Below, piece after piece: positions 1 to 64,000 of a stretch of DNA of 64,000 nt. The translations under genes were made by a program, and so were the position numbers. Below the pieces are notes generated by a model that worked only from the letters and a program-made list of their open reading frames with translations, made no database searches and was not told where the DNA came from. Position 1 is the first letter of the stretch, and each line of letters opens with the position of its first letter. The stretch is from Lacipirellula parvula (GTDB lineage Bacteria > Planctomycetota > Planctomycetia > Pirellulales > Lacipirellulaceae): assembly GCF_009177095.1 (NCBI RefSeq), contig NZ_AP021861.1, forward strand, positions 2,338,501 to 2,402,500. Direction: 5' to 3'.

Positions 1-96
1 GCGGCTGATCGAGGTCTGCAGGCCGAGCTGTTCGACCTTGCTAGCGACGTGCTTGATTTGTTCTTCGGTGACGGTTTCGTCGAGAATGATGATCAT
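1..96 (-). CDS. aroF: DAHP synthase N-terminus (partial)
   Basis: Only the first 32 codons are in the window. The start codon is the ATG at 94-96 and the gene runs off the left edge. The peptide begins MIIILDETVTEEQIKHV, then KVEQLGLQTSISR. This matches the N-terminal ferredoxin-like extension of type I-beta 3-deoxy-7-phosphoheptulonate synthases, which often start MIIVM and contain a TEEQI/V-x-x-V segment. The family condenses PEP with erythrose-4-phosphate, the first step of the shikimate pathway in the cytoplasm. The catalytic barrel is outside the window, so the call rests on the short N-terminus. Other ferredoxin-like starts, such as those of chorismate-mutase-linked proteins, cannot be excluded. 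Confidence 0.6.
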   Translation of the reverse strand, partial: MIIILDETVTEEQIKHVASKVEQLGLQTSISR

Positions 97-218
97 AGAA
101 CGCGCGGGTTCAAAATCTGGGAATGGGGCTGCCATAGCCCTCTCCGGCGGACCGGAGAGAAGCCCTCCAGAGTAACCTGAAGCGGGCGGCTCCACTAGCC
201 GTCCTGGCGGTGCCGAAA

Positions 219-833
219 TCAGGCCTCGCCAGCGGAGGGCGGGGCAGGGGAGGCCGCCGCGGGACCCGCCTGTCGGCGGAGTTGGCGACGGGCCTGCTCG
301 TAAATGATTTGGAGCCGTTTGAACTGCTCGACCGTTCCGCCCCGATCGGGATGGGCCTGCTTGGCCTGCTCGCGGTAGGCCCGTTCGACTTCTTCGAGCG
401 TTGCGTCTGAGGTAAGGCCCAGAGCGATGAGGGCCGGCGCCGGGCCTTCGCCGGTTCGCAGGCTGCCCAGCCACCCGGGGGCGGCGAACTCGCGGTAGGC
501 CCGCAATTCATCACGAATGCGATAGCCATGGAGCGCCATGCCGGCGAGTGCGGCCGCCAAGCCGGCGATGGCGGCGATTTCTAGAAACTGCTGAAGCTGG
601 ATTCCGTAGAGCTTTGAGCTGGCAGGATCTCGCGGGTCGGTGATGAACAACAGCCCCACGATCACGGCCACGCTCAGCACAGGGCCGAACAGCACGAACA
701 AGAGCGCAGCGATGGGCCCCGAACGACCTCGATTGCGGAAATGGAGCCAAACGACCGCCGCCAGCAGCAGGACAAGCGTCGCGTGAATGACGATCGACCA
801 GTGCTCAAAGAGTATGCCGGCGGGCGAGTTCAT
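219..833 (-). CDS. Membrane-anchored J-domain protein
   Basis: This is a 204-residue protein. Hydrophobic stretches near residues 10-28, 42-64 and 84-102 suggest three membrane helices. The last third is a J-domain: a start like LGLTSDATLEEVERAYR, the HPD tripeptide in KQAHPDRGG, then a third helix. J-domains stimulate Hsp70 ATPase, so this is probably a membrane-tethered co-chaperone facing the cytoplasm. The Gly/Phe and zinc-finger regions of classical DnaJ are absent, so it is a type III J-protein. It lies 66 bp downstream of the histidine kinase gene on the same strand. Its Hsp70 partner is unknown, although dnaK lies about 6 kb away. Confidence 0.8.
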   Translation of the reverse strand: MNSPAGILFEHWSIVIHATLVLLLAAVVWLHFRNRGRSGPIAALLFVLFGPVLSVAVIVGLLFITDPRDPASSKLYGIQLQQFLEIAAIAGLAAALAGMALHGYRIRDELRAYREFAAPGWLGSLRTGEGPAPALIALGLTSDATLEEVERAYREQAKQAHPDRGGTVEQFKRLQIIYEQARRQLRRQAGPAAASPAPPSAGEA

Positions 834-899
834 CTTAGTGGCAGATGATAGGCGCCCGCCGCAGGAGCGGCAATCCGACTCGGTCGCCGAGCCGACTGG

Positions 900-2195
900 C
901 TAGCGGGCCTCGGGGGGCGAATCGATCGGCAATTCAAAGCTGAACGTCGCTCCCTGCTCGGGGTTGAGTTCCGCCCAGAGCCGCCCGCCATGGTTTTCGA
1001 TAATCGAGCGGCTGACCGACAGGCCCAGGCCGAGCCCCTCCTGCTTCGTCGTGAAGAACGGTTGAAACAGCGACGAGAGGTCGTGGGCCGCAATGCCGGC
1101 CCCGCAGTCGATGACGTCGACTCGGACGCACCCCTTTTGCAGGGAAGTGCGGACGGTCACCGGTTGCGTGGCGCCAGAGTCGACGGCGGATTCGAGGGCG
1201 TTGCGAATCAGGTTCACCAGCACTTGCTCGATTTGGATCGAGTCGGCAGCGATCATCGGCAGCGAGCAGTCAAGCTCGGCGACGAGGGGGATCGCTTCAG
1301 CACGACCCATGGCGGGGCCGAAGCACGATTTCGTCAGCGTGATGACGCTAGAGACTAGGTCGTTGACGTCGACTCCTGCCGAGAGAGACGCGTTTTTCTT
1401 GACGAACGTGGTGAGTCGTTTGACGATCTCGCTGGCGCGATCCGTCTGTTTGGCGACGTTCTGCAGCAGGCCGAGGACGTCAGCCGGGAGTTCTTGCCCG
1501 GAGGTTAGCGGCCAGCGTTGGCACGCGCGGGCGAAGTTGTTGGCGGCCGCCAGCGGTTGGTTCAGTTCGTGGGCGAGGCCCGAGATCATTTCGCCCAACG
1601 TGCAGAGGCGGTTCGCATGGGCGATTTCCGCGAGTCGCTGCCGTTCGTTCTCCTCTGCCTTGCGCCGCTCGGTGATATCGATGAACGCCCCGACCGATCC
1701 GCGCGGATTACCGGCCGAATCGCGGAGCGGCGCCGAGTACCCCAACATCCGCATGATGCGACCATCTTCGTGGATAATCTTGAACTCAAGATCGCGAATC
1801 TCGGCGCCATTTCGCGCGGAGATTTGCATCGGCAGTTGATCGTCGGGGATCAGCCGTCCGTCGAGGTCGACGCAAACGAAGTTAGTCGGACGCTCGGAGG
1901 CATCGGCGGTTTTCGACGAGTTCTCGGCCGCGTCGAGATCGAGGAAATCAGCCAGGGTGCTGTTTGTGCGAATCCGTTTGCAGAGCGGATCGAACGCCAC
2001 GCCGATGCCGACGGGGATCACATTCAGGAGCGTATCGAGTTCCGTGGCCCGATCATGGAGCGCCGCTTCTAACCGAGCCACTTCCGCTTCGAGACGAGCG
2101 ATGCGCTCCTCAGCTGGAAGCGGCTCGGTCTGGATCGCAAGTTCCCCGACGACGGGGGCCGCGCTGCCAACAATCTGGGCGAGGACGATTCTCAA
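900..2195 (-). CDS. PAS-domain sensor histidine kinase
   Basis: This is a 431-residue protein. A short coiled coil (about residues 28-50) is followed by a PAS/PAC region (about 52-180) with LGYSAPLRDSAGNPRG and IDITERRKAEE at its end. The HisKA segment has the phospho-acceptor His in GLAHELNQPLAAA, and the HATPase_c domain has LIRNALESA (N box), DCGAGIA (G1), LFQPFFTTK (F box) and GLGLGLSVSRS (G2). This arrangement is FixL/DctB-like, with no membrane segment, so a cytoplasmic sensor is likely. No response regulator gene is adjacent and the PAS ligand is unknown. No haem ligand is evident, so an oxygen-sensing role is not supported. Confidence 0.9.
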   Translation of the reverse strand: MRIVLAQIVGSAAPVVGELAIQTEPLPAEERIARLEAEVARLEAALHDRATELDTLLNVIPVGIGVAFDPLCKRIRTNSTLADFLDLDAAENSSKTADASERPTNFVCVDLDGRLIPDDQLPMQISARNGAEIRDLEFKIIHEDGRIMRMLGYSAPLRDSAGNPRGSVGAFIDITERRKAEENERQRLAEIAHANRLCTLGEMISGLAHELNQPLAAANNFARACQRWPLTSGQELPADVLGLLQNVAKQTDRASEIVKRLTTFVKKNASLSAGVDVNDLVSSVITLTKSCFGPAMGRAEAIPLVAELDCSLPMIAADSIQIEQVLVNLIRNALESAVDSGATQPVTVRTSLQKGCVRVDVIDCGAGIAAHDLSSLFQPFFTTKQEGLGLGLSVSRSIIENHGGRLWAELNPEQGATFSFELPIDSPPEAR

Positions 2196-2689
2196 GGGAA
2201 GTGCACGAGGGGTTGAAAGGGATATGCAAATAATGAGGAGGGTGACGCTTAAATGCCAGTCAGTAAGTCGTTGATAGCCACGGGAGCCTGGCCGACAAGT
2301 TTCGTTTACATACCACTGTGGTGAAGAGTCTGGCTATTTATTATGCGATATGTCACAAAAAGCGACGCAATCTTGCGGAGTTGTAATGCCGGATGCCGCC
2401 TTCGAGAACTCCCTCAAGCGGGGGGATTCTACAAAACAGCGTCCTGCGACCATTCCACACATGCGCATGCAAATGGTCCTTTGGCTTGTTTGCGAATAAG
2501 CGGCGTGGTGCTACGCCGCTAAACTCTTGCAATTTAGTACGGATTTCCCCGCACGCTGGATTCACGGTTCATCGGGCGTCGAGGCCTTAGTTTCCGTTCG
2601 TGGCGAGAATAATTCAGACGTATAATGAAAGTTGGCCGACCAACCTGAAGGCGGCCGCCCCTGGCCGTAACATTGCGGAGAATGCGACG
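2196..2689. other. Intergenic region between divergent genes, with a perfect 8-bp hairpin
   Basis: About 490 bp separate the histidine kinase start from the secreted-protein start, and no convincing gene is present. It contains a hairpin at 2499-2520 (arms AGCGGCGT and ACGCCGCT, 6-nt loop) without a T-run. It must hold the promoters of both divergent genes, but I cannot assign a clear -35/-10 pair. Confidence 0.5.
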
Positions 2690-3439
2690 ATGAAACGAAC
2701 CCGGCTGATTCTCGCAGCAACGGCTATGGCAGCGCTCGGCGGGGGTGATTTCAATCGCGCCGCGGCGCAGCAACCTGCTTCGGCGCCCGCGACGCCGCCC
2801 CCCGCGGACGAGCGCTACGTCGAACCGAACACACGGTCGCAAGCAGAAATCGACAAGGAACGGGCGGCTATCTGGGACAGTAAAGAGATGGTCGCCGCCC
2901 GCGAGTGGTTGGTCGACCACATGGCCCGTTCCGCGCGGATCACGCCCTCACAGTCGCAGCGCTACCTAGAGGAACTAAAGCGACTGTCGCCCGAACAGAT
3001 GAAGTTGTGGCTGATCACGTTCGAAGAGCAGCAGGCGGAGCGAAACCGCCAGCATGAGACCTTTGAATCGGCTCGCCAAATGTCGGTCGATCGTGCGATG
3101 CAGGCCAACCAAGCGAGCCAGCAAGCGGCCGAGAACGCCACCCGCACGCGCAATCAAGCGGCGCAGACAGCGCAAGAGGCGATGCGGAATCAGCAACAGA
3201 CGGCGCAGGAGCGCGCCCAGCAGCGCGCAAGCGATCGCGACGCTGCGGCGCAGGCGATGCTTCAACCGTCGGCGTACATCTGGCTGAACACCGCTCCCTG
3301 GGGCCCGTATGCCGGCTATCCGATCGGCGGCGGAGCGGCCATCGATCCAGCGGCGTTTCGCGGCGTGTTGGGCGTCACCAACCGCGAACCTGCCAATACG
3401 ATTTCGCCCGGCGCCCGCCGGCCCGAGACGAACCGCTAG
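2690..3439 (+). CDS. Secreted Ala/Gln-rich coiled-coil protein
   Basis: This is a 249-residue protein. I chose the ATG at 2690 because GGAG lies 9 nt upstream and the product then begins with a typical signal peptide (MKRTRLILAATAMAALGGG, cleavage near the AAAQQ). An upstream in-frame start at 2600 would bury that signal. Residues about 90-180 are rich in Ala, Gln, Arg and Glu with heptad-like spacing (e.g. RNQQQTAQERAQQRA), suggesting a long coiled coil. The C-terminus is Pro/Gly-rich. I do not recognise a family. It may be an envelope or periplasmic structural protein, but that is inference. Confidence 0.65.
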   Translation: MKRTRLILAATAMAALGGGDFNRAAAQQPASAPATPPPADERYVEPNTRSQAEIDKERAAIWDSKEMVAAREWLVDHMARSARITPSQSQRYLEELKRLSPEQMKLWLITFEEQQAERNRQHETFESARQMSVDRAMQANQASQQAAENATRTRNQAAQTAQEAMRNQQQTAQERAQQRASDRDAAAQAMLQPSAYIWLNTAPWGPYAGYPIGGGAAIDPAAFRGVLGVTNREPANTISPGARRPETNR

Positions 3440-3653
3440 GCTCGTCTTAGTGAGTTCTACAATTGGAAGCGTCGTCGCGGCGACGCCCAGTGGATCGGCT
3501 CGATCATTGCGTGTTAGTCAGGCGCGCTGTTGACGATCTGAAGGCCGCAGTGGGATGAGTATTTCTCCCGCCCGCTCGAGAGGCCGTTGCTCGGCTTCGC
3601 AGGCGTCCGCTTGAAGGAGGCCGCTTCTCGCCGTTTCGTTGTTCCTCGTGCAA

Positions 3654-3689
3654 CGAAAAACGACCCGAGAACAGACAATTGTTCTCGGG
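3654..3689 (-). terminator. Rho-independent terminator of the outer-membrane-type gene
   Basis: A perfect 10-bp stem (3664-3673 with 3680-3689; arm CCCGAGAACA, loop GACAAT) is followed on the minus strand by a short T-rich stretch (GTCGTTTTTCG). It lies about 40 bp past the stop of the minus-strand gene ending at 3727. Confidence 0.75.
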
Positions 3690-3726
3690 CCGTCGTGGGG
3701 AGAGTTTCGTTGTCGCGGCGGCTAGA

Positions 3727-4836
3727 TCACCAAGTGAACCCGCAGCCGAGAGCCAGACCGACCAGGTTGGCTCCGCCGATGCCGGCCGAAGCGAACGAGT
3801 TGGTCGTCAGTTCGCCGATCGTGCCGCCGAAGCCGGCGCCGCCGGTTGGCGGTCCATCGATGTCCCATTGCTGGTATTCGAGGGCCGTGCGGAAGAACGC
3901 GTTGGCCGGGATGTACTTCAGCGGGAAGTCCATCTGCAGACCGATCTGGTATTCCAGGATATCAAGCTCGGCGTCGGCATCGGAACGACGCACCGTTGCG
4001 GCGCCGACGAGCGGCGCGCTCGGCGAGGAGGCCACGGTGCCGTCTGAACGGCCGAACGAATCGGTGTGGCCGCCGAGATACGAAACGCGGAAGCCAGAGA
4101 AGAACGTGAACGGCGAGTCGCCCAGTTGCCGACGGACGTTGATGCCCGTCGTACCGCCGGCGCCGTTGAAGCTGAAGCCGTTTTGCAGCGTCAGGTTGAT
4201 GAAGTTACCGGTTGTAAAGACGCCGAAGGCCAGGAAATCGGACTCGGTGCCGATCATCGCCTGGCGGGCGCCGAGCGAGCCGTCGATTTTCCACTTGCCC
4301 GGCTTGAAGCTGCGGACGATTTCGATGTCGGCGGTTTGCAGGTGAGCGCGATTCGTCTCGAAGATCGTGGCGAAGTTGCTGCCGGTGTTCGGAATCGCGG
4401 GATTCGGAGCCGGGGGCGTGTCTTGGTTGCTGGTTTCCAGATTCCAGTAGCGGCCGACGACTGCCCACCGCTCGTTCAATTGCAGGCCCATCCACAACCG
4501 CGGGGCGGCGGCGAACTTGTCGTTGATGCCGTCGCCGTCGACCGTTGCGAAGGTTGAGACGCCAGGCGCCGTCGTATCGGAGAACGACGCCGTGATCCGT
4601 CCGCCGGTCGTCGCGTTGACGTTCATCAACGTCGCTTCCGTTCCGGCGAAGAAGAACGGCCCGCTACACTTCTGGCAGCGGGCGAGTTCGCATTGAACGG
4701 GTGCGTCGGAGGCGACGACCGTTTCAGCTTCGTTGAAGAATGAGGCGACGGAGTACCCCGTGTCGCCGAAGGCTGGGGCGGGCGCGACGAACAGCGCAGC
4801 CGCGGCCCAGCGAAGGACCCATCCATTGGTCTTCAT
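3727..4836 (-). CDS. Lpg1974-like outer membrane protein
   Basis: This is a 369-residue protein. I chose the ATG at 4834-4836 because GGAAGGA precedes it and it opens a clear signal peptide (MKTNGWVLRWAAAALFVAPA, ending AFGD). The body alternates polar and aromatic residues with many Gly/Asn turns (WMGLQLNERWAVVGRYW, FFSGFRVSYLGGHTDS, LDILEYQIGLQMDF), and the last strand ends in an aromatic residue (GLALGCGFTW), as in beta-barrel proteins. The pattern resembles the Lpg1974/MOMP-like family common in planctomycetes. A CxxC pair lies near the mature N-terminus (ARCQKCSG). The pore function is inferred from the family. The gene is monocistronic with its own terminator. Confidence 0.65.
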   Translation of the reverse strand: MKTNGWVLRWAAAALFVAPAPAFGDTGYSVASFFNEAETVVASDAPVQCELARCQKCSGPFFFAGTEATLMNVNATTGGRITASFSDTTAPGVSTFATVDGDGINDKFAAAPRLWMGLQLNERWAVVGRYWNLETSNQDTPPAPNPAIPNTGSNFATIFETNRAHLQTADIEIVRSFKPGKWKIDGSLGARQAMIGTESDFLAFGVFTTGNFINLTLQNGFSFNGAGGTTGINVRRQLGDSPFTFFSGFRVSYLGGHTDSFGRSDGTVASSPSAPLVGAATVRRSDADAELDILEYQIGLQMDFPLKYIPANAFFRTALEYQQWDIDGPPTGGAGFGGTIGELTTNSFASAGIGGANLVGLALGCGFTW

Positions 4837-5054
4837 CGTGATTCCTTCCGGCCATCCTTTGGCCAGCGTAAAACGTGGACGGCGTCTGCAGGCATGAGAC
4901 GACCGCCTCCCCAACGTCCACGGTGAAAACGATCGACCACTTGAAGCGGAACCACGCAATTCTGCGGTTGCTAGCAGTAGGGTCGCCGCAGGCCGCAAAG
5001 TTGATGATTGGCCTCAAGAGGCTGCGATGGCGTTAGATGGCGGCGTCGCATTCC

Positions 5055-5138
5055 AGCCCCGGGCTCCGCCCGGGGGTAGGCGTCCAATCCGGTTGGCATT
5101 GTCGCTCGTACTGCACCCCCGGGCGGAGCCCGGGGCTA
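5055..5138. repeat. REP doublet (REPIN-like): two facing GC palindromes
   Basis: Two near-identical palindromes lie in inverted order. The first is 5057-5075 (arms CCCCGGGC/GCCCGGGG, loop TCC) and the second 5117-5135 (same arms, loop GGA). They are preceded by AG and followed by CTA as mirror flanks, with about 40 bp between them. The same 19-bp unit recurs at 45165 and 62767. They sit between two minus-strand genes and could act in mRNA stability. Confidence 0.75.
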
Positions 5139-5153
5139 AAAGCGATTCCGCTG

Positions 5154-6284
5154 CTAGCCAACGACTTCCGACTCGGCGTACGAGCCGAGCAGCGACAGGC
5201 GGAGCGACTTCTTCTGCAGCGAGGCAATCGCCCGCTTCACCCGCAGTTCGGCGGGGTGCCCCTGGAATTCCAGGAAGAAGAGGTAGCGGCCCCGGGCGCT
5301 CGGGATGGGAAAGGATTCGATCCAGGTGAGGTTGAGGCGGTGGCGTTTGAAGATCGCCATCGCATCGGCGAGCGAGCCAGGTTCGTGAGGGGCTTCAAAC
5401 ACGAGCGCCGTTTTGTCGCGGCCCGTTCGGTCGGCCGCTCTAGCGCCGATCACGGCGAAGCGGGTGACATTCTCCGCGTTGTCTTCGATGTTCCGCGCAA
5501 GAACCGACAGGCCGTTGTTGACTGCGGCTTGTTCGGTGCCGATGGCGGCGGTGTCTGGTTCGGCGGCGGCGAGGCTGGCGGCTTCGGCGGAACTCGAGGC
5601 TGGTTCCAGCTTCACCCCCGGCAAGTGCGCGGCGAGCCAGTTGCGGCACTGCGACAGCGCCTGGGGCTTGCTGCAGACGCGGCGGATCTCGCTGCGGGCC
5701 CCGCGGCCGAGCAGGCAATGATGAATTCGCAGCGGTACTTCGCCGCAGATTTGGACATGGGTCGCGCCCGATTCGCCGCTGCCGTTACCATTGGCAACGG
5801 CACTGAGGCGGGCCAAGCATTCCAGTGAGTCGGCGACGCGGCCATCGGTGGAGTTCTCGATGGGGACGACGCCGAACTGGGCGTGCCCTTGCTCAACCTC
5901 GTCGAATACGCTGGCGATCGTCGCAACCGGCACGAGTTCGGCACTCTGGCCGAAGCGGGCGATCGCCGCGAGATGGCTGTAGGTATACGCAGGGCCGAGG
6001 TAGGCGGCGCGGATCGGTTGGTTGGCCGAGCGGATACCGCTCAGCAGTTCGCGGAAGATCGCCTGGATTGCGTTGGCGGTGAGGGGGCCGTCGTTGTTTT
6101 CGATGGCATACTTCAGCACCGCGGGGTCGGCGACGCCTGAAGCCGTTTGATCGACGGCAGATTCGCCGCGAGCTTCGGCAAGCTCGCCGTTCGCGATGGC
6201 CGCCGCGGCGCGTTCGTTGAGCAGATCGACCAGTTGGCGGTCGAGCTTCCGAAGCTGAGCGGCGGTGACTTTCTTAGCGGCCAT
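5154..6284 (-). CDS. pheA: Chorismate mutase / prephenate dehydratase
   Basis: This is a 376-residue bifunctional P-protein. Residues about 5-85 are an AroQ-like helical chorismate mutase (LRKLDRQLVDLLNERAAAA). Residues about 93-270 are the prephenate dehydratase domain, with AAYLGPAYTYSHLAA at its start and the VPIENSTDGRV motif. Residues about 280-370 are an ACT domain (FEAPHEPGSLADAMAIF). It converts chorismate to phenylpyruvate for phenylalanine synthesis. The ACT regulatory motif usually read as ESRP is ESFP here, so feedback inhibition by Phe may be altered. The mutase domain also lacks an obvious Lys in the GKIK-like stretch of family members. Confidence 0.9.
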   Translation of the reverse strand: MAAKKVTAAQLRKLDRQLVDLLNERAAAAIANGELAEARGESAVDQTASGVADPAVLKYAIENNDGPLTANAIQAIFRELLSGIRSANQPIRAAYLGPAYTYSHLAAIARFGQSAELVPVATIASVFDEVEQGHAQFGVVPIENSTDGRVADSLECLARLSAVANGNGSGESGATHVQICGEVPLRIHHCLLGRGARSEIRRVCSKPQALSQCRNWLAAHLPGVKLEPASSSAEAASLAAAEPDTAAIGTEQAAVNNGLSVLARNIEDNAENVTRFAVIGARAADRTGRDKTALVFEAPHEPGSLADAMAIFKRHRLNLTWIESFPIPSARGRYLFFLEFQGHPAELRVKRAIASLQKKSLRLSLLGSYAESEVVG

Positions 6285-6615
6285 GGCGGTGAGCGGGATG
6301 GGGGGCGAACGTGGGTGTCAAACTGGCATGTCGTCCGAAATCGGAAAACGCCGAGCGTTGGCTAGATGCTGCCAAACTGACAGTTGGCGAAATCAGTCCA
6401 GTTCGCGCTCTCAATTCTAGCTTGCGATTTAACTCGTTATTTGGCGGTGGTTTATGGCTATTTAATAGGGTCGCCCGCCAGCCGGCACGGCCTTTGCGTA
6501 AATACGTGACCGTACCTGGAAAAAACAAACGGCGGCTGCCGCGATGGCATGCTGCGCGTTGAAATACAGCATATCTTAAGCGATCAACCTCCAACTAGGA
6601 GAGGAGCTAACACTT

Positions 6616-8523
6616 ATGGCAAGCGGCGAAAAAATCATCGGTATCGATCTCGGCACCACCAACTCGGTGGTCGCCGTGATGGAAGGCAAAGAAGCGAAGG
6701 TCATCCCGAACCCGGAAGGGAATCGGCTGACCCCCAGCGTCGTGGCGTTCACCGACAAGGGCGAAGTCCTCGTCGGCGATCTCGCGCGGCGCCAAGCGGT
6801 GACCAACCCAACCAAGACCGTTTACTCGATTAAGCGGTTCATGGGCCGGCGGCACAATGAAGTCGCTTCGGAAGAGAAGATGGTTCCCTACAAAGTCGTA
6901 GGCGGACCGGAAGACTACGTGAAGGTCGACGTCGGCGGGCAGGAGTTCACTCCGCCTGAAGTCTCGGCGAAGATCTTGCGCAAGCTCAAGGAATCGGCCG
7001 AAGCTTATCTTGGTCACAAGGTGAACAAGGCGGTCATCACCGTTCCGGCGTACTTCAACGACGCCCAACGTCAGGCGACCAAAGACGCCGGCCAGATCGC
7101 CGGCCTCGAAGTCGCCCGCATCATCAACGAACCGACCGCGGCGTCGCTCGCGTACGGCCTCGACAAGCAAGCGCAAGAGAAGATCTGCGTCTTCGACCTC
7201 GGCGGCGGTACGTTCGACGTCTCGGTGCTGGAAGTCGCTGACGGCGTCTTCCGCGTGATGAGCACCAACGGCGACACCCACCTCGGCGGCGACGACTTCG
7301 ACGAAGAGTTGATGAAGTACGTGGCTGGCGAGTTCCAGAAAGAGCAGGGGATCGATCTCCGCAAAGACCGCATGGCGCTGCAGCGTTTGCAGGAAGCGTG
7401 CGAGAAGGCGAAGAAAGAGCTCAGCACGGCGCAATCGACCGACATCAATCTGCCGTTCATTACGGCCGATGCGAACGGTCCGAAGCACTTGCAGATGAAC
7501 ATCACTCGCGCGCAGTTCGAGAAGATGGTCGACGGGCTGGTGGAACGCTGCCGCATTCCGCTGGTGCAGGCGCTGAAGGACGCGAAGCTGAAGCCGAGCG
7601 AGATCGACGAAGTCGTCTTGGTCGGCGGTACGACCCGCATCCCGAAGGTGCAGGAACTGGTCAAAGAAATCTTTGGCAAGGACCCGCACAAGGGCGTGAA
7701 TCCCGACGAAGTCGTGGCCATCGGCGCCGCGATCCAGGGCGGCGTCCTCTCGGGTGAAGTCCAGGACATCCTGCTGCTCGACGTCACTCCGCTCAGCCTC
7801 GGCATCGAGACCCTTGGCGGCGTGATGACCAAGCTCGTGGAGAAGAATACGACGATCCCGACCGAGCGGAAGCAAGTCTTCAGCACGGCCGACGACAACC
7901 AGACGGCTGTCACGGTTCGCGTGTTCCAAGGCGAACGCGAGATGTGTGCGGACAACCGGCTCCTCGGCCAGTTCAACCTGGAAGGGATCCCGCCGGCCCC
8001 GCGCGGCGTGCCGCAGATCGAAGTGAAGTTCGATCTCGACGCCAACGGCATCCTCAGCGTCGCGGCAAAGGATCTCGGCACTGGCAAGGAACAGACCGTC
8101 AAGATCGAGCAATCGAGCGGTTTGTCCGACGACGAGATCAAGCGGATGCAGGCCGACGCGGCCTCGCACGCTGAAGAGGACAAGAAGAAGCGTGAACTTG
8201 TCGAAGCTCGTAATCAGGCCGACTCGATGGCTTACCAAATCGAGAAGACCATCAAGACGAACGCCGACAAGCTGAAGGACTCCGACAAGCAGGCGCTCGA
8301 AGCGGCTGTGACGAAGGTCCGCGAAGCAGCCAAGGGCGACAACGCGGCGGCCATCAAGACCGCCGTGGCGGAACTCGAGGCGGCGTCGCACGCGATGAGC
8401 GAAGCCTTGTACAAGTCGGCAGCCGCCGGCGGCGACGGAGCGGCGGAAGGGGCCACGGCCCAAGCCGGCGGTTCGAGCGCCGACGACGATGCGATCGATG
8501 CGGAGTTCGAGGTGAAGAGCTGA
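6616..8523 (+). CDS. dnaK: Hsp70 chaperone DnaK
   Basis: This is a 635-residue protein, the usual DnaK length. The nucleotide-binding domain shows [17 protein letters not shown], the [15 protein letters not shown] phosphate-2 loop and [12 protein letters not shown]. The substrate-binding domain follows from about residue 390 ([14 protein letters not shown]), then a helical lid and the acidic tail ending [14 protein letters not shown] strong ribosome-binding site (AGGAGAGGAGC) precedes the ATG. It is not clustered with grpE or dnaJ. No CIRCE element or clear heat-shock promoter was seen upstream. It folds nascent and stress-denatured proteins with J-protein and GrpE partners. Confidence 0.97.
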
Positions 8524-8570
8524 GCGCCTGGCGCTTAATGCCAAATTCGAGGCATTAGCCCCGAGAGAGG

Positions 8571-8603
8571 CGACATGCTGTAGCCAGGGGCGCAAGCCCC
8601 TGG
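8571..8603. repeat. Left REP palindrome of the REP-transposase locus
   Basis: The 23-nt stretch 8581-8603 is the exact reverse complement of 9159-9181. It contains a palindrome CCAGGGGC-GCAA-GCCCCTGG. The similarity continues outward to 8571 (CGACAT on both sides). The two units face each other around the transposase gene. Confidence 0.8.
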
Positions 8604-8625
8604 AACGGAGTTAGCAATCGCAATG

Positions 8626-8666
8626 AGCTCCGGAGGAGCGACATAGTTCTTCCTCCGGAGCTTTTT
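8626..8666 (+). terminator. Hairpin with T-run between dnaK and the REP transposase
   Basis: A perfect 12-bp stem (8626-8637 with 8651-8662; arm AGCTCCGGAGGA) is followed directly by TTTTT. It fits a Rho-independent terminator for dnaK. Its T-run ends one base before the ATG at 8668, so it may also hide the transposase start and limit its translation. Confidence 0.7.
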
Positions 8667-8667
8667 C

Positions 8668-9117
8668 ATGCTCTCAACGTATTCGAATCTCCTCTATCAC
8701 ATCGTGTTCAGCACGAAAGATAGAGAGCGGTTGATCACCGAAGGCTTCAAGGAAGAGCTCTACCGTTACATGGCGGGGGTCACGCGAGAGGAAGGCGGAA
8801 GTCTGCTGGAGATTGGCGGGATTGAAGATCACGTTCATCTGCTGGCAAAGTTCAAGCCATCGATTACCGTTTCCGACATGTTGCGTTTGATCAAAACGAA
8901 CTCGTCCAAATGGTTGCATGAGCAAAAGGGGCATGCACGATTCGGTTGGCAGGAAGGATATGCCGCGTTCAGCGTGAGCGAATCGCAAGCGATTGCCGTT
9001 CGCCGATATATTCGCAACCAAGCGGCGCATCATCGGCGGCAGTCGTTTCAGGACGAGTTCGTGTCGATGTTAGAGCGGCATGGCGTGGAGTACGATCCGC
9101 GGTTTTTGTGGGATTGA
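8668..9117 (+). CDS. REP-associated IS200-like transposase (RAYT)
   Basis: This is a 149-residue protein of the Y1 (HUH) transposase superfamily. It has the metal-binding HxH motif in GIEDHVHLLAKF and the catalytic-tyrosine helix SQAIAVRRYIRNQAAHH near residue 115. The start (YSNLLYHIVFSTKDR) is typical of REP-associated tyrosine transposases. Such enzymes nick single-stranded REP hairpins and are thought to spread them. The gene is flanked by perfectly inverted REP palindromes, which supports the RAYT assignment over an ordinary IS200. No TnpB partner is present. It is complete and probably expressed weakly because of the hairpin before its start. Confidence 0.85.
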   Translation: MLSTYSNLLYHIVFSTKDRERLITEGFKEELYRYMAGVTREEGGSLLEIGGIEDHVHLLAKFKPSITVSDMLRLIKTNSSKWLHEQKGHARFGWQEGYAAFSVSESQAIAVRRYIRNQAAHHRRQSFQDEFVSMLERHGVEYDPRFLWD

Positions 9118-9158
9118 TTTTGCCCCTCCGGGGCTTTGAGGATAAACGGCATCGGTTA

Positions 9159-9191
9159 CCAGGGGCTTGCGCCCCTGGCTACATGATGTCG
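9159..9191. repeat. Right REP palindrome of the REP-transposase locus
   Basis: Positions 9159-9181 are the exact reverse complement of 8581-8603. The palindrome arms are CCAGGGGC (9159-9166) and GCCCCTGG (9171-9178), followed by the CTACATG-like flank shared in inverted form with the left copy. Confidence 0.8.
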
Positions 9192-9302
9192 GCCCTCCGG
9201 GCCTTAATGCGGTAACGCTGAAGGTTGGGAGAGCGCAAAGAGTAAAGTAGCTAATAAATAAAAAACGGTCGGCGCCGTCTCGCCGGGAAGGAGGCCCAAC
9301 GT

Positions 9303-11990
<2,688 letters not shown>

Positions 11991-12062
11991 TCCGCGAGTT
12001 CGTAAGGACGACGCTAACAACGGCGCTGTGGCGACGCACTGAGTGCGATCGTTGCGGCGCCG

Positions 12063-12626
12063 TTAGCGTTTCAGCAGCGACTCGTCGCGAGGCGCGCCGT
12101 GGCGCAGCGAATCCTTCAGGCTGATGAAGTCCGACAGCAGGAAGATCACCGTCACAAACGCGAGCGTGATCTCGGTGAGCGTCAGCAGCTTCGCCGGGAT
12201 CGACTGCGGCGTGATGTCGCCGTAGCCGAAGAACATGAAGTTCAGGGCGCTGAAGTAGAAGAACTCGAATACGAGCGCAGCGCCGGCCAGCGATTCATTG
12301 ACGCCCGCGAAACTCTCACGCCGCAGCACGTCGAGCAGGTGAAAGTCGAGCGCGAACGAGGTCATGATCTGCCACATGTTCACGAGCATCAGCAACATGA
12401 ACTTGTGGTACGGCGTGTTTTGCGCCGTGGCGTGCCACAACTGGCGGATGTTCTCAGCGCCGAAGAAAAGCGTCTTCGCCCAGGCGACGATCAGGATCGT
12501 CGCGACCACCCACGGCGCAGCGAGACGGCCGGAGTCGATGACTTCCAGAATTGCCCACCACGCGCCGAAAATAACGGCAAACTCCAGCGCGTTGCGGGCG
12601 ATCATTCTGATCGGAGTGAGCCGCAT
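12063..12626 (-). CDS. Two-pore-domain-type potassium channel
   Basis: This is a 187-residue integral membrane protein. Hydrophobic helices occur near residues 12-30, 38-55, 76-98, 116-138 and 148-168. The K+ selectivity filter FFGYGDITP lies between the last two helices, as in the Ion_trans_2 pore. No voltage-sensor Arg ladder and no RCK/TrkA-N regulatory domain is visible. It probably conducts K+ across the inner membrane. It converges with clpB across a 70-bp gap. Confidence 0.8.
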   Translation of the reverse strand: MRLTPIRMIARNALEFAVIFGAWWAILEVIDSGRLAAPWVVATILIVAWAKTLFFGAENIRQLWHATAQNTPYHKFMLLMLVNMWQIMTSFALDFHLLDVLRRESFAGVNESLAGAALVFEFFYFSALNFMFFGYGDITPQSIPAKLLTLTEITLAFVTVIFLLSDFISLKDSLRHGAPRDESLLKR

Positions 12627-12650
12627 GCCGCGTGGCGCCTCGGGCTAGGC

Positions 12651-12842
12651 TTAGCGATCGCTCTCGACGAGCTTCCAGCGATCGATCAGCTCTTCGGCGC
12701 CAGGCGTCAGGTTGCGGAGCTTACGGGCGATTTCGGTCTTTTCCGACTGCGTCGCCTTCGGCAGCTTGCTCTTCAGCTTGGTCAGCTTTTCCTGACGCGA
12801 ACGGCGTTGACGAAGATCACGTTTACGTTGAGAGGCGCCCAC
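12651..12842 (-). CDS. Small basic helical protein (DUF6800-like)
   Basis: This is a 63-residue protein starting MGASQRKRDLRQRRSRQ and continuing with KLTKLKSKLPKATQSEKTEIARKLRNLTP. It is rich in Lys/Arg with two predicted helices. The pattern (R-R/K-rich first helix, KATQSEK turn, ending in an acidic/basic tail) resembles DUF6800, a small family largely confined to planctomycetes. A nucleic-acid-binding role is plausible from the charge but unproven. It lies 24 bp upstream of the channel gene on the same strand, so the two may be cotranscribed. Confidence 0.6.
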   Translation of the reverse strand: MGASQRKRDLRQRRSRQEKLTKLKSKLPKATQSEKTEIARKLRNLTPGAEELIDRWKLVESDR

Positions 12843-13027
12843 GCGATGGTTCCTTAGCTACGGTCGTTAGTCGGTAAATCGAACGGCGATCGAGCCCTAA
12901 ACCGACAGGGCGATCGCAACGCTTCGTCGAGAATCCCCGGTTCTAACAGCCACGCCCGCCCCCGTCAATTCCGCCCGTCGTCACGGAGGGGGATGAGGCC
13001 CGCCAACCGCCGCCAGGCAAAACTCCG

Positions 13028-13615
13028 ATGGCGGCGAAACGCCCCGTTTGGCAAAATCTACCAATGGACTATCCGGGAATAGACGGGTTTTTGGGAACGC
13101 GAGCATCGCTCATGCTCGACGTCGTCTTCCTAGCGATGTTCGCGATTGTGCCGGCGCTGGGCTGGAGCATTTGGCTGGTTAAATTCCGCCGAAATTATCA
13201 GCTCCACAAGCAGATCCAGGTCGTGCTGATGGTCGTCCTGGGCGTCGCGGTGACGCTGTTCGAACTCGACGTTCGGTTCTTCAGCGGCTGGCGCGAGCGG
13301 GCGGAAGCGTCGCCTTATTACGCTTCCGTCGAGTCAGCGGGGCCGGTGTGGGACGCGATCTTCGTGAATCTGCTTCGTCGTCCGGCGACGCCCGGTTGGG
13401 TCTTCCGGATGCTCCTCATCCACCTGGTCTTCGCGGTGACGACGGCGATTCTGTGGGTGTGGGTCGGCGTGAGAGCGTTGCGGCGCTATCCGCATCCGCC
13501 TGTGCCGGGGCCGCATAGCCGCAGCCATGTTTTGTGGGGCAAGATCGCGGCCTGGGACATGCTGATGACGGCCGTCACCGGGTGGATCTTCTACTGGCTG
13601 GCCTTCGTGGCGTAG
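13028..13615 (+). CDS. DUF420-like membrane protein
   Basis: This is a 195-residue protein with four hydrophobic helices (about residues 28-50, 62-80, 124-148, 172-192). Conserved-looking His residues sit next to helices (YQLHKQIQVVLM, LIHLVFAVTTA), as in DUF420 proteins. That family is related to cytochrome-oxidase assembly or haem-transport proteins, often near ctaG/coxB. No such genes are nearby here. An internal Met at codon 13 (13064) is an alternative start, since neither start has a strong ribosome-binding site. The function remains inferred. Confidence 0.6.
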   Translation: MAAKRPVWQNLPMDYPGIDGFLGTRASLMLDVVFLAMFAIVPALGWSIWLVKFRRNYQLHKQIQVVLMVVLGVAVTLFELDVRFFSGWRERAEASPYYASVESAGPVWDAIFVNLLRRPATPGWVFRMLLIHLVFAVTTAILWVWVGVRALRRYPHPPVPGPHSRSHVLWGKIAAWDMLMTAVTGWIFYWLAFVA

Positions 13616-13631
13616 CGCGTACGCATTTCTG

Positions 13632-13711
13632 CCCCTGGCTCTGTCAGGGGGTCGGTCACCACGCCGGTAGGCGTCGCCAAACGAAACGCTACCCCCTGGC
13701 GAAGCCAGGGG
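13632..13711. repeat. REP doublet, CCCCTGG variant
   Basis: Two facing palindromes: 13632-13650 (CCCCTG...CAGGGG) and 13693-13711 (CCCCTGGC-GAA-GCCAGGGG, then CTAAG). The spacing and the GGTAGGCGTC segment between them are shared with the doublet at 5055. It lies between two convergent genes. Confidence 0.7.
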
Positions 13712-13736
13712 CTAAGGGTTGAAGAGCCGTCCGGCC

Positions 13737-14429
13737 CTACATCGGCGTGCCGGGCGGGAAACGGACGTCGACCAGCGTACCTGGCTTGAGCGGCAGATCC
13801 GTCGGCAGCGTGATTCTCACCGGCAAGCCGCGGGTCGTGGCGCCGCCGCTGGTGCCGTCGTAGATAGTCGCCGAGGCGACGATCGGGCCGATGCCCTCGA
13901 TCTCGGCGGCTGCCCAACGATTGCCTCCGCCGCGCAAGCGAACGGCGACCATCGTTCCCGGTTCCGGGGGCTTCGACCCGTTGTCGGGTACGTGGCAAGT
14001 GATGAACGTCGGCTTCGAGGAGGCAATTTGTAGAATCGTTTCGCCGCGGCCGATCCACTGGCCCGGCAGTCCGCTGACCTTGGTGACGACGCCGTCGATC
14101 GGCGCTGGCAAATCGACTGAGCTATCCTTGCCGATGGCTTGCTCCACTCGCGCCGCCATGGCTCCCGAGGAGATCGGAGCGAATAGCGGCCACTGACCGT
14201 TCGGCTGTCCCTCGATCGCTTCCAAACGGCCGTCGACGGGGCTGCGCACGTCGACGATTTCCGCTCCGACTTCGCCATGCACGAACGGCGCGACGCGGCC
14301 TTGCTGTTGCCACAGCCAACCGCAAGCCGCGAGCGTCGCCGCCAGGCAAATGGCCGGCAGCACGCGTTCGCGGAAGTTCTCCCAGCGCTGGGCGGAGGGA
14401 ATCGGAATTCGTTCGGGTCGCGCGTTCAT
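13737..14429 (-). CDS. HlyD-like membrane-fusion protein
   Basis: This is a 230-residue protein. A single N-terminal membrane anchor (about residues 24-42) is followed by a lipoyl/biotinyl-like half (VDVRSPVDGRLEAIEG), a second half motif (APIDGVVTKVSGLPGQWIGRGETILQIA) and a beta-barrel-like C-terminus (LPLKPGTLVDVRF). This is the plan of HlyD/RND adaptor proteins with a very short or missing alpha-hairpin. It is the last gene of a run with DUF4956 and VTC genes. No ABC or RND transporter is adjacent, so it may serve cell-surface polymer handling linked to the VTC protein. That link is inference. Confidence 0.65.
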   Translation of the reverse strand: MNARPERIPIPSAQRWENFRERVLPAICLAATLAACGWLWQQQGRVAPFVHGEVGAEIVDVRSPVDGRLEAIEGQPNGQWPLFAPISSGAMAARVEQAIGKDSSVDLPAPIDGVVTKVSGLPGQWIGRGETILQIASSKPTFITCHVPDNGSKPPEPGTMVAVRLRGGGNRWAAAEIEGIGPIVASATIYDGTSGGATTRGLPVRITLPTDLPLKPGTLVDVRFPPGTPM

Positions 14430-14462
14430 GAAGCGAAGTAGCAGCCGTGAGTGGCGGCATGC

Positions 14463-15170
14463 CTACTGGAAATCTTTCTTCGACGGAGCAGGTTGGTGGA
14501 CGTAAGAGACTTCGTGCAGTTGGCCCTCGTCGGCGAGCTCCATGCGCAAGTCGCCGGAGCGCGACCGATCGCGGAGGTGGAGGCGATAGGTGACGACCGA
14601 GCCCTGGCCCGGCGTCGTCTGATCGACCGCAACGTCCCAGCGGCTGGCATGGCGGTAGAGGAGCCGAGTCATCGCGTCGCGTCCCAGCTTCTGGTCGCCG
14701 GAGATTTCCACGCAGAGCAGCCCATCGTAGCGGCGGTCGACGCCGAAGTTGGTGATGCGGAGATAAGCCAACACGATGCCGATCGCAATCGTACCGATCA
14801 CGGCCGTCGAGTAGCGGAAGGTGCCGACCGACATCCCCTCGACGATCGCCCACAGGACGAACACAGTGTCGCGGGTGTCGCGGAGCACGTTGCGGAAGCG
14901 AACGACGGCAAAAACCGCCAACAGCCCAAACGCCACCATTAGACTGCCGGCCATCAGCATCATTAGCAATGCGACGATCACCGGCATGACGACCAACGAG
15001 GCGACGAACGCTTTCGTCGTGTCGGGCGTCGTGTTGGTCGCGAGGTAAACCCAGCCGATGATCTGGCCGATGGCGAAGGCCAACAGCAGCGTAAAAGCGA
15101 GCGTCGTCGGTTGGGAGAGGGAGCCGTGATCGCTGTAGAGGATCATGTCGATCCACGAACCGATGTTCAT
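14463..15170 (-). CDS. DUF4956 membrane protein
   Basis: This is a 235-residue protein. Four N-terminal hydrophobic helices (about residues 20-45, 54-74, 76-98, 108-130) contain the family-typical RFRNVLRDTRDTVFVLWA segment. A soluble C-terminal half of about 110 residues follows. DUF4956 genes are repeatedly found next to VTC-domain genes, and here the VTC gene lies 5 bp upstream. Together they may form a membrane polyphosphate- or polymer-related complex. The biochemical role is not established. Confidence 0.8.
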   Translation of the reverse strand: MNIGSWIDMILYSDHGSLSQPTTLAFTLLLAFAIGQIIGWVYLATNTTPDTTKAFVASLVVMPVIVALLMMLMAGSLMVAFGLLAVFAVVRFRNVLRDTRDTVFVLWAIVEGMSVGTFRYSTAVIGTIAIGIVLAYLRITNFGVDRRYDGLLCVEISGDQKLGRDAMTRLLYRHASRWDVAVDQTTPGQGSVVTYRLHLRDRSRSGDLRMELADEGQLHEVSYVHQPAPSKKDFQ

Positions 15171-15175
15171 CGCGA

Positions 15176-15943
15176 TCAGCCTGCCTTCGAGGGACTAGGG
15201 GCTTGTCCGGAGATCCCTAGTATATCCAGCCCTTTGACGAACTTCGAGAACGAGGTGCGGCGGAGCTTGAATTTCTTGAGGGTGTCTCGCAGCCAGAGCG
15301 GGCGCGTGCCGGCGTATTTGAACTCCAGCAGCACGTTCAGGCCGCCGATGTTCGAGCCGAAGCGCGGGGCGTTCAGCCCGGCGGAACGCATGGCGGCGTT
15401 GGTAGTGATGCGACGATCGAACGTGATGCGGACGCGCGGTTCGTCCTTCGAGTTGTAGGCTTCGCGCTCGTAAGCGACGAACAGCTTGGGGTCGGCGCCG
15501 AGGGTCTGCCGACGCTGGGCGAATTCTTCCAGCGCGGTGCCGCGGGCCCCGTTGCTAAGCGCATGCTGCAAATGTTCGCAGTTCGGGTTGCGGAGCATCG
15601 ACTCGATCATCGACTTGTGAATGGAGAAGCGGCGCTTGAAAGTAAGGCCTTGCGACTTTTGCTTGATTTCAACGTACGCGATCCCCTCCGGATCGTGGTC
15701 GTAGTAACGGATGCGAAGCTTAACTCGTTCCTTCAGTCCCTGCCGACTTTGGTTGTAAAGGTCGAGAGCGGGCGTATCGAGGTAAAGGCTCAGCACCTGG
15801 TAGCCGCGCACGCTTTCCGGCGGGGTATGAGCGTCGACGTCGAGGTAGGGAAGCAGCTCGTTCCGGAGAGCGACGGCCATCGTGTCCGTCAGCAGATACT
15901 TCCGCTCGTAGCGGCCGGCGGGGAAGTCACCGAGATCATTCAT
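15176..15943 (-). CDS. VTC-domain polyphosphate polymerase-like protein
   Basis: This is a 255-residue protein spanning a single VTC (CYTH-superfamily) tunnel domain. Seen are RYERKYLL at the start, YQVLSLYLDTPALDLY, KLRIRYYD, YVEIKQKSQGLTFKRRF and VAYEREAY, the alternating basic strands that line the triphosphate tunnel. In yeast Vtc4 this fold makes polyphosphate from ATP, and bacterial homologs are usually paired with DUF4956. No SPX domain is present. The gene heads a three-gene run with the DUF4956 and HlyD-like genes (spacings 5 and 33 bp). Confidence 0.85.
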   Translation of the reverse strand: MNDLGDFPAGRYERKYLLTDTMAVALRNELLPYLDVDAHTPPESVRGYQVLSLYLDTPALDLYNQSRQGLKERVKLRIRYYDHDPEGIAYVEIKQKSQGLTFKRRFSIHKSMIESMLRNPNCEHLQHALSNGARGTALEEFAQRRQTLGADPKLFVAYEREAYNSKDEPRVRITFDRRITTNAAMRSAGLNAPRFGSNIGGLNVLLEFKYAGTRPLWLRDTLKKFKLRRTSFSKFVKGLDILGISGQAPSPSKAG

Positions 15944-15979
15944 CGTTCGTGGCCGTGGCGGGTGTCGACGGGCAGGGGG

Positions 15980-16975
15980 TTAGAAGGGGAATGTTTCGAC
16001 GGCTTCGTCGCCGTCTCGAGAGCAAAGGCTCATGATGACGTCCTTGTCCGTCTCATCGGCTGCAAAATGGACTGAACCATCAGCCATCAAGAGGTTGGCG
16101 CCGCCAGGGTGGTCGGAAAAAATCGCTTCCTTGTACCACGCATCGGGGGCCTCCACGCGATTGACGCCCTTCGTGATGTGGCTGACATTGCTGCCCGACG
16201 CCCAAGCGCCATTCAGCGATTTAATTTCAGCATCATCCATTTCCACGCCGCGGCCCGTGCATTCAGCGACGGCAATCGTGTTCGACAGGCCGTCGGTAAC
16301 GTGCTGCACTTTGACTGGCGGCGGAGCGAGGATCGTGTCTTCGTTCGGCATCCCCTTGGTGCCGATGAGCACTCCCCGTTGGCGACCGTAGGGTTCCGTC
16401 GAGCCAGGAGGAGATTCGTCTTTGTCTGGTCCAGACGAGCCGAGGTAGTCGATGCAGGCCATGCCGCCGCCGGGAACGCCTAGTTCAATCAACCTGGCGT
16501 CTTCGCCGCGGTGCGCTTCCAGTCTCCCCGTGCTCGGACAGCGGTAGATATCGATGACCAGCCCAGTGACGGGGAGATTAGCAGGATCCGACAGATTTAA
16601 GGAGAAGTCGATCTTGGGCAGCACATTCCCCTGCTCAAGATAGCTGAGCAGGAACGATGACCACGCCACTTGCTGAGTCTGCGGGAGAGTGCGTTTGTTC
16701 GTCCACTTTTTGCCGGCGGGAAATGCGCCCTCGGCGCCGACGTAGTTCTGCAGGCCGAGGCCGATCTGCTTCAAATTGTTCTGGCACTGGGTCCGGCGAC
16801 TCGACTCGCGGGCGGCTTGAACGGCGGGCAGGATGAGAGCGACCAACACGCCAACAATGGCAATGACGACGAGTAGCTCAACGAGCGTGAACGCGTTGGC
16901 ATCGCGGCGGGATTTCGCCCGGTTCCCGCGCCCGAGCGGTAATCTGCTGCGCGGATCAAAGCTGTTGATAGGCAT
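15980..16975 (-). CDS. DUF1559 type-IV-pilin-like protein
   Basis: This is a 331-residue protein. The prepilin-type N-methylation site [16 protein letters not shown] begins near residue 29, after a basic leader. The family motifs [16 protein letters not shown] and the C-terminal H-x-G-DG-like box ([18 protein letters not shown]) follow. DUF1559 proteins occur in dozens of copies in planctomycetes, and their role is unclear, perhaps pseudopilins at the cell surface. It is monocistronic. Confidence 0.92.
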
Positions 16976-17374
16976 CGATTTCCAGGCGATCGTTCGCGAT
17001 AAGGGCCGGAATCAGCGTATCTGCCTTCGCAGCAGCGGCGACGTGAGTGCGAGTGCTGACGTCGTCGCCGGCTGCATTCCGCAGTCATACTGCAGCAAAC
17101 CACATGATAATGGCCGTTTTCACAGACAACAATGAGAATCCTTATAAATCCTTCACTCAAACTTCATGTATTTGGTGTATGCGTCAGCGCCAGTGGCGCC
17201 TCGCCAGAATCGGGGCAGCGTCGCGGCGGTAGCTGACGATTCCGCAATCTGGGACCACCCGGCCGAGTCGCAGCGCAGTCGTCGGCGACGCCAAACGAGG
17301 GTTTACGCATGCCCTGGCGTCCCCCTCCGGCCGTCCGTAGGATAGTGAGACTCGCCGCCAACTTCGCGGCTCTC

Positions 17375-17461
17375 GGTCGGGTGGCAGAGCGGTTGAATGC
17401 ACCGGTCTTGAAAACCGGCGTACACGAAAGTGTATCGGGGGTTCGAATCCCTCCCCGACCG
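17375..17461 (+). tRNA. tRNA-Ser (anticodon UGA)
   Basis: The acceptor stem GGTCGGG (17375-17381) pairs with CCCGACC (17454-17460), and the discriminator is G. The anticodon stem CCGGT/ACCGG encloses the loop CTTGAAA, giving anticodon TGA. A long variable arm (CGTACAC...GTGTATCG) and a T-arm with the loop TTCGAAT follow, all typical of class II serine tRNAs. CCA is not encoded. Its 3' end is the integration site of the 17-kb element and is repeated at 34652. Confidence 0.95.
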
Positions 17462-17503
17462 CATCGCTGAGTTAGAAAGAGCCTGCAAACGCAGGCTTTT
17501 TCT
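17448..17503 (+). repeat. attL of the tRNA-Ser element
   Basis: 56-bp direct repeat of 34652-34707 with one mismatch (T at 17498 versus C at 34702). It covers the T-arm 3' side, acceptor stem and terminator of tRNA-Ser, so integration regenerates the tRNA. Confidence 0.92.
17475..17503 (+). terminator. Terminator of tRNA-Ser
   Basis: A stem AGCCTGC/GCAGGCT with an AAAC loop (17480-17497) is followed by TTTTCT. It lies 18 bp after the tRNA and is included in the direct repeat, so a second copy stands at 34684-34707. Confidence 0.8.
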
Positions 17504-17620
17504 ATTTTCCCCGGGGATTTCAACAAACGGCTGTTTCGCTGTACCTCGGTTTGCAACTCGCTGCATGAGTTTGCAGCGCCGCATTGGGCGCCGCCTCTCA
17601 GGGCGACTTTATCTTTTAGC

Positions 17621-18865
17621 CTACGCTACATCTTTCACTTGCTTTGGCTCAGCACCGGCGGCGAAGTGGTGCGGCTCAACGGTTAGGTAGTGTTCGCGCG
17701 CCACTTCCTTGCTGTTGCCCATCCACTTGCAGACGACGTGCGAAGGAAAGCGGTCTTCAAGCTCAGTCTGTCGGGTGGCGCGCATCGAATGCCAGAGGCG
17801 TGGCCACACTTCCAAGCCGGCTCGCTTAATCGCAGTTTTCAGCGGGTCGCGGACGGAACCGCCACCGGTCCAGAATCGAGCCATCTGCAACACGGCTTTC
17901 TTGCCAGCGGGCGCGACGGCTTTAAGCTCTGACAAAACTTTCGCCAGTTCGGGGAAAAGTGGGATTTCGCGCGTCTCGTGGCCCTCGTAGCGTTGCGTCT
18001 TGGGCGAGTGGACTAGGATTTTCTTGCCTTCCCAGTTGATGTGCGACCACTCCAGCATGACGACTTCGGAAGGCACGCGCAGCCCGCCCCAGCGAGAGAG
18101 GGCGAACATTACTTTCCATTCAGCCGATGGAAGATGCGCCATCACCTTCAGGGCGTCGGCTTCGCTGACGAATGCTCGGCGCTTGGTGGCGATGTTGCTC
18201 TTGTTGATCTTGGCGAACGGATTGCGGTCGATGATTCGTAGGTCCATCGCGTGATTGAAAAATCGGGATGCGATCGACACACGCTTGCGGGCGGTGGCTT
18301 CCGCCAGCGGCGTTCGCTCGCGAAGCATCGTCTTCGGTCCACACTTTTTGACCGGCGCGCCGCCTTTAGTCAGCAAGTAGGTATAGAAGCCGGTGGCGTG
18401 GCCGCCGGTAATTTCGGTGAGGGGTCGGTCCGCCCCGAAGTGGTCGCACAGGTTTTCGCGCGTTGCACGCTCTAAGCGGATTGTATCGGCGACCAGCCGA
18501 CCGACTTTGACCAGTTCTTCGCGCTCAGCAATATATGCGTCGATGAACGAGCCCAGAGCGTTGGCCTTAGCTTCCGCTTCGGCCATTCGCTGTTCTTCCT
18601 CTTCCTTCCGTTTCTCGGCGTCGATCAATCCGACGCCGGCGAGCTTGTCGCGAAGGGTAGGGGGGATGGTCGCCAGCCAAGTGGCGGTCGCGCGTGGGAT
18701 GCCTGAACTTGCCACTTGGCACCCGACGAGCGTCTCGACGTGGCCGGCGACCGTTTTGGCGGTGGCCATGTCCATCTTTCCCAGCCGCAGCGATTTGCGA
18801 GCCCGGTAGGCGTCGTAGAACGTGATGCGACGGTAGCCGCCTGAGTAGCTTGTGATACCAGCCAT
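17621..18865 (-). CDS. int: Tyrosine recombinase / integrase
   Basis: This is a 414-residue protein. The N-terminal half holds an Arm/SAM-like DNA-binding region (FIDAYIAEREELVKVGR). The catalytic C-terminal half has Arg in SRWGGLRVPSEVVMLEW, a beta-hairpin Lys (VHSPKTQRYEGHETR), the HSMRATRQTEL box and the nucleophile in EVAREHYLTV. It integrates and excises circular DNA at tRNA-Ser. It lies 118 bp from attL and reads toward it, the usual arrangement for tRNA-targeting integrases. Confidence 0.93.
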   Translation of the reverse strand: MAGITSYSGGYRRITFYDAYRARKSLRLGKMDMATAKTVAGHVETLVGCQVASSGIPRATATWLATIPPTLRDKLAGVGLIDAEKRKEEEEQRMAEAEAKANALGSFIDAYIAEREELVKVGRLVADTIRLERATRENLCDHFGADRPLTEITGGHATGFYTYLLTKGGAPVKKCGPKTMLRERTPLAEATARKRVSIASRFFNHAMDLRIIDRNPFAKINKSNIATKRRAFVSEADALKVMAHLPSAEWKVMFALSRWGGLRVPSEVVMLEWSHINWEGKKILVHSPKTQRYEGHETREIPLFPELAKVLSELKAVAPAGKKAVLQMARFWTGGGSVRDPLKTAIKRAGLEVWPRLWHSMRATRQTELEDRFPSHVVCKWMGNSKEVAREHYLTVEPHHFAAGAEPKQVKDVA

Positions 18866-19066
18866 TCGAGAAACTCCAGGGAGGGTAGGGGACGAATGGG
18901 GCGCCAGGATACCGTTACCGGCATTGGGCGCCTACTGGTCCCCTTTCCCTAATCGGCCCGTTCTCAATCACCAGCTTGGGCTAACTGGGGAGAGTTTGAC
19001 GGATTTCCCGCCGCCGGCGTCGATTCTGTCCCTTCGATCGGTTCGGGCGTTACGATTGGCGGGTTA

Positions 19067-19097
<31 letters not shown>

Positions 19098-19104
19098 ACT
19101 GCGA

Positions 19105-19305
19105 CTAAGCCGACTGCCAATCGGCTGGCAGCCGACTCGCTAGCCACGCCTGCCAATCGGCGGCGTCGATCAAGAGAGAGTTGCCAAACTTCACGGTTGG
19201 CAATTCGCGGTGCTGAACCGCGCGGTCGAATGCTTGCCGTTCTTCGCCGAGCAAATCGCCTTGAAGGTCTTGGATGGTAAGCCAATGCTTCGATGGTTGG
19301 TTCAT
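19105..19305 (-). CDS. Small excisionase-like DNA-binding protein
   Basis: This is a 66-residue protein starting MNQPSKHWLTIQDLQGDL. GGAAAGGG lies upstream of the ATG at 19303-19305. It shares a layout with its upstream neighbour (19337-19570): a short N-terminal W-L/T-I-x-D-L helix region, a central acidic helix, then ELPTVKFGNSLLIDAADWQAW, similar to the wing and C-terminal helix of HTH_17/excisionase proteins. Position next to the integrase fits a recombination directionality factor. Sequence evidence alone is weak. Confidence 0.55.
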   Translation of the reverse strand: MNQPSKHWLTIQDLQGDLLGEERQAFDRAVQHRELPTVKFGNSLLIDAADWQAWLASRLPADWQSA

Positions 19306-19336
19306 AAGTCGGCCCTTTCCAGTTAGTTGAACTTGG

Positions 19337-19570
19337 TTACGCTTCCAACGGCTTGGCGGATGCTTCGATTGATGCCCGCCACGCCAACCAGTCTTCGTGG
19401 TCGAGCCAATACTCACTGCCCACGCGCGTGATGGGGATTTCCTTGAAGCGAATCGCGTCGCGCAGCTGGCGGTAATCTTCCGCGGCAAGCAGCTTCCGAA
19501 CCGTGGCGAGCGTGAACCAACCGAGCGACGTGAAATTCACGCCGCCGCTTTGAGGCTTTGAGTCGCCCAT
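19337..19570 (-). CDS. Small excisionase-like protein
   Basis: This is a 77-residue protein. I chose the ATG at 19568-19570 because longer reading upstream overlaps the next gene and looks non-coding. The segment GWFTLATVRKLLAAEDY then IPITRVGSEYWLDHEDWLAW parallels the 66-residue neighbour downstream, so the two may be diverged paralogs. Its start overlaps the end of the 98-residue gene by 34 bp, indicating translational coupling. A regulator of integration or early transcription is plausible. Confidence 0.55.
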   Translation of the reverse strand: MGDSKPQSGGVNFTSLGWFTLATVRKLLAAEDYRQLRDAIRFKEIPITRVGSEYWLDHEDWLAWRASIEASAKPLEA

Positions 19571-19833
19571 TGCACCACCCCTTCCACAGCTTCGCGGTAG
19601 ATGGCCAGAGACACGCGGTCGACGCCTTCGAGGCGTAGGGCTTCTATGAACCCGTCGACCATGCTCGGCACGTCTGGCAGCGAAGGCTCGCCGCAGAGGC
19701 GTTCGAAGTCGTCGAGCGCCAACGCCTCCATTCGGGCGATGAGCGTTGGCGGGGTATGGCGTCGCTCGAATTGCTGGCGAGCTTCGCGCCACTGGGTCTG
19801 CGGCGTGAAGCCGCGGAGCTTGCAGATTTCCAT
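19537..19833 (-). CDS. Element hypothetical protein (98 aa)
   Basis: This 98-residue protein starts MEICKLRGFTPQTQ. It is rich in helices with an acidic patch (ALALDDFERLCGEPS) and a second helix pair (DRVSLAIYREAVEGVVQW). I do not recognise a family. It is the first gene of a three-gene leftward set leading to the integrase. A frameshifted copy with about 85 percent nucleotide similarity by eye stands outside the right att site (34925-35145), which shows the gene belongs to a family of related elements. Confidence 0.6.
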   Translation of the reverse strand: MEICKLRGFTPQTQWREARQQFERRHTPPTLIARMEALALDDFERLCGEPSLPDVPSMVDGFIEALRLEGVDRVSLAIYREAVEGVVQWATQSLKAAA

Positions 19834-19941
19834 TTCCGACTCGCTGGTGTGATATTCGGGTCACCCAAACGGGCCCAATATACGCGCATCGGAACAGAGC
19901 GGAATACCAAGTCTTGTAGATGGTTAGGCGGGGAGGCGGCG

Positions 19942-19985
19942 CCCATTGGGTGGCGGGCGCCCATGGGTAACGGGGCCCGATGGGT
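19942..19985. promoter_or_regulatory. Three tandem CCCATGGGT-like palindromes
   Basis: CCCATTGGGT (19942-19951), CCCATGGGT (19960-19968) and CCCGATGGGT (19976-19985) are spaced 16-18 bp apart, 110-150 bp upstream of the leftward 98-residue gene. Tandem near-palindromes upstream of an element's early genes suggest operator sites for a repressor or excisionase. The binding protein is not known. Confidence 0.5.
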
Positions 19986-20046
19986 GGACTAGGCAAACCT
20001 CTACCGAACCGGCATCCGTTTGCGTCCGGTAGTTCGACCGCCACCG

Positions 20047-20262
20047 CTACCCACTCACTGCGAGCGCGCGACTACTACCGTCTGACACTTTCGGAAACTG
20101 GCTTCCGCAATTGTCGCATCGCCCGGTGGCGTGGCATACGCGGCAAACCCGACGCGCATCGATTGGCTCCCCATCCCTCGCAGGATGCGAACCTACTCCC
20201 TCGCAAACGGAACAGCGGCCCGAGTTATTGCAAGTCTTGCAAGCATTGGATGGTGTCACCAT
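20047..20262 (-). CDS. Small zinc-ribbon-like CxxC protein
   Basis: This is a 71-residue protein with four Cys pairs: CKTCNNSGRCSVC then CRVCHATGRCDNC. This C-x2-C-x4-C-x2-C spacing resembles the DnaJ Cys-rich zinc module and phage zinc-ribbon proteins. A good ribosome-binding site (GGAGG) lies 7 nt before the ATG at 20262. It probably binds two zinc ions. A role in nucleic-acid or protein binding is inference. Confidence 0.65.
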   Translation of the reverse strand: MVTPSNACKTCNNSGRCSVCEGVGSHPARDGEPIDARRVCRVCHATGRCDNCGSQFPKVSDGSSRALAVSG

Positions 20263-20949
20263 CGATTGCCTCCGTTGAGCGGAATTCTTGGCAATCCAAG
20301 CATACGCTCTAATACGGAGTGCTTGCCATGGAAATACAGGCGATTACCCATGATCATTTTACTCAAATTACCTCTGAGGCCGTCCGTGGGGAACTTGAGA
20401 TAGGTTGCTTGGTATGCGACGGTAAATCGGCAAGTCGCCGGCCGCGTATTTTTTAGCACTGAACGCGCGTTTCGATTCAGCGTTGTACGTCTCGTGGGGT
20501 GCAAGTGGAAAGTCAACCGGCCGCGTCGAAAGTTCGATCGATTCGATGACGCGGAAATCGCATTGCATGCAGAAATAGATCGCATCATCAGTCTCAAAGC
20601 GATTTCGCTCCGAGATGTAGCGGTCGGCCTTAGATATGGGCGAGGCCGACCGGGGAATTGCAGCGCTAAGATCGCGACCAAGTAACCTGTACGCCGGGCG
20701 CGGATTGATGACCTAAAAGGTTTTATTCTTCCGTTGTCAGGTTTTACAGAAATTGTGTTACAATCGCGGTTCTTGGCATTCCGTCAAAGTTGAACGTCGG
20801 TAATCTGGTCGCACTCGCAGTGGTCCTTGCCGAAGCCGCCTTGCGCGGCCTGCGGTTCCTGCGAGTTGCTCAGGGCATCGCGCGAGTTGCGGCTCGCGCG
20901 ATGCTTATTCAAAAGGAACGCTGCCACCAAGAATTGCAGGGCAGGTGGA
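20263..20949. other. Long gap with only weak coding signals
   Basis: About 690 bp without a convincing gene. A minus-strand frame at 20368-20568 (MQCDFRVIESIEL, preceded in frame by DDAIYFC) reads protein-like but lacks a start with a ribosome-binding site, so it may be a decayed gene. TTTTACAG and TTACAAT at 20740-20765 could be promoter parts for the rightward gene at 20950, but their spacing is poor. Confidence 0.4.
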
Positions 20950-21183
20950 ATGGACTCGTCAGTAGTAGGTGGGAGTAACGCCGAGGCTCACACCGCGAAG
21001 GTCGATGGCCGAAAGATCAATTGCGAAACGCTTGCGGACGCCATCGCCTTGAAGATCGCAGAACACGCCGCCACGGTTGGCAAGCTGGACCTGCTTGAGG
21101 AACTAACGCCTGAGAATCTTAGCAAGATTGCTCGGAAATACGGCTTCGAAGCCATCGCCGATGCGATTGAAGCTTTGCAGTAG
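20950..21183 (+). CDS. Element hypothetical protein (77 aa)
   Basis: This is a 77-residue protein starting MDSSVVGGSNAEAHTAKVDG. AGGTGG lies just upstream. The body is helical and ends KIARKYGFEAIADAIEALQ. It has a diverged, frameshifted copy at 21652. Not recognised as a known family; the small acidic helical form could be a TA antitoxin or structural cofactor, but nothing decides it. It is one of the few rightward genes of the element. Confidence 0.55.
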   Translation: MDSSVVGGSNAEAHTAKVDGRKINCETLADAIALKIAEHAATVGKLDLLEELTPENLSKIARKYGFEAIADAIEALQ

Positions 21184-21338
21184 CTGCGTACTTAATCGCG
21201 CGTCGCAGGAGACCGTCGCAAGTTTCTAGGGGACTGGCGACGGTCTTTTATGCAGTCTTTGCTATCTCTAGCGGAACTGCTACAAGTTCAGCCAGTGGTA
21301 CGTCGGATTATGCAGCGGCCGTTCTCTACTTCGCATCA

Positions 21339-21551
21339 ATGCCAATCTATGACCAGTTGCCAAACGTCTTCGCTTGGGAACAGGCAGGACAGTGGTATTT
21401 CGTACAAGATCGAACTGCCGCCCCGCCTGAAGCCGTAGAGGCTCGCTGTTTCAATGACGGAACAGCGAATGTACTTTCCATTAATCGAGGCACGAGCGGC
21501 GTCTTCGTGCGCGACGCCATGCCTTGGAACGGCCGGGCGAGGGGTCAGTAG
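21339..21551 (+). CDS. Possible small hypothetical protein
   Basis: This 70-residue frame begins MPIYDQLPNVFAWEQAGQWYFVQD. Its composition (aromatic, acidic) is protein-like. No ribosome-binding site is evident before the ATG and no homolog is visible in the window. It lies between the 77-residue gene and its decayed duplicate, and may be a fragment. Confidence 0.35.
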   Translation: MPIYDQLPNVFAWEQAGQWYFVQDRTAAPPEAVEARCFNDGTANVLSINRGTSGVFVRDAMPWNGRARGQ

Positions 21552-21651
21552 AATACTGCAATCTTCCGCCACAAATTGCAGTCGCCGGCGATAATTGTTT
21601 ACTTATACTCCCGCAGTAGCTACTTTCCCGTAACTATTGCAGGCAGACGAG

Positions 21652-21891
21652 ATGTCGTCATCAGTCATTGGGCGAAGAAGCGCGGAACCGCACACCGTCG
21701 AAGTCGATGGGCGATTAATTCAATGTGCGACTTTAGCCGACGCATTCGCGATCAAGGTGGCTGAGCATATCGCAACGGCACGATTTGCTGGGCTCGACGA
21801 TCGGGGGGCCTTAGCGCCTAGCCCATGTATCGCGCAAGTACGGCTTCGACGCAATTGCTGATGCAATCGCGATCTACAACGCCACCACCAT
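21652..21891 (+). pseudogene. Frameshifted duplicate of the 77-aa gene
   Basis: It begins MSSSVIGRRSAEPHTVEVDG and aligns with the protein at 20950 (MDSSVVGGSNAEAHTAKVDG), continuing through TLADAFAIKVAEHIATA. After 21805 the frame is lost. The downstream homologous segment SRKYGFDAIADAIAIY appears in another frame. A 3' deletion/insertion around 21810-21825 explains the break. The remnant overlaps the end of the minus-strand gene at 21874. Confidence 0.6.
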
Positions 21892-22335
21892 CCCCAACAA
21901 CGCGGCGACGACGCTCATTCCCACCAATGCCGACCGCAGCGTGAACTGGCGGCCGATGCGAATCGCCGCGACGGCGGCGAGGGCGAAGACGAGTGCGGCG
22001 TACCAATGTGGGAAGTAGACCCCATAGCTCAGACGGCCGAATGCTCCGCTGGCGTGTATGAGGGATAGCAAACGATCATCGATTGTGGACTCAAACGCCA
22101 CTGAGTGTCGCCACAGGAGGTTGTTTGCGGCGAGATACGCAGACGCTTCCTTGTCTAATAGCTGAACGGAAACCGTTCCCGGCATTGATTGCAAATTTAC
22201 TGTGCGTGTGCGATAGACGTACGACGGAACATTGATGAAGTCCCAAGCCGCATGGCTACGCCACCACAACGCCAAGCAGCCCACGCTCGCCGCTAGACAA
22301 ATCGCCGCCAAGGTGTAGCGTAGGGCTTTCAGCAT
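21874..22335 (-). CDS. Planctomycete two-helix membrane protein (MLKA family copy 1)
   Basis: This is a 153-residue protein. The N-terminal helix LKALRYTLAAICLAASVGCLALWW and a C-terminal region with two helices (WYAALVFALAAVAAI, FTLRSALVGMSVVAALLG) frame a polar extracytoplasmic domain of about 70 residues. Two paralogs at 36773 and 37221 share both ends nearly word for word but differ in the middle. The function is unknown. This copy lies inside the tRNA-Ser element, while its sisters lie in the adjoining host region. Confidence 0.7.
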   Translation of the reverse strand: MLKALRYTLAAICLAASVGCLALWWRSHAAWDFINVPSYVYRTRTVNLQSMPGTVSVQLLDKEASAYLAANNLLWRHSVAFESTIDDRLLSLIHASGAFGRLSYGVYFPHWYAALVFALAAVAAIRIGRQFTLRSALVGMSVVAALLGMVVAL

Positions 22336-22401
22336 CGATGGGGCCGGGGTTAGTCCGCCTACAGAACCGGAATTCTCAACCGGCTCATTCTGCCGGCTCG
22401 A

Positions 22402-23895
22402 TTAGCCGCATGCCGCTGCTACTTTGCCGATCAAATCAGCTAGCTCATCGTGTAATTCTGGGGCGGTTGCGAACTCGTCTACGACGAAGCTCGCCAGTTG
22501 CTTCTTGCTGCGTCTAAGTCCATTGTACTCAATGGTGCCTCTTTCGAGATCGATCGCTCCGACCTGACTTACGTCGCAGCTAAACGCGCGAGCCACAATC
22601 GCCTTGGGATAGTAGTACTCGATGCCATTAAGGCTCCATACATGAATGTTATTCTTCGGAACCCCCTGCTTCTCAATTGCTCCTAAGTCGGCACTGTAAA
22701 CTTTATCCAAGACCACGAAAAGTCGCTCACGAAACGGACTTGAGTGAAGATCGCCAAATGCCTGCTTAATGATTTCGATTTTCTTCGGAACTCCGCCATC
22801 CCCGTCCGCCTTGACAATAGCGACGGTTCTGTCGGGAATCGAGAGCGAGAAAACTTTCCGTAAATATGCGATGTCGCAATCACCCTCAACGATTACTATC
22901 GCTGAAGGCAGGAACAAGCTCTCTAAGTGATTGCCGAGCATATTCAGCTGGAGGTCGTGAAGCTCGCTGAATGATTTGATGCCCGCGATGCTGATTGTGT
23001 TATCGAGCTTAGTCACAACGAAGTTGTTGGACAGATTTCGCTTATCTAAAAACAGGTGGGAATGCGTTGCCAAGATGACGTGCTTGAGGTGAGGAAAATT
23101 TGCTTCCAATTCGCCGCTATTGCAAAAGAAATTGCTGAGAATCCCTTGTATGCGAGGGCTAAGGCCTATTTCCGGTTCGTCGATTAGCACCGTATGGAAT
23201 CTTTTGTCGAGCAATACGCCCAGTAGTGTCATGAGAAGTCGTGTTCCACTGCTCGCGTACCGAAGATTCTGGCCATCCATTGCGACGTAGTATGGACTCA
23301 GGAGGTTGCCCGGGTCAGACATGCGAAGTTCAAATTTGTTGCCAAGGAGAGATTCTGCAACCTTGAATAGTTGTTTACGTTCGCTGTCGTTGAGTGACGC
23401 TATTATGCGATCCAAAGTAAGTTCGCAGCCCTCGGTATTCATCCGCGCGGCAACGAAATTATTCTCAAAGTTCCGGTAAATCTGGCGATGCTCATCTCTC
23501 GCAATCGAGCGAGAGTTTAATTGGTCAATTTGCGAAAAGCGGCTGCATCCCAGCAGGTATCCTTCACAACCTACAATCTTCTGTATGTGCTTCAGCAGAA
23601 AACTTTTTCCGCCATTGTTAGGCCCTGAAAGAACGGTCAGACGACCGGCCTTCCTATCTTCCCAAAACGTGTCGACAGGCGGATTGAAAGCTATGGGACT
23701 TACTTCAATGTCTGCGAACGCGATAGAATTGTTCACGAATCGCATGGTGCCAGTTGCGACATTAGTGTGCGGCTCAACTTGCCCGATCGAAGCGAGGTAC
23801 TGGAGATTGTCGAACGTGCATGGTCCGTTCCAAGTTACGCTGCGACCATCAAAGTAATACCAATCATCGCCGCTGCTGTGCATTGGAACCGCCAT
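22402..23895 (-). CDS. GYF-domain OLD-like ATPase/nuclease
   Basis: This is a 497-residue protein. Residues about 10-50 (WYYFDGRSVTWNGPCTFDNLQYL) match a GYF_2/DUF4339 domain. A P-loop ATPase follows with Walker A LSGPNNGGKSFLLKHI, an ABC-like signature region (YASSGTRLLMTLLG) and Walker B VLIDEPEIGLSPRIQG. From about residue 330 a TOPRIM-like half shows IVIVEGDCDIAYLRKV and a later acidic LFVVLDKVYSADL. This is the plan of OLD-family ATP-dependent nucleases, several of which defend against phages. The GYF fusion is unusual. Codon use is more AT-rich than the host genes nearby. It is a likely cargo defence gene, but nuclease activity is inferred. Confidence 0.75.
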   Translation of the reverse strand: MAVPMHSSGDDWYYFDGRSVTWNGPCTFDNLQYLASIGQVEPHTNVATGTMRFVNNSIAFADIEVSPIAFNPPVDTFWEDRKAGRLTVLSGPNNGGKSFLLKHIQKIVGCEGYLLGCSRFSQIDQLNSRSIARDEHRQIYRNFENNFVAARMNTEGCELTLDRIIASLNDSERKQLFKVAESLLGNKFELRMSDPGNLLSPYYVAMDGQNLRYASSGTRLLMTLLGVLLDKRFHTVLIDEPEIGLSPRIQGILSNFFCNSGELEANFPHLKHVILATHSHLFLDKRNLSNNFVVTKLDNTISIAGIKSFSELHDLQLNMLGNHLESLFLPSAIVIVEGDCDIAYLRKVFSLSIPDRTVAIVKADGDGGVPKKIEIIKQAFGDLHSSPFRERLFVVLDKVYSADLGAIEKQGVPKNNIHVWSLNGIEYYYPKAIVARAFSCDVSQVGAIDLERGTIEYNGLRRSKKQLASFVVDEFATAPELHDELADLIGKVAAACG

Positions 23896-23915
23896 GCTCT
23901 GGTTGAGACCTGCGA

Positions 23916-23934
23916 CTTAAAGAATCGCTTTAAG
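23916..23934. promoter_or_regulatory. Palindrome upstream of the OLD-like gene
   Basis: CTTAAAG (23916-23922) and CTTTAAG (23928-23934) form a perfect 7-bp inverted repeat around AATCG, 20-40 bp before the start codon at 23895. Its position suits an operator or start-proximal hairpin. Confidence 0.4.
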
Positions 23935-24032
23935 ATACAATGGCGTCGACTTCTCTGCGAGTGAGTCAATTCAAGCCAGCCCACCAACGCCCCCTCCGTG
24001 GAGCGTTGCGGGCGACTAGCTTCCCGGGGCGA

Positions 24033-26123
24033 TCAGCCTGGGCCGCCGGGGATGCCCCCTTCGAAGGTCATCCTTTCGAGCAGCTTGGCACCGTTCTTGT
24101 CGATGCTCGTCAGCAAATCGACTTCACGGCTTCGGCCGCCGAACTGTTGCGAAGCGAAGCTGGCGTCGAGCGTGGCAATCGCTTTGCCGCCGGAACCGAC
24201 CCCAGCCATTTCGCCGGCGTTAGCAATAGCGGGGTCCAAGCGGTCGCGTTCGAACGTCGCTTGCGCGTCGATCTTGGCTTGAGCTTCCGCCGCTGCGGCC
24301 TTTGCTTCCTCGCGAGACGAAGCCGCAGCAGCCTTCGCGGCGTCAACCTTGGCGCGGGCGGCGTCAATCGCTGCTTGCGCTTCCTTGTTCGCCGCCGAGT
24401 CTGCGGCGTTCATATCGCCGCCAATGATGCCGGCGGCACCGGCGTCGGTCTGGCGACTGCGATTGCGGTCGGCTTCGGCCGCCGCTTCCCGGGCAGCAGA
24501 GCGGGCCGCTGCGGCCCCCGAACGGTTGCCTTTTTCTTCCTCGGCTTTCGCCACTATGTCGGCGTTCTTTGCAGCAACGTCTTTTTCAACTTTGTTGATA
24601 TAGACTTCGTTACTGCCGCCGATATCGATGGTGTATTCGCGAATCTTGAGTGCCATTTTCTGGAACAAAGCAATGACGCGATTCGTTGCTCGCAACGTTG
24701 CCGAAACGATGTCGGTCCAGACGTTAGCGAACCAAACCCCCACGTTGTCGATCGTGGACGCGAAGAATTCGACGGTGTGCGACCAACTGCGCTCGACCAT
24801 TCCCCAGACGGCGTTCACGCCAAGCAGCATTCCGCCCCAGACGGAGTGCCACACGTTCGCGATGCCGGCCAAGGCATTATGCCACGTCTCGCGGATGCCT
24901 TGCGTGCCCTGAAGCCAGAGCAATTGCAGCCCTGCCCAAAGCACTTCGCCCGCTTGCTGAACGTCGCCGGCCATAAGGGCATCGGCCATGCCGCCGAACG
25001 TCGCCGTTACCGTTTCGAATAGCCCCGCCATATAGGTCCGGCCCATCTCGGTCGACGTGGCGAACCAATAGCCGAGCGCGGCCAACGCTGTGACGGCTAG
25101 ACCGATTGGCGAAAGCATCGCGCCGATAACTGCGGAAACTGCTGCGAAGGCGGACACGAAACCGCCGACAGCCATTGATGCTAAGCCGAACGCGGCACCG
25201 ATCGTTAGCAGCGCCGCGGCCCCGCCGACAATCGCCGTGATGGTCCAAAATACTGTCGTGGCAAGCGAAGCGTTTTCGCGAACGAAGTTGGCGACGTAAG
25301 GAACGGCGTCGTTCATCGCTTGCAGGAAACCGGTGAACATCGGCAGCAAGGCTTGACCGAACGGCCGCACCGCTAACGCGATGCCCGCTTTGAACCGGGC
25401 CCAAAGCCCGTCGGCGGTTCCGTTGACCCGCTTCAAGAGCCCGTGGAATCGACCGCCTTCGCTGGTTGCAGACTGGAACGCTTCGGCAACTTCGCCAGCG
25501 GCGATGCCGCCCGATTCCATCCGCTTAGCCAAAGACTTCATGTCTTCGCCGGTGGTGCGGCTGATTTCTTGCAGCGGGTTGAAGCCCGCTTCCACCATCT
25601 GCAAGACTTCCTGCGCCATGAGGCGACCTTTCGCTTGGACCTGCCCAAACGCCAAGGCTAAGCGGCTTAGCTTCTCCGAGTCGCCGGCGGCGACTTCGGC
25701 GAGATTCTGAACGATCGGAATCACCTTGCCGGCTTCAACGCCAAAGCCCAACATGGTTCGCGTTGCTTCCTGCAACGTTTCAACCGAGTAGGGCGAGACG
25801 GTCGCGAACTTTTCGAGACTCGTCAAAATTCGCTTCGTCTCATCGGCTGAGCCCGTGAAGGTTTCGAACTGCGCAGTTGCCGATTGCAGATTGGCGGCGA
25901 GCTTTACCGGCCACAGCAGAGCCGCACCGGCCCCCGCGCCCACCAGCAAACGTTGAATACCGGCGAACCCGCCGCCGGCGGCACCGAACGAACCGACGTT
26001 GCGGAAGCTCGCGCCGATCTTCGCGAGCTTTGATTGCATTTTGTTCAGCCCTTGGCTGACTTTGTCTTGGAGCGAAAGCGTAATTACCGCTTTCCCTGAA
26101 TCGAGTGTTGCCCTACTAGGCAT
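24033..26123 (-). CDS. Phage tail tape measure protein
   Basis: This is a 696-residue protein. The N-terminal 250 residues match the tape-measure N-terminal domain (SLQDKVSQGLNKMQSKLAKIG, FETFTGSADETKRILTSL, GDSEKLSRLALAFGQVQAKG, SRTTGEDMKSLAKRM). The middle has several hydrophobic helices (about 285-360), and the C-terminus is a long Ala/Lys/Glu coiled coil (AAAAARSAAREAAAEADRN). Tape measure proteins set tail length and help DNA entry. At 696 residues it would imply a tail of roughly 100 nm by the usual scaling. It lies downstream of the probable tail chaperone gene. Confidence 0.88.
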   Translation of the reverse strand: MPSRATLDSGKAVITLSLQDKVSQGLNKMQSKLAKIGASFRNVGSFGAAGGGFAGIQRLLVGAGAGAALLWPVKLAANLQSATAQFETFTGSADETKRILTSLEKFATVSPYSVETLQEATRTMLGFGVEAGKVIPIVQNLAEVAAGDSEKLSRLALAFGQVQAKGRLMAQEVLQMVEAGFNPLQEISRTTGEDMKSLAKRMESGGIAAGEVAEAFQSATSEGGRFHGLLKRVNGTADGLWARFKAGIALAVRPFGQALLPMFTGFLQAMNDAVPYVANFVRENASLATTVFWTITAIVGGAAALLTIGAAFGLASMAVGGFVSAFAAVSAVIGAMLSPIGLAVTALAALGYWFATSTEMGRTYMAGLFETVTATFGGMADALMAGDVQQAGEVLWAGLQLLWLQGTQGIRETWHNALAGIANVWHSVWGGMLLGVNAVWGMVERSWSHTVEFFASTIDNVGVWFANVWTDIVSATLRATNRVIALFQKMALKIREYTIDIGGSNEVYINKVEKDVAAKNADIVAKAEEEKGNRSGAAAARSAAREAAAEADRNRSRQTDAGAAGIIGGDMNAADSAANKEAQAAIDAARAKVDAAKAAAASSREEAKAAAAEAQAKIDAQATFERDRLDPAIANAGEMAGVGSGGKAIATLDASFASQQFGGRSREVDLLTSIDKNGAKLLERMTFEGGIPGGPG

Positions 26124-26131
26124 ATATCTAA

Positions 26132-26200
26132 GGGCGTAGCGCCCTTCCCCTTAATGTTTGAAGAATCAGAATGTTGCGGCGCAGGGGGAAGGGCGCGCCC
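26132..26200. repeat. Inverted repeat between chaperone and tape-measure genes
   Basis: The segment 26132-26150 (GGGCGTAGCGCCCTTCCCC) is mirrored at 26184-26200 (GGGGGAAGGGCGCGCCC). The arms could form a long hairpin in the mRNA between the two tail genes, perhaps lowering tape measure expression. Confidence 0.5.
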
Positions 26201-26207
26201 GAAGTGA

Positions 26208-26672
26208 TTAGCCAGCGGCGCTGGCTAGAAGTTGTTTGACGCCGCCTTCAATCGTTCCCGCGATTGCGGCGGAGTATGCCGGCGACCTCATGTCGGCGAG
26301 AATTTCCGCGCCAACGCGCTGCATCGCATCTTGATAGTTTTCGAAGGTCTGGCGGATGAACTCACGCGATGCGAGGGGGGCCCAAAGAGCGAAAGCTTCG
26401 GCTAACGCACGGTGCGCTGCGGCGAAAACGTCGCCGTCGATCGAATCGAAGAACGCGTCTTCAGTGACGCCGAGCGTTTCGGCTTGACGCTTTACGAGCG
26501 TCCACAGAATCTTGCCGAACGTGTAAGGGTCTGCCTGAAGGGCGCAGACCGTTTCGACGTGGTCCGGTGCACCTAGGTCGATGAAGCACCGCGACTTGAT
26601 CGAATGGACCGAACCCATGCTAAGTTGCAGTGACCACTCGTGACCGCCAGCGTTGAACGTATTGCTATACAT
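26208..26672 (-). CDS. Probable tail assembly chaperone
   Basis: This is a 154-residue protein. The start MYSNTFNAGGHEWSLQL is followed by a helical domain with LGVTEDAFFDSIDGD and a C-terminal helix. Size, composition and position just before the tape measure gene fit tail assembly chaperones (lambda gpG-like, or the DUF-type chaperones of Siphoviridae). The core segment resembles those that read wt-LxxGxxWxLxL at the N-terminus. No programmed slippery site was seen. The assignment leans on context. Confidence 0.5.
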   Translation of the reverse strand: MYSNTFNAGGHEWSLQLSMGSVHSIKSRCFIDLGAPDHVETVCALQADPYTFGKILWTLVKRQAETLGVTEDAFFDSIDGDVFAAAHRALAEAFALWAPLASREFIRQTFENYQDAMQRVGAEILADMRSPAYSAAIAGTIEGGVKQLLASAAG

Positions 26673-26762
26673 TGAAAGTTCTCTTGTGGGAGTGAAAGTA
26701 AAACCGAGCGAGCGCCGCGCAAAGGAAACAACAAAACGACGCCCGCCCGGCAGCGAAAAGGG

Positions 26763-26993
26763 TTACGAAGTGAACACGCCGAACAGCGAAGCCGTCGCGG
26801 CAGTAACTTTGAAGGCTTTAAGGTCCAACTGCGTTCCCGCAACTACCGGCATGCCGGTAACGCCAGTGCCATCGCTGTTGAGGATGGAAACTTCGCCGAC
26901 CGTGCCGACGTAAATGAACTCAAGCGAATCCGGTAGCGGCTCGTCGCTAGGCACGATTTGGCGGACATAGCCGCCAGCTTTGAAAGTTGTCAT
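26763..26993 (-). CDS. Small phage structural-like protein
   Basis: This is a 76-residue protein, mostly beta: GGYVRQIVPSDEPLPDSLEFIYVGTVGEVSILNSDG, then VVAGTQLDLKAFKVTAATA. The pattern of an initial P-SD-x-P-L-P segment followed by a gly-rich strand and a V-x-AG-T-x-LPL-like strand resembles small spike-base or tail-adaptor proteins of phages and gene-transfer agents. It lies in the tail cluster. I cannot name its exact family. Confidence 0.5.
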   Translation of the reverse strand: MTTFKAGGYVRQIVPSDEPLPDSLEFIYVGTVGEVSILNSDGTGVTGMPVVAGTQLDLKAFKVTAATASLFGVFTS

Positions 26994-27066
26994 GGTGATT
27001 TTCCCCCTTTAATGGGTTGGTTGGAGCGGCGGGGCGGGGGAAGGACGCCCATCCGCGGAAATGAAA

Positions 27067-27471
27067 CTAGGCCGCCGGCTTAGTGCCGAACGGACGGAAA
27101 CTGCCTTGGCTCATGCGAATGCCTTTGCGGGGATTCGCCTTGGCTTCGCTGGCGTCGACTTGCGTTTTCAACTCGTCGATATCCTGCGACAGCTTTTTAA
27201 GCTCAGCGATTTTCACCGCATCGGCGGCTTGCTGTGCTGCCAGTTGCTTAGCCTTCGCGCCTTTGTCGACTACTGGCGCGGCGGGTTTCGCCGGAGTAGC
27301 TTTCTTAGCCAGGTGACGGTTCACCGCGTCGCGAGGCGTGTCGACGCCGACACGATAATCAGCGACCCGTTCGCCATCGACGAACATGACGCCTTCGTTG
27401 ATGACGCAGCCGCGATTGAACCGCGACGGTCGATTGTCTTGAATCAGATTGAAACGAGTATCCAGAACCAT
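27067..27471 (-). CDS. Element hypothetical protein with coiled-coil end
   Basis: This is a 134-residue protein. An N-terminal compact segment (RFNLIQDNRPSRFNRGCVINEGVMFVDGERV) is followed by an Ala/Lys-rich linker, then a coiled coil (ADAVKIAELKKLSQDIDELKTQVD). It lies between two other tail-cluster hypotheticals on the same strand. It may be a small virion component or scaffold, but no motif decides this. Confidence 0.6.
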   Translation of the reverse strand: MVLDTRFNLIQDNRPSRFNRGCVINEGVMFVDGERVADYRVGVDTPRDAVNRHLAKKATPAKPAAPVVDKGAKAKQLAAQQAADAVKIAELKKLSQDIDELKTQVDASEAKANPRKGIRMSQGSFRPFGTKPAA

Positions 27472-27585
27472 CTTCTCTCTTTCCTTAGTGTTGAAGGCTT
27501 TGCGGCGACGCGGCTCGGAGCTAGAACACCGCGTCGCCGCTCGACCTTTGTCGCCGTCAACGAGACGGCGACGTTCCTATTCCGA

Positions 27586-28377
27586 CTAGCAGCCGGCGAG
27601 CCGTTTCACGACCGTCGCCAGTGCGGCTTCGGCGTCAGCAACACGGGCCTTGCCCGTGGTCACTTCCGCCACCGCGGCTTGGTGTTGCTCGACGGCGGTT
27701 CCGGCCTTCGCGTTCGCGGCTTGCCACTCCGACGATTGCCGAACTAAGTGGCTGAATGCGACCTTGGCCGCTTCGCCGTTGTCCGGGTAAGCCGGTTGCG
27801 ATTCGACGCTTACGCCAGCGGCGTTGAGCTTCACAACCACCGCCTTTTCAGTTTCAACAAGTCCTTCGTCGCAGGTTTCCCGGAATGTCTTCAACTCGCC
27901 AGCCCGAATCGTAGCGCGCTCGACGAACTCGCGTTGCAGCAGCACGGCACGTTGCGACAACGTCAGTTCGCTGCGGTTGATGGCTTCGCGACGAGTCGCC
28001 AGCTGTTCGACGGTCACGGTTTCAGGGTTGTCGCAGCAGTGTGCCTTGGCTTCGGCATACTTCACGGCGTCGGCGTTCCACGCCGAGACGGACTCATTGT
28101 GCCCGGCGTCATCGGCCAAGCAGCCGGGGGTTAGGCCGGCTTCAACGACTGCCATGGCCCGCGGCTTCACGAAGCCGACAATCTGCGGCTTTGCCGTGAC
28201 CGCGACCGGAGCGGTCGGCAGCGGGGCAGCAGCGACGACGGGGCCGGGGTTGGCCGCCAGCGTCTCGGCGGCTTCGGCGCGAGCGGCGGCGCGCTCGGTT
28301 TTATCTGCCAGGAGCGTCGCCTGCTGGGGAGTGAGGGTTGCCGGCGCGACCGGCTTCGGGGGAGACATGACACTCAT
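27586..28377 (-). CDS. Element hypothetical protein, Ala-rich helical
   Basis: This is a 263-residue protein. A Pro/Ala-rich N-terminus (residues 1-75) precedes a largely helical body (VEQLATRREAINRSELTLSQRAVLLQ) ending in an Ala/Val coiled coil and Cys. A Cys pair lies in AKAHCCDNPETV. It is the first gene downstream of the candidate origin on the minus strand. A virion or scaffold role is possible from context only. Confidence 0.6.
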   Translation of the reverse strand: MSVMSPPKPVAPATLTPQQATLLADKTERAAARAEAAETLAANPGPVVAAAPLPTAPVAVTAKPQIVGFVKPRAMAVVEAGLTPGCLADDAGHNESVSAWNADAVKYAEAKAHCCDNPETVTVEQLATRREAINRSELTLSQRAVLLQREFVERATIRAGELKTFRETCDEGLVETEKAVVVKLNAAGVSVESQPAYPDNGEAAKVAFSHLVRQSSEWQAANAKAGTAVEQHQAAVAEVTTGKARVADAEAALATVVKRLAGC

Positions 28378-28882
28378 ACAAAAACCTCTTCTAGAATGGT
28401 GCCGGTGTTCGCCGCGGCGCGCGGGTCGCCAACATGGTCGACCACTGATTTAGTTAGCAATCGTTACAATCGAATCCGCCGGACCAGACCCGGACGGACT
28501 CATATAGGGGGCCTCTTCCGGCTGCCCCGTCGCGTGGGTTCAAAAAGTAGTACCTACCCTATGGCCATTGAGGATTGGCCTGTCTCACTTTGAGGCGCCT
28601 CATTGTGAGACGCCTGCCGTTTTGGCTGGTCGCAAAACGACCAATGTTCAAAATCGATACAATGGTCATAAATCGTGCAGCCAGAATGGCAGAGGCGACG
28701 AGCACTCGGACTCGTGCTCTGATCGCCAGGGGATGAATCACCAGAACTAAGGCGAGGGCACCCGGACCACCCGGACTGCCCTATTACATAGGGCAGGTCC
28801 GTCCGGGTGGTGCCGTGGTCTGCCCAGGCACAAGCCGGACTCAGAGTCCGGGAGGGCAGTCCGGGAGTCCGGGCGGTCACAC
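28378..28882. other. Iteron-rich noncoding region, candidate replication origin
   Basis: About 500 bp without a gene, directly past the end of the primase/helicase gene. At 28760-28880 it holds at least seven copies of a GTCCGGG/CCCGGAC heptamer in both orientations. A large hairpin spans 28766-28811 (arms ACCACCCGGAC and GTCCGGGTGGT plus TGCCCTA/TAGGGCA). Nested palindromes stand at 28583-28610 and a TGGTCG/CGACCA hairpin at 28627-28643. Repeats of this kind next to a replication gene suggest an origin or primase binding site. Confidence 0.5.
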
Positions 28883-30811
28883 TCATGCGACAACCCCCAG
28901 TCGCGTTGAGAGGCGATAGCCGCCGGGCTTTGGTTTGTGGCCGCCAACGCAGTAGTCGGCGTCTTCAAGTTCACCGTTGGCAAGCATTGCCGCCAGCACG
29001 CCGGCTAGACGAACGCTATTGAAAGTCGTCTTCTCTCGAATCGCCGTTTTGCTCAGGGGCTCGTTGCGGCCTGTATCCAGCACTGAACGCACAATGGAGA
29101 TATCCAGGGCCAATCGCTCTGCCTTGGCGTCTTGAGCCGCCTGAAGGGCGTTGGCGCGGGCTTGGTCGGCTTCAACCACGGTCACGGCCCATTGGCGGCC
29201 CCGCAGGTCGTCCCCTTCATCAACCGTGACAGCCCACTGCCCGAAGTGCCCGGCACTGCCGCCCGCCTCCATATGGAGTTCGTGGACGCCGTTGCGGAAC
29301 GCCGACCGGCGGCTTAGCAGCAGCCATTGACGCATCCAAGCGTCAAAACCGGACTGCGACAAATCCTCACGGGTCATCGGCTGGAATTGCTCGGCGCGGC
29401 TCGCCTTGCGGGCATGGTGAACCAATGCCATCGTGCAACCAGTCGCGGTGCCGATCTTGCCGAACGGCTCCAGAATCAACCCCATCGCGAATTGGTTGCT
29501 TGCCTTGTCGGCGTTGCCGCTGGTCAGCGTCGCCAGATAGGCGGGGTCGACGCACAAAAGCTTGATGCCTAACTCTTCAATCGCCTTCTGAATGGCATCT
29601 AGGTGGGCAGTAATCGACAGCTTCGGAAGGTCAAAACCGATGAAGAAATTGTCATCGGAAATCTCGGCTCCGCGAACGCTCGCCATAGTGGCTGCACGGC
29701 GCTGAAGCGATTTGCGGCCTGACTCGCCGGAAATGAACGCAACGGGGCAAGGGCCGGCAACCGGAAAGTGACCAAAGAAAGGCTGGCCGCTCGCCAGCGA
29801 AATCATCATGTCGAGCGCCGTGTTCGTCTTCAGGCCCTTGGTGCGGCCACCAATGACGAAATGTTCGGCTTCAGCGACCAGACCCGGAATCAGGTATTGC
29901 TGCGGCGTTTCGTCTTTCTGAAAATCACTCCATCGAATGAGGCCAAGCGAAAAAGGGCCACCATTGCTGGCGGTGGCGGACAAGACGCCGAACTCGCGCC
30001 CCCGCAACACCTTTTCGTTAGCGCTTTTCCATTTGTGTTCAAGCTCGGTTTGCGACCACGGCGGGTCGCACTTCTCTTCATTGAAGCGATGAATCAGGGC
30101 CCATGCTTCTTCGCCGCTGATTCCGTGACGGAGAATTTCGCAGTTCACGGCGAGCATTCGGTCATGGCCGCGGTCGCCGCTGACGGCATCGGGCATTTTC
30201 TCCAAACGCGCCCAACACGCTTCGGCGTCGGACGCAGGCTCAGCGGTTACGCTCGGTGAGCCGCCAAACGTCTTCGCCCAAAAGGCGTTGAGTTCAGTCG
30301 TCCGCTCGGCGACGGGCTTCAGTTCCAAGCCGGTAACGTTGCCAGTCGTGCAGAAGTAGCGACCGTGCGAATAGGCTTCGACCTTGCCGCCGGCGAAGTC
30401 AACTTTCTTGCCGGTGCCATCGCACGGCAATTCGCCTTTGGCGATCAAGTGAAGCCCAGTGCCGCTTGGCGAAACTTCAACGTAGGTCGCCAGTGAGTTG
30501 ACGATTTCCGTCGCCCACGGTTCGACGACGCCCGTTGCGGCGTTGCGGCACTTATCTAGATCAATACCGACATAAGAGTCATCGGGGCTGAACACGAACC
30601 CGATGCCGTCGAAGCCCGTGGCCTGAGTGGCGGCGTCGTACGTCGACCACGTTGCTTTGTTCGTGGTCGAGGCTTTGCGGCCGTTTGGTTGGTAGGGAAC
30701 CTTCGTCGGCTTGTCGCCGCCGCGCGATTCGAGTTTCCAGTTGACCCACTGCTTGCGGCTTTGCAGTTCAGCGGGGATCGTATCAGCCAGTGATGGTTTC
30801 ACAGCAATCAT
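28883..30811 (-). CDS. Primase-polymerase / RepA-like helicase
   Basis: This is a 642-residue protein. I chose the ATG at 30809-30811 because AAGGAAGAAAG precedes it and the upstream in-frame extension overlaps another gene and looks non-coding. The N-terminal part has primase-polymerase features: YVGIDLDKCRN (metal-binding DxD-like) and SPSGTGLHLIAKG (SxG-type and His motif). A P-loop ATPase follows with GGRTKGLKTNTALDMM (Walker A variant), CPVAFISGESG and a Walker B LLCVDPAYLA, like RepA/AAA_25 helicases. A winged-helix-like tail closes it. It probably starts replication of the excised element from the adjacent origin-like region. Confidence 0.8.
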   Translation of the reverse strand: MIAVKPSLADTIPAELQSRKQWVNWKLESRGGDKPTKVPYQPNGRKASTTNKATWSTYDAATQATGFDGIGFVFSPDDSYVGIDLDKCRNAATGVVEPWATEIVNSLATYVEVSPSGTGLHLIAKGELPCDGTGKKVDFAGGKVEAYSHGRYFCTTGNVTGLELKPVAERTTELNAFWAKTFGGSPSVTAEPASDAEACWARLEKMPDAVSGDRGHDRMLAVNCEILRHGISGEEAWALIHRFNEEKCDPPWSQTELEHKWKSANEKVLRGREFGVLSATASNGGPFSLGLIRWSDFQKDETPQQYLIPGLVAEAEHFVIGGRTKGLKTNTALDMMISLASGQPFFGHFPVAGPCPVAFISGESGRKSLQRRAATMASVRGAEISDDNFFIGFDLPKLSITAHLDAIQKAIEELGIKLLCVDPAYLATLTSGNADKASNQFAMGLILEPFGKIGTATGCTMALVHHARKASRAEQFQPMTREDLSQSGFDAWMRQWLLLSRRSAFRNGVHELHMEAGGSAGHFGQWAVTVDEGDDLRGRQWAVTVVEADQARANALQAAQDAKAERLALDISIVRSVLDTGRNEPLSKTAIREKTTFNSVRLAGVLAAMLANGELEDADYCVGGHKPKPGGYRLSTRLGVVA

Positions 30812-31208
30812 TTCTTTCTTCCTTTGTTGACTTTCCGGCCGAGCGGCCACATTCCTTGGCGAAAGGCGCGAGCCCCTTGCCGACCGCCATAAGTTCGAAC
30901 GCACGTTGCTGCGTGAAGACGCCGCGGACGATGCAGGTTTGGGCTTGGTCGCCGAGCGTTGAGCCTTCGAACGTGATGCAAAGCAACACAACGTCTTGGC
31001 CGTCGATGGTCGACTTGGCTAGGAATTGCGTTTCGCGGCATTCGTCTAAGGGTGCAGCGCTGCGGCGAATCGAATCGACGGCGATGCGTCGTCGGTCGCG
31101 AAACTTGTCGTCACCCGGGCATACGCCGAGCCGAGCTAAGTCGGCGTCTGCGGTGCGCGAGACGACAAGCTGCGTCGTTGCGGCGGTTAAGGTTGGTAGG
31201 GTGGTCAT
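30783..31208 (-). CDS. Element hypothetical protein upstream of primase
   Basis: This is a 141-residue protein beginning MTTLPTLTAATTQLVVSR. It reads as a mixed alpha/beta fold with a Cys in TCIVRGVFTQQRAFELM. Its end overlaps the start of the primase gene by 29 bp, so the two are translationally coupled. This coupling suggests a replication accessory role, but I recognise no family. Confidence 0.6.
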   Translation of the reverse strand: MTTLPTLTAATTQLVVSRTADADLARLGVCPGDDKFRDRRRIAVDSIRRSAAPLDECRETQFLAKSTIDGQDVVLLCITFEGSTLGDQAQTCIVRGVFTQQRAFELMAVGKGLAPFAKECGRSAGKSTKEERNDCCETITG

Positions 31209-31210
31209 TT

Positions 31211-31399
31211 CTATCTCATGTCTAAAAGTTCAACGTGGTCGGCGACTCGAATTGGCCAGTACATTTGGTATTGGGCACATTCAATCCAGTCGCTGCCGTC
31301 TTTCTCATCGCACTGAATTAGGAACGACTCATCCCATGCGTTGAAAATTTGCACTTCGTAGTCGTCGATAAGTTCAGCTTCGGTAACAATGAACAACAT
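31211..31399 (-). CDS. Small acidic element protein
   Basis: This is a 62-residue protein from the ATG at 31397-31399, preceded by a purine-rich GGGGAAAAA; a GTG 11 codons upstream is an alternative. The product is acidic and aromatic (MLFIVTEAELIDDYEVQIF, KDGSDWIECAQYQMYW). It lies 2 bp upstream of the 141-residue gene in the replication operon. Its function is unknown. Confidence 0.5.
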   Translation of the reverse strand: MLFIVTEAELIDDYEVQIFNAWDESFLIQCDEKDGSDWIECAQYQMYWPIRVADHVELLDMR

Positions 31400-31473
31400 C
31401 TGGTTTTTCCCCGCAGCAGCAGGGAAGGGCACTTGCTCACGGTTGTGTCTTTCTTGGGTAAGAGTTAAGTGGT

Positions 31474-31665
31474 TTAGGCTTTGGCAACGGCGGCAAGCTT
31501 TTCGAGTGATGCGTCTATGTCTTGCCGCCGGTGCATCACTTGGCGGCCAAGGCGAATGGGGCGAAACAATCCTTGCGACTCATAATTCACCAGCGACCGC
31601 TCAGAGATGTTGAGCAGCTTCGCCGTCTCGCGGCGAGACAGCAGAATCGGTTCGGTTGGCTTCAT
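31474..31665 (-). CDS. Excisionase-family HTH protein
   Basis: This is a 63-residue protein. ILLSRRETAKLLNISERSLVNYESQGLFRPIRLGRQVMHRRQDI is a full HTH_17 (MerR/excisionase/AlpA) domain. The start at 31663-31665 has GGGGGAAGG upstream and overlaps the stop of the preceding gene in ATGA. It is likely a DNA-binding regulator or excisionase. Similar proteins lie at 34085 and 34303. Confidence 0.8.
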   Translation of the reverse strand: MKPTEPILLSRRETAKLLNISERSLVNYESQGLFRPIRLGRQVMHRRQDIDASLEKLAAVAKA

Positions 31666-31880
31666 CCTTCCCCCTTTCGCAACGTGCCACGGCGACGAAG
31701 TTCGGCGACGATCATCGGGACGTAGCTTTCGGGCACCACGCGGCGACCGGCTTTGATCGGGCACAGGTCGTCCCGCAATGCCCGCTCGCTGAATAAGTTG
31801 GTGATTTGGCGGGGCCGGACCCGCACGCCAAATCGCTCGGTGAGTTGGTCGGCTACTTCGCCGACTGAGTAAACGCCCAT
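31662..31880 (-). CDS. Small DNA-binding-like protein
   Basis: This is a 72-residue protein: MGVYSVGEVADQLTERFG then RPRQITNLFSERALRDDLCPIKAGRRVVPESY. The pattern (SVGEVAD helix, a recognition-like helix and a basic wing) suggests a winged-helix or MerR-like fold. It is translationally coupled (ATGA) with the HTH_17 gene, so the two may be expressed together as a regulator pair. Confidence 0.6.
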   Translation of the reverse strand: MGVYSVGEVADQLTERFGVRVRPRQITNLFSERALRDDLCPIKAGRRVVPESYVPMIVAELRRRGTLRKGEG

Positions 31881-31962
31881 TCGTGACCTGCCTTTCTTGG
31901 TTGGGGATGGTGGTGACGGAAGGAGAGATATTTAGTACCGGCGTCACGAACTGAGCGCGCAT

Positions 31963-31999
31963 AAAAAAACGCAACCCCCGGTAGTTCCAGGGGTTGCGT
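31963..31999 (-). terminator. Terminator before the HTH pair
   Basis: A 10-bp stem (31969-31978 with 31990-31999; arm ACGCAACCCC) is followed on the minus strand by TTTTTTT. It ends transcription of the 347-residue gene (stop at 32032) before the HTH pair. Confidence 0.85.
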
Positions 32000-32031
32000 C
32001 GAGTATTTCGTCATGACGAAAAGAAACGGCG

Positions 32032-33075
32032 TCAGCGAGAGATTAGAAAACCACGGAGGCCTGTAACGCATTTAGGGGGTGTACCAGCATGCCGCCATTC
32101 GAGCCGGTCAGCGTCCCAAGTTTTCTTTGTCCCGTCGAATTCGGCGATAATGTCATCCCGAAATTCATCGTCCTCCAAGCGGTCACTAAATGACTCGATG
32201 TACTCGCTGACGGTTTCGTCAGACGCTCTTGGAATGCTTTCTTCCGCGGCCATTTCATCTGCAATCTCTTCGCCTATTTGTTTACCGCCAGCGATCTTAG
32301 TTCTCGTGTCGGGCAACGGTGCTCTGGACAAGCGTTCCGCGAGTTGGCGTTGCTGTTCAACGCTCAACTGCGGCTCACCTAGTTCATTCAAAGCGTTCGT
32401 CGGAATCGCAGGCAGTGAAGCTGGTTTGACCGTAGGTGGATGAATGGTCAGCCAAGCGTCAGTTTTGCTCGCATACCCTGTGGAAACCCTAAGTAGGCGC
32501 GCAAGTTCATCACGCCTTATCAGCGGCGAACGTCGCAGTATCTGCCGGGCGTCGTGTTCGAGAATCCTCTTTTCTCTGCGCGTGGGCTTATGGCCTCTCG
32601 GCCATCGTGACGTATCTCGTTGAGTGGATTTCCCAAATCGACGATTGCTAATTGCTGATGCCAGAATTTCAAGCTGGTCACCTAGTTCCCCTCGGAGCCT
32701 CAAAATCGGAGTGCGCGCATATCTGAATGCCGCATCAATCTCGCCTTTGACCAGGGCGCTTTCAGCATTAACGACCGCCGGACCGACAATGCAATCCGCG
32801 ATGCGAAAGTAGTCCCGAAGTTTGACCCTAAGCGCCTGAGATTCGGGAAGCTGTTCGCAAGTGATCATACCCGTGTCAATCGCAGAGTGCGCTCGCTTCA
32901 GGGTTGAAATCGCCGACTCTGCGTCCCACCGCGTTGCCGATTCGTGTCCTTTCTCAGCGAGCGAGTCAGTGAATAGAAGGTCGTCCAGGCCCCGCTGGTC
33001 ATCAATCGAAGAGATACAATCATGCAGGCGATCGAGGAGATTACGACGCGGCACAGCAGCAACGGTGGCCATCAT
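32032..33075 (-). CDS. Element hypothetical protein with HTH-like segment
   Basis: This is a 347-residue protein, predominantly helical. A central basic stretch (GHKPTRREKRILEHDARQILRR) precedes a possible helix-turn-helix (DELARLLRVSTGYASKTDAWL). The C-terminus is acidic (EEIADEMAAEESIPRASDETV). It is bounded downstream by a strong terminator. A regulatory role is possible but I do not recognise a family. Confidence 0.6.
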   Translation of the reverse strand: MMATVAAVPRRNLLDRLHDCISSIDDQRGLDDLLFTDSLAEKGHESATRWDAESAISTLKRAHSAIDTGMITCEQLPESQALRVKLRDYFRIADCIVGPAVVNAESALVKGEIDAAFRYARTPILRLRGELGDQLEILASAISNRRFGKSTQRDTSRWPRGHKPTRREKRILEHDARQILRRSPLIRRDELARLLRVSTGYASKTDAWLTIHPPTVKPASLPAIPTNALNELGEPQLSVEQQRQLAERLSRAPLPDTRTKIAGGKQIGEEIADEMAAEESIPRASDETVSEYIESFSDRLEDDEFRDDIIAEFDGTKKTWDADRLEWRHAGTPPKCVTGLRGFLISR

Positions 33076-33295
33076 TCAACACAGCAACGGGGTAGGGGAG
33101 GGGAGATACCATCAATCCCCATCGACTAGCCCCGTGGCAAAGTTCGCCAACTGGCGAAAGAATTCGGCCTGTGACGGTTTTTCCGACACAAGCCACCCAC
33201 TTGGCGCCAATATCCCGAATCGCTATTCTGGCGCCCCACGGACTACGGGGAAGGCGACATAAAGTCGATTTGCCGACTGTTCATCGACGTTGCGA

Positions 33296-33331
33296 GCCCC
33301 GCCCCATTCAGTTGGGTGCGGGGCATTTTCT
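33296..33331 (+). other. Hairpin repeat, copy 1
   Basis: Stem GCCCCGC/GCGGGGC (33296-33302, 33318-33324) followed by ATTTTCTT on the plus strand. A closely similar unit lies at 38417. Both stand a few bases past the stop of a minus-strand gene. The T-run orientation would suit a plus-strand terminator, although no plus-strand gene precedes it. Confidence 0.5.
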
Positions 33332-33336
33332 TGCGC

Positions 33337-34029
33337 TCATGCCCGGCGACGAAGCGATGCAAAGCCAATCATCGCAGATAAGGCGAGCAATGCGGCGGCC
33401 GGTTCAGGGACGACGGTGAGACGTAGCATCGAGTAGGTACCGGAAATCGTATCATCTGCGTTTCGCCGTGGATCTAATGACTCCATTGAGGCACCGAACA
33501 CAAACACGCTGCCGATCTTCGCATTGATGGCGGCCAGACCGTCCTGGTTCATTGTGAATGTTCGTATGACGTTCGTATCCGCTGCCGACGAAAAGTCGGA
33601 GTTGGTCGCATACTTCACACCCGTTCCTAGATCGTTGAAAGTCGCATCCGTCGGTATCGCTAACCGATCAAGTAGGACTGAAATCGGCGTCGTAACGTCA
33701 TACAAACTCACCGTCTCGAAAGGATCGGTGGACTTTACTTGGCCGTTTTCCAATAAAAGTTCGGCAGACACCACGCTTCCGTGGACGCCGCTTAAGTCGA
33801 AGATAAAATAGGTGCGAATGTTATACGGACCGTTTCGAGTGGGGCGCTGTCCGAGACTGAAGACGCTGAAGTATGGGCTACCAAAGAAATGTAGACTGTC
33901 ATTCCACCCGCTCTTGTGAGGGGAAATGCGGGGGTCGCCAGTAGTCAGTTCAATGATCGCAGCGCCAGCCTGCGTTGGGCTGAGACCGACAATCGCGATC
34001 GTCGCGGCGATTAGTAAGGTTTTGACCAA
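33337..34029 (-). CDS. PEP-CTERM surface protein, copy inside the element
   Basis: This is a 230-residue protein. I chose the TTG at 34027-34029 because AGGAG lies 6 nt upstream and it opens a signal peptide (VKTLLIAATIAIVGLSPTQAGA). The mature part is beta-rich (FIFDLSGVHGSVVSAELLL). The C-terminus is a PEP-CTERM signal: VVPEPAAALLALSAMIGF then RRR. Such proteins are exported and processed by an exosortase, usually to the cell surface or biofilm matrix. A close paralog stands at 35273, in opposite orientation, beyond the right att site. No exosortase gene is in the window. Confidence 0.85.
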   Translation of the reverse strand: MVKTLLIAATIAIVGLSPTQAGAAIIELTTGDPRISPHKSGWNDSLHFFGSPYFSVFSLGQRPTRNGPYNIRTYFIFDLSGVHGSVVSAELLLENGQVKSTDPFETVSLYDVTTPISVLLDRLAIPTDATFNDLGTGVKYATNSDFSSAADTNVIRTFTMNQDGLAAINAKIGSVFVFGASMESLDPRRNADDTISGTYSMLRLTVVPEPAAALLALSAMIGFASLRRRA

Positions 34030-34059
34030 GCGATTCTCCTGTTCCGCGGTGCAGATGAT

Positions 34060-34088
34060 AGGATATTGCACCCGGCGGGGCTGGTCAA
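34060..34088 (-). promoter_or_regulatory. Promoter of the inner PEP-CTERM gene
   Basis: On the minus strand TTGACC (34088-34083), a 17-bp spacer and TATCCT (34065-34060) form a sigma-70-type promoter about 30 bp before the TTG start. The same promoter is conserved upstream of the outer paralog. Confidence 0.7.
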
Positions 34089-34306
34089 TTTTCGCCGCCA
34101 CGCCCACGGGCCTCATCGGCCAGCCGGTCGACCGTGGTAACAATGTCCGCACGGCGATAACGGACCATCCACCCCCCGACTTTGAGCGGCAACGTGACTC
34201 CCGCGGCGTCCAGGCGGCTCATCTGGGGGATACTGACGCCAAGCAGGCGGGCAGCCTCAGGGCGAGAGATTAGCAACGGCAGTTCGGGCTCTGGTTTGCG
34301 TTTCAT
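34085..34306 (-). CDS. Excisionase-family HTH protein
   Basis: This is a 73-residue protein: LLISRPEAARLLGVSIPQMSRLDAAGVTLPLKVGGWMVRYRRADI, an HTH_17 domain. It starts within an ATGA overlap with the upstream HTH gene at 34303. Its stop overlaps the -35 box of the PEP-CTERM promoter. Two such proteins in series near attR suggest recombination directionality or early gene control. Confidence 0.78.
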   Translation of the reverse strand: MKRKPEPELPLLISRPEAARLLGVSIPQMSRLDAAGVTLPLKVGGWMVRYRRADIVTTVDRLADEARGRGGEN

Positions 34307-34506
34307 TGCTGGCCGCCTTCCGCCAGCTTGGCGATAGTCGCCTCAACGTCGCAGCGTCGGTAGCGGACGGCGGTGCCGAGTCGGACGGGTTTGAACAACC
34401 CGTCACGCTCAAGGTTTTGCAAGTGCCTCTCAGTGACCGCTAGAAGCCGCGCAGCTTCGCGGCGAGTGATCAGGAGCGTTGGGTCGGGTTCTTTGTCGCG
34501 TCGCAT
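34303..34506 (-). CDS. Excisionase-family HTH protein
   Basis: This is a 67-residue protein: LLITRREAARLLAVTERHLQNLERDGLFKPVRLGTAVRYRRCDV is a complete HTH_17 (MerR/AlpA-like) domain. It is the first leftward gene after attR and is translationally coupled to its neighbour by ATGA. It is most similar to the protein at 31474. Confidence 0.8.
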   Translation of the reverse strand: MRRDKEPDPTLLITRREAARLLAVTERHLQNLERDGLFKPVRLGTAVRYRRCDVEATIAKLAEGGQQ

Positions 34507-34651
34507 CAGGGGCCCTCTTGCAAGGCGTAGAACGGAAGCGAACCACGCTTCAGCGAGCGTCGAATTCGCCCGTTTTCGGGGGTGGCGCGCCGGAATGGGC
34601 GCCCCAACGGTTCAAAGTGCAAGAAATCCCCGGGAAAAGGCGGTCTCGCGG

Positions 34652-34707
34652 TCCCTCCCCGACCGCATCGCTGAGTTAGAAAGAGCCTGCAAACGCAGGC
34701 TCTTTCT
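34652..34707 (+). repeat. attR of the tRNA-Ser element
   Basis: Direct repeat of 17448-17503 (55/56 identical). It ends the 17.2-kb element and contains only the 3' part of the tRNA plus its terminator, so no second complete tRNA is made. Confidence 0.92.
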
Positions 34708-34924
34708 CGTTTTGGCGGGAATTCAAGCGAATGACAGCTTTGCGGCGCCTCGATTGGTCACTCGCGGCGTGAATTGGCAGAGCTGTATTCGGCGCCCGCC
34801 TTCGGGGCGTTTTCGCGTTCAGTCCAAGTGACGTCTTTTAGGGGGCTTGGGACCGGCTCCCGCGCTCCCTTCTTACCGTCGTCTATGCCGCCGCCCTTTG
34901 GTCGCTTCGCGGTCAATGGTCAGC
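34708..34924. other. Decayed integrase-end sequence of a second element
   Basis: The roughly 90 bp after attR align by eye with the stretch after attL (17504-17600): GGGAATTCAA matches GGGATTTCAA, and GGCGTGAATTGGCAG matches GCATGAGTTTGCAG. A minus-strand frame reads PLKDVTWTER near where the integrase would end VKDVA. This indicates the left end of another, related element whose integrase is mostly gone. Confidence 0.55.
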
Positions 34925-35145
34925 AATCACGGTGAGGCGATTGCGGCGTCGGGTTGCGATGGAGTCGTCGGCCATGCTCGGCGCGTTTGGCAGCGAAGGC
35001 TCGCCGCACAGGCGTTCGAAGTCGTCGAGCGCCATCGCCTTCATTCGTGCGGCTAACGTTGGCGGGGAGTGGCGTCGCTCGAATTGCCGGCGAGCTTCAC
35101 GCCACTGGGCTGCGGCGCGAAGCCGCGGAGCTTGCAGATTTTCAT
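34925..35145 (-). pseudogene. Frameshifted copy of the element 98-aa gene
   Basis: It begins MKICKLRGFAPQ (compare MEICKLRGFTPQ at 19833). One base is missing after the Gln codon, so the frame breaks. The rest (REARRQFERRHSPPTL, then MALDDFERLCGEPSLP) continues in another frame. Upstream flanks also match (TTCCGACTCGCTGGTGTGAT). It is a remnant of a second element next to the first. Confidence 0.75.
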
Positions 35146-35213
35146 TTCCGACTCGCTGGTGTGATTATTGGGCCGCGAGAACGGGCGTCCGATGGGCAAG
35201 GTGGGGGCGAAAA

Positions 35214-35242
35214 TTGACCACTCCCGCCGGGTGCAATATCCT
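35214..35242 (+). promoter_or_regulatory. Promoter of the outer PEP-CTERM gene
   Basis: TTGACC (35214-35219), 17-bp spacer, TATCCT (35237-35242). The hexamers and most of the spacer are identical with those of the paralog at 34060-34088, which implies a shared ancestry of gene plus promoter. Confidence 0.7.
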
Positions 35243-35272
35243 GTTATCTGCACAGCAGAACAGGAGAATCGG

Positions 35273-35974
35273 TTGGTCAAAACCCTACTAGTCGCCGCGA
35301 CGATCGCAATTCTTAGCCTCAGCCAATCGCAGGCGGAGGCGGCGATCATTGAATTGACCACTGGCGACCCCCGCATTTCACCGCACGTTAGCGGATGGAA
35401 AAGCACCACAGGACGCTCGTGGAGCCCATTCGCAAGTGTCTTCAGTTTTGGACAGCACCCAACACGATCCGATCCGTACTATGACCGCAGCTACTTCATC
35501 TTCGACTTAAGCGGTGTCCACGGGAGCATAGTGTCGGCCGAACTGCTAATGGAAAACGGCCTAGTAACATCCACAGATCCTTTCGAGACGGTGAGTTTGT
35601 ACGACGTTTCGACTCCGATTTCAGTCTTGCTTAATCAGACAGCGATATCGACGGAGGCGACGTTCAACGATCTGGGAACGGGCGTGAAGTATGCGACTAA
35701 CGCTAGCTTCTCGTCAGCGAAGACAGATGCGAACGTCATACGAACCTTCACGCTGAACCAGGACGCTTTGGCCGCAATCAATGCAAAGATCGGTAGCGTG
35801 TTCGCAATGGGCGGCTCGATGGAGTCGATGGACCCGCGGCGGGGTGTCGCTGAGACCATCGCCGGCAGTTACTCCAAGCTACGTCTGACCGTCGTCCCTG
35901 AACCAGCAGCTGCAATGCTCGCCATTCCCGCGACGCTCGGCTTTGCATCGCTTCGCCGCAGAGTAGTCGCCTAA
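35273..35974 (+). CDS. PEP-CTERM surface protein, copy outside the element
   Basis: This is a 233-residue protein from the TTG at 35273 (AGGAG 6 nt upstream); upstream in-frame codons overlap the promoter and are rejected. Signal peptide VKTLLVAATIAILSLSQSQA, beta-rich body, and a C-terminal VVPEPAAAMLAIPATLGF with RRR. It is roughly 70 percent identical by eye to the copy at 33337 along its length. It is exported and anchored or released by exosortase processing according to the family. Confidence 0.85.
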   Translation: MVKTLLVAATIAILSLSQSQAEAAIIELTTGDPRISPHVSGWKSTTGRSWSPFASVFSFGQHPTRSDPYYDRSYFIFDLSGVHGSIVSAELLMENGLVTSTDPFETVSLYDVSTPISVLLNQTAISTEATFNDLGTGVKYATNASFSSAKTDANVIRTFTLNQDALAAINAKIGSVFAMGGSMESMDPRRGVAETIAGSYSKLRLTVVPEPAAAMLAIPATLGFASLRRRVVA

Positions 35975-36056
35975 TCGGTTATCTATCCGCTCCCTTCGCC
36001 CGATATAATCATCGTCTGCCTTAAACGCCCGCTAGGGACGTAAGCCACGGCGTACG

Positions 36057-36251
36057 ATGTCACGAATCGAACTCAGCGACGACGAATTCGCCATGCTGAA
36101 TTGGCTGCGCGAGTTCAATAGCTTCGCGACCGTCGAAGACGAGGCGGTTCGGAGCCTCTTAACCAAATCCCTGCTGGTTCTCGAAAACTCAGCGGCCGTC
36201 ATTTCGCAGGCCGGCGTTGAGTGGCTGGATAGCCACCCGTTCTTTTGGTAG
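36057..36251 (+). CDS. Small hypothetical protein
   Basis: This is a 64-residue protein starting MSRIELSDDEFAMLNWLREF. It is acidic with two helices and ends GVEWLDSHPFFW. The ATG follows ACGATG without a clear ribosome-binding site. It may be a small winged-helix protein, but this is weak. Confidence 0.5.
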   Translation: MSRIELSDDEFAMLNWLREFNSFATVEDEAVRSLLTKSLLVLENSAAVISQAGVEWLDSHPFFW

Positions 36252-36281
36252 CCGCGCGCAAACGATGCCGACGACGGTCTG

Positions 36282-36776
36282 TTAGCGATCATCTTTAAGA
36301 TGAGCCGCTTGCAACTTTAGCACGCACGCTGCCGCAAGCATCACCATGCTGCCGATCCATACGTAATAGCCAAAACGCATGCCACCAAATATATAAATGG
36401 AGGCCAGCGGTATCGCGAGAAAAAGCATCGCCAATGCTCGCGACGGCCCCGCGGTGAAGTAGAGAAACACTGCGAGCAGCCAAGCGACGTTCGCAAAAGC
36501 GCAGATAAACGGCGGGATTGCCCCTGCATGCTTTGCTTCGTTGTTGGCGAAAGGCGTCAGGGCAATAAATAACGCTTTGTAGCCCGGAATGTCCTCGCTT
36601 TCGTGCGTGCGTCCAGACGTGATCGTAAAAGCGGGCAGGAAGAACGACAACGTGAAAACGCCGGCACTTAATAAGACGAGACGATTCGCTGGTTGCAACA
36701 TACAAATACTGCCCGTTAGAGAGATGGGGCGGTAATTTCTCGCTGACTTTACTTTCAGATTGTACTCTGCGTTCAC
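36282..36776 (-). CDS. Four-helix membrane protein
   Basis: This is a 164-residue protein from a GTG at 36774-36776 that overlaps the stop of the upstream gene; an internal ATG (codon 26, MLQPANRLVLLSAGVF) is an equally plausible start. Helices lie near residues 32-50, 88-106, 112-132 and 135-155. Family not recognised. It is the last gene of a leftward operon of small membrane proteins. Confidence 0.6.
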   Translation of the reverse strand: MNAEYNLKVKSARNYRPISLTGSICMLQPANRLVLLSAGVFTLSFFLPAFTITSGRTHESEDIPGYKALFIALTPFANNEAKHAGAIPPFICAFANVAWLLAVFLYFTAGPSRALAMLFLAIPLASIYIFGGMRFGYYVWIGSMVMLAAACVLKLQAAHLKDDR

Positions 36777-37210
36777 AAAGTCACCGCCATCCCCAGTAAC
36801 GCAGCGACGACGCTCATCCCCACCAACGCCGACCGCAGCGTGAACTGGCGGCCGATGCGAATCGCTGCGACGGTGGCGAGTGCGAAGACGAGGGCGGGAT
36901 ACCAGAGTGGAAGCATAACGCCAATTCCGATGTTTGCGAAATGTCCCTGTTCTGAGATCAAATCACTCAAAAGTCGCCTGTTTTCAGGGGAAGGGATTTT
37001 TGTTTGAAAATTCACTCTCCACGGCTCGTCCTTAACTTTAAACCGACAAGCAAATAAATAACCGGACTCCGTTTCCAAGGAATTTGCGACCGAGGTTTGA
37101 CGCAGGTACAGATAGAAAACGTTCCAGTGGCTTATCGGCCACAACGTCAAGCAGCCCACGCTCGCCGCGAGGCAAATCGCTGCTAAGGTGTAGCGCATGA
37201 GTCTGACCAT
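36773..37210 (-). CDS. MLKA-family membrane protein copy 2
   Basis: This is a 145-residue protein from the ATG at 37208-37210 (MVRLMRYTLAAICLAAS); a longer start at 37234 would overlap the upstream gene. Same layout as the copies at 21874 and 37221: N-terminal helix, variable extracytoplasmic part, then WYPALVFALATVAAIRIGRQFTLRSALVG. The C-terminal 45 residues are almost identical with those of copy 1. Function unknown. Confidence 0.7.
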   Translation of the reverse strand: MVRLMRYTLAAICLAASVGCLTLWPISHWNVFYLYLRQTSVANSLETESGYLFACRFKVKDEPWRVNFQTKIPSPENRRLLSDLISEQGHFANIGIGVMLPLWYPALVFALATVAAIRIGRQFTLRSALVGMSVVAALLGMAVTL

Positions 37211-37220
37211 GTAGGCATTC

Positions 37221-37649
37221 CTATAAGGCCACAATCATCCCCAACAACGCGGCGACGACGCTCATGCCCACCAACGCCGACCGCAGTGAGAATCGTTTAA
37301 TTCGGACTATCGCGACCGCACCGAAAGCACCGCTCAAAGCGGAAGGAAGCCAAAGTGGAATGCTAAACCCACCTTCGTAAATCTCAAGTCGCGGCGGCCA
37401 AAGTCTGGGAGGCGGGAGTCGCGAATCAAGTGGATATGACTCGTAGCGCCAGTGCGTGACTTTTCCCGGGGGGATAAAGGAAGCGCTAAGCTGGCCGCGC
37501 GATATGGTGACACAGAGTGGCTGTGGGCTCACGGGGATCGCGCCGAAGGCCTCAAATCGCACGTTCATGCTCCGCCACCACAACGCCAAGCAGCCCACGC
37601 TCGCCGCAAGGCAAATCGCCGCCAAGGTGTAGCGGATGGCTTTGAGCAT
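37221..37649 (-). CDS. MLKA-family membrane protein copy 3
   Basis: This is a 142-residue protein. MLKAIRYTLAAICLAASVGC is nearly identical with copy 1, and the C-terminus reads RFSLRSALVGMSVVAALLG. The middle portion is unrelated to the other copies, so variable central parts are carried between constant ends. It lies 13 bp after the 214-residue gene in the same operon. Confidence 0.7.
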   Translation of the reverse strand: MLKAIRYTLAAICLAASVGCLALWWRSMNVRFEAFGAIPVSPQPLCVTISRGQLSASFIPPGKVTHWRYESYPLDSRLPPPRLWPPRLEIYEGGFSIPLWLPSALSGAFGAVAIVRIKRFSLRSALVGMSVVAALLGMIVAL

Positions 37650-37661
37650 GCTGAAGTCGAG

Positions 37662-38306
37662 TTAGTTAGCGTTCTGCGGCGTAGGCGGGCCCGGAAGGTA
37701 GGGAAGCGATTCGACGGGCTCACCGTATTGAACTTGGGGCGGGGCAGCCGTAGGGGCGACAAGCGGCGGAGCGGACGCCATATTCAGAAGAGTCTTCGCG
37801 ACCACTTCTGGCGCTTGCCCATTTCGAATGAGCCAAGTTTGTCCTGTCGTCGAATCAACGACGTAGCAGCCAGTCCCGTTCGGCGAACCGTAGGCCGAGA
37901 CTTGGAAGCGACCGACCGGATTCGCGGAGGCACTTGGCCGCGTGGCTCCACTACCTGCGCGATGTTGCTCGTAAACGGTTATCGTGCGCCCTTCACTGTC
38001 GAGAACTTGTCTCGGAACAGTGACTACGTCGCCCGTAAGGGTAGAAGTTTCGGCGTCGGAGTCGGCAACGGCCGTGGCGCCGTCGTTCGGGGTAAACGCA
38101 GGTGCGTCAGTCGCCGGAGTCGGCGCGGCCGCTTCCATCTGCCGCAACAGACGACCACGCAGCACGCCTTCGCCTCTGCGAATCGGTCGCTCCGCGCCGG
38201 CTGCGGGCGCGGAGGATTCTTGTCCCACCGCTTCGCGGCTCCAATCGACGCCCGACGCGGCCCAACCAACAACGACGCCAATGGCTAACAGATAGAGAGG
38301 TTTCAT
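37662..38306 (-). CDS. Secreted or anchored hypothetical protein
   Basis: This is a 214-residue protein. An N-terminal signal/anchor helix (MKPLYLLAIGVVVGWAASG) precedes a low-complexity Ala/Pro linker, then a compact domain (RFQVSAYGSPNGTGCYVVDSTTGQTWLI) and a Pro-rich tail. The compact segment resembles short planctomycete domains with a G-x-Y-V-D-T-x-T-G-x-T-W pattern. First gene of the leftward operon of small membrane proteins. Confidence 0.65.
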   Translation of the reverse strand: MKPLYLLAIGVVVGWAASGVDWSREAVGQESSAPAAGAERPIRRGEGVLRGRLLRQMEAAAPTPATDAPAFTPNDGATAVADSDAETSTLTGDVVTVPRQVLDSEGRTITVYEQHRAGSGATRPSASANPVGRFQVSAYGSPNGTGCYVVDSTTGQTWLIRNGQAPEVVAKTLLNMASAPPLVAPTAAPPQVQYGEPVESLPYLPGPPTPQNAN

Positions 38307-38416
38307 GGGGAAGCTCCGGGGGAAGAGTGGATTTGGCAGGAAGCCATTATAGCGGATCGGGTTGTTGGCTTGGGGCCGGTTGGAGTGGGTATTGAAGCTT
38401 CGCTTCGGGGTTGCGA

Positions 38417-38451
38417 GCCCCGCATCATTTCATTGAGTGCGGGGCATTTTT
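38417..38451 (+). other. Hairpin repeat, copy 2
   Basis: Stem GCCCCGCA/TGCGGGGC (38417-38424, 38438-38445) followed by ATTTTTG on the plus strand. It is nearly the same as the unit at 33296, with the same TTGCGA lead-in, and likewise lies just past a minus-strand stop codon (38457). Confidence 0.5.
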
Positions 38452-38456
38452 GTGCA

Positions 38457-38879
38457 CTACGGGGTCACGGCCAGTGCCAGTAGAGCCCCCAGCATTGCGG
38501 TAGCGATGAGTATCGCGCGGAGTGAAAAGCGGTATTGCAACCATGGCAAGGCGGCTACGAGAGACGGCGCCGTGGCAAGGGCGGCCCCAATCACCAACGT
38601 CGGCCCCGAAATATTCCATGAGCCGTTGGAATACATGTTGTAGCGGAAGCCACGGCGGCTGATTTGACCGGCCCACTGCGGGCGGTACGCAACGCGGGGC
38701 TGCCACGACAGCCAGATTTTTCCGTCGCTGACGCCAATATCAGTTGGACCGGGACCGCCGCGCTGCCACAGTGACGACCTGCCGCCGCGATACTGGAGCG
38801 TTAAGCAGCCGGCGACAATTGCCAGCGTCAATATCGCGAACGCTATCGACCACGCGATCCTGAATTTGCGGAATCTCAT
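38457..38879 (-). CDS. Small membrane protein with C-terminal FSLRAIL helix
   Basis: This is a 140-residue protein. An N-terminal helix (IAWSIAFAILTLAIVAGCL) and two C-terminal helices, the last starting YRFSLRAILIATAMLGALL, surround a polar part with Trp/Gly. The architecture matches the MLKA proteins nearby, though the sequence differs. Function unknown. Confidence 0.65.
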   Translation of the reverse strand: MRFRKFRIAWSIAFAILTLAIVAGCLTLQYRGGRSSLWQRGGPGPTDIGVSDGKIWLSWQPRVAYRPQWAGQISRRGFRYNMYSNGSWNISGPTLVIGAALATAPSLVAALPWLQYRFSLRAILIATAMLGALLALAVTP

Positions 38880-38964
38880 TCAGCCGCCCTTTCGCAACCG
38901 CGTCAGACCAGCGGTGAGTCGCGACACGGGACGGCAGAGTCCGGACGCCGCGTCGCAGTGGGCA

Positions 38965-39426
38965 CTACTTTTCCGGAATCTTTCGCGGCGTGAACATCGA
39001 GAACAGAGCCGCAGCGATCAGCGACGGCAAAATCATCGTGGCAATTTGTAAGCAGAATGCGTACGCCTTGAAGCGTTTGTACTCATCAATGCCTGCGTAG
39101 AGCGGCCCGTCGTGAACTGTTCGCCACACAGGCTCCGCCACGAAACTCACGAACGGTTCGGGAAGCGATTGAGATTGATAGCCGTAGTGCAGCGCGAATA
39201 GGAGCAAGAACGTAAAACCGACGCCGACGAGAAAGCTGAGCCAGAGCGGGCGGGCCGCAGGCGATGCGACTGACCACTGCATTGCAAAGACGACGACGCC
39301 GATCGCCAACGTCGCCACCGGAAAGACCCAAGAGACGGACGGCGCCGCCACAGGGCCCAAGAACAGGGCGGCGACGGCCGTGAAGGCTAGGAGGCTCCGC
39401 ACGCTGAATCCGGCTTGCTGGCTCAT
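38965..39426 (-). CDS. Small membrane protein with N-terminal FSVRSLL helix
   Basis: This is a 153-residue protein with four helices; the first is GFSVRSLLAFTAVAALFLG, the same F-S-x-R-x-LL signature that ends the neighbours. A loop with Trp/Pro (SFVAEPVWRTVHDGP) lies between helices 3 and 4. Function unknown. The signature is widespread in planctomycete membrane proteins. Confidence 0.65.
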   Translation of the reverse strand: MSQQAGFSVRSLLAFTAVAALFLGPVAAPSVSWVFPVATLAIGVVVFAMQWSVASPAARPLWLSFLVGVGFTFLLLFALHYGYQSQSLPEPFVSFVAEPVWRTVHDGPLYAGIDEYKRFKAYAFCLQIATMILPSLIAAALFSMFTPRKIPEK

Positions 39427-39594
39427 GCCGCCGATTCTACGGTCGCTGCGTCGCGGTCGCCACTATTGCCGCGCCGCTGCCGCTCATCGGCTAAGCGGTG
39501 ACGACGAGATTCCAAAGGCCTCTGGTTTTTCGCCAGGAATTGGCAATACCGGCGAAGACTGATTGCGAGTTAGCGTAGCATGTGGCGGCTACCG

Positions 39595-40260
39595 CTAATT
39601 TCGTTGCTGGGTTCCATACCGCGGCGGATCGGCGATCAACTGTTGGCCGCGGTACTCAACGGGAACTGCGGTTGGGCGTACCGTTGACGGCGCGGGGAAG
39701 GGCGTCGCCCATGCTGCGGGGCTTATTTTCATTTCCAATCGCGGCGCCTTGCTGACGGTATTCGCCACGGTGAGCACGACGGGCTTCTCTTCCGTTCCGA
39801 CAAGCGTCAGCAAGGATGACTTGGAATCGAACGCGATCTCATTGGCGGTCGCCTTCGCGCCGTTCGGCAGCGTCAGCGAGCAGTTCGCGCACTTGAGCGT
39901 GGTTCCGCCGCCAGGGTCGCTCTGCGTCGCGGCGTTGTCGCAAATGAGATACGCTGCGGGTTCGCTGCCGCGACGCTCCGGCTTGTTGCCGAATTTGATT
40001 TCGAACGACGAGGCCTTCAGCACGACGCAGACCTTGCCTGCGGCAATGTTCGTGGCAGCTGACGACTCTTGATACTGCGGCGCTTCAGTCCACGTATTGG
40101 CCTGCGGCGGCACATAAGACTCTTCAGTCACGTCGACGGCAATGGGAGGCGATTCCTCGATCACGGCCTGCGCGACGGGCGTCAGCGTTTGCACTTCGTC
40201 AGCAAGGACCGGCGCCGTTTGAATCGCCAGGGCGATCACCAGAGAGAGGGCAACTCGCAT
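39595..40260 (-). CDS. Secreted hypothetical protein
   Basis: This is a 221-residue protein with signal peptide MRVALSLVIALAIQTAPVLA. The mature part shows a region reminiscent of LptA/OstA-like beta strands (FEIKFGNKPERRG, LKCANCSLTLPNGAKATANEIAFDSKSSLLTLVG): short repeated strands describing a substance then a value. A Cys pair (LKCANCS) occurs. An LptA-like fold would suggest lipid transport, but this is only a pattern impression. Confidence 0.55.
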   Translation of the reverse strand: MRVALSLVIALAIQTAPVLADEVQTLTPVAQAVIEESPPIAVDVTEESYVPPQANTWTEAPQYQESSAATNIAAGKVCVVLKASSFEIKFGNKPERRGSEPAAYLICDNAATQSDPGGGTTLKCANCSLTLPNGAKATANEIAFDSKSSLLTLVGTEEKPVVLTVANTVSKAPRLEMKISPAAWATPFPAPSTVRPTAVPVEYRGQQLIADPPRYGTQQRN

Positions 40261-40408
40261 GCTTCGGCCTCCGTTCGGCGGGTAGACTCAAAACGCGGAG
40301 GCATTGTAGCAGATTTGCCCGCGAATTCGTCACGCCAAAATCGGCCGCTTGCGCATGCAGTCGCCATCTCCTGTGACCCTGCTTGGCCTGATTCTCCTTC
40401 GCTGATAG

Positions 40409-40930
40409 CTAGACGCCAATCTCCGCCAAGATCGAGCCTGCTGCGGAGCGATCTGAATACGCCATCAGGTATTGGAGGTAGTGGGGGCGCTTTACCGCCG
40501 GCATCTCCGAGGGCAAGCTGTCGGCGAGTTGGATCAGTTTCGCCGCAGCGTCGCGGTCGATGCGGGCGAGCGCCTCGGCGGCGATTGCTGCGGCGGCCGC
40601 AAAGTCGCCGTTTTCAAAGCTGCGGGTTGCCAGCACGTCGGCTTCGCCGAAGCAGTTGCGAGCCACATGGATCGCGTTGCGAATTTCGGAGCGGAGCGGC
40701 GTGCCGCCGGGGAAGCGGAGGGCGAGTTGCTCGGCGGAGTGGAGCGCCGCGCGGACCTCGCGCAGGCCGAAGACAAAGGTCTCAGTGCCGTTAGCAGCGG
40801 CGACGTCAACGCTTGGCGCCATGTTGAGCGTCTTGTCGACGTTCATAATGCCGGCCGCGCGGCCAGCGATCACGCCGAGACGGATCTTCAACTGTTCAAC
40901 GTTGACCGTGGTCATTTCGCGGGTAGCCAT
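40409..40930 (-). CDS. Hypothetical helical protein
   Basis: This is a 173-residue protein, all helical with repeated Ala-rich helices (GDFAAAAAIAAEALARIDRDAAAKLIQLADSL) that resemble TPR-like pairs. It has no signal peptide. ATG alternatives occur at codons 1, 6 and 29. No family recognised. Confidence 0.5.
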   Translation of the reverse strand: MATREMTTVNVEQLKIRLGVIAGRAAGIMNVDKTLNMAPSVDVAAANGTETFVFGLREVRAALHSAEQLALRFPGGTPLRSEIRNAIHVARNCFGEADVLATRSFENGDFAAAAAIAAEALARIDRDAAAKLIQLADSLPSEMPAVKRPHYLQYLMAYSDRSAAGSILAEIGV

Positions 40931-41192
40931 GCCGAACGTCAGCCGGGGTCGTGGGGGAGGGCGAACTACGCCTACCCATCGACTGCCGCTGCGGTAAACC
41001 TCGCGGATTGGCGAAGGATTTCGCCTTCTAACGGTTGTGCGGACGGGAGGCGTGCCAATTGCCCGCCGGCGCCTCGCGCTTGCTACCCCGCCGTGCGCCC
41101 GGTAAAAACGCAGTCAACTGGTCCTCGCGGGCTGGCTGAAAGCTCGAAATGATCAATTCGCCGCCAGGCGGCTTTTGGGAAGGACGGCAGGG

Positions 41193-41534
41193 ATGTCTGT
41201 CATTGCGAAAACGGTGCTGCTGCTCACCGCGTCGAACATCTTCATGACGTTCGCGTGGTATGGCCATTTGAAGAATCTGGCAACCAAGCCGTGGTACGTT
41301 GCCGCGCTGGTGAGTTGGGGAATCGCCCTGTTCGAGTACCTGCTGCAGGTGCCGGCCAACCGGATTGGGCACACGCAACTCGAAATTGGCCAACTGAAAA
41401 TCATGCAGGAGGCGATTACGCTGGCGGTGTTCGTGCCGTTTGCGATCTTCTACATGAAGGAGCCGGTACGTTTAAATTATCTGTGGGCGGGCCTCTGTTT
41501 GTGCGGAGCGGTCTATTTTGTATTTCGTAAGTAG
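41193..41534 (+). CDS. DUF486 / DMT-like membrane protein
   Basis: This is a 113-residue protein from the ATG at 41193, preceded by GGACGGCAGGG; an earlier in-frame start adds six residues without a site. Four helices and the segments NIFMTFAWYGHL, SWGIALFEYLLQVPANRIGH and YLWAGLCLCGAVYFVFR match DUF486, a small drug/metabolite-transporter-like family. Its end overlaps the next gene by 17 bp. Confidence 0.85.
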   Translation: MSVIAKTVLLLTASNIFMTFAWYGHLKNLATKPWYVAALVSWGIALFEYLLQVPANRIGHTQLEIGQLKIMQEAITLAVFVPFAIFYMKEPVRLNYLWAGLCLCGAVYFVFRK

Positions 41535-43263
41535 CAGTGTCGTTCGCTGGTCAGTGCGTGGCTTGTTCGGTCAGCGAGCACTTGGAGCCGGCACGCTCTT
41601 TCTGGTTGCGTGCTTGATCATCGGCTGCGGTCAGGCCACAGCGGCTGACGCTCAGCAGCGGCTAGTTATCGGCCGCGTCTGGACCGGCGTCGCCGCGCAG
41701 CCGTGGGCCGAGGCGGTGGCCATCGACGGTGATCGGATTGCCTTCGTCGGTAGTCGCGTCGACGCCGCGGCCAAGTTGCAACCTAACGCGCCAGTGATCG
41801 ACGCGGGCGACGGGCTCGTCGTGCCGGGGATGATCGACGCCCACATCCACCTCATCGACGGCGGGCTCCACCTTACCTCGGTGCAACTCCGCGACGCGGC
41901 CACACGCGAGGAGTTCGTCAAACGCATCGCCGAGTTCGCGCAGCGGGAGCGACGCCCCGGCGCCTGGATCACCGGCGGCGATTGGGATCACACCGTTTGG
42001 GGCGGCGAGATGCCCGACCGGGAGTGGATCGACGCCGTCACGCCTGAGACGCCCGTGTGGATCTCGCGACTCGATGGCCACATGGCGCTCGCCAACAGCG
42101 CGGCAATGCGAGCGGCTGGCGTCGGCGACGACGTGCGAGACGTGGCCGGCGGCGAGATCGTCCGCGATGCGCAGGGCCGGCCGACGGGCGTGTTCAAAGA
42201 CAACGCGATGTCGCTCATCGACCGCGCGGCGCCGCCGACGTCGCAGGGCGAACGCCTTGAAGCGGCCGTCGCGGCGATGGCGTACCTCAACGCGCAGGGG
42301 GTGACGGCGGTCCACGACATGGGAACGTGGCGCGACCTTGAAGTCTTTCGCTTGGCTCACAAACAGGGGCTGCTCAACGTTCGCGTCTATTCCTGCACGC
42401 CGCTCGGGCAGTGGGAGAAGCTCGCTGCGGAAGTGAAGCGGGCCGGCCGCGGCGACGAGTGGCTGCAAATCGGCGGGCTGAAGGGGTACGTCGACGGTTC
42501 GCTCGGTTCGCACACGGCCGCGTTCTTGGCGGCGTTCAACGACGCGCCCAAGGACAGCGGGCTGCTGGTGAACACGGTCGAGGATCTCGAAGAGTGGACC
42601 GCCGGCGCCGATCGGGCCGGCTTGCAAGTCGCCGTCCACGCGATTGGCGATCGGGCGATTCGGTTGCAACTCGACGTCTTCGAGCGCGTCGCCCAGCGCA
42701 ACGGCGACCGGGACCGGCGGTTTCGCATCGAACATTCGCAGCACATCGACCCGGCTGATATCCCGCGCTATGGCAAGCTCGGCGTGATTGCCAGTATGCA
42801 GCCGTACCACGCGATCGACGATGGCCGTTGGGCCGAGCGAGTTATTGGCGCCCGCCGCAGCGAGACGTCTTACGCCTTCCGCTCGCTGCTCGATACGGGA
42901 GGCCGTCTGGCGTTCGGCAGCGATTGGTACGTGGCCCCGGCGACGCCGCTCGAAGGGATCGACGCCGCGGTCAATCGGCGGACGCTCGACGGCAAGCATC
43001 CGGACGGATGGGTGCCGGCGCAGAAGATTTCGCCCAGCGAGGCCCTCCAAGCGTACACCAGCGGCGGGGCCTACGCAGCGTTCCGCGAGCACGATTTGGG
43101 CACGCTCGAAGCGGGCAAACTCGCGGATCTGGTGATCCTCGACCGCAATATCGTCGAGGGAAATCCCAACGAAATCGCCGACGCCCGGGTCGATTTGACA
43201 ATGGCGGGGGGACGCATTGTCTACAAGCGGAAGAACGGGGAGAATAACGAAGCTCGGCCCTGA
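41518..43263 (+). CDS. Amidohydrolase 3 family lipoprotein (YtcJ-like)
   Basis: This is a 581-residue protein. The N-terminus holds a lipobox-like LVACLIIGCGQA, suggesting a lipoprotein; the start at 41518 is a TTG and is uncertain. Metal-centre motifs are in order: DAHIHLIDGG (HxH), ISRLDGHMALANS, GGLKGYVDGSLGSHTAA (carboxylated Lys), HAIGDRAIRLQ, RIEHSQHI, and AFGSDWYVAPA. These define the amidohydrolase_3 group, which hydrolyses cyclic or N-acyl amide bonds in an unknown substrate. It probably acts in the periplasm. The 17-bp overlap with DUF486 suggests cotranscription. Confidence 0.88.
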   Translation: MYFVSSSVVRWSVRGLFGQRALGAGTLFLVACLIIGCGQATAADAQQRLVIGRVWTGVAAQPWAEAVAIDGDRIAFVGSRVDAAAKLQPNAPVIDAGDGLVVPGMIDAHIHLIDGGLHLTSVQLRDAATREEFVKRIAEFAQRERRPGAWITGGDWDHTVWGGEMPDREWIDAVTPETPVWISRLDGHMALANSAAMRAAGVGDDVRDVAGGEIVRDAQGRPTGVFKDNAMSLIDRAAPPTSQGERLEAAVAAMAYLNAQGVTAVHDMGTWRDLEVFRLAHKQGLLNVRVYSCTPLGQWEKLAAEVKRAGRGDEWLQIGGLKGYVDGSLGSHTAAFLAAFNDAPKDSGLLVNTVEDLEEWTAGADRAGLQVAVHAIGDRAIRLQLDVFERVAQRNGDRDRRFRIEHSQHIDPADIPRYGKLGVIASMQPYHAIDDGRWAERVIGARRSETSYAFRSLLDTGGRLAFGSDWYVAPATPLEGIDAAVNRRTLDGKHPDGWVPAQKISPSEALQAYTSGGAYAAFREHDLGTLEAGKLADLVILDRNIVEGNPNEIADARVDLTMAGGRIVYKRKNGENNEARP

Positions 43264-43298
43264 GTTTCGCCCACCGCCATCGCTCCCGCCCCCCCTCC

Positions 43299-45122
43299 AT
43301 GCCGCAAATCACGCTCAACAACGTTACGATTGCTTACACCGGCCACGCACTCCTTGATGGCGTCACCTGCCACATCGAGCCGGGGCAGCACATCGGTTTG
43401 CTCGGCCGCAATGGTTGCGGCAAGACGACTCTCATGCGGATGGTGGCCGGCATGGAGCAGCCTGACCACGGCTCGGTCGACCTTTACCCCGGCACGCGGG
43501 TGGCGTTGTTGCCGCAGGATGTGCCGGAGGGGATTAGCGGCGATGTGCACAGCATCGTTGCCAGCGGCGTGCATGAGCTTGCTGCCAAGCATGAATCAGA
43601 GTGGGAAGAAGAGCAGCGGATCGAACGGACGCTGCGCGACATGCAGCTCGACGGCACGGCCGACTTCCAATCGCTGTCGACCGGCATGAAGCGGCGCGTG
43701 CTGCTCGCCAAGGCGATCGCCGGCGAGGCCGACGTGCTGCTGCTCGACGAACCGACGAACCATCTCGACGTCAGCTCGATCGTGTGGCTCGAAGACTTCC
43801 TCGCGCGCTGGCGGGGGACGCTGCTGTTCGTCACCCACGACCGGGCGTTCCTCACGAAGCTGGCAGAGCGGATTCTCGAAATCGACCGCGGCAAGATCTT
43901 CGACTGGTCGTGCGACTACCCGACGTTCCTCGTTCGCAAGGAAGAGGCCCTCGCTGCGGAGGAGAAGCAGAACGCGCTGTTCGACAAGAAGCTGGCCCAA
44001 GAGGAAGTTTGGATTCGCCAGGGGATCAAGGCTCGCCGCACCCGCAACGAGGGCCGCGTGCGAGCATTGCAGGAACTACGGCGGATCCGCAGCCAACGCC
44101 GAGACGTCGTCGGCAACGTGCAGCTCGACATCGACGACGGCGAGCGGAGCGGCGCGCTCGTGCTGAAGACCGAGGGCGCCTCGTTCGGCTACGGCGACCG
44201 CGTGATCATTCGCGATCTGACCACTTCGATCATGCGCGGCGATAAGGTTGGCATCATCGGGCCGAACGGCGCCGGCAAGTCGACGTTGCTCAAGGGATTG
44301 TTGGGGCAGCTCGCGCCGCTCGACGGTTCGGTGCGGCAAGGGACGAACTTGCAAATTGCCTACTTCGATCAGACTCGCGACCAGCTCGATCCCAATCAAA
44401 CGGCCGAAGACAACGTCGGCGAAGGGAAGTCGAGCATTACGATCGCGGGGAAGACAAAGCACATCATCGGCTATCTGCAGGACTTCTTGTTCACGTCCGA
44501 GCAAGCGCGGCAGCCGATTCGCTTTTTCTCCGGCGGACAGCGGAATCGATTGCTGCTGGCGAAGCTGTTTGCGAAGCCGGCCAACTTGCTGGTGATGGAC
44601 GAACCGACGAACGACCTCGATAGCGAGACGCTTGAGCTGCTCGAGCAGCGGCTCGTCGGCTACGAGGGGACCGTGCTGATGGTGAGCCACGACCGCGCGT
44701 TCCTGAACAACGTCGTTGGCAGCACGCTCGCGTTCGAGGGGGATACGCTCCGCGAGTACGTGGGCGGCTATGATGACTGGCTGCGGCAGAGCCGCGCGAG
44801 CGCATCGCGCGAAGTGACTGCTGCGGCGCAATCCACCGCTAAGTCTGCTGCATCTCCATCAGCAGCGCCGACGGCTGCCGTTGCTGGTGGCGAAAAGAAG
44901 AAGCTGAACTTCAAGGATCAGCGTGAGCTGGAACAGTTGCCGGGAAAGATTGAGAAGCTCGAAGCGAAGCTTGCCAAGATTCATGAAGAGATGGCCAAGC
45001 CTGAGTTCTTCAAACAGGCTGGGGCGACATTGGCGGTGAAGCAGACGGAGGAGCGCGCGGCTTCGACGGAGCTGACGGCGGCGTATGCTCGGTGGGAAGA
45101 ACTGGAAGCGCTGCGCGGTTGA
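43299..45122 (+). CDS. ABC-F family ATPase
   Basis: This is a 607-residue protein with two ABC domains and no membrane segments. Domain 1: Walker A GLLGRNGCGKTTLM, signature SLSTGMKRRVLLAKA, Walker B VLLLDEPTNHLD. Domain 2: GPNGAGKSTLLKG, FFSGGQRNRLLLAKL, LLVMDEPTNDLD. A basic inter-domain linker (about 235-275) and a C-terminal coiled coil (LEQLPGKIEKLEAKLAKIHEEM) match the Uup-type of ABC-F. Such proteins act on ribosomes or on DNA structures. A REP palindrome follows the stop. Confidence 0.93.
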   Translation: MPQITLNNVTIAYTGHALLDGVTCHIEPGQHIGLLGRNGCGKTTLMRMVAGMEQPDHGSVDLYPGTRVALLPQDVPEGISGDVHSIVASGVHELAAKHESEWEEEQRIERTLRDMQLDGTADFQSLSTGMKRRVLLAKAIAGEADVLLLDEPTNHLDVSSIVWLEDFLARWRGTLLFVTHDRAFLTKLAERILEIDRGKIFDWSCDYPTFLVRKEEALAAEEKQNALFDKKLAQEEVWIRQGIKARRTRNEGRVRALQELRRIRSQRRDVVGNVQLDIDDGERSGALVLKTEGASFGYGDRVIIRDLTTSIMRGDKVGIIGPNGAGKSTLLKGLLGQLAPLDGSVRQGTNLQIAYFDQTRDQLDPNQTAEDNVGEGKSSITIAGKTKHIIGYLQDFLFTSEQARQPIRFFSGGQRNRLLLAKLFAKPANLLVMDEPTNDLDSETLELLEQRLVGYEGTVLMVSHDRAFLNNVVGSTLAFEGDTLREYVGGYDDWLRQSRASASREVTAAAQSTAKSAASPSAAPTAAVAGGEKKKLNFKDQRELEQLPGKIEKLEAKLAKIHEEMAKPEFFKQAGATLAVKQTEERAASTELTAAYARWEELEALRG

Positions 45123-45164
45123 GTCATTGCACGCGCGATGAAATCTAACGGCGTGGAGACCGAC

Positions 45165-45183
45165 CCCCGGGCGGAGCCCGGGG
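45165..45183. repeat. REP palindrome (single)
   Basis: CCCCGGGC-GGA-GCCCGGGG at 45165-45183, preceded by GAC and followed by CTAG. It is identical to the unit at 62767, including flanks, and to the right unit of the doublet at 5117. It lies between convergent genes. Confidence 0.7.
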
Positions 45184-45212
45184 CTAGGGGGTGCCGCCAT
45201 TCGGATCGCTTG

Positions 45213-45581
45213 CTACAGTGCGTCGTCGCCGTAGGGGCCAATCGCTTTCTTGTAGTCGTCGACGCTGTCGTAGAGGGTGAGGGATTCGACCGCGCTCAGC
45301 ATCACCACCGCCTTTCGGCCTTTCATCCAGTCGGTGTCGTCGCCCGTGTCGGCGTGCAGACCTTCGAGCATCTTCTCGCCTGCGAGGTCGCTGACGCGGA
45401 CCTTCTCAAGCGTGTACGCCAAATCATCGTCGCGGCCTTTGAAGTAGACCAGGACGAGCTTCCCGGCGAACCGATCGGCCTCTTCCGTTTCCTTGGCAGG
45501 CGCCATCGCCGACGTACTGACTGACCAGAGGCAACACAACGTGACGAGGACGAGGCAGGCTGCGATCATGAAGCGGCGCAT
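45213..45581 (-). CDS. Secreted hypothetical protein
   Basis: This is a 122-residue protein from the ATG at 45579-45581, with CAGGAGAT upstream; the longer frame to 45650 lacks a site. Signal peptide MRRFMIAACLVLVTLCCLW. The mature part (FAGKLVLVYFKGRDDDLAYTLEKVRVSDLAGEKML) looks like a short SH3-like beta fold found in planctomycete secreted proteins. Function unknown. Confidence 0.65.
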   Translation of the reverse strand: MRRFMIAACLVLVTLCCLWSVSTSAMAPAKETEEADRFAGKLVLVYFKGRDDDLAYTLEKVRVSDLAGEKMLEGLHADTGDDTDWMKGRKAVVMLSAVESLTLYDSVDDYKKAIGPYGDDAL

Positions 45582-45674
45582 GACGTGTATCTCCTGAAGG
45601 ATGCTGATGCTGCTGGAGGGGCGGAATGGCTGCCCGTCCGCCCGCTGCAAAATCTAACGCGCCCGCGTGCCGCT

Positions 45675-47010
45675 TCAACTCCAAAACTGTCGATCGAGCA
45701 TCCGGTAGTTCACCGCCTCGCCGAGGTGTTCGCAGCGGATCGCGTCGCTGTCGTCGAGGTCGGCGATCGTGCGGGCGACGCGGAGGATCTTGTCGTGAGC
45801 GCGAGCGGAGAGGCCTTGCTCGTTGACGCTCGACTCCAGCAAATCGCGACTGGCGGCGTCGAGCGAGCAGACTTGCCGTACCTGCCGGCTGGTCATCTGC
45901 CCGTTGGTTTGTTTGGCCGAACCAAGCTTGCGGAACCGCTCGGCCTGCCGGCTGCGAGCGAGCTCGACTTGCTCGCGCATCGTTGCGCTGCCGGTGCCGC
46001 GGGGGCCGGTCGAGAGTTCTTTGAACGGCACGGCGGCGACTTCCAGGTGGATGTCGATCCGATCGAGCAGCGGGCCGCTGATTTTAGACATGTAACGTTC
46101 AATTTGCGGCACGGAGCAATGGCACTCGCGGCGGGGATCGTTGCGAAAGCCGCAAGGGCAGGGATTGAGCGAGGCGATGAGGATGAAGTCGGCGGGGAAC
46201 TCGCTCGCACGGAGGGCGCGGCTGATCGAAACCGTGCCGTCTTCGAGCGGTTGCCGCAGCACTTCGAGCGTCGTGCGGTTGAACTCGGGCAGTTCGTCGA
46301 GGAAGAGGACGCCGTTATGGGCGAGGCTGATCTCGCCCGGCGCTGGCGTCGATCCGCCGCCGACGAGGCCGGCGTTGCTGATCGTATGATGGGGCGAGCG
46401 AAACGGGCGGCGAACCATCAGCGGACGACCCGCGGGAAGCTTGCCCATCGCACTATAGATGCGGCTCGTTTCGATCGATTCTTCAGCGGTGAGCTGCGGC
46501 AAAATGGTGGCGACGCGCTTGGCGAGCATCGTCTTACCTGACCCTGGAGGGCCCACCATTAATAAATTATGGGCCCCGCTCGCCGCGATGGTGACGGCCC
46601 GTTTGGCCATCTCTTGACCGCGGACGTCGGCAAAGTCTTCTTCGTAGCGGCCGAGTTCTTCAAAGAGTTCCCCGACGCGCGAGGGCGTGGGATCGATGTG
46701 AAGTTGTTCGATGAGAAACGCGGCCGCTTGGGTGACGCTGTCGACGGGGATGACCTCGACCCCTTCGACGACGGCGGCCTCGGCGGCGTTCGCGCTCGGG
46801 ACGATCAACCCACGGACGCGCCCCCCCGCCGCGGCGGCCATCGCCATCGATAGGGCGCCTTTTACGGGACGCATTGTGCCGTCGAGGGCGAGCTCGCCGA
46901 CGACGGCGTACTGAGCAAGAAGTTCCGAAGCGATTTGCCCGCTCGCGGCGAGGAGGCCCAGAGCGACCGGCAAGTCAAACGATGCCGCTTGCTTAGGGAG
47001 CTCGGCCGGG
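45675..47010 (-). pseudogene. comM: comM/yifB, C-terminal part (disrupted)
   Basis: The 3' part of a Mg-chelatase-like ATPase gene. In frame it begins PAELPKQAASFDLPVALG directly at the insertion border (47009) and continues for about 445 codons. The ATPase domain has Walker A VGPPGSGKTMLAK, the SPHHTISNAGLVGGG box, GVLFLDELPEF (Walker B), NPCPCGF and LLDRIDIHLEV, then the C-terminal Mg_chelatase_C. A short TTG start at 46973 could allow some translation, but the Lon-like N-terminal domain would be broken. The missing 71 codons lie at 56027-56239. ComM is a helicase aiding recombination in natural transformation. Confidence 0.93.
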
Positions 47011-47054
47011 GGACGAACCCGTTAGGAAAGCATTGTTTTTTCGGGCAAATCGCG
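47011..47054 (+). repeat. Left inverted end (attL arm) of the comM element
   Basis: Inverted relative to 55983-56026 without gaps. The outer 23 bp match at 21 positions and the whole 44 bp at 34, including a second conserved block AAATCGCG at 47047-47054. Confidence 0.88.
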
Positions 47055-47129
47055 AGCTAATCCAGGCGATTCAGGGCTGCCCGTGGCGAGAGTCGATCGG
47101 GAAGGCCGTGGAGGCTCGGAAGGCTGCCG

Positions 47130-47573
47130 CTAGGCGGCGGCGAGAGGCGAAGAGCCACTAAGATTGGTGAGACGTGACAAGCTGGCGACTTGAACGCCAT
47201 CGATGTAACGGAATCCCTGCGGGGGCTGGAAGCCTTGCCATATCTCTCTGAGACGTGGCAGCCCGATGGGCTTTGCGAAGGGCTGAATTCGATCAAGATG
47301 CAATCCAGTTCCCTTGCTCAGCCCATCAAAGTAGTCGCGAAAATCTGACCGCGAAACAGCGGCAGACTCTTTCGCTATTTTCCATAGCGAATCAAGCGAC
47401 GTATGAGTTACTGAACTGATCCACGCGGAAGCGACAAGTTCCATGCGTGGTGACGTGGCGTAAATGAGCGCCGGCCCTTCGCTGATCCGTGGTTTTCGCC
47501 GCCTGAGTTCGATTGACTTCTCGCCAGCAAGGATGGCGTCAACGTACTTCGGGTGTATCGAAAGCCAAAGCAT
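47130..47573 (-). CDS. ASCH-domain protein
   Basis: This is a 147-residue protein. The N-terminus MLWLSIHPKYVDAILAGEKSIELRRRKP carries the ASCH signature G-x-K-x-x-E-x-R. ASCH domains are PUA-like and bind RNA or act on modified nucleosides (e.g. N4-acetylcytidine amidohydrolase YqfB). Its start overlaps the 3' end of the GNAT-PIN gene by 35 bp, so the two are translationally coupled. With an acetyltransferase partner, a role in RNA acetylation/deacetylation or as an antitoxin is a tempting inference. Confidence 0.8.
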   Translation of the reverse strand: MLWLSIHPKYVDAILAGEKSIELRRRKPRISEGPALIYATSPRMELVASAWISSVTHTSLDSLWKIAKESAAVSRSDFRDYFDGLSKGTGLHLDRIQPFAKPIGLPRLREIWQGFQPPQGFRYIDGVQVASLSRLTNLSGSSPLAAA

Positions 47574-49599
47574 ATATTTCTGCGAATGCTTCGCCCCGAA
47601 TTTTGACGGGACTCTGAAGTTGAGTTCTCACGCCGTGAGCCCTCAGCACGGGCTGAAACTTACTCAAGGGGATTGGTCCTACTGGCTCCGAATCATCGAA
47701 GCGAAACGCCATGATTTCCTTGTTCAAATCCCCCGATGCCGTTTTTAATACGTCCTGCCAGTCGTACACGCCAAGTCGTCGAAATCGTTGGAATAAGTGC
47801 TTCGGTGTACCCTTAGCCAATTCCACGACCCGCGAGCAAGCTCTGATCGACATAGAACCAGTGTACGTTTGACTACTGCTAACGTACCAGAGAACGCGAC
47901 TGGGGCAAGTGATAATTCCTGGCCTCGCGGCACGATAGTAGGCGGACTCGGGATTCAGAGCGAGGTCAACGTCTGCGCCAAACAATCCATCGCTAGCTAA
48001 GCCCTCATCGAACAAGTGTTCAGCGAAGCTAGGGCGAATAGGCACGATGAAACAAGGTAAGGCTGAATCAACGATCTTGGCAGGCCATATCAGGTGTTCA
48101 GCAATAGACGCTGTACTAGGGCACGTCGCGGCCTGCCCTAAGGCTTCCCGCAATTGGTCGATGCTTGCGCCAGTCAATGGAATAAGCTCCGACGCCTGCG
48201 CCGCGCTCAGTAAGCCGGACAGGACAATCTTTGCGTGCCCTTGATCGACTGGTAGGAACCCAATTGACGCGCAAGCCGCTTCAACTCCGTCAGCTACTTC
48301 CGATTCAGGCAAGAATACGGAGCTAGCGTTCTCTAAAATAGCCCGACGAACAATTCCGGTCAGTAAATAGCGCAAAAGCGTACCGGCCTGCCTGTTTTGC
48401 CGTACTCTCAGCAGCGGTATCGCAAGCTGATTGCTTCGCTTCTCAAGTACATAGAACGCAAGAGTTTCGCCCTGAGCGTTTGCTAGGCTGTGGCATTCGT
48501 ACAGCTTAGGGTTCGCAAGATAACAATTCAGCCTTGAGGTCAAATTCCGTTGCGACTCTTGGCCACGGCTGATTGATTGAACCAGTCCTTGTTCAAGTTG
48601 GCTTATGCGCGTCTGTGATATTTGCTTTGTGCCAGCGACATATCGTCGCTGGTATTGCTTCTCTTGCAAGAGCGTGTCCACTCGCCCAATCAGTTCTGAC
48701 GGTCGAACAATCGAAAGCCCGCACGCATCAAATACAGCCTGCGATTGATCTAGTAACGGCTGGTCGCGAGTTACAAACACGTTCGCGCCGCTTGCCGATG
48801 CTCTGACTAAGTGGCGAAAGTCAGATTCATCTTGCGGCGTTGGGAGCTTTGGAAACAGCGGCTTCAGGACCGCTTCCGCTTGGTGGTAATCTTCCGGCGT
48901 ACACCGGAGTAGCTTGAATTGACTTGCTTCCGCGCGGCGTTGTAGCCGTGTAGCCTCATCATTGCTGCGGCCTAAATCGTTCAGCAGTTCGGCGGTGTAG
49001 CAAAGGGCAACGGTTTCGTGGAGCCAATCCGCCATGAGGCCGCTTGTTTCGTCGTTTCGATCTTCCATGAGGTCAAGGAAGATGTTTGCGTCAATGGCGG
49101 CATCAAGCGAGTCTGAATCCGATGGCTGGTCGAACAAGTCTGGCGTGCCAAAGTCCAACCACCAATGAATCAGCGTACTACCCTTGGATGCACGTCCGGC
49201 ACTTTCGCGGATACGGGCAAATCCCAGCCGTGGCCAAGTTGCGCTAACATCGAAGTCTTGTCGGCATTTCAGCAGAATTCCCCTTCGATCCTTTGCAAGA
49301 CTTCGCAGCTGGTCTAACAGAGCATGGGTCACGCCTTGTTGGCGAGCATTCGCATCAACGCAAAGGTGGACGATTACCGCTTTGCTATGATTGAGGCGAT
49401 ACAAGAGATAGCCAGCAAACTTTCCCCTAACTATTGCAACCAAAATTCGGCGAGAGTGCGCGTAATCGTGGAAGGCATCATCGGGAAAGAATCCCAGAGT
49501 ATCGCTATGCTGACGCCATAGCGATTTGACCTCTGTCAATCGCGGGGAGGAAGCGTCAATTTGCTCAACTTTAACTGTACTCATATTCGCCAATAGCAT
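47539..49599 (-). CDS. GNAT-PIN multidomain protein
   Basis: This is a 686-residue protein. Residues about 10-145 are a GNAT acetyltransferase, with VIVHLCVDANARQQGVTHALL as the acetyl-CoA loop. Residues about 165-300 are a PIN-type nuclease, with AAIDANIFLDLME (first Asp), an acidic SDFRHLV and GANVFVTRDQPLL (last Asp). Residues about 340-470 look like a second degenerate GNAT. The C-terminal 120 residues (LWYVSSSQTYTGSMSIRAC, PLSKFQPVLRAHG) resemble a PUA/EVE-like fold. It overlaps the ASCH gene. The fusion of acetyl transfer, RNA cleavage and base-reading modules suggests an RNA-targeting toxin or defence effector, not verified. Confidence 0.72.
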   Translation of the reverse strand: MLLANMSTVKVEQIDASSPRLTEVKSLWRQHSDTLGFFPDDAFHDYAHSRRILVAIVRGKFAGYLLYRLNHSKAVIVHLCVDANARQQGVTHALLDQLRSLAKDRRGILLKCRQDFDVSATWPRLGFARIRESAGRASKGSTLIHWWLDFGTPDLFDQPSDSDSLDAAIDANIFLDLMEDRNDETSGLMADWLHETVALCYTAELLNDLGRSNDEATRLQRRAEASQFKLLRCTPEDYHQAEAVLKPLFPKLPTPQDESDFRHLVRASASGANVFVTRDQPLLDQSQAVFDACGLSIVRPSELIGRVDTLLQEKQYQRRYVAGTKQISQTRISQLEQGLVQSISRGQESQRNLTSRLNCYLANPKLYECHSLANAQGETLAFYVLEKRSNQLAIPLLRVRQNRQAGTLLRYLLTGIVRRAILENASSVFLPESEVADGVEAACASIGFLPVDQGHAKIVLSGLLSAAQASELIPLTGASIDQLREALGQAATCPSTASIAEHLIWPAKIVDSALPCFIVPIRPSFAEHLFDEGLASDGLFGADVDLALNPESAYYRAARPGIITCPSRVLWYVSSSQTYTGSMSIRACSRVVELAKGTPKHLFQRFRRLGVYDWQDVLKTASGDLNKEIMAFRFDDSEPVGPIPLSKFQPVLRAHGVRTQLQSPVKIRGEAFAEIYALAFDTPEVR

Positions 49600-49634
49600 A
49601 CCAGCGGACTGCGGTTCACAGTAGACTATCAGAT

Positions 49635-50729
49635 ATGATTCGCGCGCTCATCCTATTGTTGCTGTTCGTCTCGCCAGCCCATGCGTGGAACGCGCTTGGA
49701 CACAAGGTGATTGCCGATATTGCTTGGCAGCAGCTAAGTGAGGACCAGAGAAGCGAGATAGTCAGAACGCTTCGGCGTCATCCACGCTTTGATGAGGACT
49801 TCGCGAAGCAAGGTGACATTGGCGATGATCGCTGGATATTTCAGCAAGCCGCCGTCTGGCCAGATATCGCTCGCGGCAAAGCCGGCTTCGATATGCCGAC
49901 CTGGCACTACGTCAATATCGCCATTGGACGTGAGAGAGGCTTTAATTTCGTTCCGAAGCCTGTCGGCAAAGCCGAAGAGTGGAACATCATTCAAGCCATC
50001 GCGTACTGCCGCAAGGTAATCGCGAGCGATGCCCCGCCAAGTCAAAAGGCGCTTGCGTATAGTTGGCTGTTTCACTTGGTTGGCGACTTGCATCAGCCAA
50101 TGCACTCAACTGCGCTCTTCTCGGAGCGGTTTCCCGATGGCGACCGTGGCGGCAACTCGATACCGCTAGTACAGGGCGACAACTTGCATTCGCTCTGGGA
50201 TAACTTGCTAGGGCGACAGCATCGCGCCAACGACGTAAAGCGTGAGATTGCCGAACTCAAGGCGCGCCTTGAGTTATGGAAGGTTGAGCCGGGCGACGTT
50301 GGATTATGGCTACAGGAAAGCCACAAGCTCGCGAAAGAATTCGCTTACTGTCCTGAGATACTTGAAGCAACTCGACAGCCGGGCGAGTTGCCCAAGATTC
50401 GACTGCCGGCGTCTTATCTTAAGGCAAGCGGCGAGCATGCGCGCCACCGCGTGGTTGCGGCAGGACTACGGCTCGGTGTGTTACTTGGAGGGAGCGCGGA
50501 GCCTGTTGAGGCTGAAGCGAAGCCAGTTCCCGAATTTGACTTTGCGGCGGCAGCAAAGCCGACGCCACGGCCAATGTCATTGACGCCAGCCCGGTCCGAG
50601 TTAACGCACTGGCTAAACACTAACGGCAATGTCCGGCACAATTCTGGCTGCCGATGGTATCACAACACCAAGAACGGGCGCGCGTGTGCGGCCAGCGACG
50701 GGAAAGCATGTGGCCAGTGCGGCGGCTAA
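49635..50729 (+). CDS. Secreted S1/P1 nuclease with Cys-rich tail
   Basis: This is a 364-residue protein. Signal peptide MIRALILLLLFVSPAHA, so the mature chain begins with Trp (WNALGHKVIADIAW), the N-terminal zinc ligand of S1/P1 nucleases. Other ligand motifs are AAVWPDIAR and WLFHLVGDLHQPMHS (H-x3-D-x2-H), then GDRGGNSIPL and NLHSLWDN. These zinc enzymes cleave single-stranded nucleic acids. The C-terminal 45 residues (THWLNTNGNVRHNSGC, RACAASDGKACGQC) form an extra Cys/His module absent from typical S1/P1 enzymes. Diverges from the GNAT-PIN gene across 35 bp. Confidence 0.88.
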   Translation: MIRALILLLLFVSPAHAWNALGHKVIADIAWQQLSEDQRSEIVRTLRRHPRFDEDFAKQGDIGDDRWIFQQAAVWPDIARGKAGFDMPTWHYVNIAIGRERGFNFVPKPVGKAEEWNIIQAIAYCRKVIASDAPPSQKALAYSWLFHLVGDLHQPMHSTALFSERFPDGDRGGNSIPLVQGDNLHSLWDNLLGRQHRANDVKREIAELKARLELWKVEPGDVGLWLQESHKLAKEFAYCPEILEATRQPGELPKIRLPASYLKASGEHARHRVVAAGLRLGVLLGGSAEPVEAEAKPVPEFDFAAAAKPTPRPMSLTPARSELTHWLNTNGNVRHNSGCRWYHNTKNGRACAASDGKACGQCGG

Positions 50730-50780
50730 GTCGATCGAACTTACTCTCTATAAACAAAGCTGCTTGGCAGAACTTCTCTT

Positions 50781-52067
50781 ATGCCGCTCGATACAGAAAT
50801 AGTGAAAGCCGAAATTGCGAGATTCTACCTGGAATCAAGGGACTTCAACGGTATCCCGTTCGGTGAACTGTTGCGGCGTACAGACTCCAGTGCCGAACAA
50901 CTTACTGGAGTGTTACAGGAACTTATCCGGAATGAAATCGTCGGACTTCTCGGGCTGGAGGGCGGTAATTCGCACATCGTACTGTTAGGCTTTTCTGACG
51001 TTGATACTCAGATAGGCTCATTGGCGTGTGCAGATGCGAATCATACTTGTCTCTATCTTCGGCGACCCTATTTGAATGAATACGTGCCGCCTGATCTATA
51101 TGCAACCTTGCCATACAAAAGGGCAATGGCGTTGGGTGAGCCCCAGCTTTCGTTCCGGTCGTTTGATTTGCACGTACTTGAAGACTATAGAAACGATCCG
51201 CGATACAGGTATCGAAACTTTGACTTATCGGGCGACATTTGCATACGCGATGAGTTCTTCGAGTGTGAGCAAGTAGCAGAAGCAGACAAAATACTCTTGA
51301 GTACGTTCGGTTTTTCGTTTGATCAAGACATGAATCGGGCCGTAGCTGTGTTTCTCCGCTATCTTGCAGATTTAAGTGCTGAGCACCAACGGATGTGGCA
51401 CGCGCGGGAGCTTAACGGGGAATATGCGTTGCATCCTGACTACTTCGAATCGAAGATAATGGGTTCTTGGGACACTGGGGTGTCTGCGTGTGACGCGATT
51501 CTGGCAGAAATGCGGTTAATAAACAAAATGGCAGCTGCTATGGGACGTGAGCCACTCTTCACTGAATCATTCGGTGAATACGGTGAGCGAAAGCCAGCAG
51601 AGTTTGCGTTCTTGCTACGGCCGACAAATCACGAATACCAATCGTTTATACTCGTTCTCGACCGAATGCTTTCCGACAACTTGAATCGTCGATTTTTCGC
51701 AAATGATGTTCCCTATGAAAGGGAAATCGTTCAGGCAGATGGCCGAATACGAGTTGAGCAGAAAGGAACGCTAGCGATTCTTGACGAATGGTTGCGCGCG
51801 CACTTTGAAGTCGAGAATTGGAATCCGTGGGATACTGCAATCGCCACGTTGCGTGAAGTACGAAGGCTACGCCAAGGCCCAGCACATCGCCTAGACGACA
51901 ATCACTTCGATACTTCAATTTTCACGCAACAGCAAGCATTGCTTGAGCGAGTGTACTCCGCTGTAAGAGCGCTCAGAATACTCTTATCGCACGATGAGAT
52001 GGTACTGTCGGCTGATATCGCCATCGATAGATTCTTGGTTACTGGCGACAAAATCAGATTCCAGTGA
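50781..52067 (+). CDS. Hypothetical protein of an unknown two-gene unit
   Basis: This is a 428-residue soluble protein. The N-terminal 70 residues (LDTEIVKAEIARFYLESRDFNGIPFGELLRR, then EQLTGVLQELIRNEIVGLLG) look like a winged-helix domain. The rest is mixed alpha/beta with many acidic and aromatic residues and no catalytic motif I recognise. A segment near 265-330 (YQSFILVLDRMLSDNLNRRFF) is helical. Base composition is clearly AT-richer than the host. It is followed after 9 bp by a 102-residue gene, implying a functional pair. Confidence 0.7.
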   Translation: MPLDTEIVKAEIARFYLESRDFNGIPFGELLRRTDSSAEQLTGVLQELIRNEIVGLLGLEGGNSHIVLLGFSDVDTQIGSLACADANHTCLYLRRPYLNEYVPPDLYATLPYKRAMALGEPQLSFRSFDLHVLEDYRNDPRYRYRNFDLSGDICIRDEFFECEQVAEADKILLSTFGFSFDQDMNRAVAVFLRYLADLSAEHQRMWHARELNGEYALHPDYFESKIMGSWDTGVSACDAILAEMRLINKMAAAMGREPLFTESFGEYGERKPAEFAFLLRPTNHEYQSFILVLDRMLSDNLNRRFFANDVPYEREIVQADGRIRVEQKGTLAILDEWLRAHFEVENWNPWDTAIATLREVRRLRQGPAHRLDDNHFDTSIFTQQQALLERVYSAVRALRILLSHDEMVLSADIAIDRFLVTGDKIRFQ

Positions 52068-52076
52068 GGTGGGCAA

Positions 52077-52385
52077 ATGTCATCTGTAGACTACGTGTGG
52101 GAGAAGGTCGCTGTCGCCATTACGGCATTGTGCCAAGGCGACGGAACCTTTGAAGAAAGGCTATTTAATGCCTGGGTGCCCGCATTAATGGTTCTCAACT
52201 CCAACGATGGGAGCGCTGAGATTGCGGAGGAATTGAATGTGCTTCTGATGGTTGGTAATAGATACATAAGCGAAGGGCGAATGCTTCCAATACCCGATAC
52301 CGATCGATTTCTCATCGTGGACAAGCTGATTAACCTATTGATTGAAACAACGCGACTAACTTCCACTGAATCCGATTCCCCTTGA
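52077..52385 (+). CDS. Small partner of the unknown two-gene unit
   Basis: This is a 102-residue protein, acidic and helical (YVWEKVAVAITALCQGDGTFEERLFNAW). It lies 9 bp after the 428-residue gene. A small acidic partner after a larger gene fits an immunity, antitoxin or adaptor subunit, but no family is recognised. Confidence 0.65.
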   Translation: MSSVDYVWEKVAVAITALCQGDGTFEERLFNAWVPALMVLNSNDGSAEIAEELNVLLMVGNRYISEGRMLPIPDTDRFLIVDKLINLLIETTRLTSTESDSP

Positions 52386-52521
52386 GAATGAGGCGACGGC
52401 CGTATTTTCTGCGCACGATTCTGGGCAAATAAGAGCCGCTATACCATTGCCATTTATTTGCTCGTTGCAGTCTCAAAATTAGATCCACCCATCCATTATT
52501 TCGGCGAATTTGCCGCTCAAC

Positions 52522-52923
52522 TCACGTCGCTAATAGTCTGTAGATAGTGGGCCTGGATAGGCCCACGCTGCGAGCGATGCGAGCGATTGGCGTGGCCTCA
52601 CGGTGTAGCCGCCGCACTGTCTTCACTTGATCTTCGGTCACGGTCAGCCGTCGCCCTGGCTGGCTGCCTCCCCAGCTCTTGCCCTTTTCCCTGGCAGCAG
52701 CAATGCCGGCCCTCTGCCGCTCACTACGTACCTCTGTCTCGTAAGCGGCGACCGAGGCAAGGACGTTGGCCATCAGGCGACCTGCGGGCGTCTCCAGGTC
52801 AAGCGCATCCTTCAGGCTGTAGAGTCCCACCTTGCGGGCAATGAGGTCGGCAAATAGCGCGGTCAATCCGGCCGCCGTGCGGCCAAGGCGGTCGAGTCGC
52901 CAAACTACGATGCGGCTAACCTT
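52522..52923 (-). pseudogene. Serine resolvase, N-terminus missing
   Basis: The frame reads VSRIVVWRLDRLGR, then TAAGLTALFADL, LDLETPAGRLMANVLASVAAYETEVRSERQ and a C-terminal HTH (TPIARIARSVGLSRPTIYRLL). This is a Hin/Gin-type small serine recombinase. The first about 60 residues, with the nucleophilic Ser and its YxRxS motif, are absent: the frame hits a TAG at 52933. It ends exactly where the opposing primase-helicase gene begins, so a deletion fused the two. It cannot be active. Confidence 0.85.
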
Positions 52924-54319
52924 AGAGAACGTCTATCAGCGCGGCAATTTGCTTGTGCGCGTGTCCCGCGCCACTCCGCCGCCGCCGAAGATCGAACGTG
53001 ACGCCGATGCGCCTCGTATCGAGGTACTCTCATCGGCAGCCCTTCGCGAGGTTCTTGCAAAGGCTGCATACTTTGAGCGGCTCGACATGCGAGCGAATGA
53101 GTGGAAGCGCTGCCACGTCCCACCTTGGGTGGTGAGCGCCATCGACTCGCGCAATCAATGGCCAGTCCCGACGCTGGAGGCTGTCAGCGAAGTTCCCATG
53201 TTGCGTGCTGACGGTACCGTAATCGATCGTCCCGGCTTCGATATCGAAAGTGGCGTGTACTTCGCTCCTACCACTGACTTCCCTGTTGTTTGCAATGTAA
53301 AGGAAGCGCGAGATTCCCTGCTTGATCTAGTCACCGATTTCCCATTTGCGGGTGATGCCAATCGGTCCGCATGGTTCGCGAGTACGCTCACTCCATTGGC
53401 GCGACTTGCGCTCAAAGGCTGTGCGCCTTTGAATTTATTCGATGCGAATGCGCCTGGGTCGGGCAAAACACTGCTAGCAAAAGCGACTTCCATCATCGCG
53501 ACTGGTCGGTCGATGGCGGTTACGACGGCCCCCGAGAATGATGGCGAATGGCGCAAGCGAGTTACGGCGATTGCCCTGGAGGGCGAGCCATGCGTGTTGC
53601 TCGACAATATTCACGGCGAACTTCGGTCGGCCGCATTTGATGCTGCACTTACAGCGACAGAATGGAGCGATCGCATTTTGGGCGTCTCCAAGACGGTAAA
53701 GCTCCCGTTGAGGGTGACATTCTTCGCAACAGGCAACAACGTGATTCTGGGCCGCGACACTCGCCGCCGCACCAACTATTGTCGGCTGGAGTCGCGAGAG
53801 GAAAACCCCGAGCATCGCACAGGATTTAAGCACACGGATTTGCTTACATTCGTTCACGCCAGTCGCGGCTACCTCACCGCGTGTGCGCTCGCCATCCTGA
53901 GAGGCTATTGCGAGGCGGGTCGGCCAAAGCAATGCGCGCCGCTGGGTAGCTTTGAGAGCTGGTCAGAGTTGGTGCGCTCCGCGACTATATGGTGCGGCCT
54001 GCCCGATCCAATCGCAACTCAGTCGGACTTGCAGGCCGCGGACTCTGACACAACTTTACTGCAAGCCTTGCTCGCCGGATGGCGGGAACTCGGCGACGGC
54101 ACTGGCTTCACGGCTGCCGAAGCAATTGAGGCGGTCGAGTACCATCCTGACAAATTTCATACGTTGCGAGCCGCTCTGGCGGACATCGACGGCCGCGGCG
54201 GCAAGCGACAAGCGTTGGGACAAGCTTTGTACAAATATCGTGGACGGGTTTGCGGCGGATTGTGCTTCACGCGCGCCGAGCGAGGCAAGGTAAGCGTATG
54301 GCAAGTGGAGGCGGCATGA
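52910..54319 (+). pseudogene. Primase-helicase C-terminal part, N-terminally truncated
   Basis: From the ATG at 52910 the frame reads LENVYQRGNLLVRVSR and continues about 470 residues. It contains a P-loop FDANAPGSGKTLLAK, GEPCVLLDNIHG (Walker B-like), TFFATGNNVIL (sensor) and RLESREENPEHRTGF. This is the helicase half of phage/plasmid-type primase-helicase proteins in which a primase domain normally precedes the VYQRGN motif. That domain is missing, and the gene starts at the junction with the truncated resolvase. The remaining ATPase might still be made from 52910, but replication function is doubtful. Confidence 0.75.
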
Positions 54320-54636
54320 ACATCCAATCAAGCGGTGACCGATTCGATATCGTTCGGCTAACCCGCCAGCAGCTAGAACGCATCTTGTACGCGCTCGACT
54401 ACGACGCCCTTGAAGTTGCAGCAGTGTTCCGGCCCGTCTCCGATATAGACGTGGTCTATCACCCCGAGCGTACTAATAAACCGTATTCGATCGGCCGGGT
54501 GCAATGTGATGAATATCGCGCACTCGAAAAGTTGACTGAAGCTCACGGCGAGCGTACCGCCAAAGTTCTGATGGCGTTCGCCCGAATCGAAGGTAGAGCC
54601 CTCGCTCATGCCGAACGATTGAAACACGAACGTTGA
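54316..54636 (+). CDS. Element hypothetical protein (106 aa)
   Basis: This is a 106-residue protein from the ATG at 54316, which overlaps the preceding stop (ATGA). It is basic with a helix pair at the end (KVLMAFARIEGRALAHAERLK). The arrangement behind the helicase gene suggests a replication accessory. Not recognised. Confidence 0.6.
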   Translation: MNIQSSGDRFDIVRLTRQQLERILYALDYDALEVAAVFRPVSDIDVVYHPERTNKPYSIGRVQCDEYRALEKLTEAHGERTAKVLMAFARIEGRALAHAERLKHER

Positions 54637-54911
54637 CTGTCAGGCAGCCAGCATTCGGGCCGCCGTCGTCGCGCCTTGTCTTCTCGAAGGCGGCGGCCAA
54701 CCAACTTGCTCCGCGACTGCCTTCGGTTGCGTTGTAGCATCTCGGCGCGCGTCAGGCATCCTGGCGCGCGCCGCTCTTACAGTTCGCGGCGAGAGTAACA
54801 TACTCGCCGCTATACGTCGGGGACTCCGACGCGCCCGCGCAAAGATGGCGCGGACGATCGGCGAGCGACTCGTTGTCTAGCTCGCCGAATCCGTTCACAA
54901 CAGGGCATCTA
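54637..54911. other. Gap with a perfect hairpin
   Basis: 275 bp without a gene. A perfect hairpin GCGGCGAG/CTCGCCGC lies at 54786-54810, without a T-run. Confidence 0.5.
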
Positions 54912-55190
54912 ATGAAACCTCCAAGACTTTGGTGGGCAATGAAAACAGGACCGGAGCGGCAACGACTTAAGGCCGAAGATGGAAAGCGTCGCGGCTTCGA
55001 TGACGACGCCAATCGACTTCTCGTCAAGCTCTGCGCCAAGTTCCGGCTTAGGTACGACGATCGCATCCGAGCGAGGATGGACGACGACAAGCTCGTTCTC
55101 TACCGCGGCAAGCTTGAATTCTCGTTGTCGCTAAGCCTCTACGACGCCTTCTACCTCACGACAGTTAGCAAGATTCTCTTGCGAGACTAA
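54912..55190 (+). CDS. Element hypothetical protein (92 aa)
   Basis: This is a 92-residue basic protein from the ATG at 54912 (MKPPRLWWAMKTGPERQRLK). It contains a helix (DDANRLLVKLCAKFRLRYDDR) and a hydrophobic end (FSLSLSLYDAFYLTTVSKILL). A longer start at 54873 lacks support. Not recognised. Confidence 0.5.
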   Translation: MKPPRLWWAMKTGPERQRLKAEDGKRRGFDDDANRLLVKLCAKFRLRYDDRIRARMDDDKLVLYRGKLEFSLSLSLYDAFYLTTVSKILLRD

Positions 55191-55226
55191 GTCACCTTCA
55201 TCCCTTGACTCTGAAAGGTCACCAGC

Positions 55227-55922
55227 ATGCTTGACCCCCGACTGACAAACATTGTTAAACGTCGCGAAGGCCATTATGAATGGCTCGCGCACAGATCGGT
55301 AAAATTTCACTTTAGCAACGCCTTCAGTGAAGGCCTTGTCATCCAGCGCCTGAACGGAATTCTCGACAAGCTCGACAAGATCAATGGCGCGCCCATCCCC
55401 GACAGGACTCTTATTTGGGGCTTTCGTGGCCGCTTGGACGACATACCTGCCGTGGACAAAGTCGTCACGCTTGGCACTTCTAATGCCGTCGAAAGTGGTG
55501 ACGAACGCAATCCTCATCTTCTCGCGCTCGAAGCTTACGACGCTCAATTCGGCCAACCCAAATCGCAGCGAGACGAGATTCTTGAGGAGGCAGCGGCATG
55601 GCAGGCCAAGAAAGATGCCGAAGCCGCTCGCGTGAGAATGGAGTCCGATCCCGCTTGGCGCAACCGTCACACGACCGCGGGCGAGAGTTACTTACTTGCG
55701 CACTACACCGCGGTCCCCGAATCAGAGTACCAACTGGCAGAGGCGCGACTCATTGCAGTCAACGATCCGGTTGCATTCTCGCAAGCGGACAAAGCGTTCA
55801 AGCAGCGAGCGGCAGGCCTCGCTAGACAATGCGCAGGCTGTTCTCAGCAACGGAGCGGCGGGGCGGCAAAAGACGGAAGCTCTTGGCGGCGTCGTCGATC
55901 GCATTGTTTGCCACTTCTCTAA
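55227..55922 (+). CDS. Hypothetical protein, 3' frame disturbed
   Basis: This is a 231-residue frame. The first 195 residues look coding: MLDPRLTNIVKRREG, GRLDDIPAVDKVVTLG, then a coiled coil (RDEILEEAAAWQAKKDAEAARVRM). The last 35 residues are Arg/Ser/Cys-rich and look out of frame. A shift near 55812 joins it to the frame read in the next entry, so the original gene probably ran to about 56030. Family of the N-terminal part is not recognised. Confidence 0.5.
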   Translation: MLDPRLTNIVKRREGHYEWLAHRSVKFHFSNAFSEGLVIQRLNGILDKLDKINGAPIPDRTLIWGFRGRLDDIPAVDKVVTLGTSNAVESGDERNPHLLALEAYDAQFGQPKSQRDEILEEAAAWQAKKDAEAARVRMESDPAWRNRHTTAGESYLLAHYTAVPESEYQLAEARLIAVNDPVAFSQADKAFKQRAAGLARQCAGCSQQRSGGAAKDGSSWRRRRSHCLPLL

Positions 55923-56040
55923 GACGGAAACCAAGGCTGGAACGAACCACGGGCGGAGCGTTATGGAAAGTGTCGAAATCCACGCGATTTCAGGGGAAAA
56001 GTCATGCTTTCCCAACGGGATCGTCCTGGCGCCAAGTTGA
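55813..56040 (+). pseudogene. Recombinase C-terminal-like remnant
   Basis: In another frame from 55813 the sequence reads LDNAQAVLSNGAAG, then ALGGVVDRIVCHF and SVMESVEIHAISGE. The V-V-D-R-I-V-C-H-F and V-E-I-H-P-like pattern is what I recall at the C-terminus of large serine recombinases. It ends across the right element border (stop at 56038 in comM). It may be what is left of the element's own recombinase. The match is short, so this is tentative. Confidence 0.42.
55983..56026 (-). repeat. Right inverted end (attR arm) of the comM element
   Basis: Inverted copy of 47011-47054. The outermost 23 bp (56004-56026) match at 21 positions; CGCGATTT at 55983-55990 is the conserved inner block. 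Confidence 0.88.
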
Positions 56041-56239
56041 TGACAATGCGGTTGGCCGGGAGGACAAAGCCGCTGTTCACGAGGGCCCGTTCGATGCGGT
56101 GGATGCTCTCCTTCACCGCCTGCTCGGGGAGGCCGACGAGGACCGTCTTCGGCAACGCCGCGGGCGAGACGTCGACCTCGACCTCTACGGGGAGGGCGTC
56201 GATTCCCAGAAGTGAGAAGGTGTGGAGTTTGGCGAGCAT
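56027..56239 (-). pseudogene. comM: comM/yifB, N-terminal part (disrupted)
   Basis: 71 codons from the ATG at 56237-56239: MLAKLHTFSLLGIDA, the AALPKTVLVGLPEQAVKES box and VINLAP, the start of the Lon-protease-like domain of ComM. The reading then leaves comM at the element border and stops within the insert about 21 codons later. Its sequel is at 47009 (AELPKQAASF). Summed length (about 510 aa) equals that of intact ComM. Confidence 0.93.
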
Positions 56240-56686
56240 GGGTAATAGTGTAGCAACCGCATCGGGAACTATGTTGTTGGGCTTGGTTGGATGGTGAGTT
56301 GGTTGGGTTTATTGACAGGATGACAGGACTAAGGGGGATCGACGGGATGGTTGTTGGGGGTGGGGCGTTGTCGTGTCGCGTCGCTAGATTTCGTCGTTGC
56401 GATTTTTGGCGACAATGTATGTCGCGTCGTAAGTGTATTTACTGATTAATGTTGCGTCGCTTTTTGGCGATTTGAGGCGGGATTTGACGCGACAGTTGAA
56501 GTCAAAATAGGTAGTTTCGCAGCAGATGCTCTCAGGCCGGCAAGGTTGGCGGGCGACAATTATCGGTAACTGAACGGACGTGCATTATATGCGATTGAGT
56601 GGCCCAGTTTCCACTCAAATCTTCCAGAAACGTCGTCGCGTTAGATCAGCGCCCGAGGGTGAACGGAGATCGCCGGAGACGCTGCT
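56240..56686. other. Intergenic region upstream of comM
   Basis: About 450 bp with no gene. It is T/G-rich on the plus strand with runs such as GGTTGTTGGGGGTGGGG. It must hold the comM promoter, but I could not place it. Confidence 0.4.
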
Positions 56687-59600
56687 TTACAATCCGGAAG
56701 ACGCCCCCGCAGCCCACCGCGTCGCCCGAAGGAGGCGGCTTTCGACGAGGCGCTGCTTGGCCTCCGCGAGCGCGGCCGTGGGGCGATGCTCCAGAGCGAG
56801 CATGCGGGCGGAGAGCTTGCCGGTTTTGCTGGAGCCGGTTGCCTTTCGCAGGCTGGCGCAGGCCGCCTCGGTGGGGCGCAATCCGAGTTGCATCAGCAAC
56901 TCGAGTTGCACCGTCAGCAAATGGTGGAAGTCGCGCGGCAACGCGAACGCGGCGTAGGCGGCGATGAGGGCGTCGATGGCTTGTGCCACCGTCGCTGCGT
57001 GGAGAGGCGAGTTGCGCGCGACTTCGGCTAGGTTGGCCGAGATGCGATTTAGCTTCAGCCAGTCGGCCAGCGTCAGCTGCGAGAGGAGCGCGCCGAACGC
57101 TTGGCCATCTGCGCGGCCGTCGTCGACGGCGTCGATCAACGCGTCGCGGGCGACGGCGGCGGAGTCGGCGTCTTTGCCCATGAAGCCGGTGACGAGCGCC
57201 AGGTAGGCAAGTTCGTCGAGCGGGCGGTCGACTTGAATGAGGGATTGGAGAAAAGGGTGGTTTGGTTCGAAGGACGAACTAGGATCATCGATGCGGCCGA
57301 TGAGACGTTCAATGCCGGCGCTGAGCAATCCCGAGCCGTCGCTCGGTTGGAGCGAAGCCAGATGCTCGATCATCGAGGGGCGCCAGTATCGATCTTGGAA
57401 GGAGTGAAGCAGCGCGGCGAGGCAATCGTCTCCAGGAGAGCCAGCGAGCGCGGGGGAGCGGGTGAACTTGATCTGCGGGAGGCGGAACGTTTCGTCGCCG
57501 CTGAATGATTTCCATTCGTGCCAAGAGATCGTCCAGGCGTAGTGCGCGCGGCCGGAAACATTCGGTCCCTGCAGTAGCACGCCAGCGTCGGCGATGGCCG
57601 TGAATGCGGAGTCTTGGCCGCGGGCGTTCGCGGCGGCGACCCACAGTTCGGCCGCTTCGGGCGCAATGCGGGGCGGAGTGGAGCGGTCGCCAAGGGCCCA
57701 GCGGATTGCGGCGATCGAGGGATGTTCGACGTTGGCTAGCTCGGCGAGCGCTGCGGGGCGATGGTCGGGCGCCATACGGTGCAGGGCTAACACAAGGTCG
57801 AGGTCGAGCCTCGCAGCGGGATTGGCTAGCCAGTAGCGCCAACGGGCGGCAAAGGCGAGGGGATCGATCCAGCCGCCGGCGTGGGTCGGCGTGCTGAGCA
57901 TCGGGCCGAAGTGTCCCGCGCGGAGGCGGGCGAGCGTCTCCTCACAACGGCGACTAAGAAAATCGACGATGTTGGAGCTGTAATTGATTCGTTCCCAATC
58001 GCGGCGGAAGCTAGCCAGCAAGTCGTCGCCGCCGAGCCACCAAATGACGGCGGCAATAAAGCCCTTGGGAGTGCAGGTAATGTCGGTGATGCTGTGGCCG
58101 TTGAACTGCGGTCGTTCGGCAATTCGCTGCAGAATGGGATTCGCGCGACGCTCGCAGTCGGGCGGCTTCTGAGCGCCGAGGCGGGCGATGCCGTCGAGAA
58201 TGCGTTCGATATCGTCGCCCGACTCAACTTGCTCGACGGCGCGGGCGACGAGGTCGAGCAGTTCGTCCGCCGATTCGACGCGGGGAAGCAGTTCGACGCC
58301 GGTGAGAATGGGAACATCCGTCCAGACGAAGTCGATGGCGGCGGGCCAACGATCCTCATCGACGGCGGCCAAGGCGTCATCGACGCCGACGAGAGTGCGC
58401 CAACGTTCGGGAAGTGCATCAGCCTGTTGACGCAGTTCGGCGACCGCCGTGGCGATCTCCGCATCGTCTGGCGTGACGGCGGCGCCCGCGAGGGAGGGTG
58501 AAATGCCGTTGTTGGCAGCGACGACGAGCGGTTGCAGCAGCGCTTGGACGGTGGCGGGGAGTTCCGGCAGCCGTTCGTTGATCGCGGCGATGGTCTTCTC
58601 GTCGAGCTGCGCCCGCCACTCGACGAGCAACTGCGCCGCGGCCGCGGCGCAGTCGGCGTCGGGATGGATGAGCGCACTGTGCAAGAGCGCGCGGGTCGCC
58701 GTCGGCGTCAGTTGGGGCGAACGCTTGCCAATTTTTTTGAAGAGGCCGATCGCGGTTTTCGCAGGCCCCTTGGCGGGTAAATCGAAGGCGCGGCCGGCGC
58801 CGGCGATGAACCCAGCGTCGTCAAGCCGCTTTGCCTGGTCGAGTTTCTTCAGCGTGTTGATGCCGAAGTTGACGACCTGGCCGACGCGCGCGGTAAGCAG
58901 ATCGAGGTACGCCGGCTGGCGGGCGGCGAGTTCGTCGAGCGTCGGTTGGAGGTGGTCGTGCAAGCGAGCGTAGCCGCTGAGCGCGTTGTTTTTAAAACCT
59001 CGCTGCAGGGCGGCGATGCTTTCATCGAGCAGGCGCTGGCGATCGAGCAGCCCGCGGGCGGAGAGTTTGGCGATCGACGTGTGCCAGCTCTCGTACTGAC
59101 TGGGAGTATTCGACGACGTGACCTCCATTGGCGCGGAGAAGGCAAAATTCTCGACCTCGAACAAACGCCACACGTCGTCCAGCAGATCGGGCTCGGCCGC
59201 CAGCTGTTCGGAAATTGGAACGTATTGGTCGGTGTGGTAGTACCAAGCGCCCATGTTCATCGCGTACAACCGCACGTAACCGTCCGAGGTCGGCTTGGCG
59301 CAGACGCCGTTGCGGATGAGTTCGCGCAGTGGGGCCCACTCAAAAGTTTGCCACTCGTTGCGTGGGCTGAGATGGTGATCGACAAAATCATCGATCCACT
59401 CGGGTCGGCGGTCGGTCAGCACTTTAACCAACGCCGCATGGGTATCGTTACGAAGCGTGTGCATGCGGACTTTTTTGGCGTCGCCTAACGGGCAGACGCT
59501 GAGGACCGCGATCTCGACCGCGGTGCAGACGACGTCGCGGTCGCGCAGGTTCAAGTGAGGGGCGAGCGTCGGATGCGTTTCCTCGACGGCCGGCTTCAGC

Positions 59601-59755
59601 GAGTCCTGCCAGGAGTTGCGTCGGATTGTCGTCGCCAGCTTCGCCGTGGTTTTGGAGAGCGCGCGGCGTTCCGCTTCTGTAAGTCCGGCTGCCGCCGCGG
59701 CGACTTCGTCGAACTTACCCGAGACGATGAGTTGGCCCCATTCATCCGCCGTCAT
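56687..59755 (-). CDS. DUF6493-like large protein
   Basis: This is a 1022-residue soluble protein made of helical repeats (HEAT-like): SDFDLPAK-like turns are absent, but pairs such as LLDESIAALQRGFKNNALSGYARLHDHL and TRALLHSALIHPDADCAAAAAQLL recur. Length and partner match DUF6493 proteins, which are found with SWIM zinc-finger genes. Its ATG overlaps the stop of the SWIM gene by 4 bp, so the pair is translationally coupled. The biochemical role is unknown; a scaffold function is plausible from the repeats. DUF naming is from memory. Confidence 0.65.
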   Translation of the reverse strand: MTADEWGQLIVSGKFDEVAAAAAGLTEAERRALSKTTAKLATTIRRNSWQDSLKPAVEETHPTLAPHLNLRDRDVVCTAVEIAVLSVCPLGDAKKVRMHTLRNDTHAALVKVLTDRRPEWIDDFVDHHLSPRNEWQTFEWAPLRELIRNGVCAKPTSDGYVRLYAMNMGAWYYHTDQYVPISEQLAAEPDLLDDVWRLFEVENFAFSAPMEVTSSNTPSQYESWHTSIAKLSARGLLDRQRLLDESIAALQRGFKNNALSGYARLHDHLQPTLDELAARQPAYLDLLTARVGQVVNFGINTLKKLDQAKRLDDAGFIAGAGRAFDLPAKGPAKTAIGLFKKIGKRSPQLTPTATRALLHSALIHPDADCAAAAAQLLVEWRAQLDEKTIAAINERLPELPATVQALLQPLVVAANNGISPSLAGAAVTPDDAEIATAVAELRQQADALPERWRTLVGVDDALAAVDEDRWPAAIDFVWTDVPILTGVELLPRVESADELLDLVARAVEQVESGDDIERILDGIARLGAQKPPDCERRANPILQRIAERPQFNGHSITDITCTPKGFIAAVIWWLGGDDLLASFRRDWERINYSSNIVDFLSRRCEETLARLRAGHFGPMLSTPTHAGGWIDPLAFAARWRYWLANPAARLDLDLVLALHRMAPDHRPAALAELANVEHPSIAAIRWALGDRSTPPRIAPEAAELWVAAANARGQDSAFTAIADAGVLLQGPNVSGRAHYAWTISWHEWKSFSGDETFRLPQIKFTRSPALAGSPGDDCLAALLHSFQDRYWRPSMIEHLASLQPSDGSGLLSAGIERLIGRIDDPSSSFEPNHPFLQSLIQVDRPLDELAYLALVTGFMGKDADSAAVARDALIDAVDDGRADGQAFGALLSQLTLADWLKLNRISANLAEVARNSPLHAATVAQAIDALIAAYAAFALPRDFHHLLTVQLELLMQLGLRPTEAACASLRKATGSSKTGKLSARMLALEHRPTAALAEAKQRLVESRLLRATRWAAGASSGL

Positions 59756-61125
59756 GCCAGTTCCTCGTCGTCGGCGCCGTCAACGAGCATTCGTCCGGCC
59801 AGAATGTGTTTGCAGGGGCCGCGTTGGCCTTGGTTTTTGCTGAACCAGGGGCAGGTGCACTTGTCGCCTTGCGGACGGAGGCGAACGAGGTGGAGCACGT
59901 TCGTTCCGTCGACTTCGACGTCGGCTTCGAGCCCGTCGGGCTGCGTTGTTTGCGTGATGATGCGGGCGTGGGCGCCTTCGAGCAGCTTGCGGGCATTCTT
60001 CAAACGGGGCTGCATTTGCTCGACCTTGTCGAGTTCGAACGGCAGCTCGCGGTGGAAGTAAGCGGCTTGGTTGAGGTCGTAGCCGGCGAGGCCGCGGGCG
60101 CCGAGGACCGCGAAGGCGGCTTCGATTTCAGCGGTCGGCAAACTCACGTCGCGAGCGAGTTCGGCGGCGTCGAGTTGCGATTGCCACTTCAAACGCCCTT
60201 GCACCGCGGGGAGGGCGTCTCTCCAGCGTTCGCCGGCGAGCTGAGCGAGGGCTTGGCCTTCGCCGGAAAAGCCGCGATAGACTTCGGGGCTGAGCATCAA
60301 GAAGAAGCGGCCCGCTTTCAGCAACACCTCCCAGCCGCTGACGCCCGACTCGTCGTCCGCCCAAATTCGCAGCGACTTGGCCGAGTTAAGCAGCGGTTCG
60401 AGGATTTTGACGCGATGCGTCCCGGCGAAGGGAATGGCGCCGCGGGCGACGCGCTGGCTCAATCGCAGCGTCTTGCCCGACTGCGTAACGTAGCAAATTT
60501 GCTTGGGGACGGCGGAGCGGGGGAGGCTGCGGATGAATTGCCGCGCTTCGGCGGCCGAGGCTTCCATGCGGAGCGACATCGTCGGCTGGTAGAGCTGGAC
60601 TTCGCTGAAGCCCTTGATCCAGCGGACGGGGAGTTTCACTTTTTTCTCGACGACGCGTTGATCGCCGCTCGCCAGTTCGACGGAATCGCCGCCGACGGAG
60701 AGGCGAGCGTCGTCGTGGTCGCGCAACCGGGCGAGGGCCGTGCGCATGGGGTTGTTGAAATCGACGTTCGTCGTGCCGCGTCCCTGGAGGTCGCTCTCGA
60801 ACGCCTCGGCGGGCAAGTCGGCGCGGGCGTAAACGCCGCAGCAGCCGCTAAAACCTTCGAACCGCAGCATCGCTTCGCTGCTGGTGACCACGGGGTCGAG
60901 AAGCGCCGGGCGAGGGAGGAAGAAGTGCGTGCGCACCACGTCGCTGAGAACCAGCAGCATGTCGGCCATCTCGCGCGGGCTGCGGAGGCGGCCTTCGAAG
61001 AAGTAGGGATGTTCGTGACGCGGGCCGCACGTGGCGAGCGTGAGGCCGAACCCGCGCTCGGCGTCGCCGACGGCCGACGCGAACGGGTACTTGTAAGTGA
61101 AGTCGAGAGCGGCGGCAGTGGACAC
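59752..61125 (-). CDS. SWIM zinc-finger protein
   Basis: This is a 457-residue protein from a GTG at 61123-61125; the open frame continues upstream to 62211, but that part is antisense to the NAD(P)-binding gene. The C-terminal SWIM finger is CTCPWF then GPCKHILAG (C-x-C-xn-C-x-H). SWIM fingers bind nucleic acids or proteins. Residues 1-300 are helical/beta without recognised motifs. It is the first gene of a two-gene operon with the DUF6493-like gene. Confidence 0.78.
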   Translation of the reverse strand: MSTAAALDFTYKYPFASAVGDAERGFGLTLATCGPRHEHPYFFEGRLRSPREMADMLLVLSDVVRTHFFLPRPALLDPVVTSSEAMLRFEGFSGCCGVYARADLPAEAFESDLQGRGTTNVDFNNPMRTALARLRDHDDARLSVGGDSVELASGDQRVVEKKVKLPVRWIKGFSEVQLYQPTMSLRMEASAAEARQFIRSLPRSAVPKQICYVTQSGKTLRLSQRVARGAIPFAGTHRVKILEPLLNSAKSLRIWADDESGVSGWEVLLKAGRFFLMLSPEVYRGFSGEGQALAQLAGERWRDALPAVQGRLKWQSQLDAAELARDVSLPTAEIEAAFAVLGARGLAGYDLNQAAYFHRELPFELDKVEQMQPRLKNARKLLEGAHARIITQTTQPDGLEADVEVDGTNVLHLVRLRPQGDKCTCPWFSKNQGQRGPCKHILAGRMLVDGADDEELA

Positions 61126-61241
61126 GGGTGGAATTCCGCCTTGAGGAGAATGGTCGAAGCGCGAAGCTCGACCATTCTGCCCAAAGTGGAGCGGAATTAC
61201 AAATCGTGATTGAGAATCCGAATGACGGCGAACCTCGCGAT

Positions 61242-62006
61242 TTACTTGGCGAGGGCGAGGAGACCTTGGCGTTGGAGCCATTGGTCGAACGACGTGGCGC
61301 CGATGCGGGCTTCTCCGGCGGGAACTAACGCCCGCTTGGCTAGGGCAGCGCCAAAGTAACCAGTTTGGTCGTCGGCAATAATCCGCCGCTTGTCGCCCTT
61401 GGCCTGCAGGTAGGCGCCGACGATCTCCGCCATCGGGTAGGCGACGGGGCCGGCGATGTCGAGCGTGGCGTTCGCCGGTGATTCGAGCGCGACGTCGGTC
61501 ACCGCGGCGGCGACGTCGTCCGCTGCGATCGGTTGGAGCAGCGAGGTGGTGAGTCGAATTTCGTCGCCCCCGCCGCTGGCGTCGGCGATGCCGCCGAGGA
61601 ATTCCATAAACTGCGTGGCGCGAACGATCGTGTAGGGGACATCGCCCGCCTTCATGAGGTTTTCTTGGGCGACCTTGGCTCGCATATAGCCGCTGTCGGG
61701 GAGGCGGTCGGCGCCGACGATGGAGAGGGCGACGTAGTGGCCGACGCCGGCGGCCTTGGCGGCGGCGAGGATGTTTTGCGTCGACGTCTGGAAGAACTCG
61801 AGGACGGCGTTGTCTTCCCACGACGGGGAGTTCGCGACGTCGACGACGACTTGGGCGCCGCGGAGGGCGTCGGCGAGGCCTTCGCCGGTGACGGCGTTGA
61901 CGCCGCTGCGGGGCGAGGCGCTGATCGCTTCGTGGCCGCGGGCGTTGAGGTTGTTGACGACGCGAGAGCCGATGGCGCCGGTGCCGCCGATGACGATGAT
62001 TTTCAT
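61242..62006 (-). CDS. NAD(P)H-binding oxidoreductase (NmrA/atypical SDR)
   Basis: This is a 254-residue protein. The N-terminus MKIIVIGGTGAIGSRVVNNL carries the GGTGxIG nucleotide-binding loop. The middle includes HYVALSIVGADRLP and SGYMRAKVAQENLMK (the YxxxK-like position) followed by YTIVRATQFMEFL, typical of NmrA-like atypical short-chain reductases. Such proteins sense or reduce quinones or flavins, often near DoxX genes, as here. Substrate unknown. Confidence 0.88.
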   Translation of the reverse strand: MKIIVIGGTGAIGSRVVNNLNARGHEAISASPRSGVNAVTGEGLADALRGAQVVVDVANSPSWEDNAVLEFFQTSTQNILAAAKAAGVGHYVALSIVGADRLPDSGYMRAKVAQENLMKAGDVPYTIVRATQFMEFLGGIADASGGGDEIRLTTSLLQPIAADDVAAAVTDVALESPANATLDIAGPVAYPMAEIVGAYLQAKGDKRRIIADDQTGYFGAALAKRALVPAGEARIGATSFDQWLQRQGLLALAK

Positions 62007-62086
62007 GGTAGGTCCTCGAGGTTGAGGTGCTGCCCGTGAGGGGCGTGGTGGTTGATCGAGCCGAGGGTTCGGCAGTTGTGTTCAGG

Positions 62087-62527
62087 TCAAACAGGATTCG
62101 CCGCTGACGTGACGCGAGCTTCCGCTGAGCTTGCCACTGCGTACAGCAAAAATGCTGCGCCGGCGGCGGAGAATACCGAGTAGTCGAGGGGCGGCTTGGG
62201 GCCGAGCGCAACGGTCATCGACGCGGCGAACAACGTGAGCAATACCGCGGCGCTGAGTGCGAAGCAATTCAATCGCCAGCCGATGAGTAGGCCGATCGCG
62301 ATGCAGGTTTCGGCGCCGGTGGCCATCCAGCCGAAGATCGGAATGAGCGCCGCCGGCAGGAAGTAGATGAGCGTCGCGGTGTACGATTCATAGTTGGCGA
62401 CGCTGCCCCAGACGACGCCGGGGCTGCCGGGCGATCCCCATAAGCCGAGGCGATCGGCGACGGCGGAGAGGAACGACGCGGCGAGTCCTAGGCGGACGAC
62501 CCAGGCGGCGATGACGGTGCGGTTCAT
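62087..62527 (-). CDS. DoxX-like membrane protein
   Basis: This is a 146-residue protein with four helices (about residues 8-28, 52-72, 76-98, 112-132). The pattern WVVRLGLAASFLSAVADRLGLWG and WMATGAETCIAIGLLIGW matches the DoxX family of quinone-linked or osmotic-stress membrane proteins. It lies 80 bp upstream of the NAD(P)-binding gene on the same strand, and this pairing occurs elsewhere in redox operons. Confidence 0.78.
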   Translation of the reverse strand: MNRTVIAAWVVRLGLAASFLSAVADRLGLWGSPGSPGVVWGSVANYESYTATLIYFLPAALIPIFGWMATGAETCIAIGLLIGWRLNCFALSAAVLLTLFAASMTVALGPKPPLDYSVFSAAGAAFLLYAVASSAEARVTSAANPV

Positions 62528-62610
62528 GGGGCTGCGTGTGGCTGATGCAGGTTTGCAGTTAGTGTTGTCTTCAGCTAGCCGCGGGAAGCAAGGAAGAAAT
62601 GAAACCTTGA

Positions 62611-62707
62611 GGTCCCCTCCCCTTGAGGGGGAGGGTTAGGGAGGGGTGATTGAAGCGGGTACCAGCGTTCCACCCCCTCCCCAGCCCTCCCCTCAAGGGG
62701 GAGGGAG
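62611..62707. repeat. Inverted G-rich repeat with G-quadruplex potential
   Basis: At 62627-62646 the plus strand has four G-tracts (5-3-3-4) separated by A, TTA and A. At 62673-62692 the mirror copy gives the same on the minus strand. Shorter palindromes CCTCCCCTTGAGGGGGAGG flank both copies. It can form either a cruciform or two G-quadruplexes, and lies between two minus-strand genes. Confidence 0.7.
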
Positions 62708-62766
62708 CCACAACATACAGCATGGCGGCGTCATGCGGGACGACGTCTGCCGGTATGGTTGCCGAC

Positions 62767-62785
62767 CCCCGGGCGGAGCCCGGGG
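62767..62785. repeat. REP palindrome (single)
   Basis: CCCCGGGC-GGA-GCCCGGGG, flanked by GAC and CTAG exactly as at 45165. It lies just past the cupin gene stop at 62795. Confidence 0.7.
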
Positions 62786-62794
62786 CTAGTTGCG

Positions 62795-63232
62795 CTACTT
62801 GGTCTTCGGTTCGGGAATCGCTACTTCCTTCGCGTCGCGGGGATGGAGCACGATGGCGACGAGCTTCGTCTGCTCCGTTTTCGACGGGTTGCGCGAGACG
62901 CGGTGGAGGCAGCCGCCTGGTTCGTAAAAGCTTTCGCCCGCTTTGAAAATTTCGGTCGGCTTGTCGTCGATGCCGAGTTCGTACGTCCCTTCGATGACGT
63001 AGACGATGCCGGGACCGGGGTGGCGATGCGCGAGGCCCTCTTGGCCGGGGGCGATCGTCACTTCGACGACCGAGGCTGTGGCTTCCTCGCCATCGAGTTT
63101 TTCGCTCATCAGGTGTTGGGCGATCAGTTTCACGCTCTCGCCATCGTGGGGGGCTTTGTCGTCAGCGTCGTGGGCGACCGCGAAGCCGCCGGCTGCGAGC
63201 AGGATGGTGAGTGTGGCGAATAGACGTTTCAT
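62795..63232 (-). CDS. Secreted cupin-domain protein
   Basis: This is a 145-residue protein from the ATG at 63230-63232, preceded by AGGAGGG; the upstream in-frame codons are not a signal. Signal peptide MKRLFATLTILLAAGGFAVA. The cupin motif appears as GLAHRHPGPGIVYVIEG (motif 1 with His residues) and GESFYEPGGCLHRVSRN (motif 2). A metal-binding periplasmic cupin is likely. The substrate is unknown. Confidence 0.85.
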   Translation of the reverse strand: MKRLFATLTILLAAGGFAVAHDADDKAPHDGESVKLIAQHLMSEKLDGEEATASVVEVTIAPGQEGLAHRHPGPGIVYVIEGTYELGIDDKPTEIFKAGESFYEPGGCLHRVSRNPSKTEQTKLVAIVLHPRDAKEVAIPEPKTK

Positions 63233-63507
63233 CGAAAACCCTCCTAGATCGGTGTGAATGCCTGGGGATGAGTCCCATTCCGGCAAGTTGACGGCTGGGG
63301 GACGCCGGCTGTGACACGCTACTAGAAAATTTCTTCAGTTTTCGAGTTTCTCCCCGTGCCACAACAGCGAAACCGCCTGATTTTTGGCCCGTTTCGTGCC
63401 GCTCAGAAATTCTTTGGCGTTGTCTGTCACAGGCGGAGCGGATCAATCGTCAACCATGCGAATTGAACGAACGACAACAAGTTCATCGACGAGCGAAGGA
63501 GTAGATC

Positions 63508-64000
63508 ATGCAATCTAGCAACATAGGACGGCAGGCGGAAAGCGGCGAACGGAGCGGCCAGATTATTGTCATCGGCGGCGGGCTGGCGGGGCTGACGGCC
63601 GCGGCGTCGCTGGCGCGGCGGGGGAGGGGAGTGACGCTCGTCGAGCAGGCGAAGCATCTTGGCGGCCGCGCGGCGACGAATGTGAAGCACGACGTTTCGC
63701 TGAACCTGGGCGCGCACGCGCTCTACTGCGGCGGCGAGGCGTTTCGCATTCTCAACGAACTTGGCGTCACGTTTCGCGGCGGCTTTCCGAGCCAGGGGCG
63801 CGGCCAGTTGGTCGACCATGGCGCCGGGCATCGGTTGCCGCGTGGCGTGGCGAATATTTTGGCGTCGGGCTTCTTCTCGCTACGCGACAAGTGGCGACTG
63901 ACGCGGCTGCTTGGTTCGCTGGGCAAACTCAACGCGCGCTCGCTCGATTGCGTGGCGCTGCAATCGTGGATTTATGGACACGTGGGCGACGGGCGGGTCG
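63508..64000 (+). CDS. FAD-dependent amine-oxidase-like protein (partial)
   Basis: 164 codons from the ATG at 63508 run off the right edge. GQIIVIGGGLAGLTAAASLARRG is too long to quote in full, but its GGGLAG dinucleotide loop and the following E33-like VEQ, then HLGGRAAT, match the FAD-binding start of phytoene-desaturase/amine-oxidase proteins. The next segment LNLGAHALYCGGEAF fits that family too. GAAGGAG lies about 8 nt upstream. Substrate cannot be inferred from the N-terminus. Confidence 0.75.
   Translation, partial: MQSSNIGRQAESGERSGQIIVIGGGLAGLTAAASLARRGRGVTLVEQAKHLGGRAATNVKHDVSLNLGAHALYCGGEAFRILNELGVTFRGGFPSQGRGQLVDHGAGHRLPRGVANILASGFFSLRDKWRLTRLLGSLGKLNARSLDCVALQSWIYGHVGDGRV

Follow-up and report, generated by a model that had tools for sequence, protein, structure and literature searches.

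A predicted GYF_2–ABC ATPase–TOPRIM-like protein of Lacipirellula parvula: a rare OLD-like type with an altered acidic set and a plausible single-gene phage defence

ATPase-TOPRIM proteins of the OLD type form a recurring core of phage-defence systems, and how their stand-alone members recognize phages is mostly unknown. The locus described here, found in a 64,000-nucleotide stretch of Lacipirellula parvula DNA (hereafter the window), raises the question of what a solitary protein of this kind may do when it is preceded by a predicted GYF_2 domain and when its TOPRIM-like part has an altered acidic set. An extra recognizable protein-binding domain offers a direct handle on trigger specificity (the GYF part can be removed or swapped), and an acidic set that is altered yet fully conserved lets one ask by experiment if a TOPRIM nuclease still functions once a metal ligand has moved.

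The gene lies exactly where the preliminary description had placed it (22402-23895, minus strand); it is an intact open reading frame (ORF) of 497 codons with an ATG start at 23895 and zero internal stops. Domain scans and the genes of the surrounding element bear out the proposed order of GYF_2, ABC ATPase and TOPRIM-like parts in a single gene of an integrase-bearing element (Table 1). PADLOC ranked its models of AriA, the retron ATPase-TOPRIM, the fused AriAB and Old highest for the protein, each with a partial match, and the best NCBIfam match was retron_eff_Eco8, at 39.3 bits versus a cut-off of 250. An AlphaFold2 (AF2) model built on a five-sequence alignment had a mean pLDDT of 63.9. 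In its own 6.9-Mb genome the only match of the gene product at E≤1e-3 was itself. We regard the protein as a rare ATPase–nuclease-like type and, by prediction, a plausible one-gene phage defence.

Table 1. Coordinates in the window of the gene, its parts and the element that carries it
Feature	Coordinates	Strand	Basis
GYF_2–ABC ATPase–TOPRIM-like gene, 497 aa	22402..23895	-	intact ORF; Pfam/PADLOC/NCBIfam scans
GYF_2-type domain, residues 10-53 (W12, Y13, Y14, G24-P25, L31, G38)	23737..23868	-	homology to GYF_2 proteins, HMM, hhalign; AF2 confidence low
ABC-type ATPase domain, residues about 65-325	22921..23703	-	Pfam, AF2 model, structural matches
Walker A GPNNGGKS, residues 91-98	23602..23625	-	sequence and conservation
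Walker B, residues 235-240 (D239, E240)	23176..23193	-	conservation
TOPRIM-like domain, residues about 330-470	22486..22908	-	Pfam, family profile, alignment
TOPRIM motif 1, residues 334-341 (E337, D341)	22873..22896	-	conservation
Additional invariant Asp (D366) that follows TOPRIM strand 2	22798..22800	-	conservation
D397-K-V399, DxD motif without second Asp	22699..22707	-	conservation
NGIEYYYP motif, residues 423-430 (E426)	22606..22629	-	conservation
Small palindrome before start, 7-nt arms, 5-nt loop	23916..23934	.	chance level
tRNA-Ser(tga), integration target	17375..17462	+	tRNA detection, Rfam
Left attachment repeat, overlaps 3' end of tRNA-Ser	17448..17497	.	50-bp perfect match to 34652-34701
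Right attachment repeat	34652..34701	.	50-bp perfect match to 17448-17497
Tyrosine integrase of element	17621..18865	-	PHROG integrase 1.3e-27
153-aa protein, downstream neighbour; hydrophobic stretches at both ends, without family match	21874..22335	-	
Tail tape-measure protein, upstream neighbour	24033..26123	-	Pfam TMP_3 1.1e-22; PHROG 1.4e-34
Phage-type primase of element	28883..30991	-	PHROG DNA primase 5.2e-49

The element comprises 17254 bp (17448-34701) bounded by a 50-bp perfect repeat at the tRNA-Ser, and it also holds an excisionase-like protein and a small tail-fibre-like protein. The gene is placed between the tape measure and the tyrosine integrase, a usual place for cargo. A PHROG scan of 19 ORFs of the element (one 271-aa ORF twice) recognized no capsid, portal or terminase, and the element may therefore be a remnant or a satellite. 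In the congener G395 the tRNA-Ser is followed, after about 93 bp, by sequence that matches the window from 40409 onward, and in G394, where a further 13.6-17.4 kb or so of the opposite flank are missing, it is followed after about 226 bp by sequence that matches from 41191 onward; thus about 23 kb, including the element, are present here and absent there. An Rfam scan of 15000-42000, with a library that does not cover every retron RNA, returned tRNA only.

The ATPase part is recognized by Pfam AAA_21 at 35.2 bits, above the cut-off of 27. Walker A residues G91, N93, N94, G96, K97 and S98 are invariant in the five rows of alignment A4 (the query and four relatives introduced below), D239 and E240 are kept in all eight aligned proteins (six family members and two sister proteins), and the part also includes ATHS at residues 276-279. 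It was modelled by AF2 mostly with good confidence, and the best structural matches were PtuA (Septu/retron) and AriA (PARIS), at Z 12.6-13.1, the first ten rows superposing 202-228 residues at an rmsd of 3.4-4.0 Å. SMC heads follow at Z 12.4, within one unit and hence in a tie, and the model-based comparison points to an ABC/SMC-type head but allows nothing more specific. A structural search with the model of the Anaerolineae relative (L060) likewise returned ABC- and SMC-type ATPases, including AriA and PtuA. Foldseek did list TsOLD and GajA, though it superposed them poorly (TM 0.16-0.20), and neither is in the 50 VIA rows, which excludes nothing.

In the TOPRIM-like part the matches to PF20469 (TOPRIM), 17.8 bits in the query and 23.0 in L060, are both below the cut-off of 23.2. 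Among solved structures compared by sequence profile, Thermus OLD (6P74) was the best match of the family (7.2e-6, spanning Walker B to the start of TOPRIM), followed by AriA (0.033). Model confidence per block is 35-67 for residues 331-430 and 73-82 for residues 431-470. E337, D341, D397 and E426 are invariant in all six family members; E337 is kept in the two sisters as well, as are E426, Y429 and P430, while position 341 is Glu in both sisters. A TOPRIM acidic triad, on which the preliminary description had made its reading depend, is found in part: E337 and D397 are present, and the second Asp of DxD is Val399 in the query and lost in every member, with Val in four and Arg in two of the six, and Pro in the two sisters. 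All eight proteins share D366, whose equivalent, by eye, is absent at that place from most other ATPase-TOPRIM rows aligned. By motif order, with no superposition behind it, E337/D341/D397/E426 correspond to E377/D381/D431/E480 of Ts OLD and V399 to D433. The Ts OLD catalytic acids E377, D431 and D433 are reported as conserved among Class 1 homologs (PMC7049728). The Class 1 set of Glu plus DxD is thus incomplete in the query (V399), and for this reason we call the protein OLD-like and refrain from placing it among the OLD nucleases of Class 1. By eye, the second Asp of DxD is seemingly absent also from the ATPase-TOPRIM proteins L064, L073, L074, L076, L077 and L111 (mostly 459-499 aa; 630 aa in L076), and its loss among such proteins seems to be recurrent and not unique to this family.

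The closest likeness among known systems is to OLD Class 1 (P2 Old, Thermus scotoductus OLD). The order of ABC ATPase and TOPRIM (TOPRIM-like in the query) in a single gene is shared, and so is the stand-alone state without a helicase or reverse-transcriptase partner, the neighbours of the query being the tape measure and the 153-aa protein. P2 Old is prophage cargo in a similar integrase-bearing setting, and the Thermus protein is the one matched by profile as given above. The ABC-type ATPase features of the class (Walker A, Walker B, H-loop His) are present, preceded here by GYF_2. The query differs in length (497 aa, about 430 of them in the core), in the N-terminal GYF_2 itself, and with respect to Ts OLD in Val at the place of D433, in the extra D366 and in about Gly424 at the position of S478. 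With PARIS (AriA ATPase and AriB TOPRIM; OLD Class 4) the likeness is that PADLOC places AriA and AriAB near the top for the query as for the five relatives, and that AriA matches the ATPase model (Z 12.6, 21-22% identity). The match to the fused AriAB model, however, reaches 37.4 bits and takes in 187 of the 694 model positions, and the query is one gene without a separate ariB. AriB is a DUF4435 protein, and no DUF4435 match at E≤1 was found in the query with Pfam. The retron Eco8-type effector (ATPase-TOPRIM, OLD Class 3) is the best NCBIfam match of the query and four of the five relatives, L062 having none at E≤1e-3, but the scores of 33.6-49.4 bits stand against a cut-off of 250 for a profile of 679 positions, and the PHROG scan of 19 ORFs of the element showed no reverse transcriptase (the retron I-B/Eco8 partner). 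As to the UvrD-like helicase GajB of Gabija (OLD Class 2), neither of the two adjacent genes had a helicase match, and the element primase, 5 kb from the gene, matches primase and primase/helicase families and not UvrD. IbfA (518 aa) is similarly compact, with ATPase and TOPRIM in one gene on mobile DNA, and HEC-04 has been linked to it as a single-gene ATPase-TOPRIM defence protein; compared by description only, they differ from the query in that the available part of that source does not mention a GYF domain (PMC12111858).

Two genes in other records touch on the same architecture. In the Vibrio PM2-like phage record L045 (PQ189310.1) an ATPase-TOPRIM gene at 1134-2891 lies beside an integrase, in a parallel cargo position, and matches the query weakly (E 0.09); on a Hoyosella plasmid, the gene L046 2275-3696 encodes a compact ATPase-TOPRIM protein of 473 aa with an intact DxD, near a site-specific integrase.

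Activity against phage has been reported for the stand-alone ATPase-TOPRIM proteins P2 Old (PMC10568477), IbfA (PMC12111858) and YbjD (PMC13261556). The gene discussed here is a solitary ATPase-TOPRIM gene on a mobile element, with a patchy spread over phyla and conserved active-site acids, which fits phage exclusion by a stand-alone OLD-like protein. We favour, with a little more belief than doubt, an OLD-like effector carried as cargo of a phage-derived element integrated at tRNA-Ser, in which ATPase-gated cleavage would stop the phage and the GYF part would sense or tether. The protein is predicted probably to work like an OLD nuclease and probably to have a phage-excluding role. Against this reading, the five relatives, judged by eye at loci where phage and defence libraries were applied to the gene itself, do not sit in obvious prophages or defence islands. 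The ABC ATPase part would probably dimerize, bind ATP and restrain the TOPRIM part; upon a phage-related signal the latter would cleave nucleic acid, either DNA or tRNA, and thereby stop the cell or the infecting phage. The TOPRIM site probably still binds metal through E337, D341, D397 and E426, and perhaps D366 replaces the lost second Asp of DxD, although this is a guess, as D366 follows TOPRIM strand 2 where the model is poor. The added GYF_2 domain may recognize a peptide in some protein of the phage, the element or the host and so sense the signal or place the enzyme; that it is the sole sensor of the trigger is again a guess.

The alternative that survives best, unlikely in our view but to be taken seriously, is that the TOPRIM part is catalytically dead or has a structural or regulatory role and that the ATPase is the effector. 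For YbjD the anti-phage phenotype is reported to need the ATPase, with the TOPRIM domain dispensable (PMC13261556), and the nuclease step may accordingly not be what matters. Moreover, the second Asp of DxD is lost in the six members and both sisters, so that nuclease activity is not assured, and each active-site mutation tested in P2 Old is reported to have abolished lethality (PMC7049728). In Burkholderia OLD, on the other hand, the second DxD Asp is reported to touch the metal only via water, and cleavage in vitro to proceed with no discernible change when either DxD Asp is substituted singly (PMC6755086). Since one OLD protein tolerates such changes and the other does not, the site may be active, altered or dead. 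Against the last option stands the invariance of E337, D341, D397 and E426 together with D366 in all six members, at pairwise identities of 33-48%, which is beyond what a dead site would lead one to expect; as key residues of both the ATPase and the TOPRIM parts are invariant across six members from about five phyla, the active site is under selection, and the conservation of the acids argues against its being dead.

The family has a patchy distribution. The query alone, searched against viral contigs, phages and plasmids (E 1e-3), species genomes, the phylum and relatives, found only itself, and at E≤10 its matches, every one partial and with <60% identity, were to 5 phage and 25 plasmid records. 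With a profile of distant relatives, at least 594 stretches were found in the species genomes and at least 47 relatives were listed; among these matches four cover nearly the whole core, from Anaerolineae (L060), Nitrospira (L061), Pontibacter (L062) and Mesorhizobium (L063). The profile of these four with the query (A4) retrieved one more member (L135) in the class of the Mesorhizobium genome and two more distant sister proteins (L136, L137) in the class of Pontibacter. There are thus at least five full-length relatives, with 33-42% identity, in Chloroflexota, Nitrospirota, Bacteroidota and Pseudomonadota, and further members may exist beyond those listed. For the Nitrospira member, zero plasmid records were found at 1e-10 and zero phage records at 1e-5, and searches of IMG/VR gave weak, partial relatives only (6, 23 and 1 loci).

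A role in maintenance of element or host DNA, in replication or in the cell cycle, in the manner of RecF/SMC proteins or of the archaeal Cran1, instead of defence, we consider rather improbable. The tie of the ATPase fold with SMC heads and the surroundings of the relatives, which by eye sit among housekeeping-looking genes, would fit it, and Cran1, an ATPase-nuclease of the OLD family, is described as having a part in the cell cycle (PMC12796447). The spread of the family, in contrast, is sparse and unlike that of a conserved maintenance gene. In the phylum of the window the A4 profile found, at E≤1e-15, one of 392 genomes, its own, and full members at E≤1e-20, with seed genomes counted, occur in 1/295 genomes of the Pontibacter class (plus the two sisters), in 2/240 of the Mesorhizobium class, and in 1/199 and 1/111 of two further genome sets. 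At the Nitrospira locus the family gene is followed by a ribonuclease/barstar pair and preceded by a DDE transposase and a gene with an SNase domain (L061 1146-3576, 5876-6957).

Less credible still is a toxin or addiction cargo that would stabilize the element, the 153-aa protein encoded downstream being its possible partner. The two genes adjoin each other in the element, and the Pfam description of AAA_21 includes 'putative AbiEii toxin', but no recurring partner gene was seen by eye beside the five relatives (Pfam on 9 neighbours), and the 153-aa protein resembles two other window proteins outside the element. All three are small and hydrophobic and begin almost alike (21874-22335 in the element, 36773-37234 and 37221-37649 outside it).

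The N-terminus matches Pfam GYF_2 (PF14237) at 12.1 bits with the whole protein and at 15.8 bits (E 0.012) with the N-terminus alone, for which it is the only family listed, and at 15.9 bits in a genome-wide search, all below the cut-off of 25.8; as 14 unrelated control genomes searched at E≤1 gave such sub-cut-off matches in 7 cases, this score alone decides nothing. The full-length query, searched against the 297 genomes of the class, gave weak matches at E≤1 in 123 of them, which resemble separate ATPase or GYF proteins, some of them matching by the N-terminus only. Besides 30 loci from this search, 14 further places were considered for the N-terminal question; of these, 12 proteins were compared by BLAST (without L041 and L042) and 10 were scanned with Pfam. 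Nine of the ten proved to be over-cut-off GYF_2 proteins and the tenth (L033) an efflux protein; among proteins outside these ten, the match of L034 is probably due to chance, and L043 has the GYF_2 pattern and was used as an HMM row. The query shares with accepted GYF_2 domains of bacteria the core pattern W-Y-Y ... GP ... L ... G, and differs from such proteins in its ATPase, since none of the nine has an ATPase family match, their other parts being TM2, DUF4190, PrsW or none over the cut-off. An HMM of ten GYF_2-type domains scored the query N-terminus at 38.6 bits and the highest of 5000 shuffles at 8.7 bits; the former score is inflated because the ten domains were chosen for their resemblance to the query, and the Pfam score of 15.8 bits is the one independent of that choice; hhalign against query-selected rows likewise gave 95.7% for residues 10-52, with 41% identity over 41 columns. 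A mis-assigned start, which the preliminary description had named as a danger, does not account for the domain, as Met5 is still upstream of W12 and the domain is retained. That the match is due to chance or a wrong start and that the N-terminus is an odd lead-in to the ATPase is hardly believable, even though the second conserved Trp of GYF_2 is missing (Phe53 is at about that place), AF2 confidence for the part is 31-43 per 10-residue block, and relatives lack the domain. In our judgement the GYF domain in residues 10-53 is genuine by homology.

The host genome has four over-cut-off GYF_2 matches, and in planctomycete conflict-system genes GYF domains are reported in pairs, fused to trypsin or transmembrane regions (PMC7159879). 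As had been supposed, a GYF domain is not a regular part of the proteins of this family. In four relatives (L061, L062, L063, L135) the open frame starts ≤20 residues before the ATPase core, which leaves no room for an N-terminal domain, and L060 has an unrecognized extension of about 55 residues; the N-terminal slot of the six members thus holds a GYF once, an unrecognized extension once and nothing four times. As none of the five relatives has a recognizable GYF, the domain looks like an add-on of this member, and as four of six members have no room for it, the core must be able to work without it. By sequence the extension of L060 does not look like a GYF domain (2.1 bits with the GYF HMM; no hhalign match there; no BLAST match to the query N-terminus), but two hints would still allow one: its predicted order E-E-H-E-E, at a block pLDDT of 32-43, and a BLAST alignment with the query that begins at residue 54, twelve residues before that of the next best relatives. 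A common origin of the two extensions was dropped, as the forks of the family tree are not resolved, the best support (L061 with L062, 90/94) being still unstarred. Further GYF-OLD fusions, which the preliminary description led us to look for, were found nowhere else in limited searches of the class genomes, phylum genomes and viral contigs; a DNA pattern for a GYF-to-Walker-A fusion had six matches in viral contigs, none with an open GYF-ATPase frame, and a limited literature search found no such fusion.

A bolder reading, which we hold doubtful, would make of these proteins a compact OLD-like family of about five phyla with a rebuilt TOPRIM metal site (second Asp of DxD lost, an Asp after strand 2 gained) and an exchangeable N-terminal sensor slot (empty, an unrecognized domain of ~55 aa in L060, or GYF_2), here giving one-gene phage exclusion triggered via a proline-peptide-binding domain.

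The gene had been called foreign in base use. Its GC and GC3 (0.491 and 0.556) are indeed lower than those of six other element genes (0.583-0.658 and 0.665-0.746), but it is not unique in this, as three other ORFs are also low: 32032-33075 of the element (0.542/0.526), 47539-49599 and 50781-52067. The palindrome reported before the start exists and is ordinary, since the window has 121 with such arms and loop and one is present in 9% of 200-bp stretches after shuffling; it was rejected as a special signal. Claims of a promoter (0 promoter-like sites versus 2.0 expected), of a terminator (3 versus 2.8 expected) and of folding of the upstream gap (z -1.4) were likewise dropped.

Past the right attachment repeat, the stretch 34702-40400 is also missing from both congeners and contains partial repeats of element sequence (19675-19853 versus 34988-35165), and a secreted-type protein is present in two copies, at 33337-34152 and 35168-35974. 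This stretch is probably an older insertion at the same tRNA-Ser.
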